NCBI RefSeq assembly: GCF_002113025.1
Contig: NZ_NEJH01000001.1
Location: forward strand, 1 to 64,000
Direction: 5' to 3'
Origin: Pseudomonas sp. B28(2017)
GTDB lineage: Bacteria; Pseudomonadota; Gammaproteobacteria; Pseudomonadales; Pseudomonadaceae
Length of the DNA stretch: 64,000 bases
The translations under genes and the position numbers were made by a program. The stretch's first letter is position 1, and each line of letters opens with the position of its first letter. Below the pieces are notes generated by a model. The model saw nothing but the letters and a program-made list of their open reading frames with translations, was not told where the DNA came from and did no database searches. This document shows, one piece after another, positions 1 through 64,000 of the stretch.

Positions 1-140
1 ACTCGGAGGCCGCGATACCCCGTAGCGACACCGGAGCGAGGGAACCCGAAGCGCAGCGTAGGGCCCCTGGTGGGGCAAGAATTTTTGCTTACTTTTTTTT
101 CGACTGAAAAAAGTAAGGCGCCGTAAGGGCGCAAAGGTGA
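1..140. repeat. Intergenic repeat-like segment with a long hairpin
   Basis: No credible gene. The stretch resembles a recurrent intergenic sequence of Pseudomonas genomes (recalled, not searched). It contains a perfect inverted repeat, CTTACTTTTTT at 88-98 against AAAAAAGTAAG at 107-117, around an 8-base loop, which could act as a transcription terminator in either direction. Bases 173-200 carry three copies of a 9-base unit close to AGCACTCAC. The left part is cut by the window edge, so its full extent cannot be judged. Confidence 0.4.
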
Positions 141-283
141 TTCAGCGCCACCCTGGCAAATGGATAAGCTCGCAGCACTCAGAGCACTCACAGCACTCAC
201 AGCTACAGAGCAAAAAAACTTTCCCGACAATCCGAGAAGAACCTTTTTTTCCTTTGGAAATCTGCCGGAGTGCATAGGGCCAC

Positions 284-374
284 TGTGGGAGCGAGCCTGC
301 TCGCGAAAGCGATGTATCAGTCAACATCCCTGTTGAATGGTAAGCCGTCTTTGCGAGCAGGCTCGCTCCCACAG
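284..374. repeat. REP doublet (REPIN-like) after the efflux operon
   Basis: Two inverted copies of the same palindromic element: TGTGGGAGCGAGCCTGCTCG from 284 and its reverse complement ending at 374, separated by about 40 unrelated bases. This is the usual form of a Pseudomonas REPIN. It lies just downstream of the RND permease stop and may work as the operon's transcript end. Confidence 0.85.
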
Positions 375-400
375 ATTCATCTCCTGCAGGTTGTTCCGCG

Positions 401-3400
401 TCAGGGTTTATCCGGTTTGGCCAGCAACGTGTAGATGCAGGGCAACACAAACAGGGTGAACAGTGTGCCGATCGACATGCCCGTCGCGATGACCGTGCCG
501 ATGTCGAACCGGCTGACCGCACCAGCACCGGTGGCGATGATCAATGGCACCATGCCGAATACCATTGCCGCGGTGGTCATCAAGACCGGACGCAGCCGGA
601 TGGCCGCTGCTTCCTCCACTGCTTCGCGTGCCGTCAGCCCCTTGTCCTTGCGTAGCTGGTTGGCGAACTCGACGATCAGAATGCCGTGCTTGCTGATCAG
701 CCCGATCAACGTCACCAGCCCGACCTGGGTGTAGATGTTCATGCTCGACCACCCCAGGAACAGCGGAATCAATGCACCGCAGATAGACAGGGGCACGGTG
801 ACCAGGATCACCAGCGGGTCGCGGAAGCTTTCGAACTGGGCTGCCAGTACCAGGAAAATGACCGCCAGTGCCAGGGCAAAGGTGACCCACAGGGCACTGC
901 CTTCCTGAACGTACTGCCTCGATGCGCCGGCGTAGTCGAAGGCAAAACCGGCAGGCGCCTCTTCCCGGGCAATCTGGCTCACGAGGTCGACGGCTTCCCC
1001 CATGCTCACCAGCGGCACTCCGGACAAGATGGCCGAGTTGAGTTGCTGGAACTGGTTCAGCTGTCGCGGTCGAGCTCGGTCGGTGACGGTGATCAGGGTC
1101 GACAGTGCCAACAGTTCGCCCTTGGAGTTTTTCACGTAGTAATTGTTCAACCAGTCCGGATTGTCGCGAAACGGCCGCTCGACCTGGGCAATGACTTTGT
1201 AGCTGCGACCTTCAATGGTGAAACGGTTGATTTCGGCTTCACCCAGCAGGGTTGCCAGGGTGCCCCCCAGATCCTGCATGGAAACCCCCATCTGCGCGGC
1301 CTTGGCGCGGTCGATATCGACCACCACTTCCGGCTTGTCGAAAGCCAGGTCAACGTGGACAAACGCAAACTTGCCGGATTCCTTCGCCCGTTTTTTTACC
1401 CGGTCGGCCACCTGCAGCAGCAATTCGTAATCGTTGGCGGAGTTGATGACGAACTGGAACGGCACGCCTTCGCCGGTGCCCGGCAGTGATGGCAAGTTGA
1501 AACCGAAAATCTGTAACCCCGGGATCTTTTCCAGTTTGGCCTGCACCTCGGGCAGGATCGACATTTGCGTGCGGCTGCGCTCGTTCCACGGCTTGAGCAG
1601 GAAACCGCCGATGCCCGATTGCACGCCGTTGAAACCATTGATCTGGAACGACGAGTAGTACTCGGGAAACGCCTTGAAGATCGAGACGAACTCGTCGGTG
1701 TAGATGTTCAGGTAGTCGAGGTTGGTCGGTTGCGGGGCATTGGCGATCATGAAAATGATGCCTTGGTCCTCATCCGGTGCCAGCTCCGACTTGGTGAATT
1801 TGAGAAGGACCGGAATCAGGCACAACACGATTACAGCGAACACCAATACCACCGGCCGGGTGTTGAGGGTCCCGTGAAGTATGCTCTGGTAGCGGCGCTT
1901 GAGGCTTTCGAAAATCAGGTCCAGGCGATGGGCCAGGCCACTGGGGTTCTCATCGTGGCGCAGCAGAAACGCACACATCATCGGCGACAGGGTCAGGGCG
2001 ACGATTCCGGAAATCACCACCGCGCCGGCCAGGGTCAGGGCGAACTCCTTGAACAGCGCTCCGGTCAGGCCGGTCAGGAAACCGATCGGTGCGTATACCG
2101 CCGCCAGGGTGATGGTCATCGAAACCACCGGCATGGCGATTTCCCGGGCGCCTTCAATGGCGGCTTCGAGCGGTGTCTTGCCTTCCTCGATGTGGCGGTG
2201 AATGTTTTCCACCACGACGATGGCGTCATCCACCACCAGACCGATGGCCAATACCATCGCCAGCAGGGTGAGCAGGTTGATCGAGTACCCCATCATCTGC
2301 ATGAAGAACATGACGCCGATCATCGACAGCGGGATGGTCACCACCGGGATCACTACCGAACGCAGGGCTCCGAGGAACAGGAACACCACCACGATCACGA
2401 TCAGCACCGCTTCGAACAGGGTTTTCACCACTTCGTCGATCGAGGCCTGGATGAACAGGGTGGCGTCGTAGGCGATTTCACCCTTGAGGTTCGGCGGTAG
2501 CTGGGCCTCGAGGTCCGGCATGATCTTGCGCACTTCCTTGATCACTTCCAGCGGGTTGGCGCCGGGCGTCGCCTTGATGCCGATGTACACCGAAGGAGTG
2601 CCACCGAACGAGCTGATGGTGTCGTAGTTTTCCGCGCCCATTTCCACGCGCGCCACATCCCGCAGTAGCACACGGCTGTCGCCCTCGACCTTGAGCGGAA
2701 TGGCCCCGAAGGCTTCGGCGGACTTGAGTTCGGTATTGGCGTTGATGCTGGTGACCACGTATTCGCCTTTCACCTCGCCGGCAGCCGAAAGGAAGTTGTA
2801 CTGGCGCACCGCGTTGGTCACATCGCTGGCACTGAGGCCGAAGCCCGCAAGCTTCGCCGGGTCCAGCCACAGGCGCATGGCAAACACCTGGTTGCCGAGG
2901 ATCTCGGCTTCGGCCATGCCGGGCAAGGTCGCCAGTTTCGGCTGAATCACCCGTGACAGGTAATCGGTAATCTGCGGGTTGTTCAATTCCTTGCTGAAGA
3001 AGCTCATGTACATCAGCACTGACGCATCGGCGGATTGCTTGCTCAGCACCGGGTCTTCAGCGTCCTGGGGCAGCTTGCTCTTGACTTCGTTGGCCTTGGC
3101 CAGCAATTCGGTAAACAGACGGTCGCTGTTGGAGCCGACGCGTGCGTAGATCGAGATTACCGAGAAGTTCTGGCGACTCACCGAGGTCATGTAGTCGATG
3201 CCCTCGGCGCTCGCCAGGCTTTGTTGCAGCGGTTGGGTGATATAGCCCTGGATGGTCTCGGCGTTGGCCCCGGGGTAGGCGGTGGTCACCGTGATCAGGG
3301 CGTTTTCCATTTGCGGGTACTGGCGCAGCGGCAGCTTGCCCCAGGCCTGGAAACCCAGCAGCACAATCAGCAGGCTGACCACGGTTGCTAGAACCGGACG

Positions 3401-3427
3401 GCGGATGAACGGATCGGTAAAAGCCAT
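401..3427 (-). CDS. mexW: RND multidrug efflux permease (MexW type)
   Basis: Inner-membrane proton-driven drug exporter of the HAE1 RND family, expected to form a trimer and, with the adaptor next door and an outer-membrane channel, to pump drugs out of the cell. The 1008-residue protein has the full RND layout: TM1 near 13-30, a large periplasmic loop, TM2-TM6 from about 335, a second periplasmic loop and TM7-TM12. The proton-relay Asp pair is D400-D401 in the TM4 stretch AIGLVVDDAIVVVEN. The start is the ATG at 3427, preceded by AAGGAA; an upstream in-frame ATG would add 24 residues unlike the family. It lies 13 bases after the adaptor gene. No outer-membrane factor gene is present, so it probably borrows an OprM-like channel. 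The name mexW rests on similarity and on remembered synteny with PA4375 beside the imelysin genes; another HAE1 paralogue remains possible. Confidence 0.87.
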   Translation of the reverse strand: MAFTDPFIRRPVLATVVSLLIVLLGFQAWGKLPLRQYPQMENALITVTTAYPGANAETIQGYITQPLQQSLASAEGIDYMTSVSRQNFSVISIYARVGSNSDRLFTELLAKANEVKSKLPQDAEDPVLSKQSADASVLMYMSFFSKELNNPQITDYLSRVIQPKLATLPGMAEAEILGNQVFAMRLWLDPAKLAGFGLSASDVTNAVRQYNFLSAAGEVKGEYVVTSINANTELKSAEAFGAIPLKVEGDSRVLLRDVARVEMGAENYDTISSFGGTPSVYIGIKATPGANPLEVIKEVRKIMPDLEAQLPPNLKGEIAYDATLFIQASIDEVVKTLFEAVLIVIVVVFLFLGALRSVVIPVVTIPLSMIGVMFFMQMMGYSINLLTLLAMVLAIGLVVDDAIVVVENIHRHIEEGKTPLEAAIEGAREIAMPVVSMTITLAAVYAPIGFLTGLTGALFKEFALTLAGAVVISGIVALTLSPMMCAFLLRHDENPSGLAHRLDLIFESLKRRYQSILHGTLNTRPVVLVFAVIVLCLIPVLLKFTKSELAPDEDQGIIFMIANAPQPTNLDYLNIYTDEFVSIFKAFPEYYSSFQINGFNGVQSGIGGFLLKPWNERSRTQMSILPEVQAKLEKIPGLQIFGFNLPSLPGTGEGVPFQFVINSANDYELLLQVADRVKKRAKESGKFAFVHVDLAFDKPEVVVDIDRAKAAQMGVSMQDLGGTLATLLGEAEINRFTIEGRSYKVIAQVERPFRDNPDWLNNYYVKNSKGELLALSTLITVTDRARPRQLNQFQQLNSAILSGVPLVSMGEAVDLVSQIAREEAPAGFAFDYAGASRQYVQEGSALWVTFALALAVIFLVLAAQFESFRDPLVILVTVPLSICGALIPLFLGWSSMNIYTQVGLVTLIGLISKHGILIVEFANQLRKDKGLTAREAVEEAAAIRLRPVLMTTAAMVFGMVPLIIATGAGAVSRFDIGTVIATGMSIGTLFTLFVLPCIYTLLAKPDKP

Positions 3428-3440
3428 GGGGATTCCTTGA

Positions 3441-4589
3441 TCAGTTCGCGCGTGGCGGGCTGTTCTGTTCGGCCAGGGTCTTGTCGTCGCTGATGGCAAT
3501 GCGTGCGCCGTTGTCCAGCTTGAGTTGGCCGGCGGTCACCACTTTGTCGCCGCTCTGCACGCCTTTGGTGATCATCACTTGCCCGTCGCGGTGTTCGCCG
3601 GTTTCGACAAATCGCCGTTCGGCGATCAGCACCGGCTGGCCCTTGTCATCCTTTTGCGAGCTGCCATCTTCGGCCTTCTTTGGTACGGCCACGTACACCG
3701 AGTTACCGTAGAGCGTGTAGGTAATGGCGCTTTCCGGTACCACGATGCGCGGTTGCGGGTCGGGCAGGAGCACCTGGAGGCTGGCGAACATGCCAGGCAT
3801 CAACTTGCCGTCGGGGTTGGCCAGGGTGGCGCGAACCTGCACGTTACGGGTGCTGTTCTCGACTTTGGGGTTGATTGCACTGATGGTGCCGGGGTACTCC
3901 AGGGTCGGATACGCCGCGACAATGACCTGCACTGGCTGGCCGAGAGCAATCTTCGGCACCGACTGCTCGGGCACAAAAAAGTCGACATACAGGCTACTGA
4001 GGTCTTGCAGGGTGGCGATCATGGTGCCGGTGGCCACATAGTCGCCGACGTCCACCTGACGAATGCCGATGGTGCCGCTGAACGGTGCGACGATGCGTTT
4101 TTTCTCGAGCGCGGCCCTGAGCTGATTGACCGTGGCCCTGCTCTTTTTCAGGACCGCCGAGAGGCGGTCGAACTCGCCTTTGGAAATCGCCTGGCTGCCC
4201 ACCAGCTGGCTGCCACGGTTGAAGTCCAGCTGGGCCAGCCCGAGGTCGGCCAGGGCGGTTTCGAGCAAGGCACTTTCCACGGCACTGTCGAGCCTGACGA
4301 TGGGTTGGCCGGCCTTGACCTTTTGCCCTGACTCGAACTGGACGTCAATGACGGTGCCATCGGTCTCCAGGCTCAGGTCCACGCCTTGCAACGCCTTGAG
4401 CGTGCCAACGGTAGGCAGGCGGACTTGCCATGGGCGCTCGGTGGCGGTGGCCACGGCAACGCTGATGGCCGGTCTGGGCGCAGAGAAGCCTTGAACCATC
4501 GTGTAGATCGAGAAGGCTTTGTACGCGGCCAGGACCAGCACAATCAGTAGAACAACACCCAACATGATCAGCATGCGGCGACGCAGCAT
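3441..4589 (-). CDS. mexV: RND efflux periplasmic adaptor (MexV type)
   Basis: Membrane fusion protein that links the RND permease to an outer-membrane channel. It has 382 residues. An N-terminal hydrophobic segment (about 7-26) anchors it in the inner membrane. After it come a biotinyl-lipoyl-like half-motif (GTLKALQGVDLSLETDG, about 63-79), an alpha-hairpin around 110-165, the second lipoyl half (AKKRIVAPFSGTIGIR-like, about 165-185) and a beta-barrel plus membrane-proximal domain ending near 360. It is the first gene of the efflux operon and the permease follows after 13 bases. AAGGA lies upstream of the ATG at 4589. There is no Cys in a lipobox, so it is anchored by a TM helix rather than by lipid. 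No regulator gene is adjacent. The name follows the mexVW assignment of the partner. Confidence 0.84.
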   Translation of the reverse strand: MLRRRMLIMLGVVLLIVLVLAAYKAFSIYTMVQGFSAPRPAISVAVATATERPWQVRLPTVGTLKALQGVDLSLETDGTVIDVQFESGQKVKAGQPIVRLDSAVESALLETALADLGLAQLDFNRGSQLVGSQAISKGEFDRLSAVLKKSRATVNQLRAALEKKRIVAPFSGTIGIRQVDVGDYVATGTMIATLQDLSSLYVDFFVPEQSVPKIALGQPVQVIVAAYPTLEYPGTISAINPKVENSTRNVQVRATLANPDGKLMPGMFASLQVLLPDPQPRIVVPESAITYTLYGNSVYVAVPKKAEDGSSQKDDKGQPVLIAERRFVETGEHRDGQVMITKGVQSGDKVVTAGQLKLDNGARIAISDDKTLAEQNSPPRAN

Positions 4590-4712
4590 ATTCCAGTTCC
4601 TTGGAGGAAATCAGGTGAGACAGCGGGGCACATTACCGGGAGTGTAGAGGGTAATCCAACTGCCGTTTTTACAGGTTGTGATGTATTAGAGAGGTGAAAG
4701 CCTGAAAAGATT

Positions 4713-4780
4713 CGCCTTGGGCCGCGCCTGCCGGGTGTCCGTCATCCCGATACAAGCGCAGCCCAAGGCGGCGATTTTTT
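4713..4780 (-). terminator. Hairpin terminator after the DUF1513 gene
   Basis: Perfect 10-base inverted repeat, CGCCTTGGGC (4713-4722) against GCCCAAGGCG (4761-4770), with a 38-base loop. On the minus strand it is followed by a T-rich stretch; on the plus strand a run of six T follows. It separates the DUF1513 gene from the downstream efflux operon. The long loop makes it a weaker terminator than usual. Confidence 0.55.
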
Positions 4781-4787
4781 CAATGAT

Positions 4788-5888
4788 TCAGGCCATCAGA
4801 TGCAGATGGTTGTCCCAGAGTCCGGCCGGCAGTTCCAGCGGCTTGGCCACAAGGTTTGTCGGGCGGCAGTCGTAGTAGCGGCAGCGCCCCTGACCCGAGG
4901 TCACGACAAAACCGTCGGCCACGGCACCGACCCCGGCGCAATCGGGCAGTGGTGCATCCAGGCGAACTTCGCCGCTGTCCAGGTCCCAGATGAAAAAACG
5001 GTTGCCCCGCGGTGCAGTCAACGCCACCAGGCGCAAGTCGCTGTGTATCGCGACGCTGGCGGTGTAGTGCCCCATGGCCTGCAACTGGTGCTCGGGCACC
5101 GGGAATGCGACGAAAGGCTGACCGGGACGCTTGATCGCCAACAGCTCCGACGACTCGTGGGCCGCGCCCATGAACTGCTGGCTGGCGACGATGGTGCCGT
5201 CACTGGCGATGGCGAGATGGCGCACGCTGTTCATCTGCTGGGCGAGGGTTTCCTTGCTCAGCAGGGTGCCGTCACGCTGCATCAGGACCAGGCTTGGTTC
5301 CATGGCGTTGAGGTTCATCTCCACCCGGCTTTCGGCCTCGGTGCGGATCCCGCCGTTGGCTACCACCAGGGTTTCGCCGTCGGGCATCCACGACACCTGG
5401 TGCGGGCCAAGGCCGTGGGTGGAAATTTCACCGCTGTGCACCAGCCATTCGCCTTCGAATTTATACACGCCGAGCAGGCCGCGCCCCGGATCGGTGGTGT
5501 CGTTTTCGGTGGCGTACAGCCAGTCGCCGCTGTGGTGAATGACCGCGTGTCCATAGAAGTGCCGGTTCGGCTGTGACACCACGGTTTGCAGGAGCGCACC
5601 GTCGCGCAGGTCGATCAGGTAGCTCTCGGTACCCGGACGGCGGGCGACAAACAGCGCAATCGGCTGTGTCGGGTGGTTGATGATGTCGTGGCAACGCTGG
5701 CCGACCCGGGTGGCGAACACCTGGGTGCCGTCCAGTCGATAACCGACGGCGTAATGCTGGCCATCGGTATCGTCCCGTGCCGAAAGCAACAACGGACTCT
5801 TGTCCTTTTGCTTGAACAGCTTCCAGCCGCCCAGTGTCACCGCACCCAGCAACAAACTACCTAAGGTCAGAACCTGGCGTCGCAGCAT
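4788..5888 (-). CDS. DUF1513 beta-propeller protein, Tat-like signal
   Basis: A 366-residue exported protein of the DUF1513 family, predicted to fold as a beta-propeller; its ligand and reaction are unknown. The N-terminus MLRRQVLTLGSLLLGA is a signal with an arginine pair typical of Tat export, followed by about seven WD-like repeats (DGQHYAVGYRLDG, HHSGDWLYATEND, SWMPDGETLVVANGG and others). The chosen ATG at 5888 has GAGGA at proper spacing. An ATG at 5903 that overlaps the preceding stop codon is the alternative and would add five residues. It is the last gene of the imelysin/di-heme group, a context that in other proteobacteria is tied to iron acquisition, so an iron- or heme-related periplasmic role is inferred only from neighbours. 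Confidence 0.78.
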   Translation of the reverse strand: MLRRQVLTLGSLLLGAVTLGGWKLFKQKDKSPLLLSARDDTDGQHYAVGYRLDGTQVFATRVGQRCHDIINHPTQPIALFVARRPGTESYLIDLRDGALLQTVVSQPNRHFYGHAVIHHSGDWLYATENDTTDPGRGLLGVYKFEGEWLVHSGEISTHGLGPHQVSWMPDGETLVVANGGIRTEAESRVEMNLNAMEPSLVLMQRDGTLLSKETLAQQMNSVRHLAIASDGTIVASQQFMGAAHESSELLAIKRPGQPFVAFPVPEHQLQAMGHYTASVAIHSDLRLVALTAPRGNRFFIWDLDSGEVRLDAPLPDCAGVGAVADGFVVTSGQGRCRYYDCRPTNLVAKPLELPAGLWDNHLHLMA

Positions 5889-5902
5889 GGAACTCGTCCT
5901 CA

Positions 5903-6967
5903 TCAGTCGCCGTCGTTGGCGTTGAAGCCCAGCTGGATGCCCAGCGCCTTGGCCAGATCAGTTTCGTGCAGGCGATGGACAACGTTGAGGCTGTCATACA
6001 GCTCGTTGAGTTGCTGGCGGCCGGCGTCGTCATTGAGCATTTCGGTCAGCGAACGCTGGTTGCCGGCGAACAGTTTCAGTGAGGCGGCATAGGCTTCATC
6101 GATCTTGTCGGCCAACGGTTTCTGCTCGCTCGGCAACAGGCTGCGCAAGCCTTTGTTATCCACACCTTCCCAGACGGTTTTGGCAGCCGCAAGACTGGCT
6201 TCGAGGCTGGTCAGGGAAGCCTGGCTACGCCATGCATCGGCCTGGAAGGGTTGTGGTACACCCTTGCTCTGGCGACCCATCGGCGTGCCGAGTTTTTTCT
6301 TCAGGGTGTCGATGGCCGTGACTTGCACGCGCAGCAGATCGGCGATCGCTTCGTGGGAGTCCGCGTAGCGCTGGTTCGGGAACTTGCTCATTTGCGCGAG
6401 CATGCCGTCGGTGTTGTTCCAGGTTTGCAGAATCTCTTCGGCCAGTTGCTTCTGGCGTTCGCCAATCGCGATCAATAGCGGACAGTACCTGGCCTTCTGC
6501 TCAGCGTTGGATACGTCAGGCTTGCTGTCGAACAGAATGTATTCGTAGGCAGAGAGGCCCTGTACCACAACGCTGGACTTGGCCAGTGCGGTGGCATCGA
6601 TCTGCGGCTGGGCGGTGACCAGTTGCTCGACTTGACGGCCAACCAGGTTTTTCTTGTCCGGCCAGAACTGCACTTGCCACGAACGGTTGCCTTCGGCCAA
6701 CGGCCCGATCAGCAATGGTTGCAGTTCGGCCCAGGCTTTTTGCGCGTGCAGGAAATCGGCACGGGCGGTTTCCAGGGTTTCCTTGCCTTCGCAGTAGGCG
6801 AGGGCGCTGACCGCCAATTGACGGTCGGCTTCAACCCAGCGGGTGTAGGTCGGCAGGATCACCGATTTGGCGATGGCCGCCGACGTGACCGCTTGCGGGT
6901 CCTGGGGCGAACAGGCCCCCAAGGCGAGTGCGGCAAGGCTGGTGAACAACAGTTTGGGACGGAACAT
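5903..6967 (-). CDS. Imelysin-family lipoprotein with altered GxHxxE motif
   Basis: A 354-residue periplasm-facing lipoprotein of the imelysin (peptidase M75) family. The lipobox is LGAC with C19. The fold is expected to be a two-bundle all-helical domain, as in iron-regulated imelysins. The family's GxHxxE motif appears here as GLSAYE (137-142): the His is replaced by Ser139 while Gly137 and Glu142 remain. Metal binding through the canonical site is therefore doubtful. The start at 6967 has GGGAG 9 bases upstream. It lies 26 bases after the di-heme gene and abuts or overlaps the DUF1513 gene, so the three are probably co-transcribed. It corresponds in position to PA4372 of PAO1 (recalled). 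Function is unknown; the group context suggests iron handling. Confidence 0.8.
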   Translation of the reverse strand: MFRPKLLFTSLAALALGACSPQDPQAVTSAAIAKSVILPTYTRWVEADRQLAVSALAYCEGKETLETARADFLHAQKAWAELQPLLIGPLAEGNRSWQVQFWPDKKNLVGRQVEQLVTAQPQIDATALAKSSVVVQGLSAYEYILFDSKPDVSNAEQKARYCPLLIAIGERQKQLAEEILQTWNNTDGMLAQMSKFPNQRYADSHEAIADLLRVQVTAIDTLKKKLGTPMGRQSKGVPQPFQADAWRSQASLTSLEASLAAAKTVWEGVDNKGLRSLLPSEQKPLADKIDEAYAASLKLFAGNQRSLTEMLNDDAGRQQLNELYDSLNVVHRLHETDLAKALGIQLGFNANDGD

Positions 6968-6993
6968 GTCGGGCTCCCGCGATTGAATGCGTA

Positions 6994-8421
6994 TTAAAGG
7001 GAATTCAGGAACGCCAGCAACGCGGTGCGCTGCTCGGCATTGAAAGACAAAACCTGTTGCTGCGCCGCTGTCGCTTCGCCGCCATGCCAGAGCACGGCTT
7101 CGAGCAGGTTGCGGGCGCGGCCGTCGTGCAGGAACTGGGTGTGGCCGCTGACCGCCTGTGTCAGGCCGATGCCCCACAACGGCGGGGTACGCCATTCGCG
7201 GCCGCTGGCCTGGAATTCGCTACGGTTATCGGCCAGGCCGTCGCCCATGTCATGCAGTAGCAGATCGCTGTACGGGCGAATCACTTGATTGGCCAGTTCA
7301 GGCTCGGCGGCGTTGGCGGCGGTGGTGTATTTCGGTGTGTGACAGGACTGGCAACCGGCCTGATAAAACAAGGTTTTGCCGGCCAGCACTTCAGGTGCGT
7401 TGACGTCACGACGGGCCGGTACGGCGAGGTTGCGGCTGTAGAACAGCACCAGGCGCAGGATGTTATCGCTGACTTCCGGCTCGCCATTCGGGCCGTTGCC
7501 ACTGGGTGCCTGTTTGCAGGCAGTTTGCGCGTCCGTGCAGTCATCAAAGGGTCTCAGGCTGCTCGTGAGGCCCATGTCACCCGAAAACGCGTGAACATTT
7601 TGTTGATTGAGGTTCGGTTGTCCGGCTTTCCAGCCAAATCTTCCCAAAACGGTCTTTTGCCGGGCATCGTCCCATACCTGGTTCGGTCGTCCGCTGATGC
7701 CGTTATTCGCCTTGGCCTGTTCCTTGGCGTTGGCCAGGATCGCCTCATCGGGGATCGCCTCGAGCAGGCCCAGGCCAATCATCGGAGGCGCTACACGCGC
7801 CGAGAAACGGGTGTCGGGGTGCATCGGGCCGTAGCCCAGCCGGGTGATGTTCAGGCTTGGCTTGCGCAGCTCGACTTCGGTGCCGTCCTTGAAGCGGACC
7901 GGCACGACGGTGTAATTGACCCGCACTTTGCCTTCGGGGGCCACACCGGGCACGGCCATGTCCTGGAGCTGACCGCCGTAGACGGGCTCCGGCACCACGC
8001 CGAGCTGTTCGATGACCTTGGCATAAGCCGGGGCGTCGGGAATCGACAGGCGTACCAGCATCGAAACAGCGTTCGCATCGTCCGGAGTCGGCGGATGGCC
8101 GCGGCCGTCCTTGATGTGGCAGCCCTGGCAGGCATTGGTGTTGAACAGTGGGCCGAGGCCGTCGCGAGCGGTTGTCGTCGACGGGGCGATTACCCAGGGG
8201 CTGCGGAAGAAACTGTTGCCGACACTGAAATCCACACGCCGTGACGGCGGCAGATTCGCCGAGGGCATCGAAAACGCGTTCTGATCGCTCTTGCGCACTG
8301 TCGCACTGCCGCCGGAGCGGGCTTCACCGGGTTCAGCCTGGGTGAACTTCGGCGCGCCATCGCAGGCACTCAGGCCCAATGCCAGAAACAGTGCGGACAA
8401 GCGAAGAGGCAGCGGGGGCAT
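6994..8421 (-). CDS. Di-heme c-type cytochrome oxidoreductase (DUF1111/DHOR)
   Basis: A 475-residue lipoprotein (lipobox LSAC, C20) of the di-heme oxidoreductase family, distantly related to the MauG/cytochrome c peroxidase group. Two covalent heme sites are visible: CQGCH at 98-102 and CQSCH at 357-361. The C-terminal family block FLHDGRARNLLEAVLWHGG is near 431-449. It is expected to act in the periplasm as an electron-transfer or oxidase partner. The start at 8421 was chosen because the signal sequence begins there; 12 codons further upstream are in frame but lack signal character. It is followed after 26 bases by the second imelysin. The consistent pairing of this family with imelysins suggests redox chemistry on iron or an iron ligand; this is inference, as no substrate is known. 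Confidence 0.85.
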   Translation of the reverse strand: MPPLPLRLSALFLALGLSACDGAPKFTQAEPGEARSGGSATVRKSDQNAFSMPSANLPPSRRVDFSVGNSFFRSPWVIAPSTTTARDGLGPLFNTNACQGCHIKDGRGHPPTPDDANAVSMLVRLSIPDAPAYAKVIEQLGVVPEPVYGGQLQDMAVPGVAPEGKVRVNYTVVPVRFKDGTEVELRKPSLNITRLGYGPMHPDTRFSARVAPPMIGLGLLEAIPDEAILANAKEQAKANNGISGRPNQVWDDARQKTVLGRFGWKAGQPNLNQQNVHAFSGDMGLTSSLRPFDDCTDAQTACKQAPSGNGPNGEPEVSDNILRLVLFYSRNLAVPARRDVNAPEVLAGKTLFYQAGCQSCHTPKYTTAANAAEPELANQVIRPYSDLLLHDMGDGLADNRSEFQASGREWRTPPLWGIGLTQAVSGHTQFLHDGRARNLLEAVLWHGGEATAAQQQVLSFNAEQRTALLAFLNSL

Positions 8422-8542
8422 CAGACATCCTGCAAGACGAGCCAAACAAGGGCGCAAAGTCTAACAGGGGATGGGAATTTGAATAAGAGGAATTATCGTT
8501 TGCTTGATGTGGGGCAGGTAATTTGGCTTGCCCATAACCCCC

Positions 8543-8632
8543 TGTGGGAGCGAGCCTGCTCGCGAAGAGGGCGTCACGGTCAAAAATGATGTTGGATGTG
8601 CCGCCGCCTTCTCGAGCAGGCTCGCTCCCACA
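8543..8632. repeat. REP doublet
   Basis: TGTGGGAGCGAGCCTGCTCG from 8543 and the inverted copy ending at 8632, with about 45 bases between. It sits between the first imelysin gene and the di-heme gene and may modulate read-through between them. Confidence 0.85.
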
Positions 8633-8654
8633 AGGACCCGGATGTGGCAGATGT

Positions 8655-8683
8655 AAAAAAGGCGACCCGCAGGTCGCCTTTTT
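8655..8683 (-). terminator. Rho-independent terminator after icmP
   Basis: GGCGACC (8661-8667) and GGTCGCC (8672-8678) form a 7-base GC stem, extended by A and T runs on both flanks, with a 4-base loop. A run of Ts follows on either strand. It lies 18 bases after the icmP stop and implies that much of the icmP transcript ends before the di-heme gene. Confidence 0.85.
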
Positions 8684-8700
8684 CATTCAGCCGACGTTGA

Positions 8701-10047
8701 TCAGAATTCGTGATCAGCGTTGTCCGGGTTCAGGTCGTTGATGCCCAGTTTGCCAGCGGCGGCTTCGATCGAACCGGTCTGCTTGACCAAGGACGCGATG
8801 GCGTCACGGACGATCTGGTTGCCTGCGGTGTTGCCGGCAGCGATCAACTGGTCGTAGTGCTCACCCTTGTTGGCGTGGTCGACCATGATCTGGATCTTGG
8901 CTTCGGTGGCGGCCAGGTCGGCTTTCAGCGCGGTGTCGGCAGCCGGGTCGGCTTTGGCCACCAGGGACGACAGGCTGGCGCCGGTCATTTTGGTGCCGTC
9001 GACACGGGTGTATTCACCCAGGTACACGTTACGAATGCCCTTGGCATCGTAGAAGTGCGAGTTGTGGGTGTTGTCGCTGAAGCAATCCTGTTCGTCTTCC
9101 GGGGAGTTGGCTTCCAGGGAAACCTTCATGCGCTCGCCCGCCAGTTCGCCCAGGGACAGGCTGCCCATGCCGAACAGCATTTTGCGCAGGCCGGATTCAG
9201 CCGGTTCCGCTTCCAGGGTGGCGCGGTAGTTATCGGCCACGTTCGGCTTCCAGTTACCAACCATTTCTTCCAGGTCGCTGACCAGCAGTTGAGTCACGGA
9301 CTTCAGGTAGGCACGACGACGATCGTTGTGGCCGCCGGTAGCGCCTTTGCCTTCCAGGTAGTCCGAGGCCGGACGGTTGCCGGCGCCCGGCCCGGTGCCG
9401 TTCAGGTCCTGGCCCCAGAGCAGGAATTCGATGGCGTGGTAGCCGGTGGCGACGTTGGCCTCGGAACCGCCCAGCTCGTTCAGGCTGGCGAGTTTTTCCG
9501 GGGTGATGTCTTTGACATCGACCTTGTCTTCGCCGATCTGCACTTCAGTGTTGGCGATGATGTTGGCGGTGGCACCCGGGTTGCCCAGTGCGTGTTCGTA
9601 GGATTTGTCGACGTAGTCGATCAGGCCTTCGTCCAGCGGCCAGGAGTTCAACTGGCCTTCCCAGTCGTCAATGATGGTGTTGCCGAAGCGGAACACTTCG
9701 CTCTGCAGGTAAGGCACGCGAGCGGCAACCCAGGCAGCCTTGGCGGCTTTCAGGGTGTCGTCGTTCGGCTTGGCGAGGAAGGCGTCGACGGCGGTTTGCA
9801 GGGTTTTCGCGGTGGATTCGGCATCGCTGTAAACGGCGAAAACCATGTCGGCGTAGTGAGCGACAACGGCTTTGGCGGCGGCTTCGTCGACTTTACCGGC
9901 AGCGGCAGGCGCAGCGGCCGGAGCAGCCGCAGTGCTGGCAGCTGGCGCAGGCGCGGCAGCTTTTTCTTTGTCTTTACCTTCGCCGCAACCGGCGAGGGCA
10001 ATAGCGATGGCCAATAGACTGGCGGTAGCCAGAGGCATACGAATCAT
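8701..10047 (-). CDS. icmP: Imelysin lipoprotein (IcmP-type, M75)
   Basis: A 448-residue imelysin-family lipoprotein; IcmP of P. aeruginosa (PA4370) was first described as an insulin-cleaving metalloprotease. Lipobox LAGC with C21, then an Ala/Pro-rich linker to about residue 50, then the helical imelysin domain. The GxHxxE motif is intact: GYHAIE, with H204 and E207. The C-terminal third repeats the bundle. The ATG at 10047 has AGGA 9 bases upstream; ATGs 9 bases upstream or 9 bases downstream are possible. The gene is the first of the imelysin/di-heme group and has a Fur-like palindrome 58-84 bases upstream, so iron repression is likely. Whether it truly cleaves proteins or instead binds iron is unsettled for the family. 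Confidence 0.85.
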   Translation of the reverse strand: MIRMPLATASLLAIAIALAGCGEGKDKEKAAAPAPAASTAAAPAAAPAAAGKVDEAAAKAVVAHYADMVFAVYSDAESTAKTLQTAVDAFLAKPNDDTLKAAKAAWVAARVPYLQSEVFRFGNTIIDDWEGQLNSWPLDEGLIDYVDKSYEHALGNPGATANIIANTEVQIGEDKVDVKDITPEKLASLNELGGSEANVATGYHAIEFLLWGQDLNGTGPGAGNRPASDYLEGKGATGGHNDRRRAYLKSVTQLLVSDLEEMVGNWKPNVADNYRATLEAEPAESGLRKMLFGMGSLSLGELAGERMKVSLEANSPEDEQDCFSDNTHNSHFYDAKGIRNVYLGEYTRVDGTKMTGASLSSLVAKADPAADTALKADLAATEAKIQIMVDHANKGEHYDQLIAAGNTAGNQIVRDAIASLVKQTGSIEAAAGKLGINDLNPDNADHEF

Positions 10048-10104
10048 GGCGAACATCCTGCTTCGATAGAGGGTGGAGTCGTGCTATGCGCACGCAAAAC
10101 TGCG

Positions 10105-10131
10105 ACATAATGCAAATCTTTCGCATTATGT
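10105..10131 (-). promoter_or_regulatory. Fur-box-like palindrome upstream of icmP
   Basis: Perfect inverted repeat ACATAATGC (10105-10113) and GCATTATGT (10123-10131) with a 9-base spacer. The right part shares the CATTAT half of the Fur consensus, and 11 of 19 positions match by eye. It lies 58 bases before the icmP start codon, within an AT-rich pocket, where a promoter would be expected. Fur is the likely binder, given imelysin biology; another dimeric repressor cannot be excluded. Confidence 0.6.
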
Positions 10132-10188
10132 GTAAAGGGTTGTACCTGGAAATATTTCTTATTCAGGGAGTGATGGTTGCAACTCTCG

Positions 10189-10302
10189 GTAGGAGCGAGC
10201 TTGCTCCGGGCGGCGTTCCGACGATGAACCTGAGAACAACGCGCTCATCCAGAATGAGCGCGTTATCGTTCACGACCATCGCGAGCAGGCTCGCTCCTAC
10301 AG
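10189..10302. repeat. Long REP doublet with structured interior
   Basis: GTAGGAGCGAGCTTGCTCC at the left and TCGCGAGCAGGCTCGCTCC at the right, inverted. The interior holds GGCGTTCCGACGATGAACCT, a hairpin (AACGCGCTCAT at 10238-10248 against ATGAGCGCGTT at 10254-10264) and CGTTATCGTT. Similar interiors recur in other doublets of this window (17644, 24531, 41047). It lies immediately after the bifA stop. Confidence 0.8.
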
Positions 10303-10305
10303 GGG

Positions 10306-12357
10306 TTACAAAATAGCGGCATTACTGCGTTGGGCCTGCTTCAGGTAAACACCCAGCTCCCGTGCCGGCAACGGCTTGCTGTAGTGATAGCCCTGACCTT
10401 CGTGGCAACCTTCGGAAATGATGTAGGCCTCTTGCTCGGCGGTTTCCACGCCTTCGGCAATCACCTGCATGCCCAGGCTCTTGCCCAGCTGGATGATGGC
10501 GCGAACGATGGTCGCATCATCGTCGTCATCGAGCAGGTCCTGAACGAAGCTCTTGTCGATCTTGATCTTGTCCAGCGGCAGGCTTTTCAGATAGCTCAAG
10601 GATGAATAGCCGGTTCCGAAGTCATCGATGGCGATCAGTGCACCGGAGCGACGCAGGCTGAGCAGGTGCTGGGCCGCCGTGCTGATGTCTTCCATCAGGC
10701 CGGTTTCGGTGACTTCCAGCTCCAGGCTGCGTGGCGGCAGGCGGTACATCTGCAGCAGGTTGTTGACCACCCGGGGCAGTTCGGCGTGGTGCAATTGAAC
10801 CGTGGACAGATTTACCGCCATGCGCAAGTCGCTGAAGCCTTGGTCATGCCACTCGCGAAGTTGTTTACAGGCCTGGTCCAGCACCCACTCGCCGATGGCG
10901 ATGATGGTGCCGTTCTGTTCGGCCAGCGGGATGAACAGGTCCGGCGGCACCATACCGTGCTCGGGGTGTTGCCAGCGAATCAGGGCTTCGACGCCCACCA
11001 CGCGGTTGTCGCGGTAGCTGATCTGCGGCTGGTAGACGAGGTAGAACTGATTGCGGATCAGCGCATCGCGCAGGTCTTTTTCCAGTTCGCGGCGGCGGCG
11101 CATTTCGGTATCGACGCTGGCTATATAGAACTGATAGCGGTTGCGCGAGCGGGTCTTGGCCAGCGTCATGGTCTGCTCGGCCTTTTGCAGCAACTTCTCG
11201 GTGCTGTTGCCGTCCTCGGGGAACAAGGTGATGCCGATGGTGGCGCGCAGGCGGATCTCCTGATGATCGAGGGCGAACGCCGCTTCCAGATCATCGAGTA
11301 TGCTTTGCGCCAGCTCGGCGGCTTCGTAGGGTTGCTCGATATCGGCCTGGACCAGGGCGAACTGGTCGCCACCGAGGCGGGCGAGGGCTCCCAGGCGACC
11401 GCTATGACCGCGCAGGCGATCGGCCAGGGCCAGCAGCAATTGGTCGCCGGTCTGGTAGCTGAACTGCTCGTTGATGCCTTTGAAGTCATCGAGACCGACA
11501 CACAACACCGCGACCCGGCGCTGTAGTCTGCCGGCGTCGATGAGGATCTTGTCCAGTTGCTGCTGCAGTTGCTGCCGGTTCGGCAGCCCCGTCAGGAAAT
11601 CGTATTGGGACATGCGCAACAGGCTGTTTTCCGCTTCGTGGCGCAGATGGGTATTGCGTTCGATGGATTCGAGCAACTGGTTGGCAGTGTTGATCCAGAT
11701 GCCCAGTTCGTTTTTCTCGTGACCCTTGAGCAGTGGAATCTTGTGTTCGCTGGGACGATCCGGATTGATTTCCGTGAGGTGCTCGATGATCCGTGACAGC
11801 GGCTTGGTCAGCAGCCAGTGATAGACCAGATACAACACCAGCCCCATGGCGAGCGCGCGCAGTACGCCGGAGATGAAGATGATCACCGAGCTGATAATGA
11901 ACCCCTGACCATAGGTGGCGGTATCAAGGGTGATGCTCAGGTCACCGTAATACTCACTGTAAGGCCCGCGACCGACCAGTTGGGTGGTGAAGGTGCGTTC
12001 CTTGCCAAGAATCAGGTCGGTCAGCCAGCGACTGTGGGAGTGCTGCAACTCGCGGGTTTTTTGCGCGAGCATGGCTTCGTTGGGATGTCCGATGGAAGCC
12101 TGGCGCACGGCGGCGTCCTGAAACAGGCCTTCGATCACCTGCATGCCCATTTCCCGGTCCAGGCTGTAGACGGCCTGGGTCGAGGGGTCGCGGAACATGT
12201 CGAGGATGCGCTCGGCATCGCTGGCGACGACCTGGCGTGTTTTATAGGCATCGAACACGATCTGCGCGCAGCTCAAGATCACGCCGACGATCAATGCCGA
12301 CAGGAGTACGACCCGAAGCAACTTCACCGACAAGCTGTTCTTGAGTTCCAGCTTCAA
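10306..12357 (-). CDS. bifA: c-di-GMP phosphodiesterase BifA (GGDEF-EAL)
   Basis: Inner-membrane phosphodiesterase that hydrolyses cyclic di-GMP to pGpG and so favours swarming over biofilm. In its 683 residues: TM1 about 12-34, a periplasmic segment to about 150, TM2 about 152-178, a HAMP-like linker 180-235, a GGDEF domain 245-410 with the altered signature GGDQF (329-333), and an EAL domain from about 425 with EAL at 457-459 and the DDFGTGYSS loop near 580. The GGDQF site is the form known for BifA and is not expected to make c-di-GMP. The start is an unusual TTG at 12357 with a strong AAGGAA 7 bases upstream, and no better ATG is close. The gene follows sodB on the same strand but is separated by a terminator. 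Position relative to sodB matches PAO1 PA4367/PA4366 (recalled). Confidence 0.92.
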   Translation of the reverse strand: MKLELKNSLSVKLLRVVLLSALIVGVILSCAQIVFDAYKTRQVVASDAERILDMFRDPSTQAVYSLDREMGMQVIEGLFQDAAVRQASIGHPNEAMLAQKTRELQHSHSRWLTDLILGKERTFTTQLVGRGPYSEYYGDLSITLDTATYGQGFIISSVIIFISGVLRALAMGLVLYLVYHWLLTKPLSRIIEHLTEINPDRPSEHKIPLLKGHEKNELGIWINTANQLLESIERNTHLRHEAENSLLRMSQYDFLTGLPNRQQLQQQLDKILIDAGRLQRRVAVLCVGLDDFKGINEQFSYQTGDQLLLALADRLRGHSGRLGALARLGGDQFALVQADIEQPYEAAELAQSILDDLEAAFALDHQEIRLRATIGITLFPEDGNSTEKLLQKAEQTMTLAKTRSRNRYQFYIASVDTEMRRRRELEKDLRDALIRNQFYLVYQPQISYRDNRVVGVEALIRWQHPEHGMVPPDLFIPLAEQNGTIIAIGEWVLDQACKQLREWHDQGFSDLRMAVNLSTVQLHHAELPRVVNNLLQMYRLPPRSLELEVTETGLMEDISTAAQHLLSLRRSGALIAIDDFGTGYSSLSYLKSLPLDKIKIDKSFVQDLLDDDDDATIVRAIIQLGKSLGMQVIAEGVETAEQEAYIISEGCHEGQGYHYSKPLPARELGVYLKQAQRSNAAIL

Positions 12358-12690
12358 AGGGTTATTCCTTGTTCCGTGCGGGTAGCATCAAGTTGCCATG
12401 AGTATTGGCAATCCCGTGATGGCAGTCAAAGGGACAATCATCCTTGGGGGATTTTGCCTGCAGCTTGGCCGATTTGCAGTTGTCTTGACGAGTTAGCCTG
12501 TTAGCACTGTGTCGGTTGTCGAGTCCTTCAACTTGAGGGGCGGGGGTGGAGATATTTTCCCTTTGTTTGATGTTAGTCGGCGTGGGCGGGGGAGCAAGGC
12601 CCGGAAGGCTTGTTTCATTTTCGGAACACGCCCCGTGCGTTAGCCAAAAAAAACCCGGCATAAGCCGGGTTTTTTTGACTGGCGACGAGC
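12358..12690. other. 333-base gap between sodB and bifA
   Basis: Holds the sodB terminator at its right end and presumably the bifA promoter and leader. An open frame on the minus strand (12362-12661) ends with a TAA three bases before the bifA TTG, but it starts inside the sodB terminator and has no recognisable features. No clear operator was seen. Confidence 0.5.
12646..12676 (-). terminator. Rho-independent terminator of sodB
   Basis: AACCCGGC, loop ATAA, GCCGGGTT, flanked by runs of A and T (seven Ts on the transcribed side). It lies 15 bases after the sodB stop and is symmetric, so it can work in both directions. Confidence 0.95.
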
Positions 12691-13287
12691 TTAAGCGGTG
12701 AAGGTTTTGCCTTCGAACTGCTCAGCCACGAACTTCCAGTTGACCAGGTTCCAGAACGCTTCGACATACTTTGGACGCAGGTTGCGGTAGTCGATGTAGT
12801 AAGCGTGTTCCCAGACGTCGCAGGTCAGCAGCGGGGTGTCGCCGTTGGTCAGCGGGTTGCCGGCGCCGATGGTGCTGGCCAGGGCCAGGGAACCGTCAGC
12901 CTTCTTCACCAGCCAGCCCCAACCGGAACCGAAGGTGCCGATGGAAGTCTTGCTGAACTCTTCCTTGAACTTGTCGAACGAACCGAAAGCTGCGTTGATG
13001 GCTTCAGCCAGTGCGCCGGTTGGTTGGCCGCCAGCGTTTGGCGCCAGGCAGTTCCAGTAGAAAGTGTGGTTCCAGACCTGAGCGGCGTTGTTGAAGATAC
13101 CGCCCGAGGAAGTCTTGACGATTTCTTCCAGGGTCTTGCCTTCGAACTCGGTGCCTGGCACCAGGTTGTTCAGGTTCACGACGTAGGTGTTGTGGTGCTT
13201 GTCGTGGTGGTATTCCAGGGTTTCCTTGGAAATGTGCGGCTGCAGGGCATCGTGTGCGTAAGGCAGCGGCGGCAATTCGAAAGCCAT
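12691..13287 (-). CDS. sodB: Iron superoxide dismutase
   Basis: Cytoplasmic enzyme that converts superoxide to oxygen and hydrogen peroxide. 198 residues, the usual length. Metal ligands by family position: H27 (in LEYHHDKHH), the His of VWNHTFYWN (H74), and the Asp and His of [11 protein letters not shown]. The stretch FGSGWGWLV with the nearby AGNPLT fits the iron rather than the manganese type. The ATG at 13287 begins the canonical [11 protein letters not shown]; longer in-frame extensions are non-family. A monocistronic unit is likely, given the terminator downstream and the 164-base gap upstream. In Pseudomonas, FeSOD is commonly reduced during iron starvation by PrrF RNAs; no such site could be tested here. 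Confidence 0.96.
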
Positions 13288-13451
13288 GATGATTCTCCTA
13301 ATCAGGTCAGTTGCGGTGAGCGCAAGGCCGATCACGGGCGGCCAGACAAGCGCCGGGGAGTTTGTACTCTTTGCGGCGCAGGGACTCGGATCATAGCACC
13401 GGGGGGGCGGCATAACCACGCAACAACTGTGTGGAATAGAGGTTGTGTGAA

Positions 13452-14054
13452 TCAGATGGCCGCTATCAACTGGAACGCTACGGCAAACATCATCACCGCC
13501 ACCAACAGATCGAGAATTCGCCAGGTACCTGGGCGGGCGAGCCACGGTGCCAGCCATGCGGCACCGAGCGCCAGGGTGAAGAACCACAGCAGCGAGGCAC
13601 TGGCCGCACCTACGACATAAGCGCCCGGCTCGGTTTGTTGTGCGCCCAGGGAGCCGATCAGCAGAACGGTGTCCAGATAGACGTGCGGGTTGAGCAACGT
13701 CACCGCCAGCGCACTGAGCATTACCGCCCGCAGTGAGCGTACGGTCTGGCTCTCGCCCTGCTCAAGGCTCTGTTTCGAAAAGGCCCGGCGCAGTGCCTGG
13801 GTGCCGTACCACAGCAGAAACGCTGCGCCGCCCCAGCGGGCAATCGCCAACAGTGTCGGATTCTGGGCCAGTACCGTCGCCAGGCCGAATACCCCGGCCG
13901 CCACTAACAGGGCGTCGCAGGCCACGCAGAGTGCCGCTACCGGCAAGTGATGTTCACGTCGCAGGCTTTGCGCCAGGACAAACGCATTCTGGGTGCCGAT
14001 CGCCATGATCAGGCCGAAGGCCACGAGCAGCCCGTTCATATAACTTTGCCACAT
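13452..14054 (-). CDS. LysE/ArgO-family amino-acid exporter
   Basis: A 200-residue inner-membrane protein of the LysE superfamily with about six hydrophobic segments (roughly 7-25, 38-60, 67-85, 110-135, 145-170, 178-198). The family motif region [18 protein letters not shown] (12-29) matches basic amino-acid exporters such as ArgO and LysE. It probably exports arginine and/or lysine. It lies 6 bases after the ACT-domain gene, so the two form an operon, and the divergent gene argP encodes the regulator that activates argO in E. coli. Regulation by ArgP is therefore a reasonable inference. An alternative start at the Met of MNGLLVAFG (residue 6) exists. Confidence 0.85.
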
Positions 14055-14060
14055 GATTTC

Positions 14061-14462
14061 TTACTCCGCGTTGGCTGCCAGATCCCGCAGCACTTGCAGG
14101 GCACGGTCGGCGTCGGCCTGGCCGACAAACAAATGGTCGTGGTAGTAGCCGGCAATCACGTTGCAGCTGATGCCGGCCTGGCCCAATGCCGTGGCGAACG
14201 CGGCGGTCAGGCCGACCGCTTCGAGGGCCGAATGCACGTTCAGGGTGATCCAGGCGGCGATGTAGTCGAAGCTGAATCCGGCTTTTTCGGCACGGGAGCG
14301 TTCGAGAATCACGGTCAGGCCTTCCTGCTCGCGGAAGCTGCCGACAATCTCCAGATCCGCAGGCAATTTGCCGTCGCGCAGGGTGCAGAACACATATTCG
14401 CCAGCGTTGAGTTGCGGGCTCATGCTGCGCAGCAGCGTTGCCAGTGAAGTTTCGCCAGCCAT
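14061..14462 (-). CDS. ACT-domain protein
   Basis: A 133-residue soluble protein with tandem ACT-like folds (DUF2000/ACT_7 type), for example TVILERSRAEKAGFSFDYIAAW and VGLTAAFATALGQAGISCNV. ACT domains bind amino acids and usually act as sensors. Nothing suggests an attached enzyme. It is the first gene of the pair with the LysE-type exporter and is divergent from argP, so an amino-acid-sensing role linked to export is plausible but unproven. Confidence 0.8.
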   Translation of the reverse strand: MAGETSLATLLRSMSPQLNAGEYVFCTLRDGKLPADLEIVGSFREQEGLTVILERSRAEKAGFSFDYIAAWITLNVHSALEAVGLTAAFATALGQAGISCNVIAGYYHDHLFVGQADADRALQVLRDLAANAE

Positions 14463-14558
14463 GTGGGAGATCCTTGTTCAAGAGTTCTTGCTGGTCATTG
14501 TCCTTGCGAAGGTTGTATAAGAAAAACAAATCATGCTGATCGCTCATTAGGAAAACTG

Positions 14559-15458
14559 ATGTTCGACTATAAATTGCTTTCCGCCCTGGCCGCCGTGGTC
14601 GAACAGGCCGGTTTTGAACGGGCGGCCCAGGTGCTGGGCCTGTCGCAATCGGCGATTTCCCAGCGCATCAAGCTGCTGGAAGCACGGGTTGGCCAACCCG
14701 TGCTCGTGCGGGCCACACCGCCAACGCCGACGGAAATCGGTCGACGGTTGCTCAACCACGTGCAGCAGGTGCGATTGCTTGAACGGGATTTGCAAAGCCT
14801 GGTGCCGGCGCTGGATGAAGAGGGCCTGCCGGAACGCCTGCGGATCGCCCTGAACGCCGACAGCCTGGCCACTTGGTGGGCGCAAGCCGTGGGGGCGTTT
14901 TGCGCGGAACAGCATCTGTTGATGGACTTGGTTGTCGAAGACCAGACTGTGGGCCTAAAGCGCATGCGCGCCGGTGAAGTGGCGGCCTGTGTCTGCGCCA
15001 GCGAGCGTCCGGTGGCGGGCGCGCGCAGCGTGCTGCTGGGGGCGATGCGTTACCGTGCGCTGGCCAGCCCCGCCTTTATTGCCCGGCATTTTCCGCAAGG
15101 CGTACGCGCCGATCAGTTGGCCCGAAGCCCGGCGCTGGTGTTTGGCCCGGACGATTTCCTGCAGCATCGTTATCTGGCGTCCCTGGGCGTCGAGGGTGGT
15201 TTTGAACACCATTTATGCCCGTCGTCGGAAGGCTTTATCCGGCTGACGGAAGCCGGTTTGGGTTGGGGGCTGGTTCCGGAACTGCAGGTACGCGAGCAAC
15301 TTGATAGGGGCGTATTGCAGGAGTTGCTGCCAGATAAGCCAATCGATGTGCCGCTGTACTGGCATCATTGGCGTAATGGCGGCCAGTTGCTGGGTTTACT
15401 CACCGATCAATTGGTACGCGCCTCTAAGCAATGGCTGGTGCCCTTGGCGCAGCCGTAA
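14559..15458 (+). CDS. argP: LysR-type regulator ArgP (IciA)
   Basis: A 299-residue LysR-type transcription factor. Winged HTH at about 2-60 with LSQSAISQRIKLLEARVGQP, then the effector domain. The N-terminus FDYKLLSALAAVVEQAGFERAAQVLGLSQSAISQRIK is characteristic of ArgP/IciA. In E. coli ArgP responds to arginine and lysine and activates argO. Here it diverges from the ACT-lysE-type operon across a 96-base gap, the arrangement expected for direct control. The ATG at 14559 was chosen because upstream in-frame codons reach back into the intergenic region with no family match. Confidence 0.88.
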   Translation: MFDYKLLSALAAVVEQAGFERAAQVLGLSQSAISQRIKLLEARVGQPVLVRATPPTPTEIGRRLLNHVQQVRLLERDLQSLVPALDEEGLPERLRIALNADSLATWWAQAVGAFCAEQHLLMDLVVEDQTVGLKRMRAGEVAACVCASERPVAGARSVLLGAMRYRALASPAFIARHFPQGVRADQLARSPALVFGPDDFLQHRYLASLGVEGGFEHHLCPSSEGFIRLTEAGLGWGLVPELQVREQLDRGVLQELLPDKPIDVPLYWHHWRNGGQLLGLLTDQLVRASKQWLVPLAQP

Positions 15459-15554
15459 GCGTCAAGCTGCAAGCCGCAAGTGAAGCGCTTGCGCACTCGA
15501 TTTAACATGCAGCTCGTAGCCTTGAGCCTGTAGCTGCATCTGTAGGAGCAATTC

Positions 15555-16547
15555 ATGAAGATTCTGGTTACCGGCGCAAGCGGCTTCATCGGCGGGCGCT
15601 TTGCGCGTTTTGCCCTGGAGCAGGGCCTGGACGTGCGGGTCAACGGTCGCCGGGCCGAGAGTGTGGAGCATCTGGTACGCCGGGGAGCCGAGTTCATCCA
15701 GGGCGATCTGAGCGACCCGGAACTGGCACGCGAACTGTGTTCGGATGTCGAGGCTGTGGTGCATTGCGCCGGGGCCGTCGGGTTATGGGGACGTTATCAG
15801 GACTTCCATCAGGGCAACGTCGAGGTCACCGAGAACGTGGTCGAAGCCTGCCTCAAACAACGGGTTCGGCGGCTGGTGCATTTGTCGTCGCCATCTATCT
15901 ACTTCGATGGTCGCGATCACCTGGGCCTGACCGAAGAGCAGGTGCCCAAGCGCTTCAAACACCCTTACGCCGCCACCAAGTACCTGGCCGAGCAAAAAGT
16001 CTTCGGCGCCCAGGAGTTCGGTCTGGAAACCCTGGCCCTGCGCCCGCGTTTCGTCACCGGGGCCGGCGACATGAGCATCTTCCCGCGCCTGTTGAACATG
16101 CAGCGCAAGGGGCGCCTGGCAATCATCGGCAACGGTCTGAACAAAGTTGATTTCACCAGTGTGCAAAACCTCAACGAGGCGTTGCTCAGCAGTTTGCTGG
16201 CCAGCGGTTCCGCGCTGGGCAAGGCTTACAACATCAGCAATGGCACGCCAGTTCCGTTGTGGGACGTGGTCAATTACGTCATGCGCAACATGGAAGTCCC
16301 ACAGGTCACCCGCTACCGTTCCTACGGCCTGGCCTACAGTGTGGCGGCGCTCAACGAAGGTATGTGCAAATTGTGGCCGGGGCGTCCCGAACCGACACTG
16401 TCGCGTCTGGGCATGCAGGTCATGAACAAAAATTTCACCCTGGACATCAGCCGCGCCCGGCATTATCTGGATTACGATCCCAAGGTCAGCCTCTGGACCG
16501 CGCTCGATGAGTTCTGTGGCTGGTGGAAGGCCCAGGATATTCGCTGA
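15555..16547 (+). CDS. NAD(P)-dependent epimerase/dehydratase (extended SDR)
   Basis: A 330-residue extended short-chain dehydrogenase. The nucleotide motif is TGASGFIGG (6-14) and the catalytic pair is in YAATK (Tyr and Lys of YxxxK, about 137-141). The sequence resembles 3-beta-hydroxysteroid dehydrogenase/isomerase-type SDRs, with the GWD-like C-terminal block LDYDPKVSLWTALDEFCGWW. The substrate cannot be read from the sequence. AGGAG lies 8 bases before the ATG. The 96-base gap before it contains a palindrome (GCAGCT...AGCTGC, about 15510-15538), likely the argP terminator region. Confidence 0.8.
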   Translation: MKILVTGASGFIGGRFARFALEQGLDVRVNGRRAESVEHLVRRGAEFIQGDLSDPELARELCSDVEAVVHCAGAVGLWGRYQDFHQGNVEVTENVVEACLKQRVRRLVHLSSPSIYFDGRDHLGLTEEQVPKRFKHPYAATKYLAEQKVFGAQEFGLETLALRPRFVTGAGDMSIFPRLLNMQRKGRLAIIGNGLNKVDFTSVQNLNEALLSSLLASGSALGKAYNISNGTPVPLWDVVNYVMRNMEVPQVTRYRSYGLAYSVAALNEGMCKLWPGRPEPTLSRLGMQVMNKNFTLDISRARHYLDYDPKVSLWTALDEFCGWWKAQDIR

Positions 16548-16664
16548 CGTTCGCTTAACCCCCCCTTACTGAACCGGATACAGGGCTTCAGGGTCAATGG
16601 TTACGGCTGTGGGGTTTATACTGCGCGGCATAAAGCCATTATGTGATTGACTAAGGTTGACTCA

Positions 16665-17537
16665 ATGTCCATGCGAAACGATGCCAACGACGACTTCGAT
16701 GATGTACCGAGCCTGCGTGCAGACGTTCTCGATGACGATTTTCCGCCCACTGCCCGCACGGTCGTGCAATCGCGCACGGCGCCGGTGGTGAAGGTCAAGG
16801 CGGCGGGTACCGGTGCCCTGTGGGCATTGGTCGGGGCGTTGTTCTTTGCGTTCGCGGGCCTGGCCTGGTGGAGCTTTCAGCAGATTTCCCTGATGGAACA
16901 GCAACTGGTGGCGACCCAGGAGAGCTTTGCGCGAATCAGTGAGGAAGCGGCAGGGCGCTTGCAGGATATTTCCGGAAAGGTTGTTGCCAGCCAGACCAGT
17001 GTCACTACCGACAGCGAGGCCTTGAAGCTGCAAATCCGCCAGCTGGAAAGCAAACTCCAGGACCAGAACGCCCAGCAGCAAGGTGTTGCCGGCCAGGCCT
17101 CGGACCTGGACAAGCGACTGGCACAAATGACCGCGCAATCCACCGAACTGGACAAACGCTTGGCGCAGTTGACTGCTCAGAACAACGAACATCAGACGGC
17201 CAATACGCAGTTGCAGGCCCAGGTCAAAGCCTTGAACGCTGAATTGGCCGCCCTGAAAAGTGCCCCGTCCGACTCGGAAAAACTCGATGCGCAGTTGAAG
17301 AGCCTGGGCGCCGACATCACCGCGCTGAAGAAACAAGGCAACCCGAGCGCTGCCATCGAGCGTCTCGAGCAGGACATGATCGTGCTCAAGAGCGAGCAGG
17401 ACAACCGTCCGGCGGTCACGCAGGGCTCGACCAATACCGCCGAGTTCGATGCGTTCCGCAGCCAGGTCACCCGCAACATCAATACCCTTCAGGCGCAGAT
17501 CCAGAACCTTCAGCAGCAACTGCGCGCCCGGCAGTAA
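16665..17537 (+). CDS. Single-pass membrane protein with long coiled coil
   Basis: A 290-residue protein of unknown function. An acidic cytoplasmic N-terminus (about 1-45), one TM helix near 47-70 (GALWALVGALFFAFAGLAWW), then a Gln/Ala-rich coiled coil from about 75 to the end with heptad-like repeats (LDKRLAQMTAQSTELDKRLAQLTAQ). The protein probably projects the coil into the periplasm. The ATG at 16665 has AAGG upstream; a TTG 18 bases earlier is in frame. Comparable proteins sit at the same place in other pseudomonads (recalled). A cell-envelope or cell-division role would be a guess. Confidence 0.75.
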   Translation: MSMRNDANDDFDDVPSLRADVLDDDFPPTARTVVQSRTAPVVKVKAAGTGALWALVGALFFAFAGLAWWSFQQISLMEQQLVATQESFARISEEAAGRLQDISGKVVASQTSVTTDSEALKLQIRQLESKLQDQNAQQQGVAGQASDLDKRLAQMTAQSTELDKRLAQLTAQNNEHQTANTQLQAQVKALNAELAALKSAPSDSEKLDAQLKSLGADITALKKQGNPSAAIERLEQDMIVLKSEQDNRPAVTQGSTNTAEFDAFRSQVTRNINTLQAQIQNLQQQLRARQ

Positions 17538-17643
17538 TGTAGAGCGCAGGCATGTCTACTATCAGTGCGTCGGCAGAGGACTCTGGCCGTCGAGTATTAC
17601 AGCCCTTTAAAGCGGGGGTATCCGGGATGATGCCTTCGCGATG

Positions 17644-17755
17644 CAGGAGCGAGCTTGCTCCGGTCGGCGTTCCGACGAGGGTCGTAAACGATAACTTGTA
17701 AATCAGATGCCCAGCGGCGTCCTTGGGTTTTTCGCGAGCAAGCTCGCTCCTACAG
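17644..17755. repeat. Long REP doublet with structured interior
   Basis: CAGGAGCGAGCTTGCTCCGG followed by TCGGCGTTCCGACGAGGG and AACGATAAC, then the inverted element TTCGCGAGCAAGCTCGCTCC. It lies between convergent genes (coiled-coil protein and MFS pump) and may serve as a shared terminator. Confidence 0.8.
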
Positions 17756-17759
17756 ATAT

Positions 17760-19277
17760 CTACCGAACCTTGTCCTCGCGCCCGCGCAACAACATGTTCG
17801 GCATGGCAATCGCTGCCGCCAGCCCCAGCAACGACACCATCGCGCTGACCGTCAGCAAGTGCCGGAACGTCAATAACAACTCGGCACGCAAGGCGTTCTG
17901 CGTGTCACCCGGTGCGATGTTCAAACCGTCGAGCAGCACATTGCCTGAACTGCCCTCGACGCTCAGCGACGAGCCGGCCAGGTGTGCAAAACTTGAGTCC
18001 TGCAACAACGCCAGCAGCAGCGCCGACATCAGCGCCACACCCACGGCACCACCCAGAGAACGGAAGAGGTTGGTGGTGCTGGTGGCGACGCCGATGTCCC
18101 GCTGGTCCACCGAGTTCTGCGTGCCGACCAATGACGTCGGGAACTGCATGCCGGAGGAAATCCCGCAGAGCAACATGAACAGGCTGCTCACGACGAATGC
18201 CTGTGGTGGGCTGAACGCCATGCCGACAATCGCGATGGGCATCAGCGCGGCACCGGTGAGGATCATCGGTTGGTAGCGTCCGGTCACGGAAGTACGGCGG
18301 CCGGCGAAATACGCGCCAATCGGCAAGCCCATGGCCAGCGGCAACAGATGCAGGGCAGCACTGTCGGCACCGGCGCCGGTCACGCTCTGGAAGCGCAATG
18401 GCATCAGCACAATCAGCGAAATGGCCTGGAAACTGGTGAAGAAGATCGTGCACCAGCACAGGATCGCATTGCGGTTGGCGAACAGATGCATCGGCAACAA
18501 GGGCTCCCGTGCCCGCCGCTCGTGAACGACAAACAGCCCCAGCACCAACACCGCGCAAGCGAGCAACGCCAGCACTTCGGTGCTGCGCCAGGAATGCCCC
18601 TGACCGACCTGCGTGATACCCAGCAACAACGCCGTCAGGCCGATGATCATCAGCACGGTACCCAGGTAATCGATGATCGGTTTGCGTTGCGGAATCGGCA
18701 GGCCCACCAGCGTGCGATAAGCCACCAGCCAGGCGCCCAGGCCCAGCGGCAGGTTGATCAGGAATACCCAGCGCCAGGACAGGTATTCGGTCATGTAACC
18801 ACCGAGCACCGGGCCGGCCACGCTGGCCACTGCATACATGCTACTGAAATAGCCCTGGTACCGGCCGCGCTCCCGTGGCGGCACGATGTCACCGATGATC
18901 GCCTGGCTCACCGAAATCATCCCGCCGGCCCCGATGCCCTGGAAGATTCGCGCCAGTACCAGTTGCTCCATGCTCTGTGCCATGCCGCAGAACACCGACG
19001 CCAGGGTGAACAGGCCCATGCCGAACAGCATCAGCTTGCGCCGCCCGTACAGGTCGCCCAGTTTGCCGTAGATCGGCACCGCCACGGTCATGGCCACCAT
19101 GTAGCCGGAAATCACCCAGGCCAGCAGGCTGACGTCCTTGAACTGCGCGGAAATGGCCGGCATCGAAACGGCGACGATGGTCTGGTCCAGCGCTCCGAGA
19201 AAAATCGCCAGCATCAGGGCGATCAGCACGCTGCGGATGGCGGGTCTGGGCGTTTCAGGCTGGCGGAGATTGGTCAC
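17760..19277 (-). CDS. DHA2-family MFS drug exporter (EmrB/QacA type)
   Basis: A 505-residue, 14-TM major facilitator. N-terminal family motif D1 LDQTIVAVSMPAI near 32-44, motif A GKLGDLYGRRKLMLFG near 70-85, motif C in VAGPVLGGYMTEYLSWRW. It is expected to export lipophilic drugs or acids by proton antiport. No adaptor gene is adjacent. The likely start is the GTG at 19277, with AGG 8 bases before; a TTG 39 bases upstream is less convincing. It follows pobA on the same strand after 78 bases, with a hairpin between (19317-19336), so co-transcription with pobA is possible but not assured. The substrate is unknown. Confidence 0.84.
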   Translation of the reverse strand: MTNLRQPETPRPAIRSVLIALMLAIFLGALDQTIVAVSMPAISAQFKDVSLLAWVISGYMVAMTVAVPIYGKLGDLYGRRKLMLFGMGLFTLASVFCGMAQSMEQLVLARIFQGIGAGGMISVSQAIIGDIVPPRERGRYQGYFSSMYAVASVAGPVLGGYMTEYLSWRWVFLINLPLGLGAWLVAYRTLVGLPIPQRKPIIDYLGTVLMIIGLTALLLGITQVGQGHSWRSTEVLALLACAVLVLGLFVVHERRAREPLLPMHLFANRNAILCWCTIFFTSFQAISLIVLMPLRFQSVTGAGADSAALHLLPLAMGLPIGAYFAGRRTSVTGRYQPMILTGAALMPIAIVGMAFSPPQAFVVSSLFMLLCGISSGMQFPTSLVGTQNSVDQRDIGVATSTTNLFRSLGGAVGVALMSALLLALLQDSSFAHLAGSSLSVEGSSGNVLLDGLNIAPGDTQNALRAELLLTFRHLLTVSAMVSLLGLAAAIAMPNMLLRGREDKVR

Positions 19278-19316
19278 GGGAAAACCTGCAGGCAGTGATT
19301 GACCCGCAAGAGGCAA

Positions 19317-19336
19317 GGCGAGCGGGAATGCTCGCC
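19317..19336 (-). terminator. Small hairpin after pobA
   Basis: GGCGAGC (19317-19323), loop GGGAAT, GCTCGCC (19330-19336). No T-run follows on the minus strand, so it may be an attenuating or stabilising hairpin rather than a full terminator. Confidence 0.4.
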
Positions 19337-19355
19337 AGTGTAAGTCGATAGCAGG

Positions 19356-20635
<1,280 letters not shown>

Positions 20636-20730
20636 TGTCAATTGAAGGTGAAAACTGAGTCGATAGCTGTACATTCTGCCAATCGGTGCGATTATCGCCC
20701 GTCATCTATTCCGAGGCCTGGATTGAAGTG

Positions 20731-21627
20731 ATGAACAAGCCTGACCTGCCTTCGATTCCAGTGTTCAAGCTCTACGGTGAAAGCCTGGATTGGCCGACCC
20801 CGGACTTGCTGCACTGTGAAACCATTTCCAAACGCAGTAGCGAACATCATTGGGAAATCAAACCCCACCGCCACGCTGATTTGTGCCAGTTGCTCTTCGT
20901 ATTCAAAGGTCAGGCAGAGCTTGAAATCGAAGGCCAGCGTACGCAACTGGTGGAACCGGCAATCCAGATCCTGCCTCCGCTGTCGGTGCATGGCTTTCGT
21001 TTTGGCGAAGACGTGGAAGGCTTTGTCGTGACCCTGGCCGCGCCGTTGATCGCCCATTTGCAGATGCAACTGGGGCAATCGGTCAATGCCCTGGCCCAGG
21101 CCGAAAGCTACCCGGCAGGCAAGGACGCCGAGTACCTCAACAGCCTGTTCAGTGCCTTGCAGAACGAGTACACCAGCCATCAACCGGCGCGGGAAATGCT
21201 CATGCATTCGCTGGTCAGCGTGATCGTGGTGTGGATCAGCCGCCAGGTGATCCAGCGCCGCACGGCCATGGCGCGACCGCAGCGAGCCCGGGAATACCTC
21301 AACGGCTTCATTCAACTGGTGGAAGAGACCTATCGCCAGCACGTCAAGGTCGAGGACCTGGCACACCGGCTGGGGATTTCCGTGTCCCACCTCAACGGCA
21401 CCTGTCGCGAGTTGGCGGGGCAACCGGCGTTGCAGATCGTGCACGAACGGCAGTTGCTGGAAGCCAAGCGTTTGCTGACCTATACCAGCATGACCATTTA
21501 TGAAATGTCCGACGTGTTGGGGTTTTCCGATCCGACCAACTTCACGCGCCTGTTCCGGCGTCGTGTGGGGATTTCGCCCAAGGCGTTTCGCGACCGCCTG
21601 AAGGCCGATCAGGGCAACGAAGCCTGA
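20731..21627 (+). CDS. pobR: AraC-family activator PobR
   Basis: A 298-residue AraC/XylS-type regulator. The N-terminal cupin-like effector domain (about 20-150, with HRHADLCQLLFVFKGQAELE) is followed by the DNA-binding domain of two HTH units (about 190-290, VEDLAHRLGISVSHLN and MSDVLGFSDPTNFTRLFRRRVGISP). It diverges from pobA, the gene that PobR of pseudomonads activates with 4-hydroxybenzoate. The start is the ATG at 20731. The stop lies 9 bases from that of the next, convergent small gene. Confidence 0.88.
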   Translation: MNKPDLPSIPVFKLYGESLDWPTPDLLHCETISKRSSEHHWEIKPHRHADLCQLLFVFKGQAELEIEGQRTQLVEPAIQILPPLSVHGFRFGEDVEGFVVTLAAPLIAHLQMQLGQSVNALAQAESYPAGKDAEYLNSLFSALQNEYTSHQPAREMLMHSLVSVIVVWISRQVIQRRTAMARPQRAREYLNGFIQLVEETYRQHVKVEDLAHRLGISVSHLNGTCRELAGQPALQIVHERQLLEAKRLLTYTSMTIYEMSDVLGFSDPTNFTRLFRRRVGISPKAFRDRLKADQGNEA

Positions 21628-21636
21628 CCCCCTTCG

Positions 21637-21813
21637 TTAGCGGAGGGCGTTGAGGGTGGCGTTGTGGGGAATGCAGCGCTCGAAGTTGCAGCTCGCGTAA
21701 TCACGGGGCAGGTTGCGCAATTGCTCGACGCGCCAGGCGGCAGCGCCATATAGCCCGAGCGTGACCGCGCAGGTGATGAAGATCGCGAGGTATCTTCGTG
21801 TTTTGATGTTCAT
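21637..21813 (-). CDS. Small single-pass membrane protein
   Basis: A 58-residue protein of unknown function. Basic start MNIKTRRYL, one TM helix about 9-27 (AIFITCAVTLGLYGAAAWR), then a short tail with two cysteines (CNFERC). The ATG at 21813 has GAGG 8 bases upstream, and the gene is convergent with pobR. Similar short proteins occur in other pseudomonads (recalled, not searched). No function can be assigned. Confidence 0.6.
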   Translation of the reverse strand: MNIKTRRYLAIFITCAVTLGLYGAAAWRVEQLRNLPRDYASCNFERCIPHNATLNALR

Positions 21814-21929
21814 GGCGTTGACCTCTGAACGAATACCTTTCGGTACTACTTTGAGCATAGGTCAGCGCCGGTGAGTTACCAGCAAACGGGTTTGGCATTT
21901 GACGCGGTATTCAGAGCACTGATGACCCC

Positions 21930-21957
21930 TGTGGGAGCGGGCAAGCCCGCTCCCACA
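21930..21957. repeat. Single REP-type palindrome
   Basis: TGTGGGAGCGGG, loop CAAG, CCCGCTCCCACA: a compact perfect hairpin, of the second common REP subtype (GCGGGC instead of GCGAGC). It lies between the LysR stop and the small membrane protein gene and may be the LysR gene's terminator. Confidence 0.8.
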
Positions 21958-21968
21958 GCTTGATCCGG

Positions 21969-22874
21969 TTACAGGCCGATATCCCATTCCGGTTCTTCCG
22001 GAAATCTAAGTACCAGAAAATCCAGCAAGCTGCGCAACGCCGCCGGCATGTGCTTGCGCGAGGCATACACCGCATACACGTTCATTTGCCGGGGTTCGGC
22101 CGTCGGCAGCAGGCGAATCAATTCGCCGCTGTGGATGTGCACGCCGGCCTGGTACGTGGGCAGCATCGCCACCCCGGCGCCGGCGATCGTTGCGCGCAAC
22201 AGCGTGCTGGCCTCGTTGGCGCTGATGTTGCCCTGCACCGGTACTGAAACCTGTTCGCCGTCCTGCTCGAAATGCCAGAGGCTTTTGCCGAAATAGGAAT
22301 GGGTCAGGCAGTTGTGCAGGCTAAGGTCCTCGACCCGTTGCGGTGTCGGGTGCTCGCGCAGGTAAGCTGGGGAAGCACAGATCACCGAGCGGCAAACCGT
22401 CAGGCGACGGGCGATCAGGTTCGGGTCCAGATCGTTGCTGGTGCGGATCGCCAGGTCGATGCGCTCATCCACCAGGTTCACGGTGCGATCGAGCATCTGC
22501 ATGTCGATGCTGACACCGGGATAGCGTCGCACATAGGCGGCCATGGCATCGGCCAGTTGCGCCTGGCCGAAGGAGGTGCTGACGCTGATGCGCAGCAGAC
22601 CGCGCGGTGCGTCATCCGGTTCGCTGACGGCGGCTTGCATGTCGGTGGACAAATCGAGCATCTGCCGGCAGCGGGGCAGGATTTCGGTGCCGGCGGCGGT
22701 CAGGCTCAATTTGCGCGTGGTGCGGTGCATCAGGCGCGCGCCGACCCAGTCTTCCAGTTCCGCCAGATACCGCGATACCACCGGCCGTGACAGCTCCAGA
22801 TGATCGGCGGCAGCCGACTGGCTGCCGAGGTCGACCACCGTGACGAACACGCGCATTGCTTGAAGACGATCCAT
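21969..22874 (-). CDS. LysR-type regulator
   Basis: A 301-residue LysR-type factor. HTH at about 3-60 (GSQSAAADHLELSRPVVSRYLAELEDWVG) and a substrate-binding-like effector domain of the CrgA/DsdC-like broad group. It diverges from the metallo-beta-lactamase-fold gene and its NAD(P)-binding neighbour across a 114-base gap, so it probably controls them. The effector is unknown. Confidence 0.82.
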   Translation of the reverse strand: MDRLQAMRVFVTVVDLGSQSAAADHLELSRPVVSRYLAELEDWVGARLMHRTTRKLSLTAAGTEILPRCRQMLDLSTDMQAAVSEPDDAPRGLLRISVSTSFGQAQLADAMAAYVRRYPGVSIDMQMLDRTVNLVDERIDLAIRTSNDLDPNLIARRLTVCRSVICASPAYLREHPTPQRVEDLSLHNCLTHSYFGKSLWHFEQDGEQVSVPVQGNISANEASTLLRATIAGAGVAMLPTYQAGVHIHSGELIRLLPTAEPRQMNVYAVYASRKHMPAALRSLLDFLVLRFPEEPEWDIGL

Positions 22875-22988
22875 GATTTGCCCGCTTTCAGAAACAAACT
22901 ATGTTAAAGCATCGCATTTTTTGTACTGAGTCAGGCAACTAAGCTCTGTTCCATCGCCAATCAAGGCATTCGGACAATGGAGCAACAG

Positions 22989-23867
22989 ATGATCGGATTC
23001 ACCCTTCTCAAGCGTGTATTACTGGCAAGCGCTGCCCTCGGTTTCGCCGCCCATGCAGCAGCCTCGACCCTGACGCTGGATGTCTACAACCCTGGCGAAA
23101 AAGCCATCTTCCCGGTGACCTCGGTGCTGGTCAGCGGCGAAAAGGAAGCGATTCTGGTGGATGCGCAATTCGGCAAGTCCCAGGCCGAACAGGTGGTGGA
23201 AAAAATCCGCGCCAGCGGCAAGCAGCTGACCACCATCTACATCAGTCACGGTGACCCGGACTACTACTTCGGCCTCGATACCCTGACGACCGCGTTCCCC
23301 AAGGCCAAGGTCGTTGCTTCGCAGCCGACCGTTGACCACATCAAGCAAACCGTCGACGGCAAACTGGCATTCTGGGGCCCGAAAATGGGTGCCGATGTGC
23401 CGGCCAAAACCATCGTTCCGGACGTGCTCAAGGGTGACAGTCTGAACCTCGAAGGGCTGAAATTGCAGGTGGTGGGTCTTGAGGGCCCGCAGCCGGATCG
23501 CAGCTTCGTGTGGATTCCATCGATCAAGGCTGTAGTCGGTGGTGTCGTGGTGGCGCAAAACATCCACGTGTGGATGGCTGACACCCAAACGCCACAGTCC
23601 CACGCCGATTGGTTGGCTACGCTGCATTCCATTGAAACCCTGAAACCGCAGACCGTGGTGCCGGGTCATTACCTGGGCGACAGTACGGGCTCATTGGCCT
23701 CTGTGCAGTTCACCGCCGACTACATCAAGGCCTTTGATGAGGAAACCGTCAAGGCCAAGGATTCTGCCGCACTGATCGCCGCGATGAAAAAACGCTTCCC
23801 GACCCTGGGCGACGAAAGCTCCCTGGAGCTGAGCGCCAAGGTCGCGAAGGGCGAGATGAAGTGGTAA
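22989..23867 (+). CDS. Exported MBL-fold protein with degenerate metal motif
   Basis: A 292-residue protein with a Sec signal (about 1-24, ending AAHAAA) and a metallo-beta-lactamase fold. The usual HxHxDH site reads HGDPDY (87-92): the first His and the Asp persist, but the second His is Asp89 and the last is Tyr92. A later His is retained in VVPGHYLGD (H227). Zinc binding is therefore altered or lost, and no hydrolase activity should be assumed. GGAG 6 bases before the ATG at 22989 supports this start; the ATG at 22977 is an alternative. The next gene follows after 33 bases, and the divergent LysR gene is the likely regulator. Confidence 0.8.
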   Translation: MIGFTLLKRVLLASAALGFAAHAAASTLTLDVYNPGEKAIFPVTSVLVSGEKEAILVDAQFGKSQAEQVVEKIRASGKQLTTIYISHGDPDYYFGLDTLTTAFPKAKVVASQPTVDHIKQTVDGKLAFWGPKMGADVPAKTIVPDVLKGDSLNLEGLKLQVVGLEGPQPDRSFVWIPSIKAVVGGVVVAQNIHVWMADTQTPQSHADWLATLHSIETLKPQTVVPGHYLGDSTGSLASVQFTADYIKAFDEETVKAKDSAALIAAMKKRFPTLGDESSLELSAKVAKGEMKW

Positions 23868-23900
23868 CCCATTGAGCTACCCAACCCGTTGGAGAATGTC

Positions 23901-24515
23901 ATGAGCAAAATCGCAATCATCGGGGCCACCGGTCGTGCCGGTAGCCAATTGCTGGAAGAGGCCTTGCGTCGTGGCCACAGCGTCACTGCCATTGCCCGCG
24001 ATACGTCGAAGATCGCTCGGCGTGACGGTGTGATCAGCAAAAATGTCGATGCCCTCGATGCCGCTGCCCTGCAAGCAGCCGTCGCCGGTCATGATGCGGT
24101 GATCAGCGCGGCGCATTTCGCCACCCTGCCAGCCAGCGCCGTGGTCGGGCCGGTGAAGAAGGCCGGGGTCAAGCGCCTGCTGGTGGTCGGCGGCGCCGGC
24201 TCGTTGTTGTTGCCGGACGGCACCCGGGTGATCGACAGTCAAGGCTTCCCGGCCGAGTACAAGGCCGAAGCGGGTGCCGGAGCTGAGTTTCTTGAAACCC
24301 TGCGTCAGGAAAAGCAACTGGACTGGACTTTTCTGTCGCCGTCGGCGGAGTTTGTCGAGGGCGAGCGCACGGGCAAGTTCCGCATCGGCGAGGACGATTT
24401 ACTGGTGAGCAGCGCAGGGCGCAGCTGGATCACGTTCGCCGATTACGCGATTGCGATGCTGGATGAAATCGAAACGCCGAAGCATTCGCGGCAGCGATTT
24501 ACTGTTGGGTATTGA
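23901..24515 (+). CDS. NAD(P)-binding oxidoreductase (NmrA/YwnB-like SDR)
   Basis: A 204-residue Rossmann protein of the atypical SDR group. Nucleotide motif GATGRAGSQL (8-17). It lacks the YxxxK pair of classical SDRs, as in NmrA/BVR-B-like proteins that use NAD(P)H for flavin or quinone reduction or simply bind it. GGAG precedes the ATG at 23901; a TTG 12 bases earlier is in frame. It is probably co-transcribed with the MBL-fold gene. The substrate is unknown. Confidence 0.82.
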   Translation: MSKIAIIGATGRAGSQLLEEALRRGHSVTAIARDTSKIARRDGVISKNVDALDAAALQAAVAGHDAVISAAHFATLPASAVVGPVKKAGVKRLLVVGGAGSLLLPDGTRVIDSQGFPAEYKAEAGAGAEFLETLRQEKQLDWTFLSPSAEFVEGERTGKFRIGEDDLLVSSAGRSWITFADYAIAMLDEIETPKHSRQRFTVGY

Positions 24516-24530
24516 GGTCACTGATCTCCT

Positions 24531-24626
24531 GTAGGAGCGAGCTCGCTCGCGATGAACCTGAGAACGCCGCGGGGGATCAGGTTCCCAGCGTTATCGTTGG
24601 CGATCATCGCAAGCTCGCTCCTGCAG
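24531..24626. repeat. Long REP doublet with structured interior
   Basis: TGTAGGAGCGAGCTCGCTCG, then GATGAACCTGAGAACGCCGC, CGTTATCGTT, and the inverted element CGCAAGCTCGCTCCTGCAGG. The interior words GATGAACCTGAGAAC and CGTTATCGTT also occur in the doublet at 10189. It lies between convergent genes. Confidence 0.8.
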
Positions 24627-24634
24627 GATATTGT

Positions 24635-25516
24635 TCACCGACTCTGCGCCTGCTCCACCAGCCAGCCCATCAATTCACGCAACTTCGGCGAAGGCCCGGG
24701 TTTTTCGGGGAATACCAGGTAATACGCCAGTCCCGTTGTCACCTTCAACTCGAATGGCATGACCAGCCGCCCGGCGTTCAGGTCATCGCCGATCAGCGAC
24801 CAGTCGCCAATCGCTACCCCCGTTCCCTGAGACGCCATCGACATCGCCAGGTCCAGTGTTTCGAAATGCTGGCCCTTGCCGACATTGCTCAACTGTACAT
24901 CCGCGGCTTTCAACCAGGCCTTCCAGTCGCGTTCATCGCGGGTCGGGTGCAGCAACAGGTGTTGTTGCAGATCGGCCGGAGTCTGCAGGGGCATGGGGCC
25001 TTCGAGCATCGGTCTGGAACACACCGGCGTGAGTTGTTCATCGAAGAGTTTTTGCGACATCAATGAAGTGTCCGGCGGTGGGCCGTACATCACCGCCGCA
25101 TCGAACTGTTCGCGATGAAAATCCACGCCGTGCTTGACCGTGGTGGTCAATTCCACCGGCACGTCCGGGCGTTCCCTTTGCCATTGCAACAGGCGCGGCA
25201 GCAACCAGCGCATGACGCAGGTCGGAGCCTTGAGCTGCAGGGTTTCGCGCTTCTCGCCGATCTGCTCCACCGCCTCGTCGATCAGGCCGAAAATCTGCTG
25301 CACCCGTGGCAGCCATTCCCGTCCTTCGGCTGTCAGGTCCAGGCCTCGTGCCTGACGGATGAACAATTCATAACCCAGAAAATCTTCCAGCCCGGCGATC
25401 TGCCGACTCACCGCGCCCTGGGTGATAAACAGCTGTTCGGCGGCCCGGGTGAAATTGCAGCACTGCGCGGTAATCAGGAATGTGTGCAGCGCCGGCAGGG
25501 GAGGCAGTCGTTTCAT
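24635..25516 (-). CDS. LysR-type regulator (GcvA-like)
   Basis: A 293-residue LysR-type factor of the GcvA-like group, seen in the N-terminus RLPPLPALHTFLITAQCCNFTRAAEQLFITQGAVSRQI (HTH about 18-45) and in the C-terminal block GPSPKLRELMGWLVEQA. It diverges from the decarboxylase/aldehyde dehydrogenase/ABC gene set across a 159-base gap and is the obvious candidate regulator. The inducer is unknown but would be expected to be a substrate or product of that pathway. Confidence 0.84.
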   Translation of the reverse strand: MKRLPPLPALHTFLITAQCCNFTRAAEQLFITQGAVSRQIAGLEDFLGYELFIRQARGLDLTAEGREWLPRVQQIFGLIDEAVEQIGEKRETLQLKAPTCVMRWLLPRLLQWQRERPDVPVELTTTVKHGVDFHREQFDAAVMYGPPPDTSLMSQKLFDEQLTPVCSRPMLEGPMPLQTPADLQQHLLLHPTRDERDWKAWLKAADVQLSNVGKGQHFETLDLAMSMASQGTGVAIGDWSLIGDDLNAGRLVMPFELKVTTGLAYYLVFPEKPGPSPKLRELMGWLVEQAQSR

Positions 25517-25675
25517 TGGGATCCAAGGTATGACGTGAGGACATGGCTAGTATGACTTTTTATCCATTGTTGCGGCTACGTGTCGCCCGTTCCAATGAGG
25601 CCATTCCCGGGCCTGCGAATCCATCATAAACACAGCGCATGCCCGGCGTCTCAAACGAACAAAAAGGGCAAAGAC

Positions 25676-27313
25676 ATGGCGACGTGCGGCGAAGTATTGG
25701 TCAAGTTACTCGAAAACTACGGGGTCGAGCAGGTGTTCGGCATTCCGGGGGTTCATACCGTGGAGCTGTATCGCGGGCTGGCCCGTTCGAGCATCAACCA
25801 CGTCACGCCGCGCCATGAACAGGGCGCCGGCTTCATGGCCGACGGCTACGCCCGCACCAGCGGCAAACCCGGTGTGTGTTTCATCATCACCGGCCCAGGC
25901 ATGACCAACATCACCACCGCCATGGGCCAGGCCTACGCCGACTCGATCCCGATGCTGGTAATCTCCAGCGTGCAATCGCGCAGCCAGTTGGGCGGCGGTC
26001 GCGGCAAGCTGCATGAGCTGCCGAACCAGGGCGCATTGTGCGCCGGTGTTGCGGCGTTCTCCCACACCCTGATGTCGGCGTCGGAATTGCCGGGCGTGTT
26101 GGCTCGCGCCTTTGCGCTGTTCCAGGCTGGCCGTCCGCGTCCGGTACACATTGAAATTCCGCTGGATGTGTTGGTTGAAGACGCCGACGACCTGCTCACC
26201 AGCCTGCCGGTCAACATCGACCGCGCCGGTGCTTCGCCGAGCGCCGTGTCGCGCATGACTGATTTGCTGGCCGGCGCCAAGCGCCCGCTGATTCTCGCCG
26301 GCGGCGGTGCAATCGACGCGGCGGCCGAGCTGACTGAGCTGGCCGAACTGCTGGACGCACCGGTAGCCCTGACTATCAATGCCAAAGGCATGCTCGCCTC
26401 CGGCCACCCGCTGCTGATCGGTTCGACCCAGAGCCTGGTCGCCACCCGTGCGCTGGTCGCCGAGGCCGATGTGGTATTGGCCATCGGCACCGAACTGGCC
26501 GAGACCGACTACGACGTGACCTTCGCCGGTGGCTTCGAGATTCCAGGCCAGCTGCTACGCATCGACATCGACCCGGACCAGACCGTGCGCAACTATCCGC
26601 CGCACGTGGCATTGGTCGCCGACTCGCGCAACGCCGCCCAGGCCTTGCTCAGTGCCTTGTCGCATAAATCCCTGGCCGAGCGCCGCAACGATTGGGGTCA
26701 AGTACGCGCCGCTCGTCTGCGTGAAGACCTGGCCGCTACCTGGGACGCACCGACCCTGGCCCAGACCCGTTTCCTGGAAACCGTGCTGCATGAACTGCCG
26801 GACGCCGTGTTCGTCGGTGATTCGACCCAGCCGGTGTACACCGGCAACCTGACGTTCAACCCGGAGCGTCCGCGTCGCTGGTTCAACTCGTCCACCGGTT
26901 ACGGCACCCTCGGCTACGCCTTGCCGGCTGCCATTGGCGCCTGGCTCGGCGGCAGCGTTGAAAACGGCGCTCGCCCTCCCGTGGTGTGCCTGATCGGCGA
27001 CGGCGGCCTGCAGTTCACCCTGCCGGAACTGGCCAGTGCCGTTGAAGCGCGCACCCCGGTGATCGTGCTGCTGTGGAATAACCAGGGCTACGAAGAGATC
27101 AAGAAATACATGGTCAACCGCGCCATCGAGCCGGTCGGCGTGGACATCTACACCCCGGACTTCATCGGTGTGGCCAAGGCATTAGGTTGCGCGGCCGAAG
27201 CCGTCAGCAGTGTCGAGCAATTGCGCGGCGCATTGCGCGTAGCCACCGATCGCCAGGGCCCGACCCTGATTGAGATCGATCAGGCCGAGTGGATGCAGGC
27301 GGTGTCGAAATGA
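25676..27313 (+). CDS. ThDP-dependent 2-oxoacid decarboxylase (AruI family)
   Basis: A 545-residue thiamine-diphosphate enzyme with the three POX-like domains. The ThDP Glu is E48 in TPRHEQGAGFMADGYAR and the ThDP/Mg motif runs from GDG (441-443) to NN (468-469). The N-terminus FGIPGVHTVELYRGL is close to 5-guanidino-2-oxopentanoate (2-ketoarginine) decarboxylase AruI rather than to biosynthetic acetolactate synthase, which would also have a small-subunit gene nearby. It would release CO2 and 4-guanidinobutyraldehyde. The ATG at 25676 has AAGGG upstream; 32 in-frame codons before it are unlike the family. Its stop overlaps the next start (ATGA). No AruH transaminase is present, so the exact oxoacid remains uncertain. 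Confidence 0.75.
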   Translation: MATCGEVLVKLLENYGVEQVFGIPGVHTVELYRGLARSSINHVTPRHEQGAGFMADGYARTSGKPGVCFIITGPGMTNITTAMGQAYADSIPMLVISSVQSRSQLGGGRGKLHELPNQGALCAGVAAFSHTLMSASELPGVLARAFALFQAGRPRPVHIEIPLDVLVEDADDLLTSLPVNIDRAGASPSAVSRMTDLLAGAKRPLILAGGGAIDAAAELTELAELLDAPVALTINAKGMLASGHPLLIGSTQSLVATRALVAEADVVLAIGTELAETDYDVTFAGGFEIPGQLLRIDIDPDQTVRNYPPHVALVADSRNAAQALLSALSHKSLAERRNDWGQVRAARLREDLAATWDAPTLAQTRFLETVLHELPDAVFVGDSTQPVYTGNLTFNPERPRRWFNSSTGYGTLGYALPAAIGAWLGGSVENGARPPVVCLIGDGGLQFTLPELASAVEARTPVIVLLWNNQGYEEIKKYMVNRAIEPVGVDIYTPDFIGVAKALGCAAEAVSSVEQLRGALRVATDRQGPTLIEIDQAEWMQAVSK

Positions 27314-28758
27314 GTTTTCCGACTACCCTGGATGGCCTGTACATCAACGGCCAATGGTCGGCAGGCAATGAGCACCTGCGCGTCATCAACCCGGCGACCG
27401 AAGCCCTGTTGACCACAGTGAATGGCGGCGATGAGCGCGCTGTTGATCAAGCCGTGAGTGCGGCGACCCAGGCATTCGCCGGCTGGTCGAAAACCACGGG
27501 CGCCGAACGCGGTGCCATCCTGCGCAAAATTGCCGCAGGCGTGCAGGCCAATCGCGAAAAACTGATGCACTTGCAGTCGAGCAACAACGGCAAGCCGCAA
27601 TTCGAAGCCGCGATCGACGTCGATGACGTGATCGCCACGTTCGAGTATTACGCCGGTCTGGCCGAAGGCCTGGACGCGAAACAGGACAGTGCCATCGAGC
27701 TGCCGAGCGACGACTTCAGCGCTCGCCTGCGCCGTGAACCCTGCGGTGTGGTTGGCCTGATCGTGCCGTGGAACTTCCCGATGGTCACCACCGCGTGGAA
27801 ACTCGCCCCGGCCCTGGCCGCCGGTTGCTGCGTGGTGCTCAAGCCTTCGGAAGTGACGCCGCTGCCGGAACTGGAACTGGCGGCAATCATCGCGCAAGCC
27901 GGTATACCGGCGGGTGTCTTCAACCTGGTATGCGGCACCGGCCTGGCTGTTGGCGCTCCGCTGTCGGCAGACCCGCGCATCGCCAAGGTGTCGTTCACCG
28001 GCAGCAATGCGGTCGGCGTGCAGGTCATGCAACGTGCGGCGGAAACCGTCAAGGGCGTGAGCCTGGAACTGGGCGGCAAATCTTCGCTGCTGGTATTGGC
28101 CGATGCCGATATCGACCTGGCGGTGGAAGTGGCTTGCGGCGGTGGTTTCTTCAACGCCGGGCAAATGTGTTCCGCCACCAGCCGCGTGCTGGTCGCCGAT
28201 GAACTGGCCGATGAATTCCTGAGCCGCGTGAAGGCTCGTGCCGAAGCCATTCGCGTGGCCGACCCGTTCGATCCGAACGTGGAAATGGGCGCCCTGGTCA
28301 ATCAGGCGCAGTACCAGCGAGTGCTCGATCACATCGACCGCGGTTTGAGCGCCGGCGCCAGGCTGGTTTGCGGTGGCAACCGCCCGGCCGACCTGCCGCG
28401 CGGATATTTTTTGCAGCCGACAGTCTTCACCGACGTGCCCCTCGACAGTGCGCTGTGGAATGAAGAGATTTTCGGCCCGGTGATCTGCGTGCGCAGTTTC
28501 GCCTCTGAAGCCGAAGCGATTGCCCTGGCCAACGACAGCCAGTTTGGCTTGGTCGCCAGTGTGGTGACGCGCAATGCCGAGACCGCCGACCGCGTCGCCA
28601 ACGCTTTGCAGGCGGGGCTTGTGTGGATCAACGCGCCGCAGGTGATCTTCCCGCAGACCGCTTGGGGCGGCTACAAACAGAGCAGTATCGGCCGTGAATT
28701 GGGGCCGTGGGGCTTGCAGGCTTTCCAGGAAATCAAGCACGTGGTTCGGGCCGTCTGA
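27310..28758 (+). CDS. Aldehyde dehydrogenase
   Basis: A 482-residue NAD(P)-dependent aldehyde dehydrogenase of the betaine-aldehyde/gamma-aminobutyraldehyde type. Active-site N155 (PWNFP), E253 (LELGGKSS) and C287 (AGQMCSAT) are all present, with the C-terminal WGGYKQSSIGRELG anchoring loop. The ATG at 27310 overlaps the decarboxylase stop by four bases, indicating translational coupling, so it probably oxidises the aldehyde made by that enzyme, for example 4-guanidinobutyraldehyde to 4-guanidinobutyrate. This substrate is inferred from context. Confidence 0.88.
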   Translation: MSFPTTLDGLYINGQWSAGNEHLRVINPATEALLTTVNGGDERAVDQAVSAATQAFAGWSKTTGAERGAILRKIAAGVQANREKLMHLQSSNNGKPQFEAAIDVDDVIATFEYYAGLAEGLDAKQDSAIELPSDDFSARLRREPCGVVGLIVPWNFPMVTTAWKLAPALAAGCCVVLKPSEVTPLPELELAAIIAQAGIPAGVFNLVCGTGLAVGAPLSADPRIAKVSFTGSNAVGVQVMQRAAETVKGVSLELGGKSSLLVLADADIDLAVEVACGGGFFNAGQMCSATSRVLVADELADEFLSRVKARAEAIRVADPFDPNVEMGALVNQAQYQRVLDHIDRGLSAGARLVCGGNRPADLPRGYFLQPTVFTDVPLDSALWNEEIFGPVICVRSFASEAEAIALANDSQFGLVASVVTRNAETADRVANALQAGLVWINAPQVIFPQTAWGGYKQSSIGRELGPWGLQAFQEIKHVVRAV

Positions 28759-28775
28759 AAGCACGAAAAAGGTGA

Positions 28776-28802
28776 GCGCATGCCTCGCGTTGAGGCATGC
28801 GC
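28776..28802 (+). terminator. Hairpin after the aldehyde dehydrogenase gene
   Basis: GCGCATGCCTC (28776-28786), loop GCGTT, GAGGCATGCGC (28792-28802): a perfect 11-base stem 18 bases after the stop. There is no strong T-run, so it may reduce rather than block transcription into the ABC genes. The rest of the 217-base gap shows no clear feature; it may contain a second promoter. Confidence 0.55.
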
Positions 28803-28975
28803 TGACGTCATGGCTTCAATGAGTTTTTATCGATAGTCAGGTGTTTTACACGACCTCAGGATGAACTCGCTGGCTCAGCCAGGCCCCCGAAAACACAGGG
28901 GCTAAAGCTGATCCAGCTGCGCGGATGCAACAGTTTCGACCAGCCTCATACCTACAAAAACAAAGGGAGTCCGTA

Positions 28976-30079
28976 ATGGGCGAGCATGATCTGAACAGAC
29001 GTCAATTCATCAAGACCGTAGGCGTAGCCTCGGTTGCAGCAGCGGCCATGAGCATGCCGTTCATCAAGGCCAATGCCAGCGATACACGTTTTGCCGGCAA
29101 GACCCTGCGTTTGCTGACCTGGTCGGATGACACCGGCCTGGCTGCGTTGCGCAACATCGCCGCGACTTTCGAAGACAAGTACGGCTGCAAGGTCATCGCT
29201 GACCGCACCGGCAGTACCTCGGAAATGGTCGCCAAGCTCAAGGCCGGCGGTGATCGTCCGCAATACGACATCATCACCCTGGCAGGCGTCGGTGCCGAAG
29301 GTCTGGCCGCCGCCAACCTGCTGGAAAAACCCGATCTCAACCGCATTCCCAATCTCGTCGATGTACCGGAGAAGTACCGCACCGGCGCCAATGGCCACGG
29401 TATCGGTTACCTGCTGTGGTGCAACAGCCTGGTCTACAGCACCCGCACCCAGAAACAAGCGCCGGACAGCTACGCTTCCCTGTGGGACGCCGACCTGGCA
29501 CCGAACATCTTCCTGCCGCCGCCAAACTGGACCGAGGCCATGGACCTGATCATCATCGCCGCCAAACTGGCCGGTGGTGACGAGCACAACATCGAACCGG
29601 GCTTCAAGAAACTCGCCGAGCTGAAAGATCGTGTGGTGACCCTGGGTGAAAACCCGAACCAGATCGCCGAACTGTTCCGCACCGGTTCCCTGGACATGGG
29701 CGGTCTGTACGCACCCGCGTTCTTCCCGAAACAGATCCGCGATCCGAACTACGGCCTGGGCGCCACGTTTGGCATGAAGGAAGGTTTCTACACCGACCTG
29801 ATGCTGTCGGTGATGCCGAAGAACCGTCCGGGCGATACCGACATGGCCTACGCCTTCATCAACCACTCTCTGGACCCGCTGGTGCAGGGCAAGATGGCTG
29901 AAGACATCTATAACGGCCCGGTCAATGCCAAGGCGATCATCTCCGCCGAAGCCCGCAAGAGCCCGTACATCCTCACGCCGGAGCAGATTGCCGAGAAGGC
30001 GATCATGCACGACAACGCCTTCCTGGCGACTGTGCATGACCAGTGGATTCGTCGTTACACGGAAATCTTTTCTTCCTGA
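28976..30079 (+). CDS. ABC transporter substrate-binding protein, Tat signal
   Basis: A 367-residue periplasmic binding protein of the spermidine/putrescine (PotD/F) class. The N-terminus has a twin-arginine signal, NRRQFIK (R8, R9), a hydrophobic stretch and a cleavage site near ANA-S. The mature part begins with LRLLTWSDDTGL, the usual first strand of such proteins. Tat export implies folding in the cytoplasm, less common for this class. GGGAG lies 8 bases before the ATG at 28976. It is the receptor of the importer encoded by the next three genes. The ligand may be a polyamine or guanidino compound, from the class and the neighbouring catabolic enzymes. Confidence 0.85.
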   Translation: MGEHDLNRRQFIKTVGVASVAAAAMSMPFIKANASDTRFAGKTLRLLTWSDDTGLAALRNIAATFEDKYGCKVIADRTGSTSEMVAKLKAGGDRPQYDIITLAGVGAEGLAAANLLEKPDLNRIPNLVDVPEKYRTGANGHGIGYLLWCNSLVYSTRTQKQAPDSYASLWDADLAPNIFLPPPNWTEAMDLIIIAAKLAGGDEHNIEPGFKKLAELKDRVVTLGENPNQIAELFRTGSLDMGGLYAPAFFPKQIRDPNYGLGATFGMKEGFYTDLMLSVMPKNRPGDTDMAYAFINHSLDPLVQGKMAEDIYNGPVNAKAIISAEARKSPYILTPEQIAEKAIMHDNAFLATVHDQWIRRYTEIFSS

Positions 30080-30120
30080 TCGAGTGACGTACACAGGATC
30101 TTCAAACACTGAAGATCCCC

Positions 30121-30210
30121 TGTGGGAGCGAGCTTGCTCGCGATATCGGAGTGTCAGTCGACATCATTGGCGACTGACAAGCAGTCATCGCGAACATGCT
30201 CACTCCCACA
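30121..30210. repeat. REP doublet inside the ABC operon
   Basis: TGTGGGAGCGAGCTTGCTCG from 30121 and a diverged inverted copy (TCGCGAACATGCTCACTCCC) ending near 30210. It lies between the binding-protein gene and the first permease gene. The second arm carries two mismatches to the consensus. Confidence 0.8.
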
Positions 30211-30274
30211 AGGGGGCAAAGTGACCTTGAGTCTTGTGTTTGTCAGCTGCTTTCCATTGACGAGACCCTTTGCT

Positions 30275-31183
30275 ATGGAACACCAACCTCTGACCCATCC
30301 GGTGAGTGCCGCCCCCGTGCGCGCTGCTCAGGGTGTTTCGCCAACGACGCGCGCCTGGTTTTTCCTCTCGCCGTCGATGCTGTTTCTTGGCGTACTGATT
30401 GCCGCCAGCTTGCTGGTACTGCGCATGAGCGTGGGCACCAAGGGCGCGGAATGGTCCGGGTTCAGCCTGGCCAGTTACGCCCAGTTGCTGGAACCCTATT
30501 ACCTCAAATCGCTGGTGCTGACTCTGCGCCTGGCGCTGATCAGTGCGGTGATCGCAGTAATCCTGGCGATCCCGGTGGCCTACACCATGTCGCGCCTGAC
30601 CTCGCCGTTCGTGCGACGGATCTTCCTTGCGGCAGTGTTGCTGCCATTGCTGGTCAACCTGCTGCTGCAAAGTTACGGCTGGCTGGTGATCCTCGGTCCC
30701 GGCGGCATGCTCAACCAGACCCTGATGGGCCTGGGTCTGATCAAGCGCCCGATCATGCTGTTGTACAACCAGAACGGCGTGTTGATGGGCCTGGTGCAAA
30801 CCGCCTTCCCGCTGGCCGTGTTGCCGATTGCCAGCGCCATGCGCGGGGTCGCTCGCAGCTATGAAGAGGCCGCCGCCACCCTCGGCGCCAGTCGCTTGCA
30901 GGTATTCCGCCAAGTGGTATTGCCGATGAGTCTGCCGGGGATCATTACCGGTGCGACCCTGGTGTTCGCCTACAACGCCAGCAGTTTCGTGGTGCCATTG
31001 CTGCTCGGTGGCCGGCGCGTGCCGATGCTGGCGGTGATGGTGCATGACCAGATCGCCCCGCTGATGAACTGGCCCGCCGCATCGGCTGCCGGTGTGGTGC
31101 TGATCGTTACCACCCTGGCGATCATGACCCTGTCCGAATACATCACTGGCCGTCGACGCCGCATGCTGGAGGCTTCGCAATGA
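30275..31183 (+). CDS. ABC transporter permease (PotB-like)
   Basis: A 302-residue inner-membrane permease with about six TM helices and the EAA loop EEAAATLGASRLQVFRQVVLPMSLPG (about 199-224), which contacts the ATPase. It belongs to the polyamine-type pair. The ATG at 30275 was chosen for the short polar N-terminus; in-frame codons upstream run back through the REP element and are not coding. The Shine-Dalgarno is weak. Its stop overlaps the next start (ATGA). Confidence 0.84.
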   Translation: MEHQPLTHPVSAAPVRAAQGVSPTTRAWFFLSPSMLFLGVLIAASLLVLRMSVGTKGAEWSGFSLASYAQLLEPYYLKSLVLTLRLALISAVIAVILAIPVAYTMSRLTSPFVRRIFLAAVLLPLLVNLLLQSYGWLVILGPGGMLNQTLMGLGLIKRPIMLLYNQNGVLMGLVQTAFPLAVLPIASAMRGVARSYEEAAATLGASRLQVFRQVVLPMSLPGIITGATLVFAYNASSFVVPLLLGGRRVPMLAVMVHDQIAPLMNWPAASAAGVVLIVTTLAIMTLSEYITGRRRRMLEASQ

Positions 31184-32028
31184 GTACCCTGATCAAGAAG
31201 CGCCAGTCGCTGTTGCCGGGTGAAACCGGTAAGTTCGCCGGCATCCTCTCGGGTTTCATCCTGCTGTTGGCGGTGCTGCCGATCCTGACCATGATCGTGA
31301 TGTCGTTCAGCGGCGCGTCGAACCTCGACTTCCCGCCGAGCAGCTACAGCCTGCAATGGTACAAAGCCGCCTGGCACACCTTTGTGTCACCGGACGCCAG
31401 CGACGTCCTGAGCCTCGGCCAGGCGATGACCACCAGCCTGCTGGTGTCGTGCCTGACCATGATCTTCGCCACGCTGATCGCAGTGCCGGCGGCCTATGCG
31501 TTGACCCGTTGCGAGTTCCGTGGCAAGGCCGTGGCGCTGCAACTGATGTCGTTGCCACTGGTGTTCCCGATGGTGGTGTTGGGCCTGGCATTGCTGCTGG
31601 TGTTCGACAGCCTGCCGTTCCACATGACCACCTCGCGCCTGGTGATTGCCCACGTGATCCTCGCGTTGCCGTTCGTGGTGAAGAACTGCACGGCGGCGAT
31701 GCTCTCCATTGGCAGCGAAGTCGAGGAGGCCGCGCAGATGCTCGGCGCTTCACCGCTGCGGGCGATTGTCGATGTGGTGGTGCCGTTGATGAAGTCGGGG
31801 ATCCTGGCGGGCATGCTGCTGGCGTTCATCGTCTCGTTCAACGAGTTCACCGTGACCTACTTCCTCTACACCATCGATGTGATGACCGTGCCGATCTGGA
31901 TGTACAGCCGCACCGTGTCTTCGCTCGACCCAACCGTATTTTCGTTTGCCGTGCTGATCGTGCTGATCGACTTCGTCCTGATCTGGGCGCTGGAGAAGCT
32001 GGTTGGTGAAGGTGGCGTTTCGTTCTGA
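31180..32028 (+). CDS. ABC transporter permease (PotC-like)
   Basis: A 282-residue inner-membrane permease, second of the pair, with six predicted TM helices and the EAA loop EVEEAAQMLGASPLRAIVDVVVPL (about 177-200). The start overlaps the stop of the first permease by four bases, so the two are translationally coupled and expected to be made in equal amounts. The ATPase gene follows after 18 bases. Confidence 0.86.
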   Translation: MSTLIKKRQSLLPGETGKFAGILSGFILLLAVLPILTMIVMSFSGASNLDFPPSSYSLQWYKAAWHTFVSPDASDVLSLGQAMTTSLLVSCLTMIFATLIAVPAAYALTRCEFRGKAVALQLMSLPLVFPMVVLGLALLLVFDSLPFHMTTSRLVIAHVILALPFVVKNCTAAMLSIGSEVEEAAQMLGASPLRAIVDVVVPLMKSGILAGMLLAFIVSFNEFTVTYFLYTIDVMTVPIWMYSRTVSSLDPTVFSFAVLIVLIDFVLIWALEKLVGEGGVSF

Positions 32029-32046
32029 TTTCTTGAGGTGATTCTT

Positions 32047-33102
32047 ATGTCTGGTCTGATTCTGGAAAACGTCGAGAAACATTACGGCTCGGCCTGCGCG
32101 GTAACGGATGTGAACCTGCATTTGCCCGAGGGCAAACTGGTGTGTTTCCTCGGCCCTTCGGGCTGTGGCAAAACCACGTTGCTGCGCATGATTGCCGGCC
32201 TTGAAACCCTGACCGGCGGCGAGATCCGCCTGGACGGTGAAGACATCGGCAACACCCCGGCGCACCTGCGCAACTTCGGCATGGTGTTCCAGTCCCTGGC
32301 ACTGTTCCCGCACATGACCGTGGGCGAGAACATCGCCTATCCGCTGAAGCTGCGCGGGGTCAGCAAGGCCGATCAGCAGGCGCGGGTGGTGGAATTGCTG
32401 GAACTGATCCAGCTGCAACCGATGATCAATCGTCCGGTGGCCAAGCTCTCCGGCGGCCAGCGTCAGCGCGTGGCGATTGCCCGGGCGATTGCCTCGCACC
32501 CGAAGATCCTGCTGCTCGACGAACCGTTGTCGGCGCTGGACGCCAAGCTGCGCGAGTCGATGCAGGTGGAAATCCGTCAACTGCAACAACGCCTGAACAT
32601 CACCACCATCATGGTGACCCACGACCAGCGCGAGGCCATGACCATGGCCGATATCGTGGTGGTGCTGGGTGAACATCGGGTGCAGCAAGTGGGCACGCCG
32701 ATTGAAATCTACCGGCACCCGGCCAACGAGTTCGTCGCCGATTTCATCGGTTCGGGCAACATCTTCCCGGCCACGGCGCTGGGCAACGGCAAGGTCAGCC
32801 TGCCGGGTGGCGATGCGCTGCAAGTGCCGATCTGCAGCAGCATTGTGGTCGGTGAAAAAGTGAAGATGCTGATTCGTCCTGAAGACCTGCAACTGTCCGC
32901 CCCCCAGGCGACCGCGGGCAACCGCTTGCTGGGCAAGGTGACGTTCGTGCGCGATATCGGCGCGACCATCGAGACCACGGTGGAGTGTTCCGGGGTGTCG
33001 TTTACCGCGCTGAGTACGCCATGTCAGGGCTTTGGCCTGAGCATCGGGCATCCGGTGTCGGTGACGTTGCCGGCGGAGGCTTGCCGGGTACTCGGGGCCT
33101 GA
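32047..33102 (+). CDS. ABC transporter ATP-binding protein (PotA-like)
   Basis: A 351-residue ATPase of the spermidine/putrescine importer class. Walker A GPSGCGKT (36-43), signature LSGGQ (134-138), Walker B LLLDEP (155-160), H-loop in MVTHDQREA, and a TOBE domain in the C-terminal third. The ATG at 32047 follows GAGGTG; a GTG nine bases earlier is in frame. It powers the importer formed with the two permeases and the Tat-exported binding protein. Confidence 0.88.
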   Translation: MSGLILENVEKHYGSACAVTDVNLHLPEGKLVCFLGPSGCGKTTLLRMIAGLETLTGGEIRLDGEDIGNTPAHLRNFGMVFQSLALFPHMTVGENIAYPLKLRGVSKADQQARVVELLELIQLQPMINRPVAKLSGGQRQRVAIARAIASHPKILLLDEPLSALDAKLRESMQVEIRQLQQRLNITTIMVTHDQREAMTMADIVVVLGEHRVQQVGTPIEIYRHPANEFVADFIGSGNIFPATALGNGKVSLPGGDALQVPICSSIVVGEKVKMLIRPEDLQLSAPQATAGNRLLGKVTFVRDIGATIETTVECSGVSFTALSTPCQGFGLSIGHPVSVTLPAEACRVLGA

Positions 33103-33132
33103 TCAGGATTTGATGGTGGCCTTACTGGCCCT

Positions 33133-33199
33133 TTCGCGAGCAGGCTCGCTCCCACAATGGATTGATGAGACCACTGTGGGAGCGAGCCTGCTCGCGAAG
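33133..33199. repeat. REP doublet after the ABC operon
   Basis: TTCGCGAGCAGGCTCGCTCC then, after 18 bases, TGTGGGAGCGAGCCTGCTCG. It is in the opposite arrangement to most doublets here (tail to tail). It lies between convergent genes. Confidence 0.85.
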
Positions 33200-33227
33200 A
33201 GGCCGGTAAAGCCAACCCGAATCTCAG

Positions 33228-34157
33228 CTAAACACTCAACCGCAACCGCGCCAGATCCCGCAGCGGCGGCGCACCGAACAGCCGGCTGTATTCCCGGCTG
33301 AACTGCGAAGGGCTTTCATAGCCGACGCGATACCCCGCTGCCGAAGCCTCCAGCCCTTCGGCCAGCATCAGCCGCCGCGCCTCCTGCAGGCGAAGCTGCT
33401 TTTGATACTGCAACGGACTCATCGCCGTCATCGCCTTGAAACGGTGATGCAGCGTCGACACGCTCAGGTTCACTTCTTTCGCCAGATCATCAATGCGCAA
33501 CGGCTGCTCGAAATTGCCGTTGAGCCATTTGATCGCCTGGCTGATGCGATGGCTCTGGCTGTTGGCGATGGCGATTTCGTACAGCCGATGCCCCTGTTTA
33601 CTGCGCAACAGTCGATAGAGGATCTCCCGGCGAATCAGCGGCGCGAGCATGGCGATGTCTTTAGGCGTGTCCAGTAGCCGTGCCAGACGCAACACCGCAT
33701 CAAGCATGGCGGTGTCGAGCCGTTCGACATACAGCCCGCGCCCGGTCGGCCGGGTGGGCACGCCGAGGGGGCCGGCGTCGGCGATCAGTGCAGTGATTTC
33801 CGCCGGGTCGATGTCCAGGCGCAAGGCGAGGATCGGTTCCTCGGCCGAGACATCCACCACCCGTCCACTCAACGGCATCGAGACCGAGACCACCAGGTAG
33901 TTCAACGGGTCGTAGTTGAAGTACTCGTTGGCCAACTGAACTTCCTTGCGCCCCTGGGCCATGATGCACAGCGCCGGTTGCGCGAGCACCGGGGCAAACT
34001 CGTGGGACTGGCTGTGGCGGGACATGAACAGCGAGCCGATGGCTGTGGCATAACTGCCATCTTCGGCGGTGTTACGGCGAATGATCGCCGCCAGTTCCGC
34101 GCGCTGTTTTTCCATGTCGGTGTCCAGCGGGGCTTGAAAGTGATCGGGCGACGACAT
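33228..34157 (-). CDS. AraC-family regulator (AraC_N type I)
   Basis: A 309-residue AraC-type factor with the AraC_N effector domain (about 20-180, TAIGSLFMSRHSQSHEFAPVLAQPALCIMAQG) and two HTH units (about 215-300, RIDDLAKEVNLSVSTLHHRF and GYRVGYESPSQFSREYSRLFG). The ATG at 34157 has GAGG 9 bases upstream; a longer form of 25 residues is possible. No neighbour is an obvious target: the divergent gene is the monooxygenase-like protein. The inducer is unknown. Confidence 0.82.
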   Translation of the reverse strand: MSSPDHFQAPLDTDMEKQRAELAAIIRRNTAEDGSYATAIGSLFMSRHSQSHEFAPVLAQPALCIMAQGRKEVQLANEYFNYDPLNYLVVSVSMPLSGRVVDVSAEEPILALRLDIDPAEITALIADAGPLGVPTRPTGRGLYVERLDTAMLDAVLRLARLLDTPKDIAMLAPLIRREILYRLLRSKQGHRLYEIAIANSQSHRISQAIKWLNGNFEQPLRIDDLAKEVNLSVSTLHHRFKAMTAMSPLQYQKQLRLQEARRLMLAEGLEASAAGYRVGYESPSQFSREYSRLFGAPPLRDLARLRLSV

Positions 34158-34496
34158 GCGAGGCATCCTCGGCAAGGCATGGTGGGAATGGGGCAGAGCA
34201 TAAGTTTGTGCAAGTGACAGCGGTAGACACATCCTGCCGGATGCTTGCCTGATTCTGCCTGGGCTCGACCGGCGGTGTTAACGTTAGAGCCTTGCGCCGG
34301 AAAAACTTGCTTGAAACTCGTATGGCAGAACCGTGACAGGGTTTTACCGCTTGTTACAGGCTTCCCATGCAGTTTCGCAGGATTGTGCAACGCGCCGGCA
34401 GGAATCGACTAACGAGACCGGCGTCGCGGCCCTTAACCTTTGATCCTGTCGCAGCCCGTCCCCTGGCTGCCACGCGACTCCCCGGGAGGGTTGAAC
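34158..34496. other. 339-base divergent intergenic region
   Basis: Lies between the AraC-type gene (minus) and the small monooxygenase-like gene (plus), so it must hold both promoters. No convincing small gene, hairpin or operator was seen. Confidence 0.5.
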
Positions 34497-34850
34497 ATGT
34501 CCAAGCAGATCCCCGTCAGTCATATGGCCTTCGTTCGAGCGCGCGCCGGGCGCTCGATGGAACTCGGTGTACGCCTCAGTGCCCTGATCGAACCGTCCCG
34601 CGCAGCGCCGGGCTGCCTGAGTTTTGCCTTGCAGCATTCACAGTGCGATCCGGATTTGTGGCTGGTGTCCGGTTTCTGGAGCAATCAACAGGCCATGACG
34701 GCGTACTTCAGCACGCCGGCAATGGAGGTTTTTGCCGAGCTGGTACAGGACCTGGTGGTCAACAGCCTGGATTTCCATACCTTCAAGGATGTGTCGGTGG
34801 CGCAGGCTCTCGGTCAGTCCGCGGCGGCGGTACACAAACTGGCCGGTTGA
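34497..34850 (+). CDS. Antibiotic-biosynthesis-monooxygenase-like protein (ABM fold)
   Basis: A 117-residue protein with the dimeric ferredoxin-like ABM fold, as in quinol monooxygenases and heme-degrading relatives; residues such as FALQHSQCDPDLWLVSGFWSNQQAMTAYF fit this core. Its own reaction cannot be named. GGAGG 7 bases before the ATG at 34497 is a strong ribosome site. It is followed after 41 bases by a small gene on the same strand. Confidence 0.72.
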   Translation: MSKQIPVSHMAFVRARAGRSMELGVRLSALIEPSRAAPGCLSFALQHSQCDPDLWLVSGFWSNQQAMTAYFSTPAMEVFAELVQDLVVNSLDFHTFKDVSVAQALGQSAAAVHKLAG

Positions 34851-34891
34851 GGGTTTAATGACAGCATTCTCAACCAGCCAGGATTCGCAAT

Positions 34892-35122
34892 ATGGCACGT
34901 AAAGCCTTTGAACACTTCGAAGCTGTTTCCGCTGTAGTACCGGGCGAGGGTGGTTACCACGCTGCTATCGCCGTCAAGGCGCTGGGTGGTTCCGGCGCCC
35001 CGCGTTTTCACAAAGTGCTGGAAGGCCAAGTCTTCAAGACCGCCCATGAGGCCGATGATGCGGCCGCCAAAGAGCTGACCCGCCTCAAGGACGTCAAGGA
35101 AAACACCGACCTGCTCTGGTGA
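34892..35122 (+). CDS. Small conserved-looking protein, function unknown
   Basis: A 76-residue soluble protein, MARKAFEHFEAVSAVVPG..., with a mixed alpha-beta pattern and an Ala/Asp/Lys-rich C-terminal helix (HEADDAAAKELTRLKDVKENTD). AGGA lies upstream of the ATG. It does not match a family that I can name. It may be co-transcribed with the ABM-like gene. Its stop directly abuts the stop of the convergent flavin reductase gene. Confidence 0.65.
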   Translation: MARKAFEHFEAVSAVVPGEGGYHAAIAVKALGGSGAPRFHKVLEGQVFKTAHEADDAAAKELTRLKDVKENTDLLW

Positions 35123-35752
35123 TCACTTCACCGCCCCCGGGCGGTACATCTTGAACAACGCCTCAGGCCCCAGCTGGAAATAATCCGCTGGCCCGCCGCC
35201 GCGCAGAATCGGTTCTGCCGCGGCGGTGTCGTATATCCCATCCTTCAACAGCCATTTGGCGATATGCACGGCGACCACTTCGCCGAGGATCAGCCAGCTC
35301 GGCACCACATTGCCGTCTGCCCGTTGCAACTGGATTATCTGTGTGACCTTGCACTCGAACGACACCGGGCTTTCGGCCACTCGTGGCACCTGGATGACCT
35401 TCGAGGCAACGGCTGTCAATCCGGCCAGTTCGAATTCGTTGACCTCAGGCCCGACCATGGCGCAGCTCTGGTTCATCTGCTCGGCCAGCGGCCGCGTGGC
35501 CAGGTTCCAGGCGAACTCGCCGGTCTGTTCGATGTTGTTCAGGCTGTCTTTGCGCCCGACGCTGGAAAAACCGATGATCGGCGGAATGTAGTTGAAGGCG
35601 TTGAAGAAGCTGTAGGGCGCCAGGTTCAAGCGGCCCTCGGCATTCTGTGAAGAGATCCAGCCAATGGGGCGTGGGCCGACGATGGCGTTGAACGGATCGT
35701 GGGGCAGGCCGTGGCCGTTGGCCGGTTCGTAGAAGTGGATGTCGTCGGGCAT
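35123..35752 (-). CDS. Flavin reductase-like FMN-binding protein
   Basis: A 209-residue protein of the flavin reductase-like (FMN-binding split barrel) family. The flavin site is seen in RPIGWISSQNAEGRLNLAPYSFFNAFNYIPP (about 28-58) and the following FSSVGRKDSLNNIEQTGEFAWNLA. It probably reduces or carries FMN for a monooxygenase or acts as an oxidoreductase itself. The start at 35752 fits the family; in-frame codons further upstream are not family-like. It ends back to back with the small gene at 34892. Confidence 0.85.
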   Translation of the reverse strand: MPDDIHFYEPANGHGLPHDPFNAIVGPRPIGWISSQNAEGRLNLAPYSFFNAFNYIPPIIGFSSVGRKDSLNNIEQTGEFAWNLATRPLAEQMNQSCAMVGPEVNEFELAGLTAVASKVIQVPRVAESPVSFECKVTQIIQLQRADGNVVPSWLILGEVVAVHIAKWLLKDGIYDTAAAEPILRGGGPADYFQLGPEALFKMYRPGAVK

Positions 35753-35857
35753 GGAGTGAGTTCCAAGGGCGTTCGGGATGGCAAATAGTGCAGACCGTAT
35801 CGTGTAAATACCAGCTCGGGATTTTTGCTTGACTGCAAAAGATCGCAGAAACGACAA

Positions 35858-35877
35858 AGCCCGGCCAAAGCCGGGCT
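35858..35877 (-). terminator. Hairpin terminator after the small secreted protein
   Basis: AGCCCGGC, loop CAAA, GCCGGGCT, with a short T-rich tail (TTGTCG) on the minus strand. It lies 19 bases after the small gene's stop. Confidence 0.7.
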
Positions 35878-35896
35878 GTGGTGATGCGTTCAGGGA

Positions 35897-36088
35897 TCAG
35901 TTGGTGCGAGCGGTGTCGGTGCGATCGACGCTGTCGGTAGCGACATTGGCCGCGTCAGTGCGGCTGTCGCCAGCGGCGTTGCTTTGCGCGGTGAAGGCGG
36001 CGGAACCGGTGCGGTCGTAACCGTCGGCGGCGAAGGTATTGACCGCCAGTACAGAGAGGGTCAGGGCGAGAATCAGTCTGGTGTTCAT
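35897..36088 (-). CDS. Small secreted Asp/Thr-rich protein
   Basis: A 63-residue protein with a clear signal peptide (MNTRLILALTLSVLAVNTFA, cleavage before ADG), leaving about 43 residues rich in Asp, Thr, Ala and Asn with repeated DRT/SRTDAA/DRTDTA words. GGAG lies 10 bases before the ATG at 36088. Similar short exported proteins occur in pseudomonads, but I cannot give a function. It has its own terminator, so it is probably a single-gene unit. Confidence 0.7.
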   Translation of the reverse strand: MNTRLILALTLSVLAVNTFAADGYDRTGSAAFTAQSNAAGDSRTDAANVATDSVDRTDTARTN

Positions 36089-36208
36089 GGTGGTTACTCC
36101 AGGTTCAGTTTGCACATCGCGTTGAATTGATCAGGCGGGTGCAGGATGAGTCCTGGGCATTAACCACTGATTAGGACTGCCGAATTCTCTTGAGACCGAG
36201 TCGCGGCC

Positions 36209-36280
36209 TTCGCGAGCAGGCTCGCTCCCACAAAGGTCTGGTGTACGCAGATCCAATGTGGGAGCGAGCCTGCTCGCGAT
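36209..36280. repeat. REP doublet after the MHS transporter gene
   Basis: TTCGCGAGCAGGCTCGCTCC, about 24 bases, then TGTGGGAGCGAGCCTGCTCG. It lies between the transporter's stop and the small secreted gene and may act as the transcript end. Confidence 0.85.
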
Positions 36281-36311
36281 AGGGCCATAACAGCCACCCT
36301 CAATGTAACTG

Positions 36312-37631
36312 TCAGTCCGTCACGATCCGCGAATGCTTGCGGGTGTCTTTCATGGTGGCGTACACCAGCAACGACACGGCAATACACGCGGTGACATACC
36401 AGTAGTAACCGGTTTCCATGCCGATGCTCTTGAACCACAGCGCGATGTATTCGGCGGTGCCGCCGAAGATCGATACGGTCAGTGCGTACGGCAGGCCCAC
36501 GCCCAGAGCGCGAATTTCGGTCGGGAACAGCTCGGCTTTCACCACGGCGTTGATCGAGGTGTAGCCGCTGACGATGATCAGCGCCGCCATGATCAGGAAG
36601 AACGCACCCCACCAGGTCGTAATGGTGTGCAGGGTGGTGAGGATCGGCACGGTGAACAGGGTTCCCAGGATGCCGAAGGCAATCAGGATCGGCCGGCGAC
36701 CGATTTTATCCGACAGCCCGCCGATGACCGGTTGCAGGCACATGAACAGGAACAGCGTGGCGGCGGAAATGGTGGTGGAGTCGGAAATGCTCATGCCGAC
36801 GGTGTTCACCAGGTATTTCTGCATGTACGTGGTGTAGGTGTAGAACGCCAGGGTACCGCCCATGGTCAGGCCGACCACGGTCATCAGTTCCTTGGGGTGA
36901 CGCAGCAAGGTGCGCATCGCGCTTTCCTTGGCTTTTTCCTTCTTGGTGAACGACTCGGTCTCTTCCATGCCGCGACGCAGGTACAACGCAACCACGGCAC
37001 ACAGCGCGCCGATGGCGAACGGGATGCGCCAGCCCCAGGCGTACAGCTCTTCGGTGGTGAGGATCTGCTGAAGGATGATCAGCACGGCCAGGGCGATGAG
37101 CTGACCGGAAATCAGGGTCACGTACTGGAAACTGGAGTAGAAGCCGCGACGGTCCTTGGTCGCCATCTCACTGAGATAAGTGGCGGAGGTGCCGTATTCG
37201 CCACCCACCGACAGGCCTTGCAGCAGGCGCGCGAACACCAGCAGGATCGGCGCACCGATACCGATGGTTTCGTAACCCGGGCTCAGGGCGATCAGCAGGG
37301 AGCCGAAGCACATCAGGTACACCGAGGCCATCAGTGCACGTTTGCGACCGGCACGGTCAGCGTACAGGCCCATCAGCCAGCCACCGATCGGGCGCATCAA
37401 AAAGCCCACGGCGAAAATCGCAGCGGTGTTCATCAGCTGTGCGGTTGAAGAACCGGCAGGGAAAAAGGTCTTGGCAAAGTACAGCGAGAAGGCGGCATAG
37501 ACGTACCAGTCATACCACTCGACCATGTTGCCGACGGAACCGCTGAAGATCGATTTGATGCGACTGGCAGTGGTCCGTTCTTTGACCGGCGCGGCGGCCG
37601 ACCCAAGGGGCAGGGTATTGGAGTTATCCAT
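36312..37631 (-). CDS. MHS-family dicarboxylate (alpha-ketoglutarate type) symporter
   Basis: A 439-residue, 12-TM major facilitator of the metabolite:H+ symporter family. Marks are SVGNMVEWYDWYVYAAFSLYFA (about 32-53), GLYADRAGRKRALMASVYLM (motif A, about 88-107) and RLLQGLSVGGEYGTSATYLSEM (about 140-161). It is close to KgtP/PcaT-type importers and, by memory, to PA5530, a C5-dicarboxylate transporter controlled by MifS/MifR. Upstream are a sigma-54 promoter and two palindromic sites, and beyond them a DctD-type activator, so regulated uptake of alpha-ketoglutarate or a similar acid is the best reading. An AAGGA sequence precedes the ATG. Confidence 0.85.
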   Translation of the reverse strand: MDNSNTLPLGSAAAPVKERTTASRIKSIFSGSVGNMVEWYDWYVYAAFSLYFAKTFFPAGSSTAQLMNTAAIFAVGFLMRPIGGWLMGLYADRAGRKRALMASVYLMCFGSLLIALSPGYETIGIGAPILLVFARLLQGLSVGGEYGTSATYLSEMATKDRRGFYSSFQYVTLISGQLIALAVLIILQQILTTEELYAWGWRIPFAIGALCAVVALYLRRGMEETESFTKKEKAKESAMRTLLRHPKELMTVVGLTMGGTLAFYTYTTYMQKYLVNTVGMSISDSTTISAATLFLFMCLQPVIGGLSDKIGRRPILIAFGILGTLFTVPILTTLHTITTWWGAFFLIMAALIIVSGYTSINAVVKAELFPTEIRALGVGLPYALTVSIFGGTAEYIALWFKSIGMETGYYWYVTACIAVSLLVYATMKDTRKHSRIVTD

Positions 37632-37694
37632 TGAAGGATCCTTCGTTTAGTTGTTTTTGTGGAGCGCGTGCGAACGCGGCCTGATGGGGCTATA

Positions 37695-37709
37695 GCAGGA
37701 GCTGTGCCA
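37695..37709 (-). promoter_or_regulatory. Sigma-54 promoter of the MHS transporter
   Basis: Minus strand TGGCAC-AGCTC-CTGC at 37709-37695, with the invariant GG (-24) and GC (-12) at the right spacing; consensus TGGCAC-N5-TTGC. Transcription would start near 37683, about 50 bases before the start codon. A sigma-54 activator gene is the next gene upstream. Confidence 0.82.
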
Positions 37710-37749
37710 AGGGGGAGAAGGCTGGTTTAGAGGGGTTGGGGGGAATTGA

Positions 37750-37767
37750 TGAGCGGAAATCCGCTTA
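37750..37767. promoter_or_regulatory. Upstream activator site 1 (palindrome)
   Basis: TGAGCGGAAATCCGCTTA, a near-perfect palindrome (AGCGGA / TCCGCT), centred about 50 bases upstream of the -24 element. It shares TGAGCGGAAA with the second site. Confidence 0.7.
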
Positions 37768-37781
37768 TCTGAAAGGAGGGG

Positions 37782-37799
37782 TGAGCGGAAAGTTGCTCA
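37782..37799. promoter_or_regulatory. Upstream activator site 2 (palindrome)
   Basis: TGAGCGGAAAGTTGCTCA, palindromic at its ends (TGAGC / GCTCA), centred 32 bases (about three helical turns) from site 1. Two such in-phase sites are what a dimeric sigma-54 activator would use. Confidence 0.7.
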
Positions 37800-37834
37800 T
37801 TCTGTTTGGTTTTTTTGGTGTCTGTTCTGGCCAC

Positions 37835-37894
37835 ATCGCGAGCAGGCTCGCTCCCACAGTTGATCGGTTCACTCCGAACCATTGTGGGAGCGAG
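37835..37894. repeat. REP doublet, right arm truncated
   Basis: ATCGCGAGCAGGCTCGCTCC and, after about 27 bases, TGTGGGAGCGAG, which stops there instead of continuing with CCTGCTCG. It lies between the activator gene's stop and the upstream activator sites. Confidence 0.75.
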
Positions 37895-37901
37895 ACAGAC
37901 G

Positions 37902-39227
37902 CTACAAAAACATCTCCCTGCTCAACCCATGCCGCTGCATCTTTTCATTGAAGGTCCGGCGCGGCAGTTGCAGTTCTTCGAGCACCGCTTTCACATCGCC
38001 CTTGTGCCGGGTCAGCGCCGCGCGCAGGCATTGCGCTTCGAACGCTTCCTGCTGCGCTGCCAGTGACTGGCCAGGCTCGATGCCCAAGGGTTCCGGCTCG
38101 CCGAGCCCCAATACCTGACGCTCGGCGACGTTCGCCAGTTCGCGCACATTGCCTGGCCAGTCGTGGCTCAATAAATGGCTCAGCTGTGGACCGCTCAAGG
38201 GTGGCAAGGTCCGCCCCAGGCGTTCGGCAGCGTTGCGGGCAAACGATTCGTAGAGCAAGGGGATGTCCTCGCGCCGGTCGCGCAGCGGCAGTAAGCGCAA
38301 CTCGGCGACGTTCAAACGATAGGCCAGGTCCTCGCGAAAACGTCCGGCCCGCGCTTCGTCGAGCAGGTCCGGTTTGGTCGCGGCGATGATGCGCAAATCC
38401 ACGCGGATACTCTGGTTAGATCCCAGTCGCTCAAGCTTTTGCTCCTGTAGCACCCGCAACAGTTTCACCTGCTGGGCCAGCGGCATGCTTTCGATTTCAT
38501 CGAGAAACAGTGTGCCGCCGTCGGCGTACTCCAGTTTGCCAATGCGCTTGCCGGACGCCCCGGTGAACGCGCCACTCTCGTGACCGAACAGCTCGGCCTC
38601 GAACAATTGCTCGGGGATGGCCGCACAGTTGAGTGCGACAAAGGGCTTGTCGGCCCGCGGCCCGAACTCGTGCAGGCAACGCGCAACCAGTTCCTTGCCG
38701 CTGCCGGTTTCACCGCGAATCAGCACATTGACTGGCAGTGCTGCCAGGTCCAGCACCTGCCGACGCAGGGTCTGCAAACCCCGGGACACGCCGAGCAGCG
38801 TGGCATCCAGTTTGGCGCGGTTGTCCGCCTGCTCGTGCAGCGCACGGTTTTCCAGCACCAGCCGGCGCTTGTCGAGGGCGCGGCGCAGGCTGCCGAGCAG
38901 GGTTTCCGGGCTGAAGGGTTTTTCGAGGAAATCGTAGGCACCGTCGCGCATGGCCTCGACGGCCATCGGCACATCGCCGTGGCCGGTCAACAGGATCACC
39001 GGCAAATCGGCATCCCGGCGTTGCACCTCGGCCAGCAGTTCCAGGCCGGTCATGCCGGGCATGCGCACATCGCTGAGAATCACCCCGGCAAAGTGCCTGG
39101 GCAATTGCGCCAGGCATTCATCGGCGCGGCTGAACAACTGCACCTCGAAACCCGACAGGCTCAACCATTGCTCGACGGCACTGCGGATGCTGCTTTCGTC
39201 GTCGACCACCATCACTGAGTTCAGCAT
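37902..39227 (-). CDS. Sigma-54-dependent response regulator (DctD/MifR type)
   Basis: A 441-residue activator. Receiver domain about 1-120 with phosphoacceptor D53 (LSDVRMPG) and K103; AAA+ domain about 145-380 with Walker A GETGSGKE (172-179) and the sigma-54-contact motif GAFTGA (219-224); Fis-type HTH at the end (GDVKAVLEELQLPRRTFNEKM). The start overlaps the kinase stop by 7 bases. It should activate sigma-54 promoters after phosphorylation, and the first gene downstream, the MHS transporter, has such a promoter with paired palindromic sites. Similar systems control C4- or C5-dicarboxylate uptake. Confidence 0.92.
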   Translation of the reverse strand: MLNSVMVVDDESSIRSAVEQWLSLSGFEVQLFSRADECLAQLPRHFAGVILSDVRMPGMTGLELLAEVQRRDADLPVILLTGHGDVPMAVEAMRDGAYDFLEKPFSPETLLGSLRRALDKRRLVLENRALHEQADNRAKLDATLLGVSRGLQTLRRQVLDLAALPVNVLIRGETGSGKELVARCLHEFGPRADKPFVALNCAAIPEQLFEAELFGHESGAFTGASGKRIGKLEYADGGTLFLDEIESMPLAQQVKLLRVLQEQKLERLGSNQSIRVDLRIIAATKPDLLDEARAGRFREDLAYRLNVAELRLLPLRDRREDIPLLYESFARNAAERLGRTLPPLSGPQLSHLLSHDWPGNVRELANVAERQVLGLGEPEPLGIEPGQSLAAQQEAFEAQCLRAALTRHKGDVKAVLEELQLPRRTFNEKMQRHGLSREMFL

Positions 39228-40987
39228 GGCTCCTGCACCTCCAGGTCGATGGGCAAGGTCACGGTAAACACGGCACCTTTGTCATGATTGTCGGCACTCA
39301 GGCGCCCGCCGGATTCGTGAACGATGGCAAACGATACGGCCAGACCGATACCCAGGCCATCGCCCACCGGTTTGGTGGTGAAGAACGGATCGAAGACCTT
39401 GGGCAGGTTCTCTTCGGCGATACCGCCACCGTTGTCGATCACGCTCAGGCGCCACAATTGCTCGTCGGCTTCGAGGCGGATTTCCAGGCGTTTGCAGGGT
39501 TTGTCATGCATCGCATCGAGGGCGTTGCGCAGCAGATTGATCAGCACCTGTTCCAGACGAATCGCATCGCCGCGCACCCAGGCCGGACGGGTCAGGTGCA
39601 ACACTGTGCTGACCTGTTCGTCGCGCAACCTTGTGTCGAGCAGTTGCAGCGACTGGTCCACCACCGCCGCCAGGTCCAGGCGTTCACGCAAACCGCTGGG
39701 GCTCTTGCGAGCAAAGGTTTTCAGGTGGCCGGTGAGGGCCGCCATACGGGTGAGCATCTCATCCACCGGTTTGAGCGCCTTGTAGGCGTCGTCGACGCGG
39801 CCGTTGTCGAGCAGCAGGCGCAAGGTCGCCAGCTGCATGCGCTGGGCGGTGAGCGGTTGGTTGATCTCATGGGCCAGGGCGGCGGACATCTGCCCCAGTG
39901 CCGCGAGTTTGGCCGACTGCACCAGACCCTCCTGGGCGGTGCGCAGGTCACGGGTACGCTCTTGTACAAGCTGTTCGAGTTCTTCGCGACTGCGCTGGCG
40001 CAGTTTTGCCAGGCGCCAGCGCTGGTTGAGAAACAGCAGCAGGAACACCAGGGTCAGCCATAGCCCGGCCGCGGCGAGCGCCGCGTTGCGGCTGTCTTCG
40101 AAGGCGACTTGCGGGCGACGCAGCAGGTGCAGGGTCCAGCCCTCGGCACTCAGCGGCAGGGATTCCCACAGGTAATCCGCCTTGCCGTCCGGACCATCGA
40201 CCCGAGCCAGGTCACTGTTGTCGTCGAAACGCCGCAACGATTGAAACTCAAGCGGCATCAGCGGTTGCTTGTCGTACTGACGGGTGGTCTTGAGTTCGGC
40301 ATGATCGCTGTCGCTCAGCGGCTTGAGCAGTCGGTAGCGCCAGCCCGGCTGGTTGGCGATGAAAATGATCCCGCGCGCATCGCTGACCAACAGTGTGTCG
40401 CTGCCCTGACGCCACTCGCGCTCCAGTTCAGGAAACTCCAGTTTCACCACCATGGCGCCGAGGAACTGGCCATCGTCATCGCTGACCGCGCTGGAGAGGA
40501 AGTAACCGGGAATCCCGCTGGTCACACCCACCGCATAAAAACGCCCGGTGCCCTGGGTTCGGGTCTGGTTGAAGTAGGGGCGGAACGCGTAGTTGTGACC
40601 GACATAGCTGCTCGGCAGGCGCCAGTTGCTGGCCGCGATGGCCAGGCCGTTGCGGTCGAGCAATTCCAGGGTCGAGGATTGGGCAGCGCCGTTGATCTTT
40701 TCCAGTTTGCGGTTCAACGCATCCTGCTGCTCGGGGCTCACCGTACCCCTGAGTGCCGAGCGCAGCTCCGGATCCAGCGCCAGTACAGCGGGCAGGGCAC
40801 GATAACGTTCGATCAAGGTATGCAGGGAAGTGGCGTATAGGGCCAATTGCTGATTGGCACGGGCGGCGTCTTCGACCATTGACTGGCGCACGGCGTGGCG
40901 CATGGCCAGGGTCGCGGCGATGGCGGCGCCGGCGATGATCAACAGGGTGTAGAGCGTCAGGCGCAGGGATCGAGATGACTCAAACAT
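39221..40987 (-). CDS. Sensor histidine kinase (DctB/MifS type)
   Basis: A 588-residue inner-membrane kinase. TM1 about 10-30, a periplasmic double-Cache-like sensor about 35-295, TM2 about 303-320, a coiled linker, the dimerisation/phosphoacceptor helix with H373 in LAHEINQPL, and an ATPase domain with [16 protein letters not shown] and [13 protein letters not shown]. The fold and length match DctB. It probably senses an external dicarboxylate and phosphorylates the regulator encoded after it (7-base overlap). The ATG at 40987 was chosen because the sequence upstream runs through a REP element and is not coding. Confidence 0.9.
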
Positions 40988-41046
40988 GCAGGGCTTACAC
41001 AAGGAATACGGAGGGGGTCGCACGATAACATGAGCGACTTGGCCCT

Positions 41047-41162
41047 TGTAGGAGCGAGCCTGTCTCCGGGCGGCGTTCCGACGATGGAAGTCAACGATAA
41101 CGCGGGGCACCAGACAGCCCGTGTCGTCCATGCGTTCTTCGCGAGCAGGCTCGCTCCTACAG
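41047..41162. repeat. Long REP doublet with structured interior
   Basis: TGTAGGAGCGAGCCTGTCTCC, then GGCGGCGTTCCGACGATGGA, AACGATAACG, and the inverted TTCGCGAGCAGGCTCGCTCC. It lies between the fumarase gene and the kinase gene. Confidence 0.8.
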
Positions 41163-41180
41163 GAGGGATGAGCGGGCAAT

Positions 41181-41213
41181 AAAAAGGCGACAGGGTTATC
41201 CCTGTCGCCTTTT
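41181..41213 (-). terminator. Rho-independent terminator of the fumarase gene
   Basis: AGGCGACAGGG, loop TTAT, CCCTGTCGCCT, flanked by A and T runs. It lies 18 bases after the stop and is symmetric, so it works in both directions. Confidence 0.92.
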
Positions 41214-41231
41214 CCGGAGCAGTCCAAGCGC

Positions 41232-42755
41232 TTACTGCACTTCCACCGCCAGGCTTTCACTGATCTTTTTCTGCCAGATGGCAGGACCGGTGATGTGTAC
41301 GGACTCGCCCTTGCTGTCGACCGCAACGGTGACCGGCATGTCCTTGACCTCGAACTCGTAGATCGCTTCCATGCCCAGTTCGGCGAACGCCAGAACCTTG
41401 GACTTCTTGATCGCCTGGGCAACCAGGTAAGCGGCGCCGCCGACGGCCATCAGGTACACGGCCTTGCTGTCCTTGATCGCTTCGATCGCGGTCGGGCCGC
41501 GCTCGGATTTGCCGATCATGCCCAGCAGGCCAGTCTGCTCGAGGATCTGACGGGTGAACTTGTCCATCCGCGTCGCGGTGGTAGGACCTGCCGGGCCAAC
41601 CACTTCGTCACCGACCGGATCGACCGGGCCGACGTAGTAGATGAAGCGACCCTTGAGGTCAACCGGCAGGGTTTCGCCCTTGTTCAGCATCTCGACCATG
41701 CGCTTGTGCGCGGCATCGCGGCCGGTGAGCATCTTGCCGTTGAGCAGGACGGTTTCACCCGGCTTCCAGCTCTGCACTTCTTCCGGGGTCAGGGTGTCGA
41801 GGTTGACGCGACGGGCCGACGGACCGGCTTCCCAGACGATTTCCGGGTAGGCGTCCAGCGGTGGCGCTTCCAGCGAGGCCGGGCCGGAACCGTCGAGCAC
41901 GAAGTGCGCGTGACGGGTGGCGGCGCAGTTCGGGATCATGCACACCGGCAGGGAGGCGGCGTGGGTCGGGTAGTCCATGATCTTCACGTCGAGCACGGTG
42001 GTCAGGCCTCCGAGGCCCTGGGCGCCGATGCCCAACTGGTTGACCTTCTCGAACAGCTCCAGGCGCATTTCTTCAATGCGGTTCTGCGGACCACGGGCCT
42101 TGAGCTCGTGAATGTCGATGGACTCCATCAACACTTCCTTGGCCATCACCGCGGCTTTCTCGGCGGTGCCGCCGATGCCGATGCCGAGCATGCCCGGTGG
42201 GCACCAGCCGGCACCCATGGTCGGAACGGTCTTCAGGACCCAGTCGACGATAGAGTCGGACGGGTTGAGCATGGCCATCTTCGACTTGTTCTCGGAACCG
42301 CCGCCCTTGGCCGCCACGTCCACTTCCACGGTGTTACCCGGAACGATGGAGTAGTGGATAACGGCCGGGGTGTTGTCCTTGGTGTTCTTGCGAGCGCCCG
42401 CCGGGTCGGCGAGGATCGAAGCACGCAGGACGTTTTCCGGCAGATTGTAGGCGCGACGCACGCCTTCGTTGATCATGTCGTCCAGGCCCATGGTGGCGCC
42501 ATCCCAGCGCACGTCCATGCCCACGCGGACAAACACGGTCACGATACCGGTGTCCTGGCAGATCGGGCGGTGGCCGGTGGCGCACATGCGCGAGTTGATC
42601 AGGATCTGTGCCATCGAGTCGCGGGCCGCTGGCGACTCTTCGCGCAGGTAGGCCTCGTGCATCGCCTGGATGAAATCCACGGGGTGGTAGTAGGAAATGA
42701 ACTGCAGGGCGTCGGCAACGCTCTGAATCAGGTCGTCTTGCTTGATCACGGTCAT
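41232..42755 (-). CDS. fumA: Class I (iron-sulfur) fumarate hydratase
   Basis: Cytoplasmic TCA-cycle enzyme converting fumarate to L-malate with an oxygen-sensitive [4Fe-4S] cluster. 507 residues with the alpha-type N-terminal and beta-type C-terminal regions of class I fumarases fused in one chain. C66 in RPICQDTG is the expected first cluster ligand; others are likely in CMIPNCAATRHAHF and the later Cys-poor region. The ATG at 42755 begins MTVIKQDDLI; ten codons further upstream are non-family. It fits PAO1 PA4333 by position (recalled). A perfect 12-base inverted repeat in the leader (42792-42835) may affect expression. Confidence 0.93.
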   Translation of the reverse strand: MTVIKQDDLIQSVADALQFISYYHPVDFIQAMHEAYLREESPAARDSMAQILINSRMCATGHRPICQDTGIVTVFVRVGMDVRWDGATMGLDDMINEGVRRAYNLPENVLRASILADPAGARKNTKDNTPAVIHYSIVPGNTVEVDVAAKGGGSENKSKMAMLNPSDSIVDWVLKTVPTMGAGWCPPGMLGIGIGGTAEKAAVMAKEVLMESIDIHELKARGPQNRIEEMRLELFEKVNQLGIGAQGLGGLTTVLDVKIMDYPTHAASLPVCMIPNCAATRHAHFVLDGSGPASLEAPPLDAYPEIVWEAGPSARRVNLDTLTPEEVQSWKPGETVLLNGKMLTGRDAAHKRMVEMLNKGETLPVDLKGRFIYYVGPVDPVGDEVVGPAGPTTATRMDKFTRQILEQTGLLGMIGKSERGPTAIEAIKDSKAVYLMAVGGAAYLVAQAIKKSKVLAFAELGMEAIYEFEVKDMPVTVAVDSKGESVHITGPAIWQKKISESLAVEVQ

Positions 42756-42791
42756 GAGTCGCGCTCCTCTAAAAGACGGGAACATTCAATT

Positions 42792-42835
42792 AAGGTGCTT
42801 GCAGCTTGGGTGCATCGGTCGGTTGCAAGCACCTT
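42792..42835 (-). promoter_or_regulatory. Strong hairpin in the fumarase leader
   Basis: AAGGTGCTTGCA (42792-42803) and TGCAAGCACCTT (42824-42835) form a perfect 12-base stem around a 20-base loop, 37 bases before the fumarase start codon. A second stem, GGCGCGG/CCGCGCC, lies near 42871-42893. They could be an mRNA structure, an operator or a terminator for something upstream. No ligand-binding RNA was recognised. Confidence 0.5.
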
Positions 42836-43057
42836 TCAAGGCACGCCGGGCATGCTGGCGCGACGCTAAAAAGGCGCGGCAGTATACCGCGCCTCGCGGA
42901 CCGGCACACGCGCCGACAGTCAATCGTTGGTCGCATAAGCTCCTGCAACCGAGACGACCTTGCCCATGCCGAAAATTGAATGGTCATTTATCGGTCACGC
43001 CACTAAAGTGACATATGGTCTGTAGAGTAGGACGCTCTGTCAGTCTCCTTTCATTTG

Positions 43058-44176
43058 GTGAATCAACGATTGACCCATAACGCCATCCAGCGCCTGTTGC
43101 TCAAACGTTTCGCCCTGGCGGCCGGCACCTATGCCCTGGCATTGCTGTTGCTTTGGCTGGCGTTTTTTACCGGTCACTACGACGCGCCGCTTACCAGTGT
43201 CGTCATTGGCAGCGTACTGGTAGTGGCCAGCCAGGCCATCCTGTTCGTGGTGTTCTACCGCGGCTACAACCTGCGCTTCGCCGACCCCAGCCTGACCGAG
43301 GCGCAAGTGTTGCTGGGGCTGGGCTGGCAAACCTGGCTGATCGCCCATCTGGACGAAGCCCGGGGCGCGTTTCTGGTGTTTTACGTGCTGATCCTGCTGT
43401 TCGGCCTGTTCCATCTGTCACGCCGGTCTTTTGTACGATGTGCGTTACTGGTGTTTTTCAGTTTCAGTGCGATCACGTTGTGGGAGGGCTACCACTTCCA
43501 GCTGCCTGACCCGGCCATGGCGGTGTTGCAGGTTTGTGTGCTGTTCATCGTACTGGTGTGGCTGGTGCTGTATGCCCGCCATGTCCAGGCCTCGCGACAG
43601 CGTATGCGTCAGCGGCGTTTTGCGTTGCAGGCGCACCAGGACACGTTGCGCGGGATGATGCGTCAGCTCGAAGACCTGGTGGCCACCGACGAGCTCACCG
43701 GTCTGTTCAATCGCCGGCATTTCCTGCGCCTGGCTTCCCGCGAGTTGAAAGCCATGGACGCGGGTGTCGTGCATGGCCTGGCGTTGATCGACCTTGACCA
43801 TTTCAAGCGCATCAACGACCTGCACGGCCATGCCGCCGGCGATCAGGTGCTGCAAGCCTTTGCCGGCGTTGCCACCGCGTGCCTGCGCGACGGTGACGTT
43901 CTGGCTCGCTATGGCGGCGAAGAGTTCGTGCTGCTGCTGCCCGATTGTGATGCCGACAGTCTGACTTCGTGCTGCGAACGGCTGCGCATCGCATTCACCG
44001 ATGTCGAGATGATCGGGCTGAATGTGCGCAACCTGAGCCTGTCCGCCGGCATGACCCTGCTGGAACCGGGCGACGACCTCGATGATGCCCTGCAACAGGC
44101 CGATCAGGCGCTCTATCGCGCCAAACGTGATGGCCGCAACCGATGCGCGGCAGCGTGGGAGAACGTCGATGCCTGA
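43058..44176 (+). CDS. sadC: Membrane diguanylate cyclase SadC
   Basis: Makes cyclic di-GMP from two GTP and so favours surface attachment. About 372 residues: five hydrophobic segments (about 18-38, 46-67, 103-121, 124-143, 153-173) and a C-terminal GGDEF domain with an intact GGEEF (286-290) and an inhibitory RxxD site, RDGD (277-280), five residues before it. The start is uncertain: GTG at 43058, TTG at 43055 or TTG at 43070 are in frame, and no clear Shine-Dalgarno is seen. The stop overlaps the next gene by 8 bases. The name rests on the membrane-GGDEF layout and on synteny with PA4332-PA4331 (recalled). In P. aeruginosa, SadC opposes BifA, whose gene is also in this window. Confidence 0.82.
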   Translation: MNQRLTHNAIQRLLLKRFALAAGTYALALLLLWLAFFTGHYDAPLTSVVIGSVLVVASQAILFVVFYRGYNLRFADPSLTEAQVLLGLGWQTWLIAHLDEARGAFLVFYVLILLFGLFHLSRRSFVRCALLVFFSFSAITLWEGYHFQLPDPAMAVLQVCVLFIVLVWLVLYARHVQASRQRMRQRRFALQAHQDTLRGMMRQLEDLVATDELTGLFNRRHFLRLASRELKAMDAGVVHGLALIDLDHFKRINDLHGHAAGDQVLQAFAGVATACLRDGDVLARYGGEEFVLLLPDCDADSLTSCCERLRIAFTDVEMIGLNVRNLSLSAGMTLLEPGDDLDDALQQADQALYRAKRDGRNRCAAAWENVDA

Positions 44177-45104
44177 ACTGCGGGTCGGCGAGCGCCACTG
44201 GTCGGTGGCGGCGGGCAGCAATCTGCTCGATGCGCTGAATCAGAACGGCGTGCCGGTGCCTTACAGTTGCCGCGCCGGCAGTTGCCATGCATGCCTGGTG
44301 CAGTGTGTACAGGGCCTGCCGAGTGACAGCCGGCCGGATGCCCTGAGTGCACAGCAACGTGAGCAGGGCTGGCGGCTGGCGTGCCAGTGCCAGGTGGTCG
44401 AGGACTTGCAGGTGCATGCCTTCGACCCGCAGCTCGATGGCCATCCGGCCGAGGTCGCGGCGGTCGATTGGCTGAGCGCCACGGTGCTGCGTTTGCGGGT
44501 GATCGCGCAGCGTCCATTGCGCTATGGCGCCGGCCAGCACCTGGTGTTGTGGGCGGGCTGCGTGGCGCGCCCGTATTCTCTCGCCAGCCTGCCGCAGGAA
44601 GACCGTTTTCTGGAGTTTCATCTCGATTGCCGCAAGCCCGGGGAATTCAGCGATGCCGCCAGGCAATTGCGCATCGGCGATCCGATCCGTCTGGGGGAAC
44701 TGCGCGGCGGGGCCTTGCATTACGACCCTGACTGGCACGTCCGGCCGTTGTGGCTGATGGCGGCCGGTACCGGATTGGGGCCGTTGTTTGGCGTATTGCG
44801 CGAAGCGCTGCGCCATGATCATCAGGGCGCCATCCGCGTCATTCACCTGGCCCATGATGCCGATGAGCACTACTTGGCCAAACCTCTGCAAGCCATGGCC
44901 GCCAGCCGTCCGAACTTGAGTGTCGAACTGTGGACCCCGGCCGAGTTGCCAGCGGCTTTGGCGCAACTGCGGCTTGTTTCGCGGCAAACCCTGGCCTTAC
45001 TCTGCGGAGCCCCCGACAGTGTCGATGCCTTCGCCCGGCGCCTGTACCTGGCGGGATTGCCGCGCAATCAACTGCTGGCCGATGTGTTCCTGCCCCGTGG
45101 TTGA
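44169..45104 (+). CDS. 2Fe-2S ferredoxin/flavoprotein reductase
   Basis: A 311-residue electron-transfer protein: an N-terminal plant-type ferredoxin domain with C34-x4-C39-x2-C42 and a fourth Cys near 72, followed by a ferredoxin-NAD(P)+ reductase part (FAD site RPYSLAS near 140; NAD(P) site LMAAGTGLGPLFG near 195). It would pass electrons from NAD(P)H to an iron-sulfur centre or an oxygenase partner, but no oxygenase gene is adjacent. The start overlaps the sadC stop by 8 bases, and GGAG precedes it. The enoyl-CoA hydratase gene follows after 29 bases. Confidence 0.86.
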   Translation: MPELRVGERHWSVAAGSNLLDALNQNGVPVPYSCRAGSCHACLVQCVQGLPSDSRPDALSAQQREQGWRLACQCQVVEDLQVHAFDPQLDGHPAEVAAVDWLSATVLRLRVIAQRPLRYGAGQHLVLWAGCVARPYSLASLPQEDRFLEFHLDCRKPGEFSDAARQLRIGDPIRLGELRGGALHYDPDWHVRPLWLMAAGTGLGPLFGVLREALRHDHQGAIRVIHLAHDADEHYLAKPLQAMAASRPNLSVELWTPAELPAALAQLRLVSRQTLALLCGAPDSVDAFARRLYLAGLPRNQLLADVFLPRG

Positions 45105-45133
45105 GCGCTGACTTTTCAGACGCGAGACCTGCC

Positions 45134-45883
45134 ATGACCGATGCCATCCAAGTTGAACGCGAACGCGGCCTGTTGACCCTGCGCCTGCATCGCCCGGACA
45201 AGAAAAACGCCCTGACCCGCGCCATGTACAGCCACCTGGCCGAAGCGTTGAAACAGGCCGACAGCGACCCCGAGATCAACGCCGTGCTGATCACCGGCTC
45301 CGCCGAATGCTTCACCGCTGGCAACGACATCGCCGATTTCATCCAGCAACCGCCGAGCGGCCTCGACAGCCCGGTATTCCAGTTCATGCTCAGCCTGCTT
45401 GAATGCCGCAAACCGGTGATCGCTGCCGTGGCTGGAGCGGCGGTGGGCATTGGCACGACGATGTTGCTGCATTGCGATCTGGTCTACGTCAGCCGTGATG
45501 CACGCTTGCGCATGCCATTCGTCAATCTCGGGTTGTGTCCGGAATTCGGCTCCAGCCTGCTCCTGCCGCGTTTGCTTGGGCATGCCAAAGCGGCGGAACT
45601 GTTGCTGCTCGGTGAGGGTTTCACTGGCGAACAGGCTGCGGCGTGGGGCATTGCGTCCGAGGCGCTGGGCAGTGGCGAAGAGGCCTTGGCCAAGGCGCGG
45701 GAGATGGCGCTGCGCTTCGAATCGCTGCCGCTGGAAGCGGTGCGCATCAGCAAGCAATTGATGAAGGCGCCGGATCGCGAGTTGTTGCGCAAGGTGATCG
45801 AAGAGGAGGGGGCGTTGTTTACCCAGCGGCTGCGCTCGCCGGAAGCGATGGCGGCGTTGTCGGGGTTCATCAAGCGGCAATGA
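45134..45883 (+). CDS. Enoyl-CoA hydratase/isomerase family protein
   Basis: A 249-residue crotonase-fold protein. Oxyanion-hole segments ECFTAGNDIADF (57-68) and AAVGIGTTMLLHCDL, and a catalytic Glu in LGLCPEFGSS. Having one clear catalytic Glu, it may be an isomerase or a hydratase; the acyl-CoA substrate cannot be read from the sequence. It is the third gene in the sadC unit, with a GAGA ribosome site. It has no evident link to c-di-GMP. Confidence 0.87.
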   Translation: MTDAIQVERERGLLTLRLHRPDKKNALTRAMYSHLAEALKQADSDPEINAVLITGSAECFTAGNDIADFIQQPPSGLDSPVFQFMLSLLECRKPVIAAVAGAAVGIGTTMLLHCDLVYVSRDARLRMPFVNLGLCPEFGSSLLLPRLLGHAKAAELLLLGEGFTGEQAAAWGIASEALGSGEEALAKAREMALRFESLPLEAVRISKQLMKAPDRELLRKVIEEEGALFTQRLRSPEAMAALSGFIKRQ

Positions 45884-45907
45884 TTTTTTGGTGACAAGGC
45901 TGGCCTC

Positions 45908-45926
45908 TTCGCGAGCCTGCTCGCGA
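45908..45926. repeat. Partial REP element
   Basis: TCGCGAGCCTGCTCGCGA, the palindromic core of the element without the GTGGGA/TCCCAC ends. It lies between the convergent enoyl-CoA hydratase and pyruvate kinase genes. Confidence 0.55.
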
Positions 45927-45965
45927 TAGCGGTTGTCCAGCCAATACACCTTCAGGATCAGTAAG

Positions 45966-45998
45966 CAAAAAGCCCCGCCATTCACATGGCGAGGCTTT
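45966..45998 (-). terminator. Rho-independent terminator of pykA
   Basis: AAGCCTCGCCA, loop TGTGAA, TGGCGGGGCTT with one G-T pair, then TTTTT on the minus strand. It lies about 20 bases after the pyruvate kinase stop. Confidence 0.9.
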
Positions 45999-46019
45999 CG
46001 TCTTTCAGCAAGCGGTCAC

Positions 46020-47471
<1,452 letters not shown>

Positions 47472-47546
47472 GCAAAGACTCCTGAGTTCAAGCGCTGAGT
47501 GAGGCTACTATGCTCCGATGGTGTAGTCATTGTTCGTCTGCACTAC

Positions 47547-47600
47547 TTTTTTTGAAGAGCTTGGTTTTTTTGAAGAGCTTGGTTTTTTTGAAGAACTTGG
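47547..47600 (+). repeat. Three tandem 18-base repeats
   Basis: Three adjacent copies of TTTTTTTGAAGAGCTTGG (47547-47564, 47565-47582, 47583-47600), the third with A for G at one base. They lie in the pykA-lipoprotein gap. Each copy has a run of seven T, so the array is AT-rich and possibly bent. Copy number could vary between strains. Confidence 0.9.
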
Positions 47601-47697
47601 TTAATGCCTTCTTTATTGAACCAGGCAACTTCTCGATTCTACCGCCTGAAGATTTCCGACCATGGGTCGATACAGGGTTCAAGACAGGAGATCCCCC

Positions 47698-48081
47698 ATG
47701 CGATTCGTGCCCATTGCCGCCCTTGCCCTCAGCGCTCTCAGCGCCACGGGCTGCACCCGTTGGTCGATGAACCATCATTTGAACAATGCCTACAGTGCCT
47801 ATGACCGGGGCAATTGCGAGCAAGTGATGCTCGAACTGTCCAAGGTCGAACGCGACAGCCGCGCGCGGCCTTACGTGTGGCCGGAAGTATCGATGATGCG
47901 TGGCCAGTGCCTGGAACGGCAGAAGATGTTTATCGACGCGGCCCAGACCTACCAGTTCATTATTGCCGCGTATCCGCAAAGCGAATACGCCTACCGCGCC
48001 CACGCCCGCCTGGAAACCTTGCAGAGCCTGGGCCACTACCCGATGCGCAGTGCAGCGGCCGTTAAACCGACGCAGTTCTGA
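47698..48081 (+). CDS. TPR-like lipoprotein
   Basis: A 127-residue lipoprotein: signal MRFVPIAALALSALSATGC with lipobox Cys19, then a helical region resembling TPR repeats (AYSAYDRGNCEQVMLELSKVE; DAAQTYQFIIAAYPQSEYAYRAHARLETL), similar to envelope scaffolds such as YbgF/BamD C-terminal repeats. AGGAG before the ATG at 47698 decides this start. It is probably a periplasmic binding scaffold. A single-gene unit is likely; the gap to the PilZ gene is 232 bases. Confidence 0.78.
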   Translation: MRFVPIAALALSALSATGCTRWSMNHHLNNAYSAYDRGNCEQVMLELSKVERDSRARPYVWPEVSMMRGQCLERQKMFIDAAQTYQFIIAAYPQSEYAYRAHARLETLQSLGHYPMRSAAAVKPTQF

Positions 48082-48313
48082 TGGCGGTAACCCTCTGATC
48101 GCTGGCTCACCGACGGTGGTGAGCTATAGTCGAAGAAACCGGTTCCGGAGCCTTGCCTCTGAACCGGGGCAACACCTGTGACCGGCACAAGCAAGACTCT
48201 GCGCTTCAAGGACTGGCGCACCGGAAGCGGGGAGAGCGGGCAAAGACTTATGGGTACCCGTTCCGAAGCAGTAGTGCGGCTCTGCTTAAGAGCCTTGCAT
48301 AGCGATATTGCAC
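48082..48313 (+). other. 232-base leader region of the PilZ gene
   Basis: No gene seen. It contains CCGGTTC...GAACCGG (about 48141-48168) and GGCTCTGCTTAAGAGCC (about 48276-48293), both able to form hairpins, and a TATAGT that may be a -10 element. The length exceeds what a simple promoter needs. Confidence 0.4.
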
Positions 48314-48673
48314 ATGTACACCGACCGCCGAATCGAGCGGCATCAACTGCCGTGCTTCCTGAAAGTGTTCAACGGCATCAACGACAAACCCATCGGATTT
48401 CTGGGCAACGTCTCTGAAGACGGGCTGATGCTCATCAGCCAGTTGCCGATGATGATCGGTGTGGACTTCAACCTGCGCCTGAAAATTCCCGCCAACGAAG
48501 GTGGCCAGCGGATCATCGATCTGCAAGCCTGTTGCCTGTGGTGCCACGAAGACGTGACCCCCCAACATTACGACGCCGGGTTCAGCCTGCAACGGGCACC
48601 GCCGGAGTATGGGCAACTGGTGGAGGCGCTGAGGCAGTACTTCAGTTTTCTGCCCTTGCCGGCTTCGGCTTGA
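48314..48673 (+). CDS. PilZ-domain c-di-GMP receptor
   Basis: A 119-residue single-domain PilZ protein. RRIER (5-9) and NVSEDG (33-38) give the two c-di-GMP-binding motifs RxxxR and (D/N)xSxxG, both intact, so it should bind the messenger. The ATG at 48314 was chosen over a TTG two codons earlier. No output domain is attached, so it acts through an unknown partner. Its stop faces the DUF58 gene stop across 37 bases. By position it may match PAO1 PA4324 (recalled). Confidence 0.85.
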   Translation: MYTDRRIERHQLPCFLKVFNGINDKPIGFLGNVSEDGLMLISQLPMMIGVDFNLRLKIPANEGGQRIIDLQACCLWCHEDVTPQHYDAGFSLQRAPPEYGQLVEALRQYFSFLPLPASA

Positions 48674-48710
48674 TCTCACCGGGAAACCGATGGTGAATGA
48701 TTGCTCAGGC

Positions 48711-50039
48711 TCAAACTCCAGTTCTTTTCCAGCCCAGGTACCGAGTCACCAACTCTGCCCCCAACTCGGCGGGCCGCACATCCATCACCAGTACTCCATG
48801 AGCGTTCAAGCGCTCATGGAGTTCGGCGCGTGCATTCAGGTAGTCCACGGTCCCGCAATAGGCCAGCGCCTCGGGCAAAGTCTGCACAGGTGACTGACGC
48901 AGGGTGTCTAGAACGTCTTCGCGCAGGCTCGCGACCAGCACCTGATGCTGCTGGCTCAGGCGGTTGACGGCCGGAAGCAATTCATCGTCGTGCTCATCCC
49001 GAAGGTTGGTTACCAGCACCACCAGCGCCCGGCGTTTTTGCCGTGCCAGCAGTTGCGTTACCGCCGCTTGATAGTCGGCGCTGCGTCGAGTGCTGTTCAA
49101 GTCATAAACGCTGTTGAGCAGTGTGTTGAGGTGGTTGGTGCCTTTTACCGGCCCAAGGTAGCGCGGCTGTTCGCTGGCAAAGGTACTCAGGCCCACCGCG
49201 TCGCCTTGGCGTAGCGCGACGTAGCTGAGCAACAAACAGGCGTTGAGGGCGTGGTCGAAGTGCGACAGCTCATCATCCTGGCTGCGCATATGCCGGCCGC
49301 AGTCGAGCATGAAGATGATCTGCTGGTCGCGCTCGTCCTGGTACTCCCGGGCAATCGGTGTGCGCTGGCGGGCGGTGGCTTTCCAGTCGATCTGGCGCAG
49401 GCTGTCGCCCTCGCGAAATTCGCGTAATTGATGGAACTCCAGGCCCAGGCCCCGTCGTTGTTTCTGGCGTACGCCAAGCTGGCTGAGCCAGTTATCCACC
49501 GCCAGCAATTGCCCTTCATAGAGACGGGCGAAGTCGGGGTAGACGCGGGTGGCGTCGGGCAGCTCGAGCAAGCGTCTGTCCGACCAGAGCCCCAAGGGAC
49601 TTGGCAGGTTGATTTCACAGCGTTCGAAGCTGAAATGGCCGCGTTTGAGCGGACGCAGGCGATAACCGCACAGGCTGTGCTGGCCGGGTTGCAGCTCGAC
49701 CGTCAGAGGCAGGTTTTCAAAGCTCAGGCCCGCTGGCACATGGTCGAAGACTTGCACGTTCAGCGGTTGGGCAAAGTCGTGTTCAAGGGTCAGTTGCACC
49801 TCGCTCCATCGGCCCAACGCCAGGCTGCCGGGCAACTGGCGCTTCAGCCGGGGCGATGGCAGGCGCTTCACGCGAACAGCATCCAACAGGGACAGGGCCA
49901 GCAGCGCCAGGAGCAACCCCCAGTTGATCGCCATGAGATTCGCCGGAACCGTGAACTCCAGTGCTTGCAATGTGCCCGACACAATGCCGCAGGCCAGCAG
50001 GATCAGCAGCCAGACGAGCATCAGGCGCGACGGTTTCAC
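48711..50039 (-). CDS. DUF58 protein of the MoxR operon
   Basis: A 442-residue membrane protein with two TM helices (about 6-24 and 37-53) and a cytoplasmic part. The DUF58 core is FHQLREFREGDSLRQIDWK (202-220), and a vWA-like region follows with FMLDCGRHMRS where the MIDAS motif would be; it is incomplete (D246, no DxSxS). Such proteins are typical partners of MoxR ATPases. The GTG at 50039 overlaps the MoxR stop by 4 bases. It is the last gene of the six-gene operon. Role: unknown; probable assembly or stress-related membrane complex. Confidence 0.85.
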   Translation of the reverse strand: MKPSRLMLVWLLILLACGIVSGTLQALEFTVPANLMAINWGLLLALLALSLLDAVRVKRLPSPRLKRQLPGSLALGRWSEVQLTLEHDFAQPLNVQVFDHVPAGLSFENLPLTVELQPGQHSLCGYRLRPLKRGHFSFERCEINLPSPLGLWSDRRLLELPDATRVYPDFARLYEGQLLAVDNWLSQLGVRQKQRRGLGLEFHQLREFREGDSLRQIDWKATARQRTPIAREYQDERDQQIIFMLDCGRHMRSQDDELSHFDHALNACLLLSYVALRQGDAVGLSTFASEQPRYLGPVKGTNHLNTLLNSVYDLNSTRRSADYQAAVTQLLARQKRRALVVLVTNLRDEHDDELLPAVNRLSQQHQVLVASLREDVLDTLRQSPVQTLPEALAYCGTVDYLNARAELHERLNAHGVLVMDVRPAELGAELVTRYLGWKRTGV

Positions 50040-51037
50040 AGGCGCGGCGCCGGCACTTGGTCGAGCATCTGCTGGAGTACCTGGTCGACATCCAGGCCCT
50101 CGATATCCAGCTCCGGCGCGATGCGCACACGATGACGCAGCACGGCCAGGGCGCAACCCTTGATGTCATCCGGAATCACGAACTCACCACCGCGCAGCAG
50201 CGCACGAGCCCGGGCACATCGCACCAGCGCGATGGACGCGCGTGGCCCGGCGCCGAGGATCAAGCCGGGCCAATTGCGGGTGGAGCGGGCCAGGCGCACG
50301 GCGTAATCGAGCACCTGATCGTCCAGCGGCAGGTCGCTGGCGATACGTTGCAGGGCCAGTACATCCTTGGCCTGCAATAACGTGCGCATCGGTTGAACAT
50401 CGAGCATGTCGGCCCGGGTCGAGCGGCTGACCTGACGAACCATGTTCAGCTCTTGCTCGGCGTCGGGATAATCCATGCGCACCTTGAGCATGAAACGGTC
50501 AAGTTCGGCCTCCGGCAACGGGTAAGTGCCTTCCTGTTCGATCGGGTTCTGCGTGGCGAGCACCATGAACGGTTGTGCAATCGGCAATGGACGCCCTTCG
50601 AGGGTGACTTGCCGTTCCTGCATGGCTTCGAGCAGCGCCGCCTGGGTTTTCGCCGGGGCGCGGTTGATTTCGTCGGCCAACAACAGGTTGGTGAACAGCG
50701 GGCCTTTGCGCAGTTTGAATTGCTCGGTCTGCAAGTCGTACACCGCGTGGCCGGTGACGTCGCTGGGCATCAGGTCCGGGGTGAACTGGATGCGCGCAAA
50801 CTCGCCGCCGAAACAGCGGGCGAGGGCGCGCACCAGCAGGGTCTTGCCCAAACCCGGTACGCCTTCGAGCAGCACATGACCGCCCGCGATCAGCGCGGTC
50901 AGGACGTCGTCGATCACGCTGTCCTGGCCGATCAAGGCTTTTTGCAGTTCATTGCGTACGGCCTGCGCCAGGTGGCTGGCACGCTGACGTTGTTGAGCGG
51001 CATGGCTCGGTACGTCGGGCTCGATCGGTTGACTCAT
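50036..51037 (-). CDS. MoxR-family AAA+ ATPase
   Basis: A 333-residue AAA+ ATPase. Walker A GVPGLGKT (59-66), Walker B LLADEINR (118-125), sensor regions ATQNPIEQEGTYPLPEAELDRF. MoxR ATPases act like chaperones that remodel or mature protein complexes, often with vWA/DUF58 proteins. The ATG at 51037 overlaps the DUF4350 stop by 4 bases. By position it may match PA4322 (recalled). The substrates in this operon would be the adjacent membrane proteins, an inference. Confidence 0.9.
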   Translation of the reverse strand: MSQPIEPDVPSHAAQQRQRASHLAQAVRNELQKALIGQDSVIDDVLTALIAGGHVLLEGVPGLGKTLLVRALARCFGGEFARIQFTPDLMPSDVTGHAVYDLQTEQFKLRKGPLFTNLLLADEINRAPAKTQAALLEAMQERQVTLEGRPLPIAQPFMVLATQNPIEQEGTYPLPEAELDRFMLKVRMDYPDAEQELNMVRQVSRSTRADMLDVQPMRTLLQAKDVLALQRIASDLPLDDQVLDYAVRLARSTRNWPGLILGAGPRASIALVRCARARALLRGGEFVIPDDIKGCALAVLRHRVRIAPELDIEGLDVDQVLQQMLDQVPAPRL

Positions 51038-52197
51038 AGGGCATTCCTCAAGGATTGCAGGTGTGCGACCTGACGGCTGAATTCAACGCTGGAAAGCCGT
51101 TGCTGCGGTCGCGGGCTCATGGCCTGGCTGATAGCGCGTGTGGGTTGGCCGGTCAGGCGTGCGAGCACCAGCCACTGTTCGGCAACACCGAGCTTTTCAA
51201 AGCCGGGATGGCGACGCCGCACGCGCCGCAGGATGTCTTGCTGCAAGGCCTGCAGCAGGCCGGCCTGACCATTGCGGCGCAACAGGAAATCGGCACTGGC
51301 GCGCAGGTGCTCCTGCAGTTGCCGGCGTGCTTTCGGCGCCGGTTCCTGCAGTGGTCCCTGCCGCACGCCAAAGTGCCAGAAACCCAGGCCGATCAAGGCG
51401 AGCAGTGCAACCAGTGCCTGGGGAAAATAACGCAGCAGCAAGGTCGGCAGGCTGTCGTGATCGGTGTTGAAGATCAGTGTCACGTGGGTGTCGGCGGTCA
51501 GGTACCAGAGCAGCCAGGCATTGTCGTACTGGCCGATGGCCGAGGTTTTCCACAAGTCGGCATCGGTGACCACGATGATCGAGCCGAGCCCGTGATCGAG
51601 CTGCATCATGTGCGTGGCCTTGGCGCTGTTGGCCCAGGCCAGGGCGAGGTTTTTCGGGTCTTCGAGATGGAACGCCGTATCGAAACCGGCATAGGCCGGG
51701 GCTTCTTCGCCTTCCAGGTAAAGCTTGGTCAGTTGCGGGTACGGATCTTCGCCGACGTTGGGTGGCGGTGCCTTGAGGTCCTTGCTCAGGAGCTGGTGAA
51801 CTTGCACCCGATCGAGCAGCAGGTCGTTGCTGTGGCCGAGTTTTTCATCCCACAGCGACTCAGCGACGAACAGAAGCCGCCCACCGGCCCGGGTCCAGTT
51901 CATCACTTGGTCGACCAGCCGTGGGCTCATATTGTAGCGGTCACCGAGCAGCAGCAGGCTGTGTTGATGCGGGTCGAGGCTGCGCAGGATGTCGAGGCCA
52001 TTGGCGTGGTCGACGCTCAGGCCTTGCTTGCGCAGGAAGAGCTCCGCCGCCAGATAAGGGTTGGCCTTGGCTTCGGGGGAGGGACCGTGGTCGATTTCGC
52101 TCTGGTAGGGGATTGCCTTGAGGTACAGATAAACACTCAACGCAGCCACCAACACGGCGATCAATGCCCCGGCTATCGCCCCCCGGCGCCGACTCAA
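51034..52197 (-). CDS. DUF4350 membrane protein
   Basis: A 387-residue protein of unknown function. TM1 about 8-27, an extracytoplasmic DUF4350 domain (about 40-250) that resembles a Rossmann-like or GATase-like fold (LLLLGDRYNMSPRLVDQVMNW; GRLLFVAES), TM2 about 262-280, and a cytoplasmic tail with basic coils. The ATG at 52197 overlaps the DUF4129 stop by four bases. Its family often sits in MoxR/DUF58/DUF4129 operons. The role is not known. Confidence 0.8.
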   Translation of the reverse strand: MSRRRGAIAGALIAVLVAALSVYLYLKAIPYQSEIDHGPSPEAKANPYLAAELFLRKQGLSVDHANGLDILRSLDPHQHSLLLLGDRYNMSPRLVDQVMNWTRAGGRLLFVAESLWDEKLGHSNDLLLDRVQVHQLLSKDLKAPPPNVGEDPYPQLTKLYLEGEEAPAYAGFDTAFHLEDPKNLALAWANSAKATHMMQLDHGLGSIIVVTDADLWKTSAIGQYDNAWLLWYLTADTHVTLIFNTDHDSLPTLLLRYFPQALVALLALIGLGFWHFGVRQGPLQEPAPKARRQLQEHLRASADFLLRRNGQAGLLQALQQDILRRVRRRHPGFEKLGVAEQWLVLARLTGQPTRAISQAMSPRPQQRLSSVEFSRQVAHLQSLRNAL

Positions 52198-53738
52198 CGG
52201 ACAGCCTCCGAGCCGAACAGGATACGCCAGCCGTTACACAGTTCCTGCTGCACTTGGGCGGGTGGCAGACGATGACCGTAGGCCATGTTTTGCCAGTGCC
52301 CGGTGAGATCTTTGCTGTACGCCAGCAGGGCCGGTCGCTGTAACAGCTCAACGCGCCGAAGTACCTGGCCTTCGGTGTCGGCGGCCTTGAGTGCGATGTT
52401 GAAATCATGCAACAGGCGGCTGAGCAGGGCGCGATAAAGCAAGCCGAGGGCTTCGCGCGGATGGGTCTGCCAGAGACTTTCAGCGCTGGTGGCGATGTCG
52501 GTGGGCAGGGACTCGGGCTTGAGGTCCAGGCCGAATGCCTGCTGCGGTAACGGTCGCGTGTTTTTTATGTCGAGGGGCGGTCGACGGCTGACAAATGCTT
52601 GCAACCAGTCGCGATAGCGCCAGATCAACAGGCCGAGGGCTCCGATGACGGTGCCCCACAGCACGATTTCAATCAGGCTCGCCAATACCCCGAAGCGCTG
52701 CCCCTCAAGCAGCTTCAGCAGGGTCTTCAACCATTGCGGTGTCTTGCCGTCGTCCCGGGCTTCAGCGCTTGGCTGGTCTTCGCCAAAGCGGTAGCGCGTC
52801 ACTGTTTCCCGGTTCTTGAAGGGCGGCTGTTCGAGGATCATCTTGATGCTGTCCCTGGAGGCTCGACTGGTCAGGGGCTGGTCCAGCAAGCGTGGGCTGT
52901 CGGGTGACATGGCCGGTTCGGCGGCCCACACGCTGTGTGTGGTTGGCATCAGCAATATCACGGCGATCAACAGGGCAGCGCCTGCGCTGGTGAGGCGCTG
53001 GCGCATGCGGCGAAACACCAGTTCGATATCCCAGGCCTCCAGCACGGTGCGCCGGTTCAGGTAAAGGCTGAAACCGCAGGCGACATGGATCGGTTCCCAG
53101 ACCACCAGCACCAGTGCATAAAAGGCGTTGGTCAGATGTTCCAGCCAACGCCAGTCCTGGCTGGCCGCAGAGATCAGCGACTGCCAGCTCCAGTCGAGCG
53201 CGACCTGTTGTGGCAGCAAAAGATAGAACAACACCATCAAGCCGATCCACAACGCGCCTTCCAGGTGCGCGCCGATGATCGTCAGCCAGCGCGCGGCGCC
53301 GGTGTCTCGCTGCAACAGCACCTGTAGACGCTGTTGCCGTTGCGGACCTTTGAGGCCTTCGAGTTGCACCACCGGCATCACGAAACTGCGATGCAGACTC
53401 AGGCGTCGCCAGGTCAGGCTGGCCAGCAATTGCGGTTTGAGCAGGCGTGGCCATTGGTGCAGGGCCTGCTTGAGCGTGGGCGTTTCACCGAACATGGCTT
53501 TGGACAGAATGTACAAGGGCAGGCGTTCGTACGCCGGCTTCAGCCACCAGAAAATGAACACGGCGAGAGAGGGGGAATCCCAGAATCCCCAACTGAGCAG
53601 CGCGAAAACGGGAAAGGTGACCATGGCCCAACTGGTCATCAACAGGCGTCGGTGGCGCTGGCTCAGGAGCACGCCGAGGTCCATGGCTTCCCAGGTCGAG
53701 CGCGGGCGAATCACCACCGTGGCGTCACTCAGGTGCAT
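52194..53738 (-). CDS. DUF4129 membrane protein
   Basis: A 514-residue protein. Four or more TM helices in the N-terminal half (about 37-70, 140-170, 195-215, 250-275), then an extracytoplasmic stretch, a further TM near 350-370, and the C-terminal DUF4129 domain (about 420-514, EALGLLYRALLSRLLHDFNIALKAADTEGQ). DUF4129 is frequently fused to or placed beside transglutaminase-like proteins, but no transglutaminase gene is present here. The ATG at 53738 is preceded by GGACG; an ATG six codons earlier is also possible. It overlaps the SpoIIM-like gene by 14 bases. Confidence 0.78.
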   Translation of the reverse strand: MHLSDATVVIRPRSTWEAMDLGVLLSQRHRRLLMTSWAMVTFPVFALLSWGFWDSPSLAVFIFWWLKPAYERLPLYILSKAMFGETPTLKQALHQWPRLLKPQLLASLTWRRLSLHRSFVMPVVQLEGLKGPQRQQRLQVLLQRDTGAARWLTIIGAHLEGALWIGLMVLFYLLLPQQVALDWSWQSLISAASQDWRWLEHLTNAFYALVLVVWEPIHVACGFSLYLNRRTVLEAWDIELVFRRMRQRLTSAGAALLIAVILLMPTTHSVWAAEPAMSPDSPRLLDQPLTSRASRDSIKMILEQPPFKNRETVTRYRFGEDQPSAEARDDGKTPQWLKTLLKLLEGQRFGVLASLIEIVLWGTVIGALGLLIWRYRDWLQAFVSRRPPLDIKNTRPLPQQAFGLDLKPESLPTDIATSAESLWQTHPREALGLLYRALLSRLLHDFNIALKAADTEGQVLRRVELLQRPALLAYSKDLTGHWQNMAYGHRLPPAQVQQELCNGWRILFGSEAVR

Positions 53739-54702
53739 GGCGGCGACGTCCGGCAAACACGAGATAAGCCACCACCAGCAACCAGAGTGCTGCGCCCACC
53801 AGGTACTTGGTCTGGTACGACGGGCCAGTCATGGATGACCAGTAGGCTTCGATAAACGCCGCAATCAACAGGAACAGCATGACCCCACAGATCAGCAACA
53901 CACTCTTGCGCGCGGCCAATCGCAAGGCCTCGGCGCGTGGCAGGCGCCCCGGGGCGACTAACGCCCAGCCCAGCTTCAGGCCGGCGGCACCGGCCAGGGC
54001 GATGGCGCTGAGTTCGAAGGCGCCATGGCCGATCACGAATGACCAGAAAGTTTGCCCATAGCCGACGTAGGTCAGGTGCCCGGCCACCGCACCGATCATC
54101 AGGCCGTTGAAGATCAGGAAAAACACACTGCCCAGACCCCATAGCAAACCACTGGCGAAGGTCTGAAAGGCGATGCCGATGTTGTGCATGATGTAGTAGC
54201 CGAACATCGCCCAGTCCTCGCTGGCGGCTCGCTCCACCGTGCGCCCGAGGTGACCGGCTACGGGGTCGTACATGCTTTGCATCTCGCTGACCTGCTCGGC
54301 GGGGATCAGGTTGTAGACCAGGTCCGGGTACTGGTACACCAGCAGCGCAAAACCGGCCAGGCTGGCAAAGAACATCAGGCTGGCGGCGAGGACGAAACGC
54401 CACTGTTCGCGCACCAGTCGCGGAAAGTCGGCGAGGATGAATGCCAGCACGTTGGCGCCCGGACGGCTGCGGTGACGGTAGAGTTGTTGGTGCCCGCGCA
54501 GTACTTGTTGCTGCAAGGAATCGATCAGAAAACTGCTGTAACCCCGCTCCCTGGCCAGTGCCAGGTGTTGGCAGAGACGTCGGTAGTCCCTCGGGAAATT
54601 GCCGGCGCCGGTGGCTTGCCTGTCGTGCTCCAACTGCTCGAGCAGATGAGCGAACCGTTCCCATTCGGCCTTGTGCCGGTTTTCAAAAAGGCTTTGCTTC
54701 AT
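53725..54702 (-). CDS. SpoIIM-like (DUF95) membrane protein
   Basis: A 325-residue multi-pass membrane protein of the stage II sporulation protein M family. An N-terminal soluble helical part (1-100) precedes about five or six TM helices from about 101. The central GYYIMHNIGIAFQTFASGLLWGLGSVFFLIFNGLMIGA and GHGAFELSAIALAG are the family signature. In spore formers SpoIIM works with SpoIID/SpoIIP in peptidoglycan remodelling; this organism does not sporulate, so the function differs. The start overlaps the RDD stop by four bases. An unusual family member in a gamma-proteobacterium, but regular in this operon. Confidence 0.84.
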   Translation of the reverse strand: MKQSLFENRHKAEWERFAHLLEQLEHDRQATGAGNFPRDYRRLCQHLALARERGYSSFLIDSLQQQVLRGHQQLYRHRSRPGANVLAFILADFPRLVREQWRFVLAASLMFFASLAGFALLVYQYPDLVYNLIPAEQVSEMQSMYDPVAGHLGRTVERAASEDWAMFGYYIMHNIGIAFQTFASGLLWGLGSVFFLIFNGLMIGAVAGHLTYVGYGQTFWSFVIGHGAFELSAIALAGAAGLKLGWALVAPGRLPRAEALRLAARKSVLLICGVMLFLLIAAFIEAYWSSMTGPSYQTKYLVGAALWLLVVAYLVFAGRRRHAPE

Positions 54703-55424
54703 GTCGGCCCCAACAAGCCGCGTGCGATGCCGTTGAGCTCGGTCACCGCCTGCGGGGCCGGGACTTGCAACGGTTGGGCGAGGATCGCAGCCAGCTCATC
54801 GGCCCGCGCCCGGGAGAGTTCGCCTTGGCGCTCGGCAAACCCGAGAATGGCCCGTTGCTCGGTGAGTGTCAGGGTAAAGGCCGGGCGGCGGGGCTGGGCT
54901 TCAGGGAGTTCGGGGCGGGTGTGCGATTGTTCGCGGTAAATCACCAGGGTACCGGCGGCGATATCGCCGAGGCGCTTGAAGTGGGGGTGTTGCAGGCAAC
55001 TGATGGCCCCGAGGAAGTAACCGAACGGCAACAGGTCGACAGCGCGCAGCAGGTTGCGCAGCAGCGAAGCGGACCAGCCGACCGGGGTGCCATCGTCATG
55101 CACCACCCGTAGTCCCATCCATTGCTTGCCCGGCGAGCGGCCGTGATTCAGCACCTCGAACAACACCATGTACCACCAGCTCGCCACGAACAGCAGGATC
55201 GAGCCGAGTCCGGCCCCCAGTTTGCCGAGCATCGCCAGTGCAATGAACAGCACGCCCAGGACCAGGCCGCGCAAACCAAGGTCGATGGCAAACGCCAGTG
55301 CACGGACCATCAACCCGGCCGGGCGCAGTGGCAGGTCGACGCCCTCCGGCGTTTCGACCTGGTACCGCGTATCCAGCGGCGGTGACAGCGGCGCATTCCC
55401 AGGCAGTGCTGTGGTCTCGAGCAT
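54699..55424 (-). CDS. RDD-family membrane protein
   Basis: A 241-residue protein with an RDD domain (about 30-170). The three hydrophobic helices are near 40-60, 70-92 and 125-145, and the diagnostic Arg/Asp residues are in RALAFAIDLGLRGLV and RLGDIAAGTLVIYR. The family function is unsettled (transport or ion-homeostasis suggestions). The ATG at 55424 follows CAGGT; a TTG six bases earlier is in frame. It is the first gene of the operon, so the promoter must lie in the 196-base gap before sbcB. The cytoplasmic C-terminus is about 70 residues long. Confidence 0.83.
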   Translation of the reverse strand: MLETTALPGNAPLSPPLDTRYQVETPEGVDLPLRPAGLMVRALAFAIDLGLRGLVLGVLFIALAMLGKLGAGLGSILLFVASWWYMVLFEVLNHGRSPGKQWMGLRVVHDDGTPVGWSASLLRNLLRAVDLLPFGYFLGAISCLQHPHFKRLGDIAAGTLVIYREQSHTRPELPEAQPRRPAFTLTLTEQRAILGFAERQGELSRARADELAAILAQPLQVPAPQAVTELNGIARGLLGPT

Positions 55425-55620
55425 GGGCAACCTGATGATGTGGCCTGGATCGGGATTGTGTATCCATTCGATGCTAGCAGCCTATACGGGAGGGGCGGGG
55501 GGAAACGACATAACTGTGTATTGCATGGCGAGTCGCACAAGGTGCTTGAATGACAAGACTACTGGCCGGGGCGGGAGGTGAACGCCTAGACTTTGCCGAT
55601 CTTCTGTTCAGGAATCGCCC

Positions 55621-57051
55621 GTGACCTCCATCTTCTGGTACGACTACGAAACCACTGGCATCAATCCCCGTTGTGACCGTCCGTTGCAAATGGCCGGCCT
55701 GCGCACTGACTTCGATCTCAATGAAATCGACGAGCCGGTCAATCTTTACTGCCAGCCCAGTGACGACATCCTGCCGCATCCGGCTGCCTGCACGATCACG
55801 GGAATCACCCCCGGGCAACTGCAGGCGCAAGGCTTGAGCGAAGCCGACTTCATGACCCGAGTGCATGCCCAGCTTGCGGCGCCCGGTACCTGTGGCGCGG
55901 GGTATAACACTTTGCGTTTCGACGACGAAATGACCCGCTACAGCCTGTACCGAAACTTTTTCGACCCTTACGCGCGGGAGTGGCAGGGCGGCAACAGCCG
56001 CTGGGACCTGATTGATGTGGTGCGCGCCGCCTATGCCTTGCGCCCCGACGGCATCGTCTGGCCGACGGACGACGAGGGGCGGGTCACGCTCAAGCTTGAA
56101 CGCCTGACCGCTGCCAACGGCATCGATCATGGCAATGCCCACGAAGCGCTGTCGGACGTTCGCGCGACGATCGCCCTGGCACGCCTGATACGGGAAAAAC
56201 AGCCAAAGCTGTACGACTGGCTGTTTCAGTTGCGCAGCAAGCAAAAAGTCATGGACCTGGTACGACTGCTGCAACCAATGGTGCATGTTTCCGGGCGTTT
56301 TTCTGCCGCGCGCAATTATGTGGGTGTGGTGTTGCCGCTGGCCTGGCACCCGCGCAACAAGAACGCCCTGATTGTCTGTGACCTGCACCTCGATCCTCAG
56401 GGCCTGCTCGATCTGGATGCTGAAAGTTTGCGCCAGCGCTTGTATACCCGCCGCGACGAACTGGCCGAAGACGAGTTACCGGTGCCGTTGAAACTGATTC
56501 ACATCAACAAGTGCCCGGTGGTGGCGCCGTTGTCGGTACTTCGCCAGGAAGATCAGCAACGTCTGGGGCTGGATATGACGCTTTATCAGCAGAGGGTGTT
56601 GCAGCTCAATGACGCCCGGAAAGTTTGGCTGGATAAAATTCTGGCGATTTATGCTCGCGAAGATTTTTCCCCGAGCCAGGATCCTGAGCAACAGTTATAC
56701 GATGGATTTATCGGTGATCGGGATCGACGCTTGTGTGAACAAGTCAGAACCGTTGACCCGATACAATTGGCACAAGAGCAGTGGCCTTTCGATGACGAAC
56801 GTTTGCCGGAATTGCTGTTTCGATATCGCGCACGCAACTTTCCCGACACGTTGAATTCCGAGGAGCAAGAACGCTGGCGAACATTCTGTCAGAAACGTTT
56901 GTCAGATCCCGAGTGGGGGGCGCCAAATACCCTTGAAGTTTTTGTAGAGGCCGCGGCCCAGTTGAGTGTTAGTGCTACTCCGTTTCAGCAGGGTGTGCTC
57001 TGTGAGTGGCAGGATTATGTCCAGGGACTACGCCAGCGTTTGAGTCTTTGA
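55621..57051 (+). CDS. sbcB: Exodeoxyribonuclease I
   Basis: Single-strand-specific 3'-5' DNA exonuclease of recombination and repair. 476 residues. The DEDDh exonuclease motif begins FWYDYETTGINPRCDRP (5-21) with D8 and E10; a later motif, HGNAHEALSDVRATIALARL, carries the third and fourth acids. The C-terminal SH3-like and helical domains complete the ExoI fold. The GTG at 55621 has AGGA about 9 bases upstream. The last third (from about 56560) is visibly less GC-rich than its neighbours. A terminator follows. Confidence 0.93.
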   Translation: MTSIFWYDYETTGINPRCDRPLQMAGLRTDFDLNEIDEPVNLYCQPSDDILPHPAACTITGITPGQLQAQGLSEADFMTRVHAQLAAPGTCGAGYNTLRFDDEMTRYSLYRNFFDPYAREWQGGNSRWDLIDVVRAAYALRPDGIVWPTDDEGRVTLKLERLTAANGIDHGNAHEALSDVRATIALARLIREKQPKLYDWLFQLRSKQKVMDLVRLLQPMVHVSGRFSAARNYVGVVLPLAWHPRNKNALIVCDLHLDPQGLLDLDAESLRQRLYTRRDELAEDELPVPLKLIHINKCPVVAPLSVLRQEDQQRLGLDMTLYQQRVLQLNDARKVWLDKILAIYAREDFSPSQDPEQQLYDGFIGDRDRRLCEQVRTVDPIQLAQEQWPFDDERLPELLFRYRARNFPDTLNSEEQERWRTFCQKRLSDPEWGAPNTLEVFVEAAAQLSVSATPFQQGVLCEWQDYVQGLRQRLSL

Positions 57052-57084
57052 ATTCGAACATGCCAGGGCTAAAACACCACGCAT

Positions 57085-57117
57085 AAAAAACGCCAGCATT
57101 TGCTGGCGTTATTTTTT
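57085..57117. terminator. Bidirectional terminator between sbcB and mvaT
   Basis: AACGCCAGC (57089-57097), loop ATTT, GCTGGCGTT (57102-57110), with A-run before and T-run after, serving the convergent sbcB and mvaT genes. Confidence 0.93.
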
Positions 57118-57149
57118 GTCACGGATCCGTCTGCGACAAGCTCTGAGGC

Positions 57150-57527
57150 TTAGCCCAGCAGGGTAGCCCAGCCTTCCACCACGTCACCGCCCCACTTGGC
57201 TTTCCACTCTTTCAGAGTCTTGTGGTTGCCACCTTTGGTTTCGATGACTTCACCGTTGTGCGGGTTTTTGTATTGTTTAACTTTGCGAGCACGCTTGGTG
57301 CCGGTAGTTTTCACTGCACCGCCGCGTGGTGCCTTGGTTTTGGATTCCGGATCCAGCAGCGCGATGATGTCACGCAGGGACTTGGAGTATTCACCCATCA
57401 GGGTGCGCAGTTTGCCTTCGAATTCCAGCTCGGTTTGCAGTTTGTCGTCTTGGGACAGGTTCTTCAAACGGGCTTGCAGCTCTTTGATAGCTTCTTCGGT
57501 GGCGCGATATTCGTTGATCAAGGACAT
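57150..57527 (-). CDS. mvaT: H-NS-like nucleoid protein MvaT
   Basis: A 125-residue xenogeneic silencer that binds AT-rich DNA and dampens horizontally acquired genes, quorum sensing and cup fimbriae. An N-terminal coiled-coil dimerisation region (about 1-60, MSLINEYRATEEAIKELQARLKN) and a C-terminal DNA-binding part (about 78-125, VKQYKNPHNGEVIETKGGNHKTLKEWKAKWG) with the AT-contact loop GGNHKT. The start at 57527 is the ATG of MSLINEY; 16 codons further upstream are not family-like. It is flanked by sbcB and purU, the order found in PAO1 (recalled). The 335-base AT-rich gap upstream probably allows self-repression. Confidence 0.95.
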   Translation of the reverse strand: MSLINEYRATEEAIKELQARLKNLSQDDKLQTELEFEGKLRTLMGEYSKSLRDIIALLDPESKTKAPRGGAVKTTGTKRARKVKQYKNPHNGEVIETKGGNHKTLKEWKAKWGGDVVEGWATLLG

Positions 57528-57862
57528 GTGGACTACCTTATGTTGTGCGCTGGATGGCAGGTGACAGTGCGGCAATAATAGTCACGGTGTTTCATCAAGT
57601 AAACATTTAAGCCAGCTTTATTTAATTTAACTGCTGTGTCTTTGGCGTGCATTGGTAATGCTGTTATTAGTATGGTCAAGGTCTGTCAGATATACATAAA
57701 TTAACATTTGACCAGCACCGCTAGAGCATCCAGGCGAACCGGCACTGGCGCTGTCCACCCTCCGCACCGACCTTCCGGCAGGGTGAAACGTCAACAATAC
57801 TGCAGTTTTGCTGCGCAATCGCTAGAATGGCGGCCTTTGCGAAGTTCTGGAGTTTCCCCCTC
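57528..57862. other. 335-base AT-rich divergent region between mvaT and purU
   Basis: No gene seen. Its left half is AT-rich (for example TTTATTTAATTTAAC near 57620), which suits MvaT self-binding; the right half is normal GC and holds the purU promoter, with TAGAAT at 57823-57828 as a possible -10 element. No terminator. Confidence 0.6.
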
Positions 57863-58711
57863 ATGCGCACTTTTCGTCTGGTGATTTCTTGCCCGGACCG
57901 TGTTGGCATCGTTGCCAAAGTCAGTAACTTTCTGGCATCACACAACGGCTGGATCACTGAAGCGAGCCATCACTCGGACAATCTCAGTGGCTGGTTCTTC
58001 ATGCGTCACGAAATCCGTGCCGACTCCCTGCCATTTGGTATCGAAGCGTTTCGCGAAGCCTTTGCCCCGATCGCCGAAGAGTTCTCGATGGACTGGCGCA
58101 TCACCGATACCGAACAGAAGAAACGCGTGGTGCTGATGGCCAGCCGCGAGTCGCACTGCCTGGCCGACTTGCTGCACCGCTGGCACAGCGATGAACTGGA
58201 CTGCGAAATTTCCTGTGTGATTTCCAACCATGATGACCTTCGCAGCATGGTGGAGTGGCACGGCATTCCGTACTACCACGTACCGGTCAACCCGCAGGAC
58301 AAGCAACCGGCCTTCGCCGAGGTTTCGCGCCTGGTCAAGCAGCACGATGCCGAAGTGGTGGTGCTTGCCCGTTACATGCAAATCCTGCCGCCGGAGTTGT
58401 GCAGCGAATACGCGCACAAGGTCATCAACATTCACCACAGCTTCCTGCCGTCGTTCGTCGGTGCCAAGCCGTACCACCAGGCCTCCCTGCGTGGCGTGAA
58501 ACTGATCGGCGCGACCTGCCACTATGTGACCGAAGAGCTGGATGCCGGCCCGATCATCGAGCAGGACGTGGTGCGTGTCAGCCACAGCGACAGCATCGAA
58601 GACATGGTACGTTTCGGCCGTGATGTCGAGAAAATGGTGCTGGCCCGTGGCTTGCGTTATCACCTGGAAGACCGGGTGCTGGTACACGGCAACAAAACCG
58701 TCGTCTTCTGA
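57863..58711 (+). CDS. purU: Formyltetrahydrofolate deformylase
   Basis: Hydrolyses 10-formyltetrahydrofolate to formate and tetrahydrofolate, balancing the one-carbon pool and supplying formate for purine synthesis. 282 residues: an N-terminal ACT domain (about 1-75, FRLVISCPDRVGIVAKVSNFLASHNGWI) and a formyltransferase-type catalytic domain from about 87 with the N-H-D residues in NIHHSFLPSFVGAKPYHQA and the later EELDAGPIIEQD. The ATG at 57863 matches the family N-terminus. The gene after it is a 58-residue protein, with a hairpin between (58738-58770). Confidence 0.93.
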   Translation: MRTFRLVISCPDRVGIVAKVSNFLASHNGWITEASHHSDNLSGWFFMRHEIRADSLPFGIEAFREAFAPIAEEFSMDWRITDTEQKKRVVLMASRESHCLADLLHRWHSDELDCEISCVISNHDDLRSMVEWHGIPYYHVPVNPQDKQPAFAEVSRLVKQHDAEVVVLARYMQILPPELCSEYAHKVINIHHSFLPSFVGAKPYHQASLRGVKLIGATCHYVTEELDAGPIIEQDVVRVSHSDSIEDMVRFGRDVEKMVLARGLRYHLEDRVLVHGNKTVVF

Positions 58712-58737
58712 CAGACCTGCGGCACAGTTGAAATTCG

Positions 58738-58770
58738 AAGGGCCTGGGCGTTCAATCGCTTCAGGCCCTT
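58738..58770 (+). terminator. Hairpin after purU
   Basis: AAGGGCCTG (58738-58746) and CAGGCCCTT (58762-58770), a perfect 9-base stem with a 15-base loop and no T-run. It lies 27 bases after the purU stop and just before the small gene. Confidence 0.5.
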
Positions 58771-58797
58771 CGCCGTTTCTGCACCGAGGACAAAACC

Positions 58798-58974
58798 ATG
58801 GCCGATCCACTGGACAAAGCCACATCCAAGGCTCCCGCCACGCTGGGCGAGGGCTGCCTGAGCCGCTACGACCCGGATGACATGGGGCCTGAAACCGGTA
58901 CGGAATTCCCTGACGCCGCGCAGTTGTGGGAACAGTTGCAGCAAGAGCCCGAGGACAAACCCAAGCTTGCCTGA
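58798..58974 (+). CDS. 58-residue acidic protein
   Basis: A short gene with GAGGA 9 bases before its ATG and a stop at 58974. The product starts MADPLDKATSKAPATLGEGC and ends in an acidic tail (QLWEQLQQEPEDKPKLA). Composition is polar with one Cys and no TM or signal. It is soluble and looks like a conserved Pseudomonas hypothetical (recalled, not searched). It may share the purU transcript. No function can be given. Confidence 0.65.
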   Translation: MADPLDKATSKAPATLGEGCLSRYDPDDMGPETGTEFPDAAQLWEQLQQEPEDKPKLA

Positions 58975-59034
58975 GCTTCATCAATTTCTTCAGCAGCGGC
59001 CTGCCCGGAATCAGCAACAACGCCAGCCCGCGAC

Positions 59035-59799
59035 TCACGCGGCACGGCCCGGTCGGTCGTTTTGCAGTACCAGCCACTGGGCCTTGGTCATCGGAACCCT
59101 TCCGTTGTCGAGCAGGCGTTCCAGGGTTTGTAGCCAGTATCGGCGTGAGAATTCATGGCGCATGTCCACCGGGTGCAGGCCCAGGCGAATCACCGGGGCC
59201 TGCTGCCAGCGTTGCTCGTGGCGGTCGCTGACGAGCTTCGATACGCCCCGGCGCCAGGCACTGCGCGCACTCCAGACCAGCCCGGGTGCCTCGATCGCGG
59301 TGAAATCCGGCAATCGGTATAGATGCTGCGAGTCGCTGGTGTAACTCAACGGCAATTGGCGCAATGCCTGGCGAGTGCCTTGGCTCATCAGCCAGGCAGG
59401 GGCGACGAACCCTTCCAGCGTCCAGTCATGTCGGTGGAACATCTCGATGCCCGAACGCAGGCGAGCGAGGGCGGCTTCTGGTGACAAACTGTAAAACTCG
59501 CCTTCGTGGGTGTAGACCCGACGCATGAACCAGTCGCGGGGATTGCGGATCATCGGCCCGTCATCACAGTGGAAGTAGCCATGCAGTGCCAGTTCGTCGC
59601 CGCGGGCAACCCTGGCGCTGAGCTGGCGGCGAAATTGTGGATGGGCGTCCAGATCGTTGTGTTTGTGGAAATCCGGTACCACCAGCCATGTGATCGGTAC
59701 GCCACCCAACGCGTCGACGGCTTTGACGAACGGCTGGTAATCGGCCCAGGTTGGCGGTGCCACATCGTGCAGTACCAGTAGCAAACCGGGTCTGTTCAT
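59035..59799 (-). CDS. DUF2334 polysaccharide-deacetylase-like protein
   Basis: A 254-residue protein of the DUF2334 family, which is related to the NodB/polysaccharide deacetylase fold. LLLVLHDVAPPTW (6-18), PDFHKH, and ELALHGYFH near 70-78 have the Asp and His expected of the metal site; FVAPAWLM and HPVDMRHEF are further family marks. It is expected to act on a glycan N-acetyl group, but the substrate is unknown. The start is at 59799; an ATG at 59811 overlaps the glycosyltransferase stop and is equally possible. It follows the glycosyltransferase gene in the same operon. Confidence 0.78.
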   Translation of the reverse strand: MNRPGLLLVLHDVAPPTWADYQPFVKAVDALGGVPITWLVVPDFHKHNDLDAHPQFRRQLSARVARGDELALHGYFHCDDGPMIRNPRDWFMRRVYTHEGEFYSLSPEAALARLRSGIEMFHRHDWTLEGFVAPAWLMSQGTRQALRQLPLSYTSDSQHLYRLPDFTAIEAPGLVWSARSAWRRGVSKLVSDRHEQRWQQAPVIRLGLHPVDMRHEFSRRYWLQTLERLLDNGRVPMTKAQWLVLQNDRPGRAA

Positions 59800-59803
59800 A
59801 GGC

Positions 59804-60916
59804 TCAACCATTGGCTGTCAACGGCCATTGGCTGCCAAGCACGGCGTGGTAGTGGCGCAGCAAGCTGTTGACCACCGTGTCCCAGGCGTAATGCCGTTCG
59901 ACATGCAATCGTGCCTGTTTGCCCAGCGTTGTGTTGCCCGACTCGAACAATTCTCGAACGGCGGCGGCCATCGCGGCAGGATTGTTCGGTGTGCAGAGGC
60001 GGCCGCAGTCTTCGGTGACGATTTCCTCGAAAGCCCCGGCTGCCACGGCCACCACGGGAATGCCGCTGGCCATGGCCTCCAGAATGACCAGACCGAAGGT
60101 TTCCTGATCGCCGGCGTGCAGCAATGCGTCGGCGCTGGCCATCAGCCGAGCCACTTGCGCCGCGGGGCGGAAATCCTCGATCACCGTCACGTTGGATGGC
60201 ACGGCCGTGGGCATCGATGAGCCCACCAGCAGCAGGTGATAGCGTCGGCCCAGGCGTTCCATGCAGTCGAGCAGCACCGACAGGTTTTTTTCCTTGGAGC
60301 CACGCCCGGCGAAGATCAGCAACCGGGTGTTTTCGTCCAGGCCCAACCCGGCCCGCAGCCCGGGGTCCCTGGCTTGGGGATTGAAGGTTTGCAGGTCGAC
60401 ACCGAGCGGCTGCACGAAGACATTCCTGACCCCAAGCCCGGTAAGTTTGTCGGCCATGACCCGGCTGGGCGCCAGGACCCGGTCGAAGTTGCCGTAGAGC
60501 TTGCTGACATAGGCCTCGACGTTGTTGGTCACCCAGTTGCCCATGCGGTTGCGGACCAGTAGCGGCAGGTCCGAGTGATAAAAGCCGATGACCGGCACAT
60601 CGAGTTGGCGCCGCGCATCCAGCGCCGCCCACGCGGTGAGATAGGGGTCGCCGACTTCGATCAGATCGGGTTGCAAGTCTTGCAGGACATTGCGCCAGGG
60701 CGCGAGACGCAGAGGGAAGCGATAGCCCTTGCCGAAGGGCAGGGCAGGGGCAGGAACGGTGAAGATGCCATCCTGCTCACTCAAGGAGGGTCCAGGGATC
60801 AGCAAGCTGTGGCGAATGCCGGGCTTGATGCCCAGGCGACGGTGCTTTGCATCCAGATAAGTGCGCACGCCACCACTGGCTGGAGCATAGAACATGGTGA
60901 TGTCAGCGATATGCAC
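59804..60916 (-). CDS. GT4-family glycosyltransferase
   Basis: A 370-residue GT-B fold glycosyltransferase of family 4. The N-terminal domain starts MHIADITMFYAPASGGVRTYL with the usual GGxR loop, and the C-terminal NDP-sugar domain has GRGSKEKNLSVLLDCM (about 211-226) and the EX7E pair in ETFGLVILEAMASG (about 279-292). No signal or TM, so cytoplasmic or membrane-associated. It is likely to transfer a sugar in a surface or storage glycan, together with the deacetylase-like protein encoded after it. Donor and acceptor are unknown. It has no adjacent polymerase or flippase genes. Confidence 0.86.
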   Translation of the reverse strand: MHIADITMFYAPASGGVRTYLDAKHRRLGIKPGIRHSLLIPGPSLSEQDGIFTVPAPALPFGKGYRFPLRLAPWRNVLQDLQPDLIEVGDPYLTAWAALDARRQLDVPVIGFYHSDLPLLVRNRMGNWVTNNVEAYVSKLYGNFDRVLAPSRVMADKLTGLGVRNVFVQPLGVDLQTFNPQARDPGLRAGLGLDENTRLLIFAGRGSKEKNLSVLLDCMERLGRRYHLLLVGSSMPTAVPSNVTVIEDFRPAAQVARLMASADALLHAGDQETFGLVILEAMASGIPVVAVAAGAFEEIVTEDCGRLCTPNNPAAMAAAVRELFESGNTTLGKQARLHVERHYAWDTVVNSLLRHYHAVLGSQWPLTANG

Positions 60917-61036
60917 GATGGACGGTCCTCCGGTCCCGGTACTCCCTTGGTTGACCTTTATGAAGAATAGATGTTCGGTTGGGGTTGTGCGGGTGGGGGG
61001 AGTCAGCGGGGTTTTGCAGTGTTTGGCAGGCCGCTA

Positions 61037-61113
61037 TCGCGAGCAGGCTCGCTCCCACAGGTTCAGTGACAACTTTGTGGGAGCGAGCCGGCTCCGGGCG
61101 GCGTTCCGACGAA
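61037..61113. repeat. REP doublet, mixed subtypes
   Basis: TCGCGAGCAGGCTCGCTCCC, then after about 16 bases TGTGGGAGCGAGCCGGCTCC followed by GGGCGGCGTTCCGACGA. The right arm carries the long-type tail. It lies between the chemoreceptor and the glycosyltransferase genes. Confidence 0.8.
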
Positions 61114-61129
61114 GGGGCCAGTTCAGGCG

Positions 61130-63019
61130 CTAGATACGGAAACTGCCTACCAACTGCTTCAGCCGCGCCGCCTGCTGCTCAAGGTCCGAGCACGCACGCA
61201 AGGTCGATTGCAGGTTTTCCACACCTTCCTGGTTCAGCGTGTTGATCTCGGTGATGTCGACGTTGATCGACTCCACCACGGCGGTCTGTTCTTCGGTCGC
61301 GGTGGCCACCGACTGGTTCATGCCGTCGATTTCACCGATACGCAGCGTCACGCTGTTCAGGCGTTCACCCGCGAGGTTGGCGATTTCCACGCTGTCCTGG
61401 CTATGGCGCTGACTGTCGCTCATGGTGCTGACCGATTCCCGGGCGCCGACTTGCAGCTCCTCGATCATGGTTTGTACCTGTTGCGCCGATTCCTGCGTGC
61501 GGTGTGCCAGGTTGCGCACCTCGTCCGCCACCACGGCAAAACCACGACCGGCTTCACCGGCGCGCGCCGCTTCGATTGCAGCGTTGAGCGCCAGCAGGTT
61601 GGTCTGTTGGGAAATGCTGGTGATCACTTCCAGAATCTGCCCGATGTTCACCGTTTTGCTGTTCAACGATTCGATATTGGTGCTGGAAGCGCTGAGCATG
61701 CTCGACAGCTGATTCATCGCGACAATGCTGCGATTCACCACTTGCTGGCCGTCTTCGGCCAGGCTGCGGGCATCGCTGGCCTGGCTCGACGCTTGAGCCG
61801 CGTTGCGCGCGATTTCCTGGGCGGCGGCGCCGAGCTGGTTGATGGCGGCGGCGACGCTGCTGGTGCGCGAGGCTTGCTGGTCGGAGTTGAACATCGACGA
61901 GTTGGAGGCCGCGACCACGCGTAATGCCACTTCGTTGACTTGCCCGGTGGCCGAAGACACTTCGCGGATCGAACCGTGGATACGCTCCACGAAACGGTTG
62001 AACGCAGTGCCGAGGCTGCCGAACTCATCATTGTTCACGATGGTCAGGCGCTTGGTCAGGTCGCCTTCGCCGTCGGCGATGTCGGCCATGGCCCGGGTCA
62101 TGACGTGCAACGGCTGAATCAGGATGCGAATCAGCATGCCGAGCAGGGCGATGATGATAGCCACGGCAATGACGGTCGCAACGACCGCGGAGGTGCGGAA
62201 TTTGCTGAGCATCGAGAAGGCTTTGTCCTTGTCCACCGACAGGCCGATGTACCAGTTGACCGACGACAGGCCCTTGATCGGGGTGAAGGTCACGATGCGG
62301 GTTTTGCCGTCGACCTGGATTTCACTCATGTCGCTGCTGATCGCGGGCGTATCTTGCGGGTAGACATCCTTGAGCGTCTTCATCGCCAGCGCTTTGTCGG
62401 GATGTACCAGGATCTTGCCATCGGCACTGACCAGGAAGGCGTAGCCCATGCCATCGAAATCCAGCGCATTGAGGCTGTCGGTGATCACCTGCAGACTCAG
62501 GTCGCCACCGACGACACCGATGTTCTGTCCATCCTTGATCACGCTATTGACGATGGAAAGCACCAGTTGGCCGGAGGCCAGGTCCACATAGGGTTCAGTC
62601 AACGCCGAACCGCTGGTGCCTTGGGCGCTCTTGTACCAAGGGCGCGCACGAGGGTCATAGCCGTCGGGCATCTTGCTGTCCGGGCGAATGATGAAAGAAC
62701 CGTCCTTGCTGCCCAGGTAGGCACCCATGAAGGTCGAGGTCACGGCTTTTTGCACAAGCAGACTGGATACGTTGCCCGCCTCGGGATTGAGTGCGACGGT
62801 TTGTGCCAGGTTTTCTATCAACAGGCGGCGCCCGTTCAACCAGGTCTGGATGTTGTTGGCAGTGACGCTGCCCATTTCCTGCAGGTAATTGTCCAGGTCC
62901 TCACGAATGGCGTTGCGCTGCAAATAGTCGTTGTACAGCGTGAATGAGGCGAAGGCGGCAATAACGATGAGGGTGGCGGCAAGCAGGATTTTATGACTGA
63001 AACGCAGATTTTTGTTCAT
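61130..63019 (-). CDS. Methyl-accepting chemotaxis protein, dCache amino-acid type
   Basis: A 629-residue chemoreceptor. TM1 about 9-31, a periplasmic double-Cache domain to about 270, TM2 about 275-300, HAMP about 300-350, and a signalling domain with the tip [35 protein letters not shown]. The membrane-distal Cache has the amino-acid-sensor pattern: Y121, R126, W128, Y129, Y144, D146 and D173, with [10 protein letters not shown]. It should detect L-amino acids, as PctA, PctB and PctC of P. aeruginosa do; which of them it corresponds to is not clear. It is transcribed alone. Confidence 0.9.
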
Positions 63020-63207
63020 GGCTTGGGGGTCCGCTAAGGTCTTAATGTCCAGCGCGTGCTTTTATAAAGGGACGCACAACGGGCAAGGTTGAAAGCAAGT
63101 GAATTTTCCGACTCTCCTTAGGGAAATTTCTGACCAGATCGTGTCTGTCTGCTTTGTCGTTATTTCTATCGGCCGTGTAGGACCAAAGATTAATCATGGG
63201 TGACCAA

Positions 63208-64000
63208 ATGCCTGATTCATTGCAACTCGTTATCGGCGCCGACCTCAAGGGGCAGCCGATCGCCCAGGCCATGCGCCTGGCGAACCGCCACGGTTTGATC
63301 GCGGGCGCGACCGGTACCGGCAAAACCGTCACTTTGCAACGAATGGCCGAAGCCTTCAGCGATGCCGGCGTAGCGGTGTTCGCCGCCGACATCAAGGGTG
63401 ACCTGTGCGGCCTCGGCGCTGCCGGCAACCCCCAGGGCAAGATCGCCGAACGGATTGCCGGGATGCCATGGCTCAACCACAAGCCTCAGGCTTATCCGGT
63501 GACGTTGTGGGACGTACACGGTCAGTCCGGTCATCCTTTACGCACAACCTTGAGTGAAATGGGGCCGTTGCTGCTGGGCAGCCTGCTGGAACTGACCGAC
63601 AGTCAGCAGTCGGCGTTGTACGCGGCGTTCAAGGTGGCGGACCGCGAAGGTTTGTTGTTGCTGGATCTGAAAGACCTGAAGGCACTGCTCAATCACCTCA
63701 AGGACAACCCGGAACTGCTCGGGGACGACGCGGCGCTGATGACCACCGGCTCCAGCCAGGCCCTGTTGCGGCGTCTGGCAACCCTTGAACAACAAGGCGC
63801 CGAGGCACTGTTCGGTGAACCGGCGTTGCAACTCGAAGACATCCTTCAACCCACAGCGGATGGCCGCGGGCGCATTCATTTGCTGGATGCCAGCCGCCTG
63901 GTGCATGAAGCGCCGAAGGTCTACGCGACGTTCCTGCTGTGGCTGCTGGCCGAGCTGTTCGAGCAACTGCCTGAGCGTGGCGATGCCGACAAACCATTGC
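63208..64000 (+). CDS. HerA/DUF853-like ATPase (partial, runs off the window)
   Basis: The N-terminal 264 residues of a DUF853-family P-loop ATPase related to HerA/FtsK helicases. LVIGADLKGQPIAQAMRLAN begins the family N-terminus; Walker A is GATGTGKT (33-40), followed by FAADIKGDLCGLG. The open frame continues beyond base 64000 with no stop. The start at 63208 has GGGTGA 4 bases upstream; an ATG at 63196 is also in frame. A member of this family sits after the chemoreceptor genes in PAO1 (recalled). Confidence 0.83.
   Translation, partial: MPDSLQLVIGADLKGQPIAQAMRLANRHGLIAGATGTGKTVTLQRMAEAFSDAGVAVFAADIKGDLCGLGAAGNPQGKIAERIAGMPWLNHKPQAYPVTLWDVHGQSGHPLRTTLSEMGPLLLGSLLELTDSQQSALYAAFKVADREGLLLLDLKDLKALLNHLKDNPELLGDDAALMTTGSSQALLRRLATLEQQGAEALFGEPALQLEDILQPTADGRGRIHLLDASRLVHEAPKVYATFLLWLLAELFEQLPERGDADKPL

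Follow-up and report, generated by a model that had tools for sequence, protein, structure and literature searches.

Six genes that follow one another on the minus strand of a Pseudomonas sp. B28(2017) contig raise the question of which system they encode and how it is controlled. The window analysed here is the whole stretch of 64,000 nucleotides that contains them (positions 1 to 64,000 of NZ_NEJH01000001.1). The first-pass annotation had placed the six in one overlapping operon, and this reading holds: they are intact ORFs without internal stops, in the order RDD, SpoIIM, DUF4129, DUF4350, MoxR and DUF58, and all six family names are Pfam matches above the cut-off (Table 1). It had also remarked that no transglutaminase accompanies DUF4129, and indeed no such domain is listed among the Pfam matches of the six proteins. 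Downstream, a PilZ gene on the opposite strand adjoins DUF58. An Rfam scan of positions 44000-58000 gave no match, nor did simple scans of 48200-55700 for sigma-70-type promoters and minus-strand terminators. An in-frame TTG lies at 55430, near the RDD start. The six genes are one conserved operon with a MoxR/vWA pair and a predicted membrane location, and they are probably one functional unit.

Table 1. Features of the six-gene operon and its surroundings, in window positions
Feature	Position	Strand	Remarks
xonA (exodeoxyribonuclease I)	55621..57051	+	divergent neighbour; NF008746 687.7 bits
GCTAGCAT element	55471..55478	-	candidate -10 region upstream of RDD (putative function)
Operon leader	55425..55470	-	without ANGGA near start codon
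RDD-family membrane protein	54699..55424	-	PF06271 66.8 bits; operon's first gene here; PA4318/arc2B counterpart by gene order
RDD/SpoIIM overlap	54699..54702	-	ATGA, 4 bases
SpoIIM-like membrane protein	53725..54702	-	PF01944 126.6 bits; PA4319/arc2C counterpart by gene order
SpoIIM/DUF4129 overlap	53725..53738	-	14 bases
DUF4129 membrane protein	52194..53738	-	PF13559 30.6 bits; PA4320/arc2D counterpart
DUF4129/DUF4350 overlap	52194..52197	-	TTGA, 4 bases, TTG start
DUF4350 protein	51034..52197	-	PF14258 75.8 bits; two TM helices predicted by hydropathy; PA4321/arc2E counterpart by gene order
DUF4350/MoxR overlap	51034..51037	-	ATGA, 4 bases; island insertion point in 11/80 relatives, empty here
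MoxR-type AAA+ ATPase	50036..51037	-	PF07726 215.6 bits; PA4322/arc2F counterpart by gene order
MoxR/DUF58 overlap	50036..50039	-	GTGA, 4 bases; open in 28/71 relatives
DUF58 protein	48711..50039	-	PF01882 104 bits, PF13519 31.3 bits; PA4323/arc2G counterpart

The combination had been put forward as an undescribed system with no known function. Such a system is ruled out by the match to antagonism resistance cluster 2 (arc2), for which a defence phenotype has been published (PMC8926400). The six genes are counterparts of arc2B to arc2G, that is, of six of the seven arc2 genes. Three resistance clusters have been published, among them arc2 (PA4317-23, with arc2A first), which, as reported in 2022, defends P. 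aeruginosa against the T6SS of a rival, partly against ColA, a colicin-like predicted pore-former (PMC8926400). Six arc2 genes scored in the T6SS screen and four of those also scored more than threefold against ColA; deletion of PA4320 on top of that of PA4323 brought no further change, which places both in one pathway, and Arc2 inactivation left the survival of the rival unaffected, which indicates a defensive role (PMC8926400). Basal arc expression was very low, and arc mutants behaved as the wild type when exposed to heat, H2O2, salt or detergent (PMC8926400).

The published primer upstream of PA4320 aligns within the SpoIIM gene and that upstream of PA4323 within the MoxR gene, each with 2 mismatches, so that PA4320 falls on DUF4129 and PA4323 on DUF58. 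Besides, the start of the DUF4129 gene resembles the printed PA4320 primer region, and KPS comes after the start codon of DUF58, as it does in the printed PA4323 gene; the counterparts of PA4318, PA4319, PA4321 and PA4322 are assigned by gene order only. The likeness to arc2 consists of a MoxR and vWA pair in one block, the places and starts of DUF4129 and DUF58, and the order of the parts that can be matched. However, arc2 of P. aeruginosa has seven genes and the locus described here has no arc2A, and the defence phenotype was published for P. aeruginosa. Because no arc2A lies between xonA and RDD, the locus is filed as a six-gene variant and not as a complete arc2. What is proposed here is a mechanism for the predicted membrane machine.

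Of the earlier idea of an ATP-driven envelope machine, the MoxR/vWA pair and the predicted membrane location find support, but not its being undescribed. The explanation that we favour, and regard as fairly likely, is that arc2B to arc2G encode a predicted ATP-driven inner-membrane machine which would repair or clear membrane damaged by pore-formers. MoxR would dock on the membrane-anchored DUF58/vWA protein and spend ATP on this task after attack by the pore-forming toxin of a rival, and SpoIIM, RDD, DUF4129 and DUF4350 would form the membrane assembly on which this pair acts. The pairing of MoxR with a DUF58/vWA partner, as first annotated, finds support here, and known MoxR/vWA pairs have chaperone-like roles (as cited in PMC8926400). 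The MoxR protein carries GVPGLGKT and ADEINR; among related loci the Walker A regex matched in 20/24 and Walker B (ADEINR) in 24/24, and the closest solved relative is 2r44 (E 1.4e-76). By hydropathy, the DUF58 protein has hydrophobic segments at its N-terminus; it also has a vWA-like domain with the metal motif D-C-G-R-H, for which the regex gave no match in 6/24 proteins and a match at the wrong place in 1/24. The AlphaFold2 model of SpoIIM is all-helical (mean pLDDT 83.9) and returned no Foldseek match at E <= 0.001, and the DUF4129 model (pLDDT 50.9) is too poor for use, so that neither model lends support to the proposed mechanism. A SpoIIM-like protein in a non-sporulating organism had been thought odd; nevertheless, the passage on SpoIIM in PMC5898192 describes the family as common outside sporulation and present in many non-spore-forming bacteria. 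Compared with the PADLOC 2023 models of anti-phage defence systems, MoxR gave weak partial matches to DolB (1.7e-5) and IetA (6.7e-4), and the other five proteins none.

The overlaps had been taken to lock every junction and to suggest a complex of fixed stoichiometry. Their lengths (4, 14, 4, 4 and 4 bases) were correct, but not the statement that all four 4-base junctions are ATGA or GTGA, DUF4129/DUF4350 being TTGA. The junctions were surveyed in the best 80 of 482 related loci, all named Pseudomonas because the query was a close one. All six genes are present in 71/80; in the remaining nine, the sequence stops short of the last gene or genes, or an island interrupts the operon ahead of them. 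Conserved loss or scattering of members, proposed beforehand as a refutation, is not seen in these close relatives. The RDD/SpoIIM (-4) and SpoIIM/DUF4129 (-14) overlaps recur in 80/80 loci each and that of DUF4129/DUF4350 (-4) in 79/80, a conservation greater than chance. The last two junctions are looser: MoxR and DUF58 overlap in 43 of the 71 measurable relatives and are separated by more than 40 nt in 28, with REP-like palindromes in most of the opened gaps, and in 11/80 DUF4350 is divided from MoxR by an island, with sizes ranging from 2.5 to about 46 kb. Island-bearing relatives retain moxR, and DUF58 too wherever the sequence extends far enough. After this survey the claim that all junctions are locked was dropped, standing only for the first three, and the opened and divided junctions do not support a fixed stoichiometry read from overlap. 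The four leading genes stay together in close relatives and the MoxR-DUF58 motor pair may be separated; the RDD-SpoIIM-DUF4129-DUF4350 part may be truly coupled, because the first three junctions overlap in practically every locus. There is about an even chance, compatible with the membrane-repair explanation, that the overlaps reflect routine compaction of Pseudomonas operons and are uninformative on a fixed-ratio complex. The MoxR/DUF58 gaps and the islands ahead of MoxR agree with compaction; the constancy of the first three overlaps speaks against it.

Regarding control, arc2A was found between xonA and RDD neither in the window nor in any related locus (0/80), and its closest match in the genome itself, with 25% identity, lies elsewhere. 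Where arc2A is present, it stands between xonA and RDD in 30/30 loci examined. RsmA-like ANGGA occurs in 28/30 arc2A leaders, a figure that overstates the independent cases since the first nine loci (L158-L166) are 84-100% identical, and in 17/116 background genes, which include some arc2A genes and make this value, if anything, too high. In related RDD leaders ANGGA lies no further than 32 nt from the start in only 4/80, which is a further difference from arc2, and an RsmA site in the leader of the window is unsupported. What is new is that the lineage of the window lacks arc2A at the locus and, in all but those 4/80 leaders, RsmA-like ANGGA at the new first gene. The last 80 nt of the leader hold one to three GGA in 57/81 leaders (window included) and none in 24/81, at positions that are not conserved in RDD leaders; with GGA in those 57, RsmA could act at another leader site.

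Because arc2A and the RsmA-like site ahead of it are both missing, the Gac/Rsm switch would be altered or lost: Gac/Rsm control has probably been altered in this lineage, and the usual danger-signal switch is likely to have been lost along with arc2A. The genome retains RsmZ and also an Arc3A-family gene with ANGGA ahead of its first candidate start. In one locus from another family of the order (L134), an arc2A-like gene with 35% identity occupies the same place and its leader has no ANGGA, so that arc2A looks, from this single case, older than the site. If control has truly changed, a danger-triggered immune operon came under different control. The lineages with and without arc2A and the RsmA-like leader constitute a natural experiment.

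Upstream of RDD, GCTAGCAT is found in 76/80 related loci, 30-47 nt ahead of the ATG, and in 9/11 loci from wider Pseudomonadaceae, with or without arc2A. Taken jointly, these observations allow a tentative reading, to which we give somewhat less than an even chance: arc2 would have been freed from Gac/Rsm danger sensing and become a GCTAGCAT-driven, two-part device with islands entering at the ATGA seam. The loss of arc2A would have taken with it the RsmA site ahead of that gene, and the conserved GCTAGCAT promoter would drive the six-gene machine constitutively or under another signal. Its tightly coupled membrane half (RDD-SpoIIM-DUF4129-DUF4350) and separable motor half (MoxR-DUF58) would meet at the ATGA seam, exactly where GInt-like islands would enter; these would supply moxR with a new start and 14 island codons, and defence would persist while the operon carries an island.

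Two other functions have to be weighed against membrane repair. The six proteins might be a general chaperone for envelope homeostasis or for cell-wall or division assembly, toxin resistance being a by-product of a healthier inner membrane. We consider this unlikely, since arc mutants of P. aeruginosa resemble the wild type under the four stresses cited above and basal arc expression is very low (PMC8926400), although several observations agree with it. In M. chelonae and M. tuberculosis, the passage in PMC8191103 lists DUF58, MoxR, SpoIIM, RDD and DUF4350 genes with neighbouring tags, and the five mycobacterial genes fell together in one dataset, alongside other genes of the block; as a sign of co-regulation the M. 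chelonae data are weak, the neighbours MAB_0380 to MAB_0392c having fallen too. The SpoIIM and RDD members Rv3694c and Rv3695 co-purify with the division protein Rv0954, according to the relevant part of PMC8093794. Among 40 stretches chosen from DUF4350 matches in wider taxa, moreover, the families occur together, in a different order, in 4, from other genomes of the phylum. The set Rv3691-Rv3695 suggests, by analogy, a broader envelope role. However, Rv3694c is by its name on the other strand, and the passage in PMC8191103 names no DUF4129 gene and reports no defence function.

A secretion or membrane-remodelling apparatus is more improbable still. Makarova and co-workers predicted such a complex for archaeal DUF4350, MoxR and vWA genes, and bacterial SpoIIM genes adjoin vWA and AAA+ genes (PMC5898192, passages on these families). 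The anchored DUF4350 protein, MoxR ATPase and vWA protein are shared with our locus, but the archaeal partners described there are Ig-like and S-layer proteins, and 'RDD' and 'DUF58' appear 0 times in the main text of that source. Besides, no gene resembling an exported substrate was recognised by Pfam among the six, and the unaffected survival of the rival after Arc2 inactivation (PMC8926400) also argues against secretion.

Membrane repair by an arc2-type machine is the reading that we retain, and the locus is distinct from other systems with the same families. In relation to Bat operons, the six proteins have no TPR match, and a PilZ gene, not BatA/BatB, follows DUF58; two operons of MoxR-DUF58-BatAB type in the same genome (L188 and L189) share the MoxR and DUF58 pair (MoxR 46 and 45% identical), but BatA/BatB-like genes, as read from ORFs, then follow. 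With the TgpA-type transglutaminase-DUF4129 locus only DUF4129 is shared, Pfam giving no transglutaminase domain. As for the bpMoxR ternary system, MoxR matches PF20030 at 47.2 bits, but none of the six proteins matches a beta-propeller family. By profiles, 16 of the 40 wider stretches are without the MoxR/DUF58 operon and one (L132) has four genes only. Within wider Pseudomonadaceae the same six genes stand beside xonA in 11/11 loci, with pyk inside the same 20 kb in 8 of them.

A text search with the locus tags that P. aeruginosa presumably carries in the xonA-pykA interval led to PMC8926400. In the accessible text of that article PA4317-23 are named arc2A-G (arc2, antagonism resistance cluster 2), the products are said to include an ATPase resembling MoxR and a protein with a VWF domain, and the genes to co-occur in many Xanthomonadaceae and Pseudomonadaceae. 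The six-gene operon of the window is the arc2 counterpart, because the primers and gene starts printed there for PA4320 and PA4323 match it: the upstream primers align, with 2 mismatches each, in the window's SpoIIM gene (PA4320) and MoxR gene (PA4323), and the printed starts resemble those of the DUF4129 and DUF58 genes, respectively. The remaining four assignments were made by gene order alone. The operon is real, conserved and interesting. The first-pass annotation named it the best candidate for an undescribed system and gave no known function for the combination; this does not hold, since the function of the P. aeruginosa counterpart is already in print (PMC8926400). Three points are new: the operon form without arc2A, the lack of an RsmA-like leader, and the seam at which islands sit. 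No report of them was found in the literature searched, most subscription papers lying outside its reach.

Reading of the sequence bore out the six genes first described, with their strand, order and overlaps, and Pfam their family names; one junction reads TTGA rather than ATGA or GTGA. The divergent xonA lies upstream. Downstream come a PilZ gene, an ORF of 139 aa that gave no match in Pfam, and the gene for pyruvate kinase. Simple scans of 48200-55700 gave neither a sigma-70-type promoter match nor a minus-strand terminator match. Among the best 80 of 482 related loci, the junction is -4 in 80/80 for RDD/SpoIIM, -14 in 80/80 for SpoIIM/DUF4129 and -4 in 79/80 for DUF4129/DUF4350; DUF4350/MoxR overlap in 69 of the 75 measured, and MoxR/DUF58 stand at -4 in 43/71 and over 40 nt apart in 28/71. 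A REP-like palindrome word, from a list of our own, occurs in 24 of these 28 gaps. Apart from this, an MvaT nucleoid-silencer gene lies on the far side of xonA, and it also adjoins xonA in 11/11 wider Pseudomonadaceae loci.

Features of the operon, its surroundings and the compared stretches of DNA (L-numbers)
Feature	Location	Strand	Detail
RDD gene	window 55424-54699	minus	Pfam 66.8 bits, above cut-off
SpoIIM gene	window 54702-53725	minus	Pfam 126.6 bits, above cut-off
DUF4129 gene	window 53738-52194	minus	Pfam 30.6 bits, above cut-off
DUF4350 gene	window 52197-51034	minus	Pfam 75.8 bits, above cut-off
MoxR gene	window 51037-50036	minus	Pfam AAA_3/MoxR 215.6 bits, above cut-off
DUF58 gene	window 50039-48711	minus	Pfam DUF58 104 bits and VWA_2 31.3 bits, above cut-off
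MvaT gene	window 57150-57575		
Tandem diverged arc2A copies	L122 4351-5151 and 5308-6072		
REP-like palindromes at MoxR/DUF58	L014 about 8875-9046		
REP-like palindromes at MoxR/DUF58	L021 about 12668-13062		
Island loci	L009, L011, L013, L016, L018, L019, L020, L036, L047, L061, L086		
Island ORFs	L202		384, 560, 631 aa
Island ORFs	L203		394, 559, 629, 142 aa
Further MoxR-DUF58 operon, own genome	L188 (G000:C1:571000-590000)		
Further MoxR-DUF58 operon, own genome	L189 (G000:C1:600000-619000)		

According to the accessible text of PMC8926400, six arc2 genes were among the matches of a P. aeruginosa screen against the B. thailandensis T6SS, and four of those six exceeded the threefold mark against ColA, a colicin-like predicted pore-former. 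Deletion of PA4320 on top of PA4323 gave the same result as before, P. aeruginosa survival under heat, H2O2, salt and detergent was normal, and basal expression is very low, with induction via Gac/Rsm; no mechanism for Arc2 was found in that text. A 2025 preprint extends Gac/Rsm defence to further pseudomonads (PMC11888443), and its main text has 0 occurrences of "Arc2", save 'Arc1-3'.

Structure work on the operon proteins gave no help toward the mechanism. MoxR retains its ATPase motifs: in 24 related loci, the Walker A regular expression matches in 20 and ADEINR is found in all 24. Hydropathy gives DUF58 N-terminal hydrophobic segments, and predicts membrane segments in SpoIIM, RDD, DUF4129 and DUF4350 alike. 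A working MIDAS reads DxSxS, whereas the metal motif of the vWA-like domain of DUF58 is D-x-G-R in 17/24, and therefore, judging from this motif, a role of DUF58 as adaptor is more likely than one in metal-dependent binding. The simplest reading that we infer is that MoxR as motor and DUF58 as adaptor would act together on an assembly in the membrane and so repair or clear pore damage.

The membrane protein that P. aeruginosa-like genomes encode between xonA and RDD is about 255-271 aa long and has weak DUF975/GPDPase_memb similarity, below cut-off; that it is PA4317/arc2A follows from its place rather than from a named sequence. At E 1e-20 or better it was found in 37/148 genomes of the family and in 8 of the 19 of the own genus (own genome included), and in 30/30 arc2A loci examined it is flanked by xonA, which is divergent, and by RDD, which runs in the same direction. 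It was not found in the window, it is absent from the locus in all 80 close relatives (best 80 of 482), where the xonA-RDD gap has a median of 184 nt and a maximum of 499, and the rest of the own genome holds nothing beyond a 25% match. An arc2A-like gene with 35% identity occupies the same place in L134, a stretch from a single genome that belongs to a different family within the order, and this favours loss of arc2A over its gain. Some P. aeruginosa-like genomes carry arc2A as two diverged copies in tandem, and two long matches were seen in five genomes.

The core of RsmA/CsrA sites is A-N-G-G-A. It occurs at most 32 nt before the arc2A start in 28 of 30 leaders (nine of these loci being near relatives of one another), often as CAAGGAC, and in P. 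aeruginosa-like leaders it is embedded in GGAAAGGACTTTCC; the background, counted over the window plus seven stretches related to it, is 17/116 genes. RDD is the first gene in the window's lineage and only 4/80 RDD leaders (best 80 of 482) have ANGGA. Because of this rarity compared with arc2A leaders, direct RsmA translational control is probably missing at the first gene. GGA triplets farther upstream are present within 80 nt in 57/81 leaders (the window and the best 80 of 482). The own genome retains RsmZ and an Arc3A-family gene (PF10101) whose first candidate start is preceded by ANGGA. A GCTAGCAT element, a candidate -10 region, stands 30-47 nt before RDD in 76/80 relatives (best 80 of 482) and also precedes RDD in 9/11 wider loci.

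At least 2.5 kb separate DUF4350 from MoxR in 11 of the best 80 of 482 loci. Six of these islands measure 2.5-4.4 kb; in the other five, MoxR is over 5 kb off (about 13.6, 15.4, 36 and 46 kb as computed in four loci) or on another contig (L047), and all five retain it with 92-96% identity. The insertion site is the ATGA seam of DUF4350/MoxR: foreign DNA directly follows the DUF4350 stop at the 10 of 11 left ends that were seen, and in 10/11 the right end supplies 14 codons from an ATG, in frame with moxR, encoding MEDK...KAPE or close variants. The eleventh, L020, has lost this ATG, and L016 no longer has the native start codon of moxR. Two islands (L202 and L203) start with ORFs arranged like ginABC(D) of GInts, a likeness of ORF sizes, order and place rather than a sequence comparison; in the L019/L202 set the first ORF has an integrase domain and the second no Pfam match. 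GInts have been described with different target genes and with a promoter directed outward (PMC5385486), and "MoxR" has 0 occurrences in the main text of that article and in that of PMC10214605. The cargo varies: a GGDEF-EAL protein, PPK2 beside a transporter-like ORF, an Abi_2 protein, a 2481-aa ORF and GInt-like integrase genes.

Across the phylum, DUF4350 was matched at E 0.001 in 94/299 genomes, in 59 above the family cut-off. Among 40 stretches that we chose from these matches, all six genes keep the window's order in 19, four of the genes are found in 1, and our profiles gave no such operon in 16. The other four, from more distant genomes (L133, L138, L151, L155), have the order DUF4350-MoxR-DUF58-SpoIIM-RDD, with DUF4129 seen in L155 only; DUF4350 of L138, L151 and L155 was called by Pfam, that of L155 below cut-off. 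In mycobacteria, five of the families have neighbouring tags, and these fell together in one dataset, as did further genes of the same block, according to the accessible text of PMC8191103. The own genome has two more MoxR-DUF58 operons, which appear Bat-like from their ORFs.
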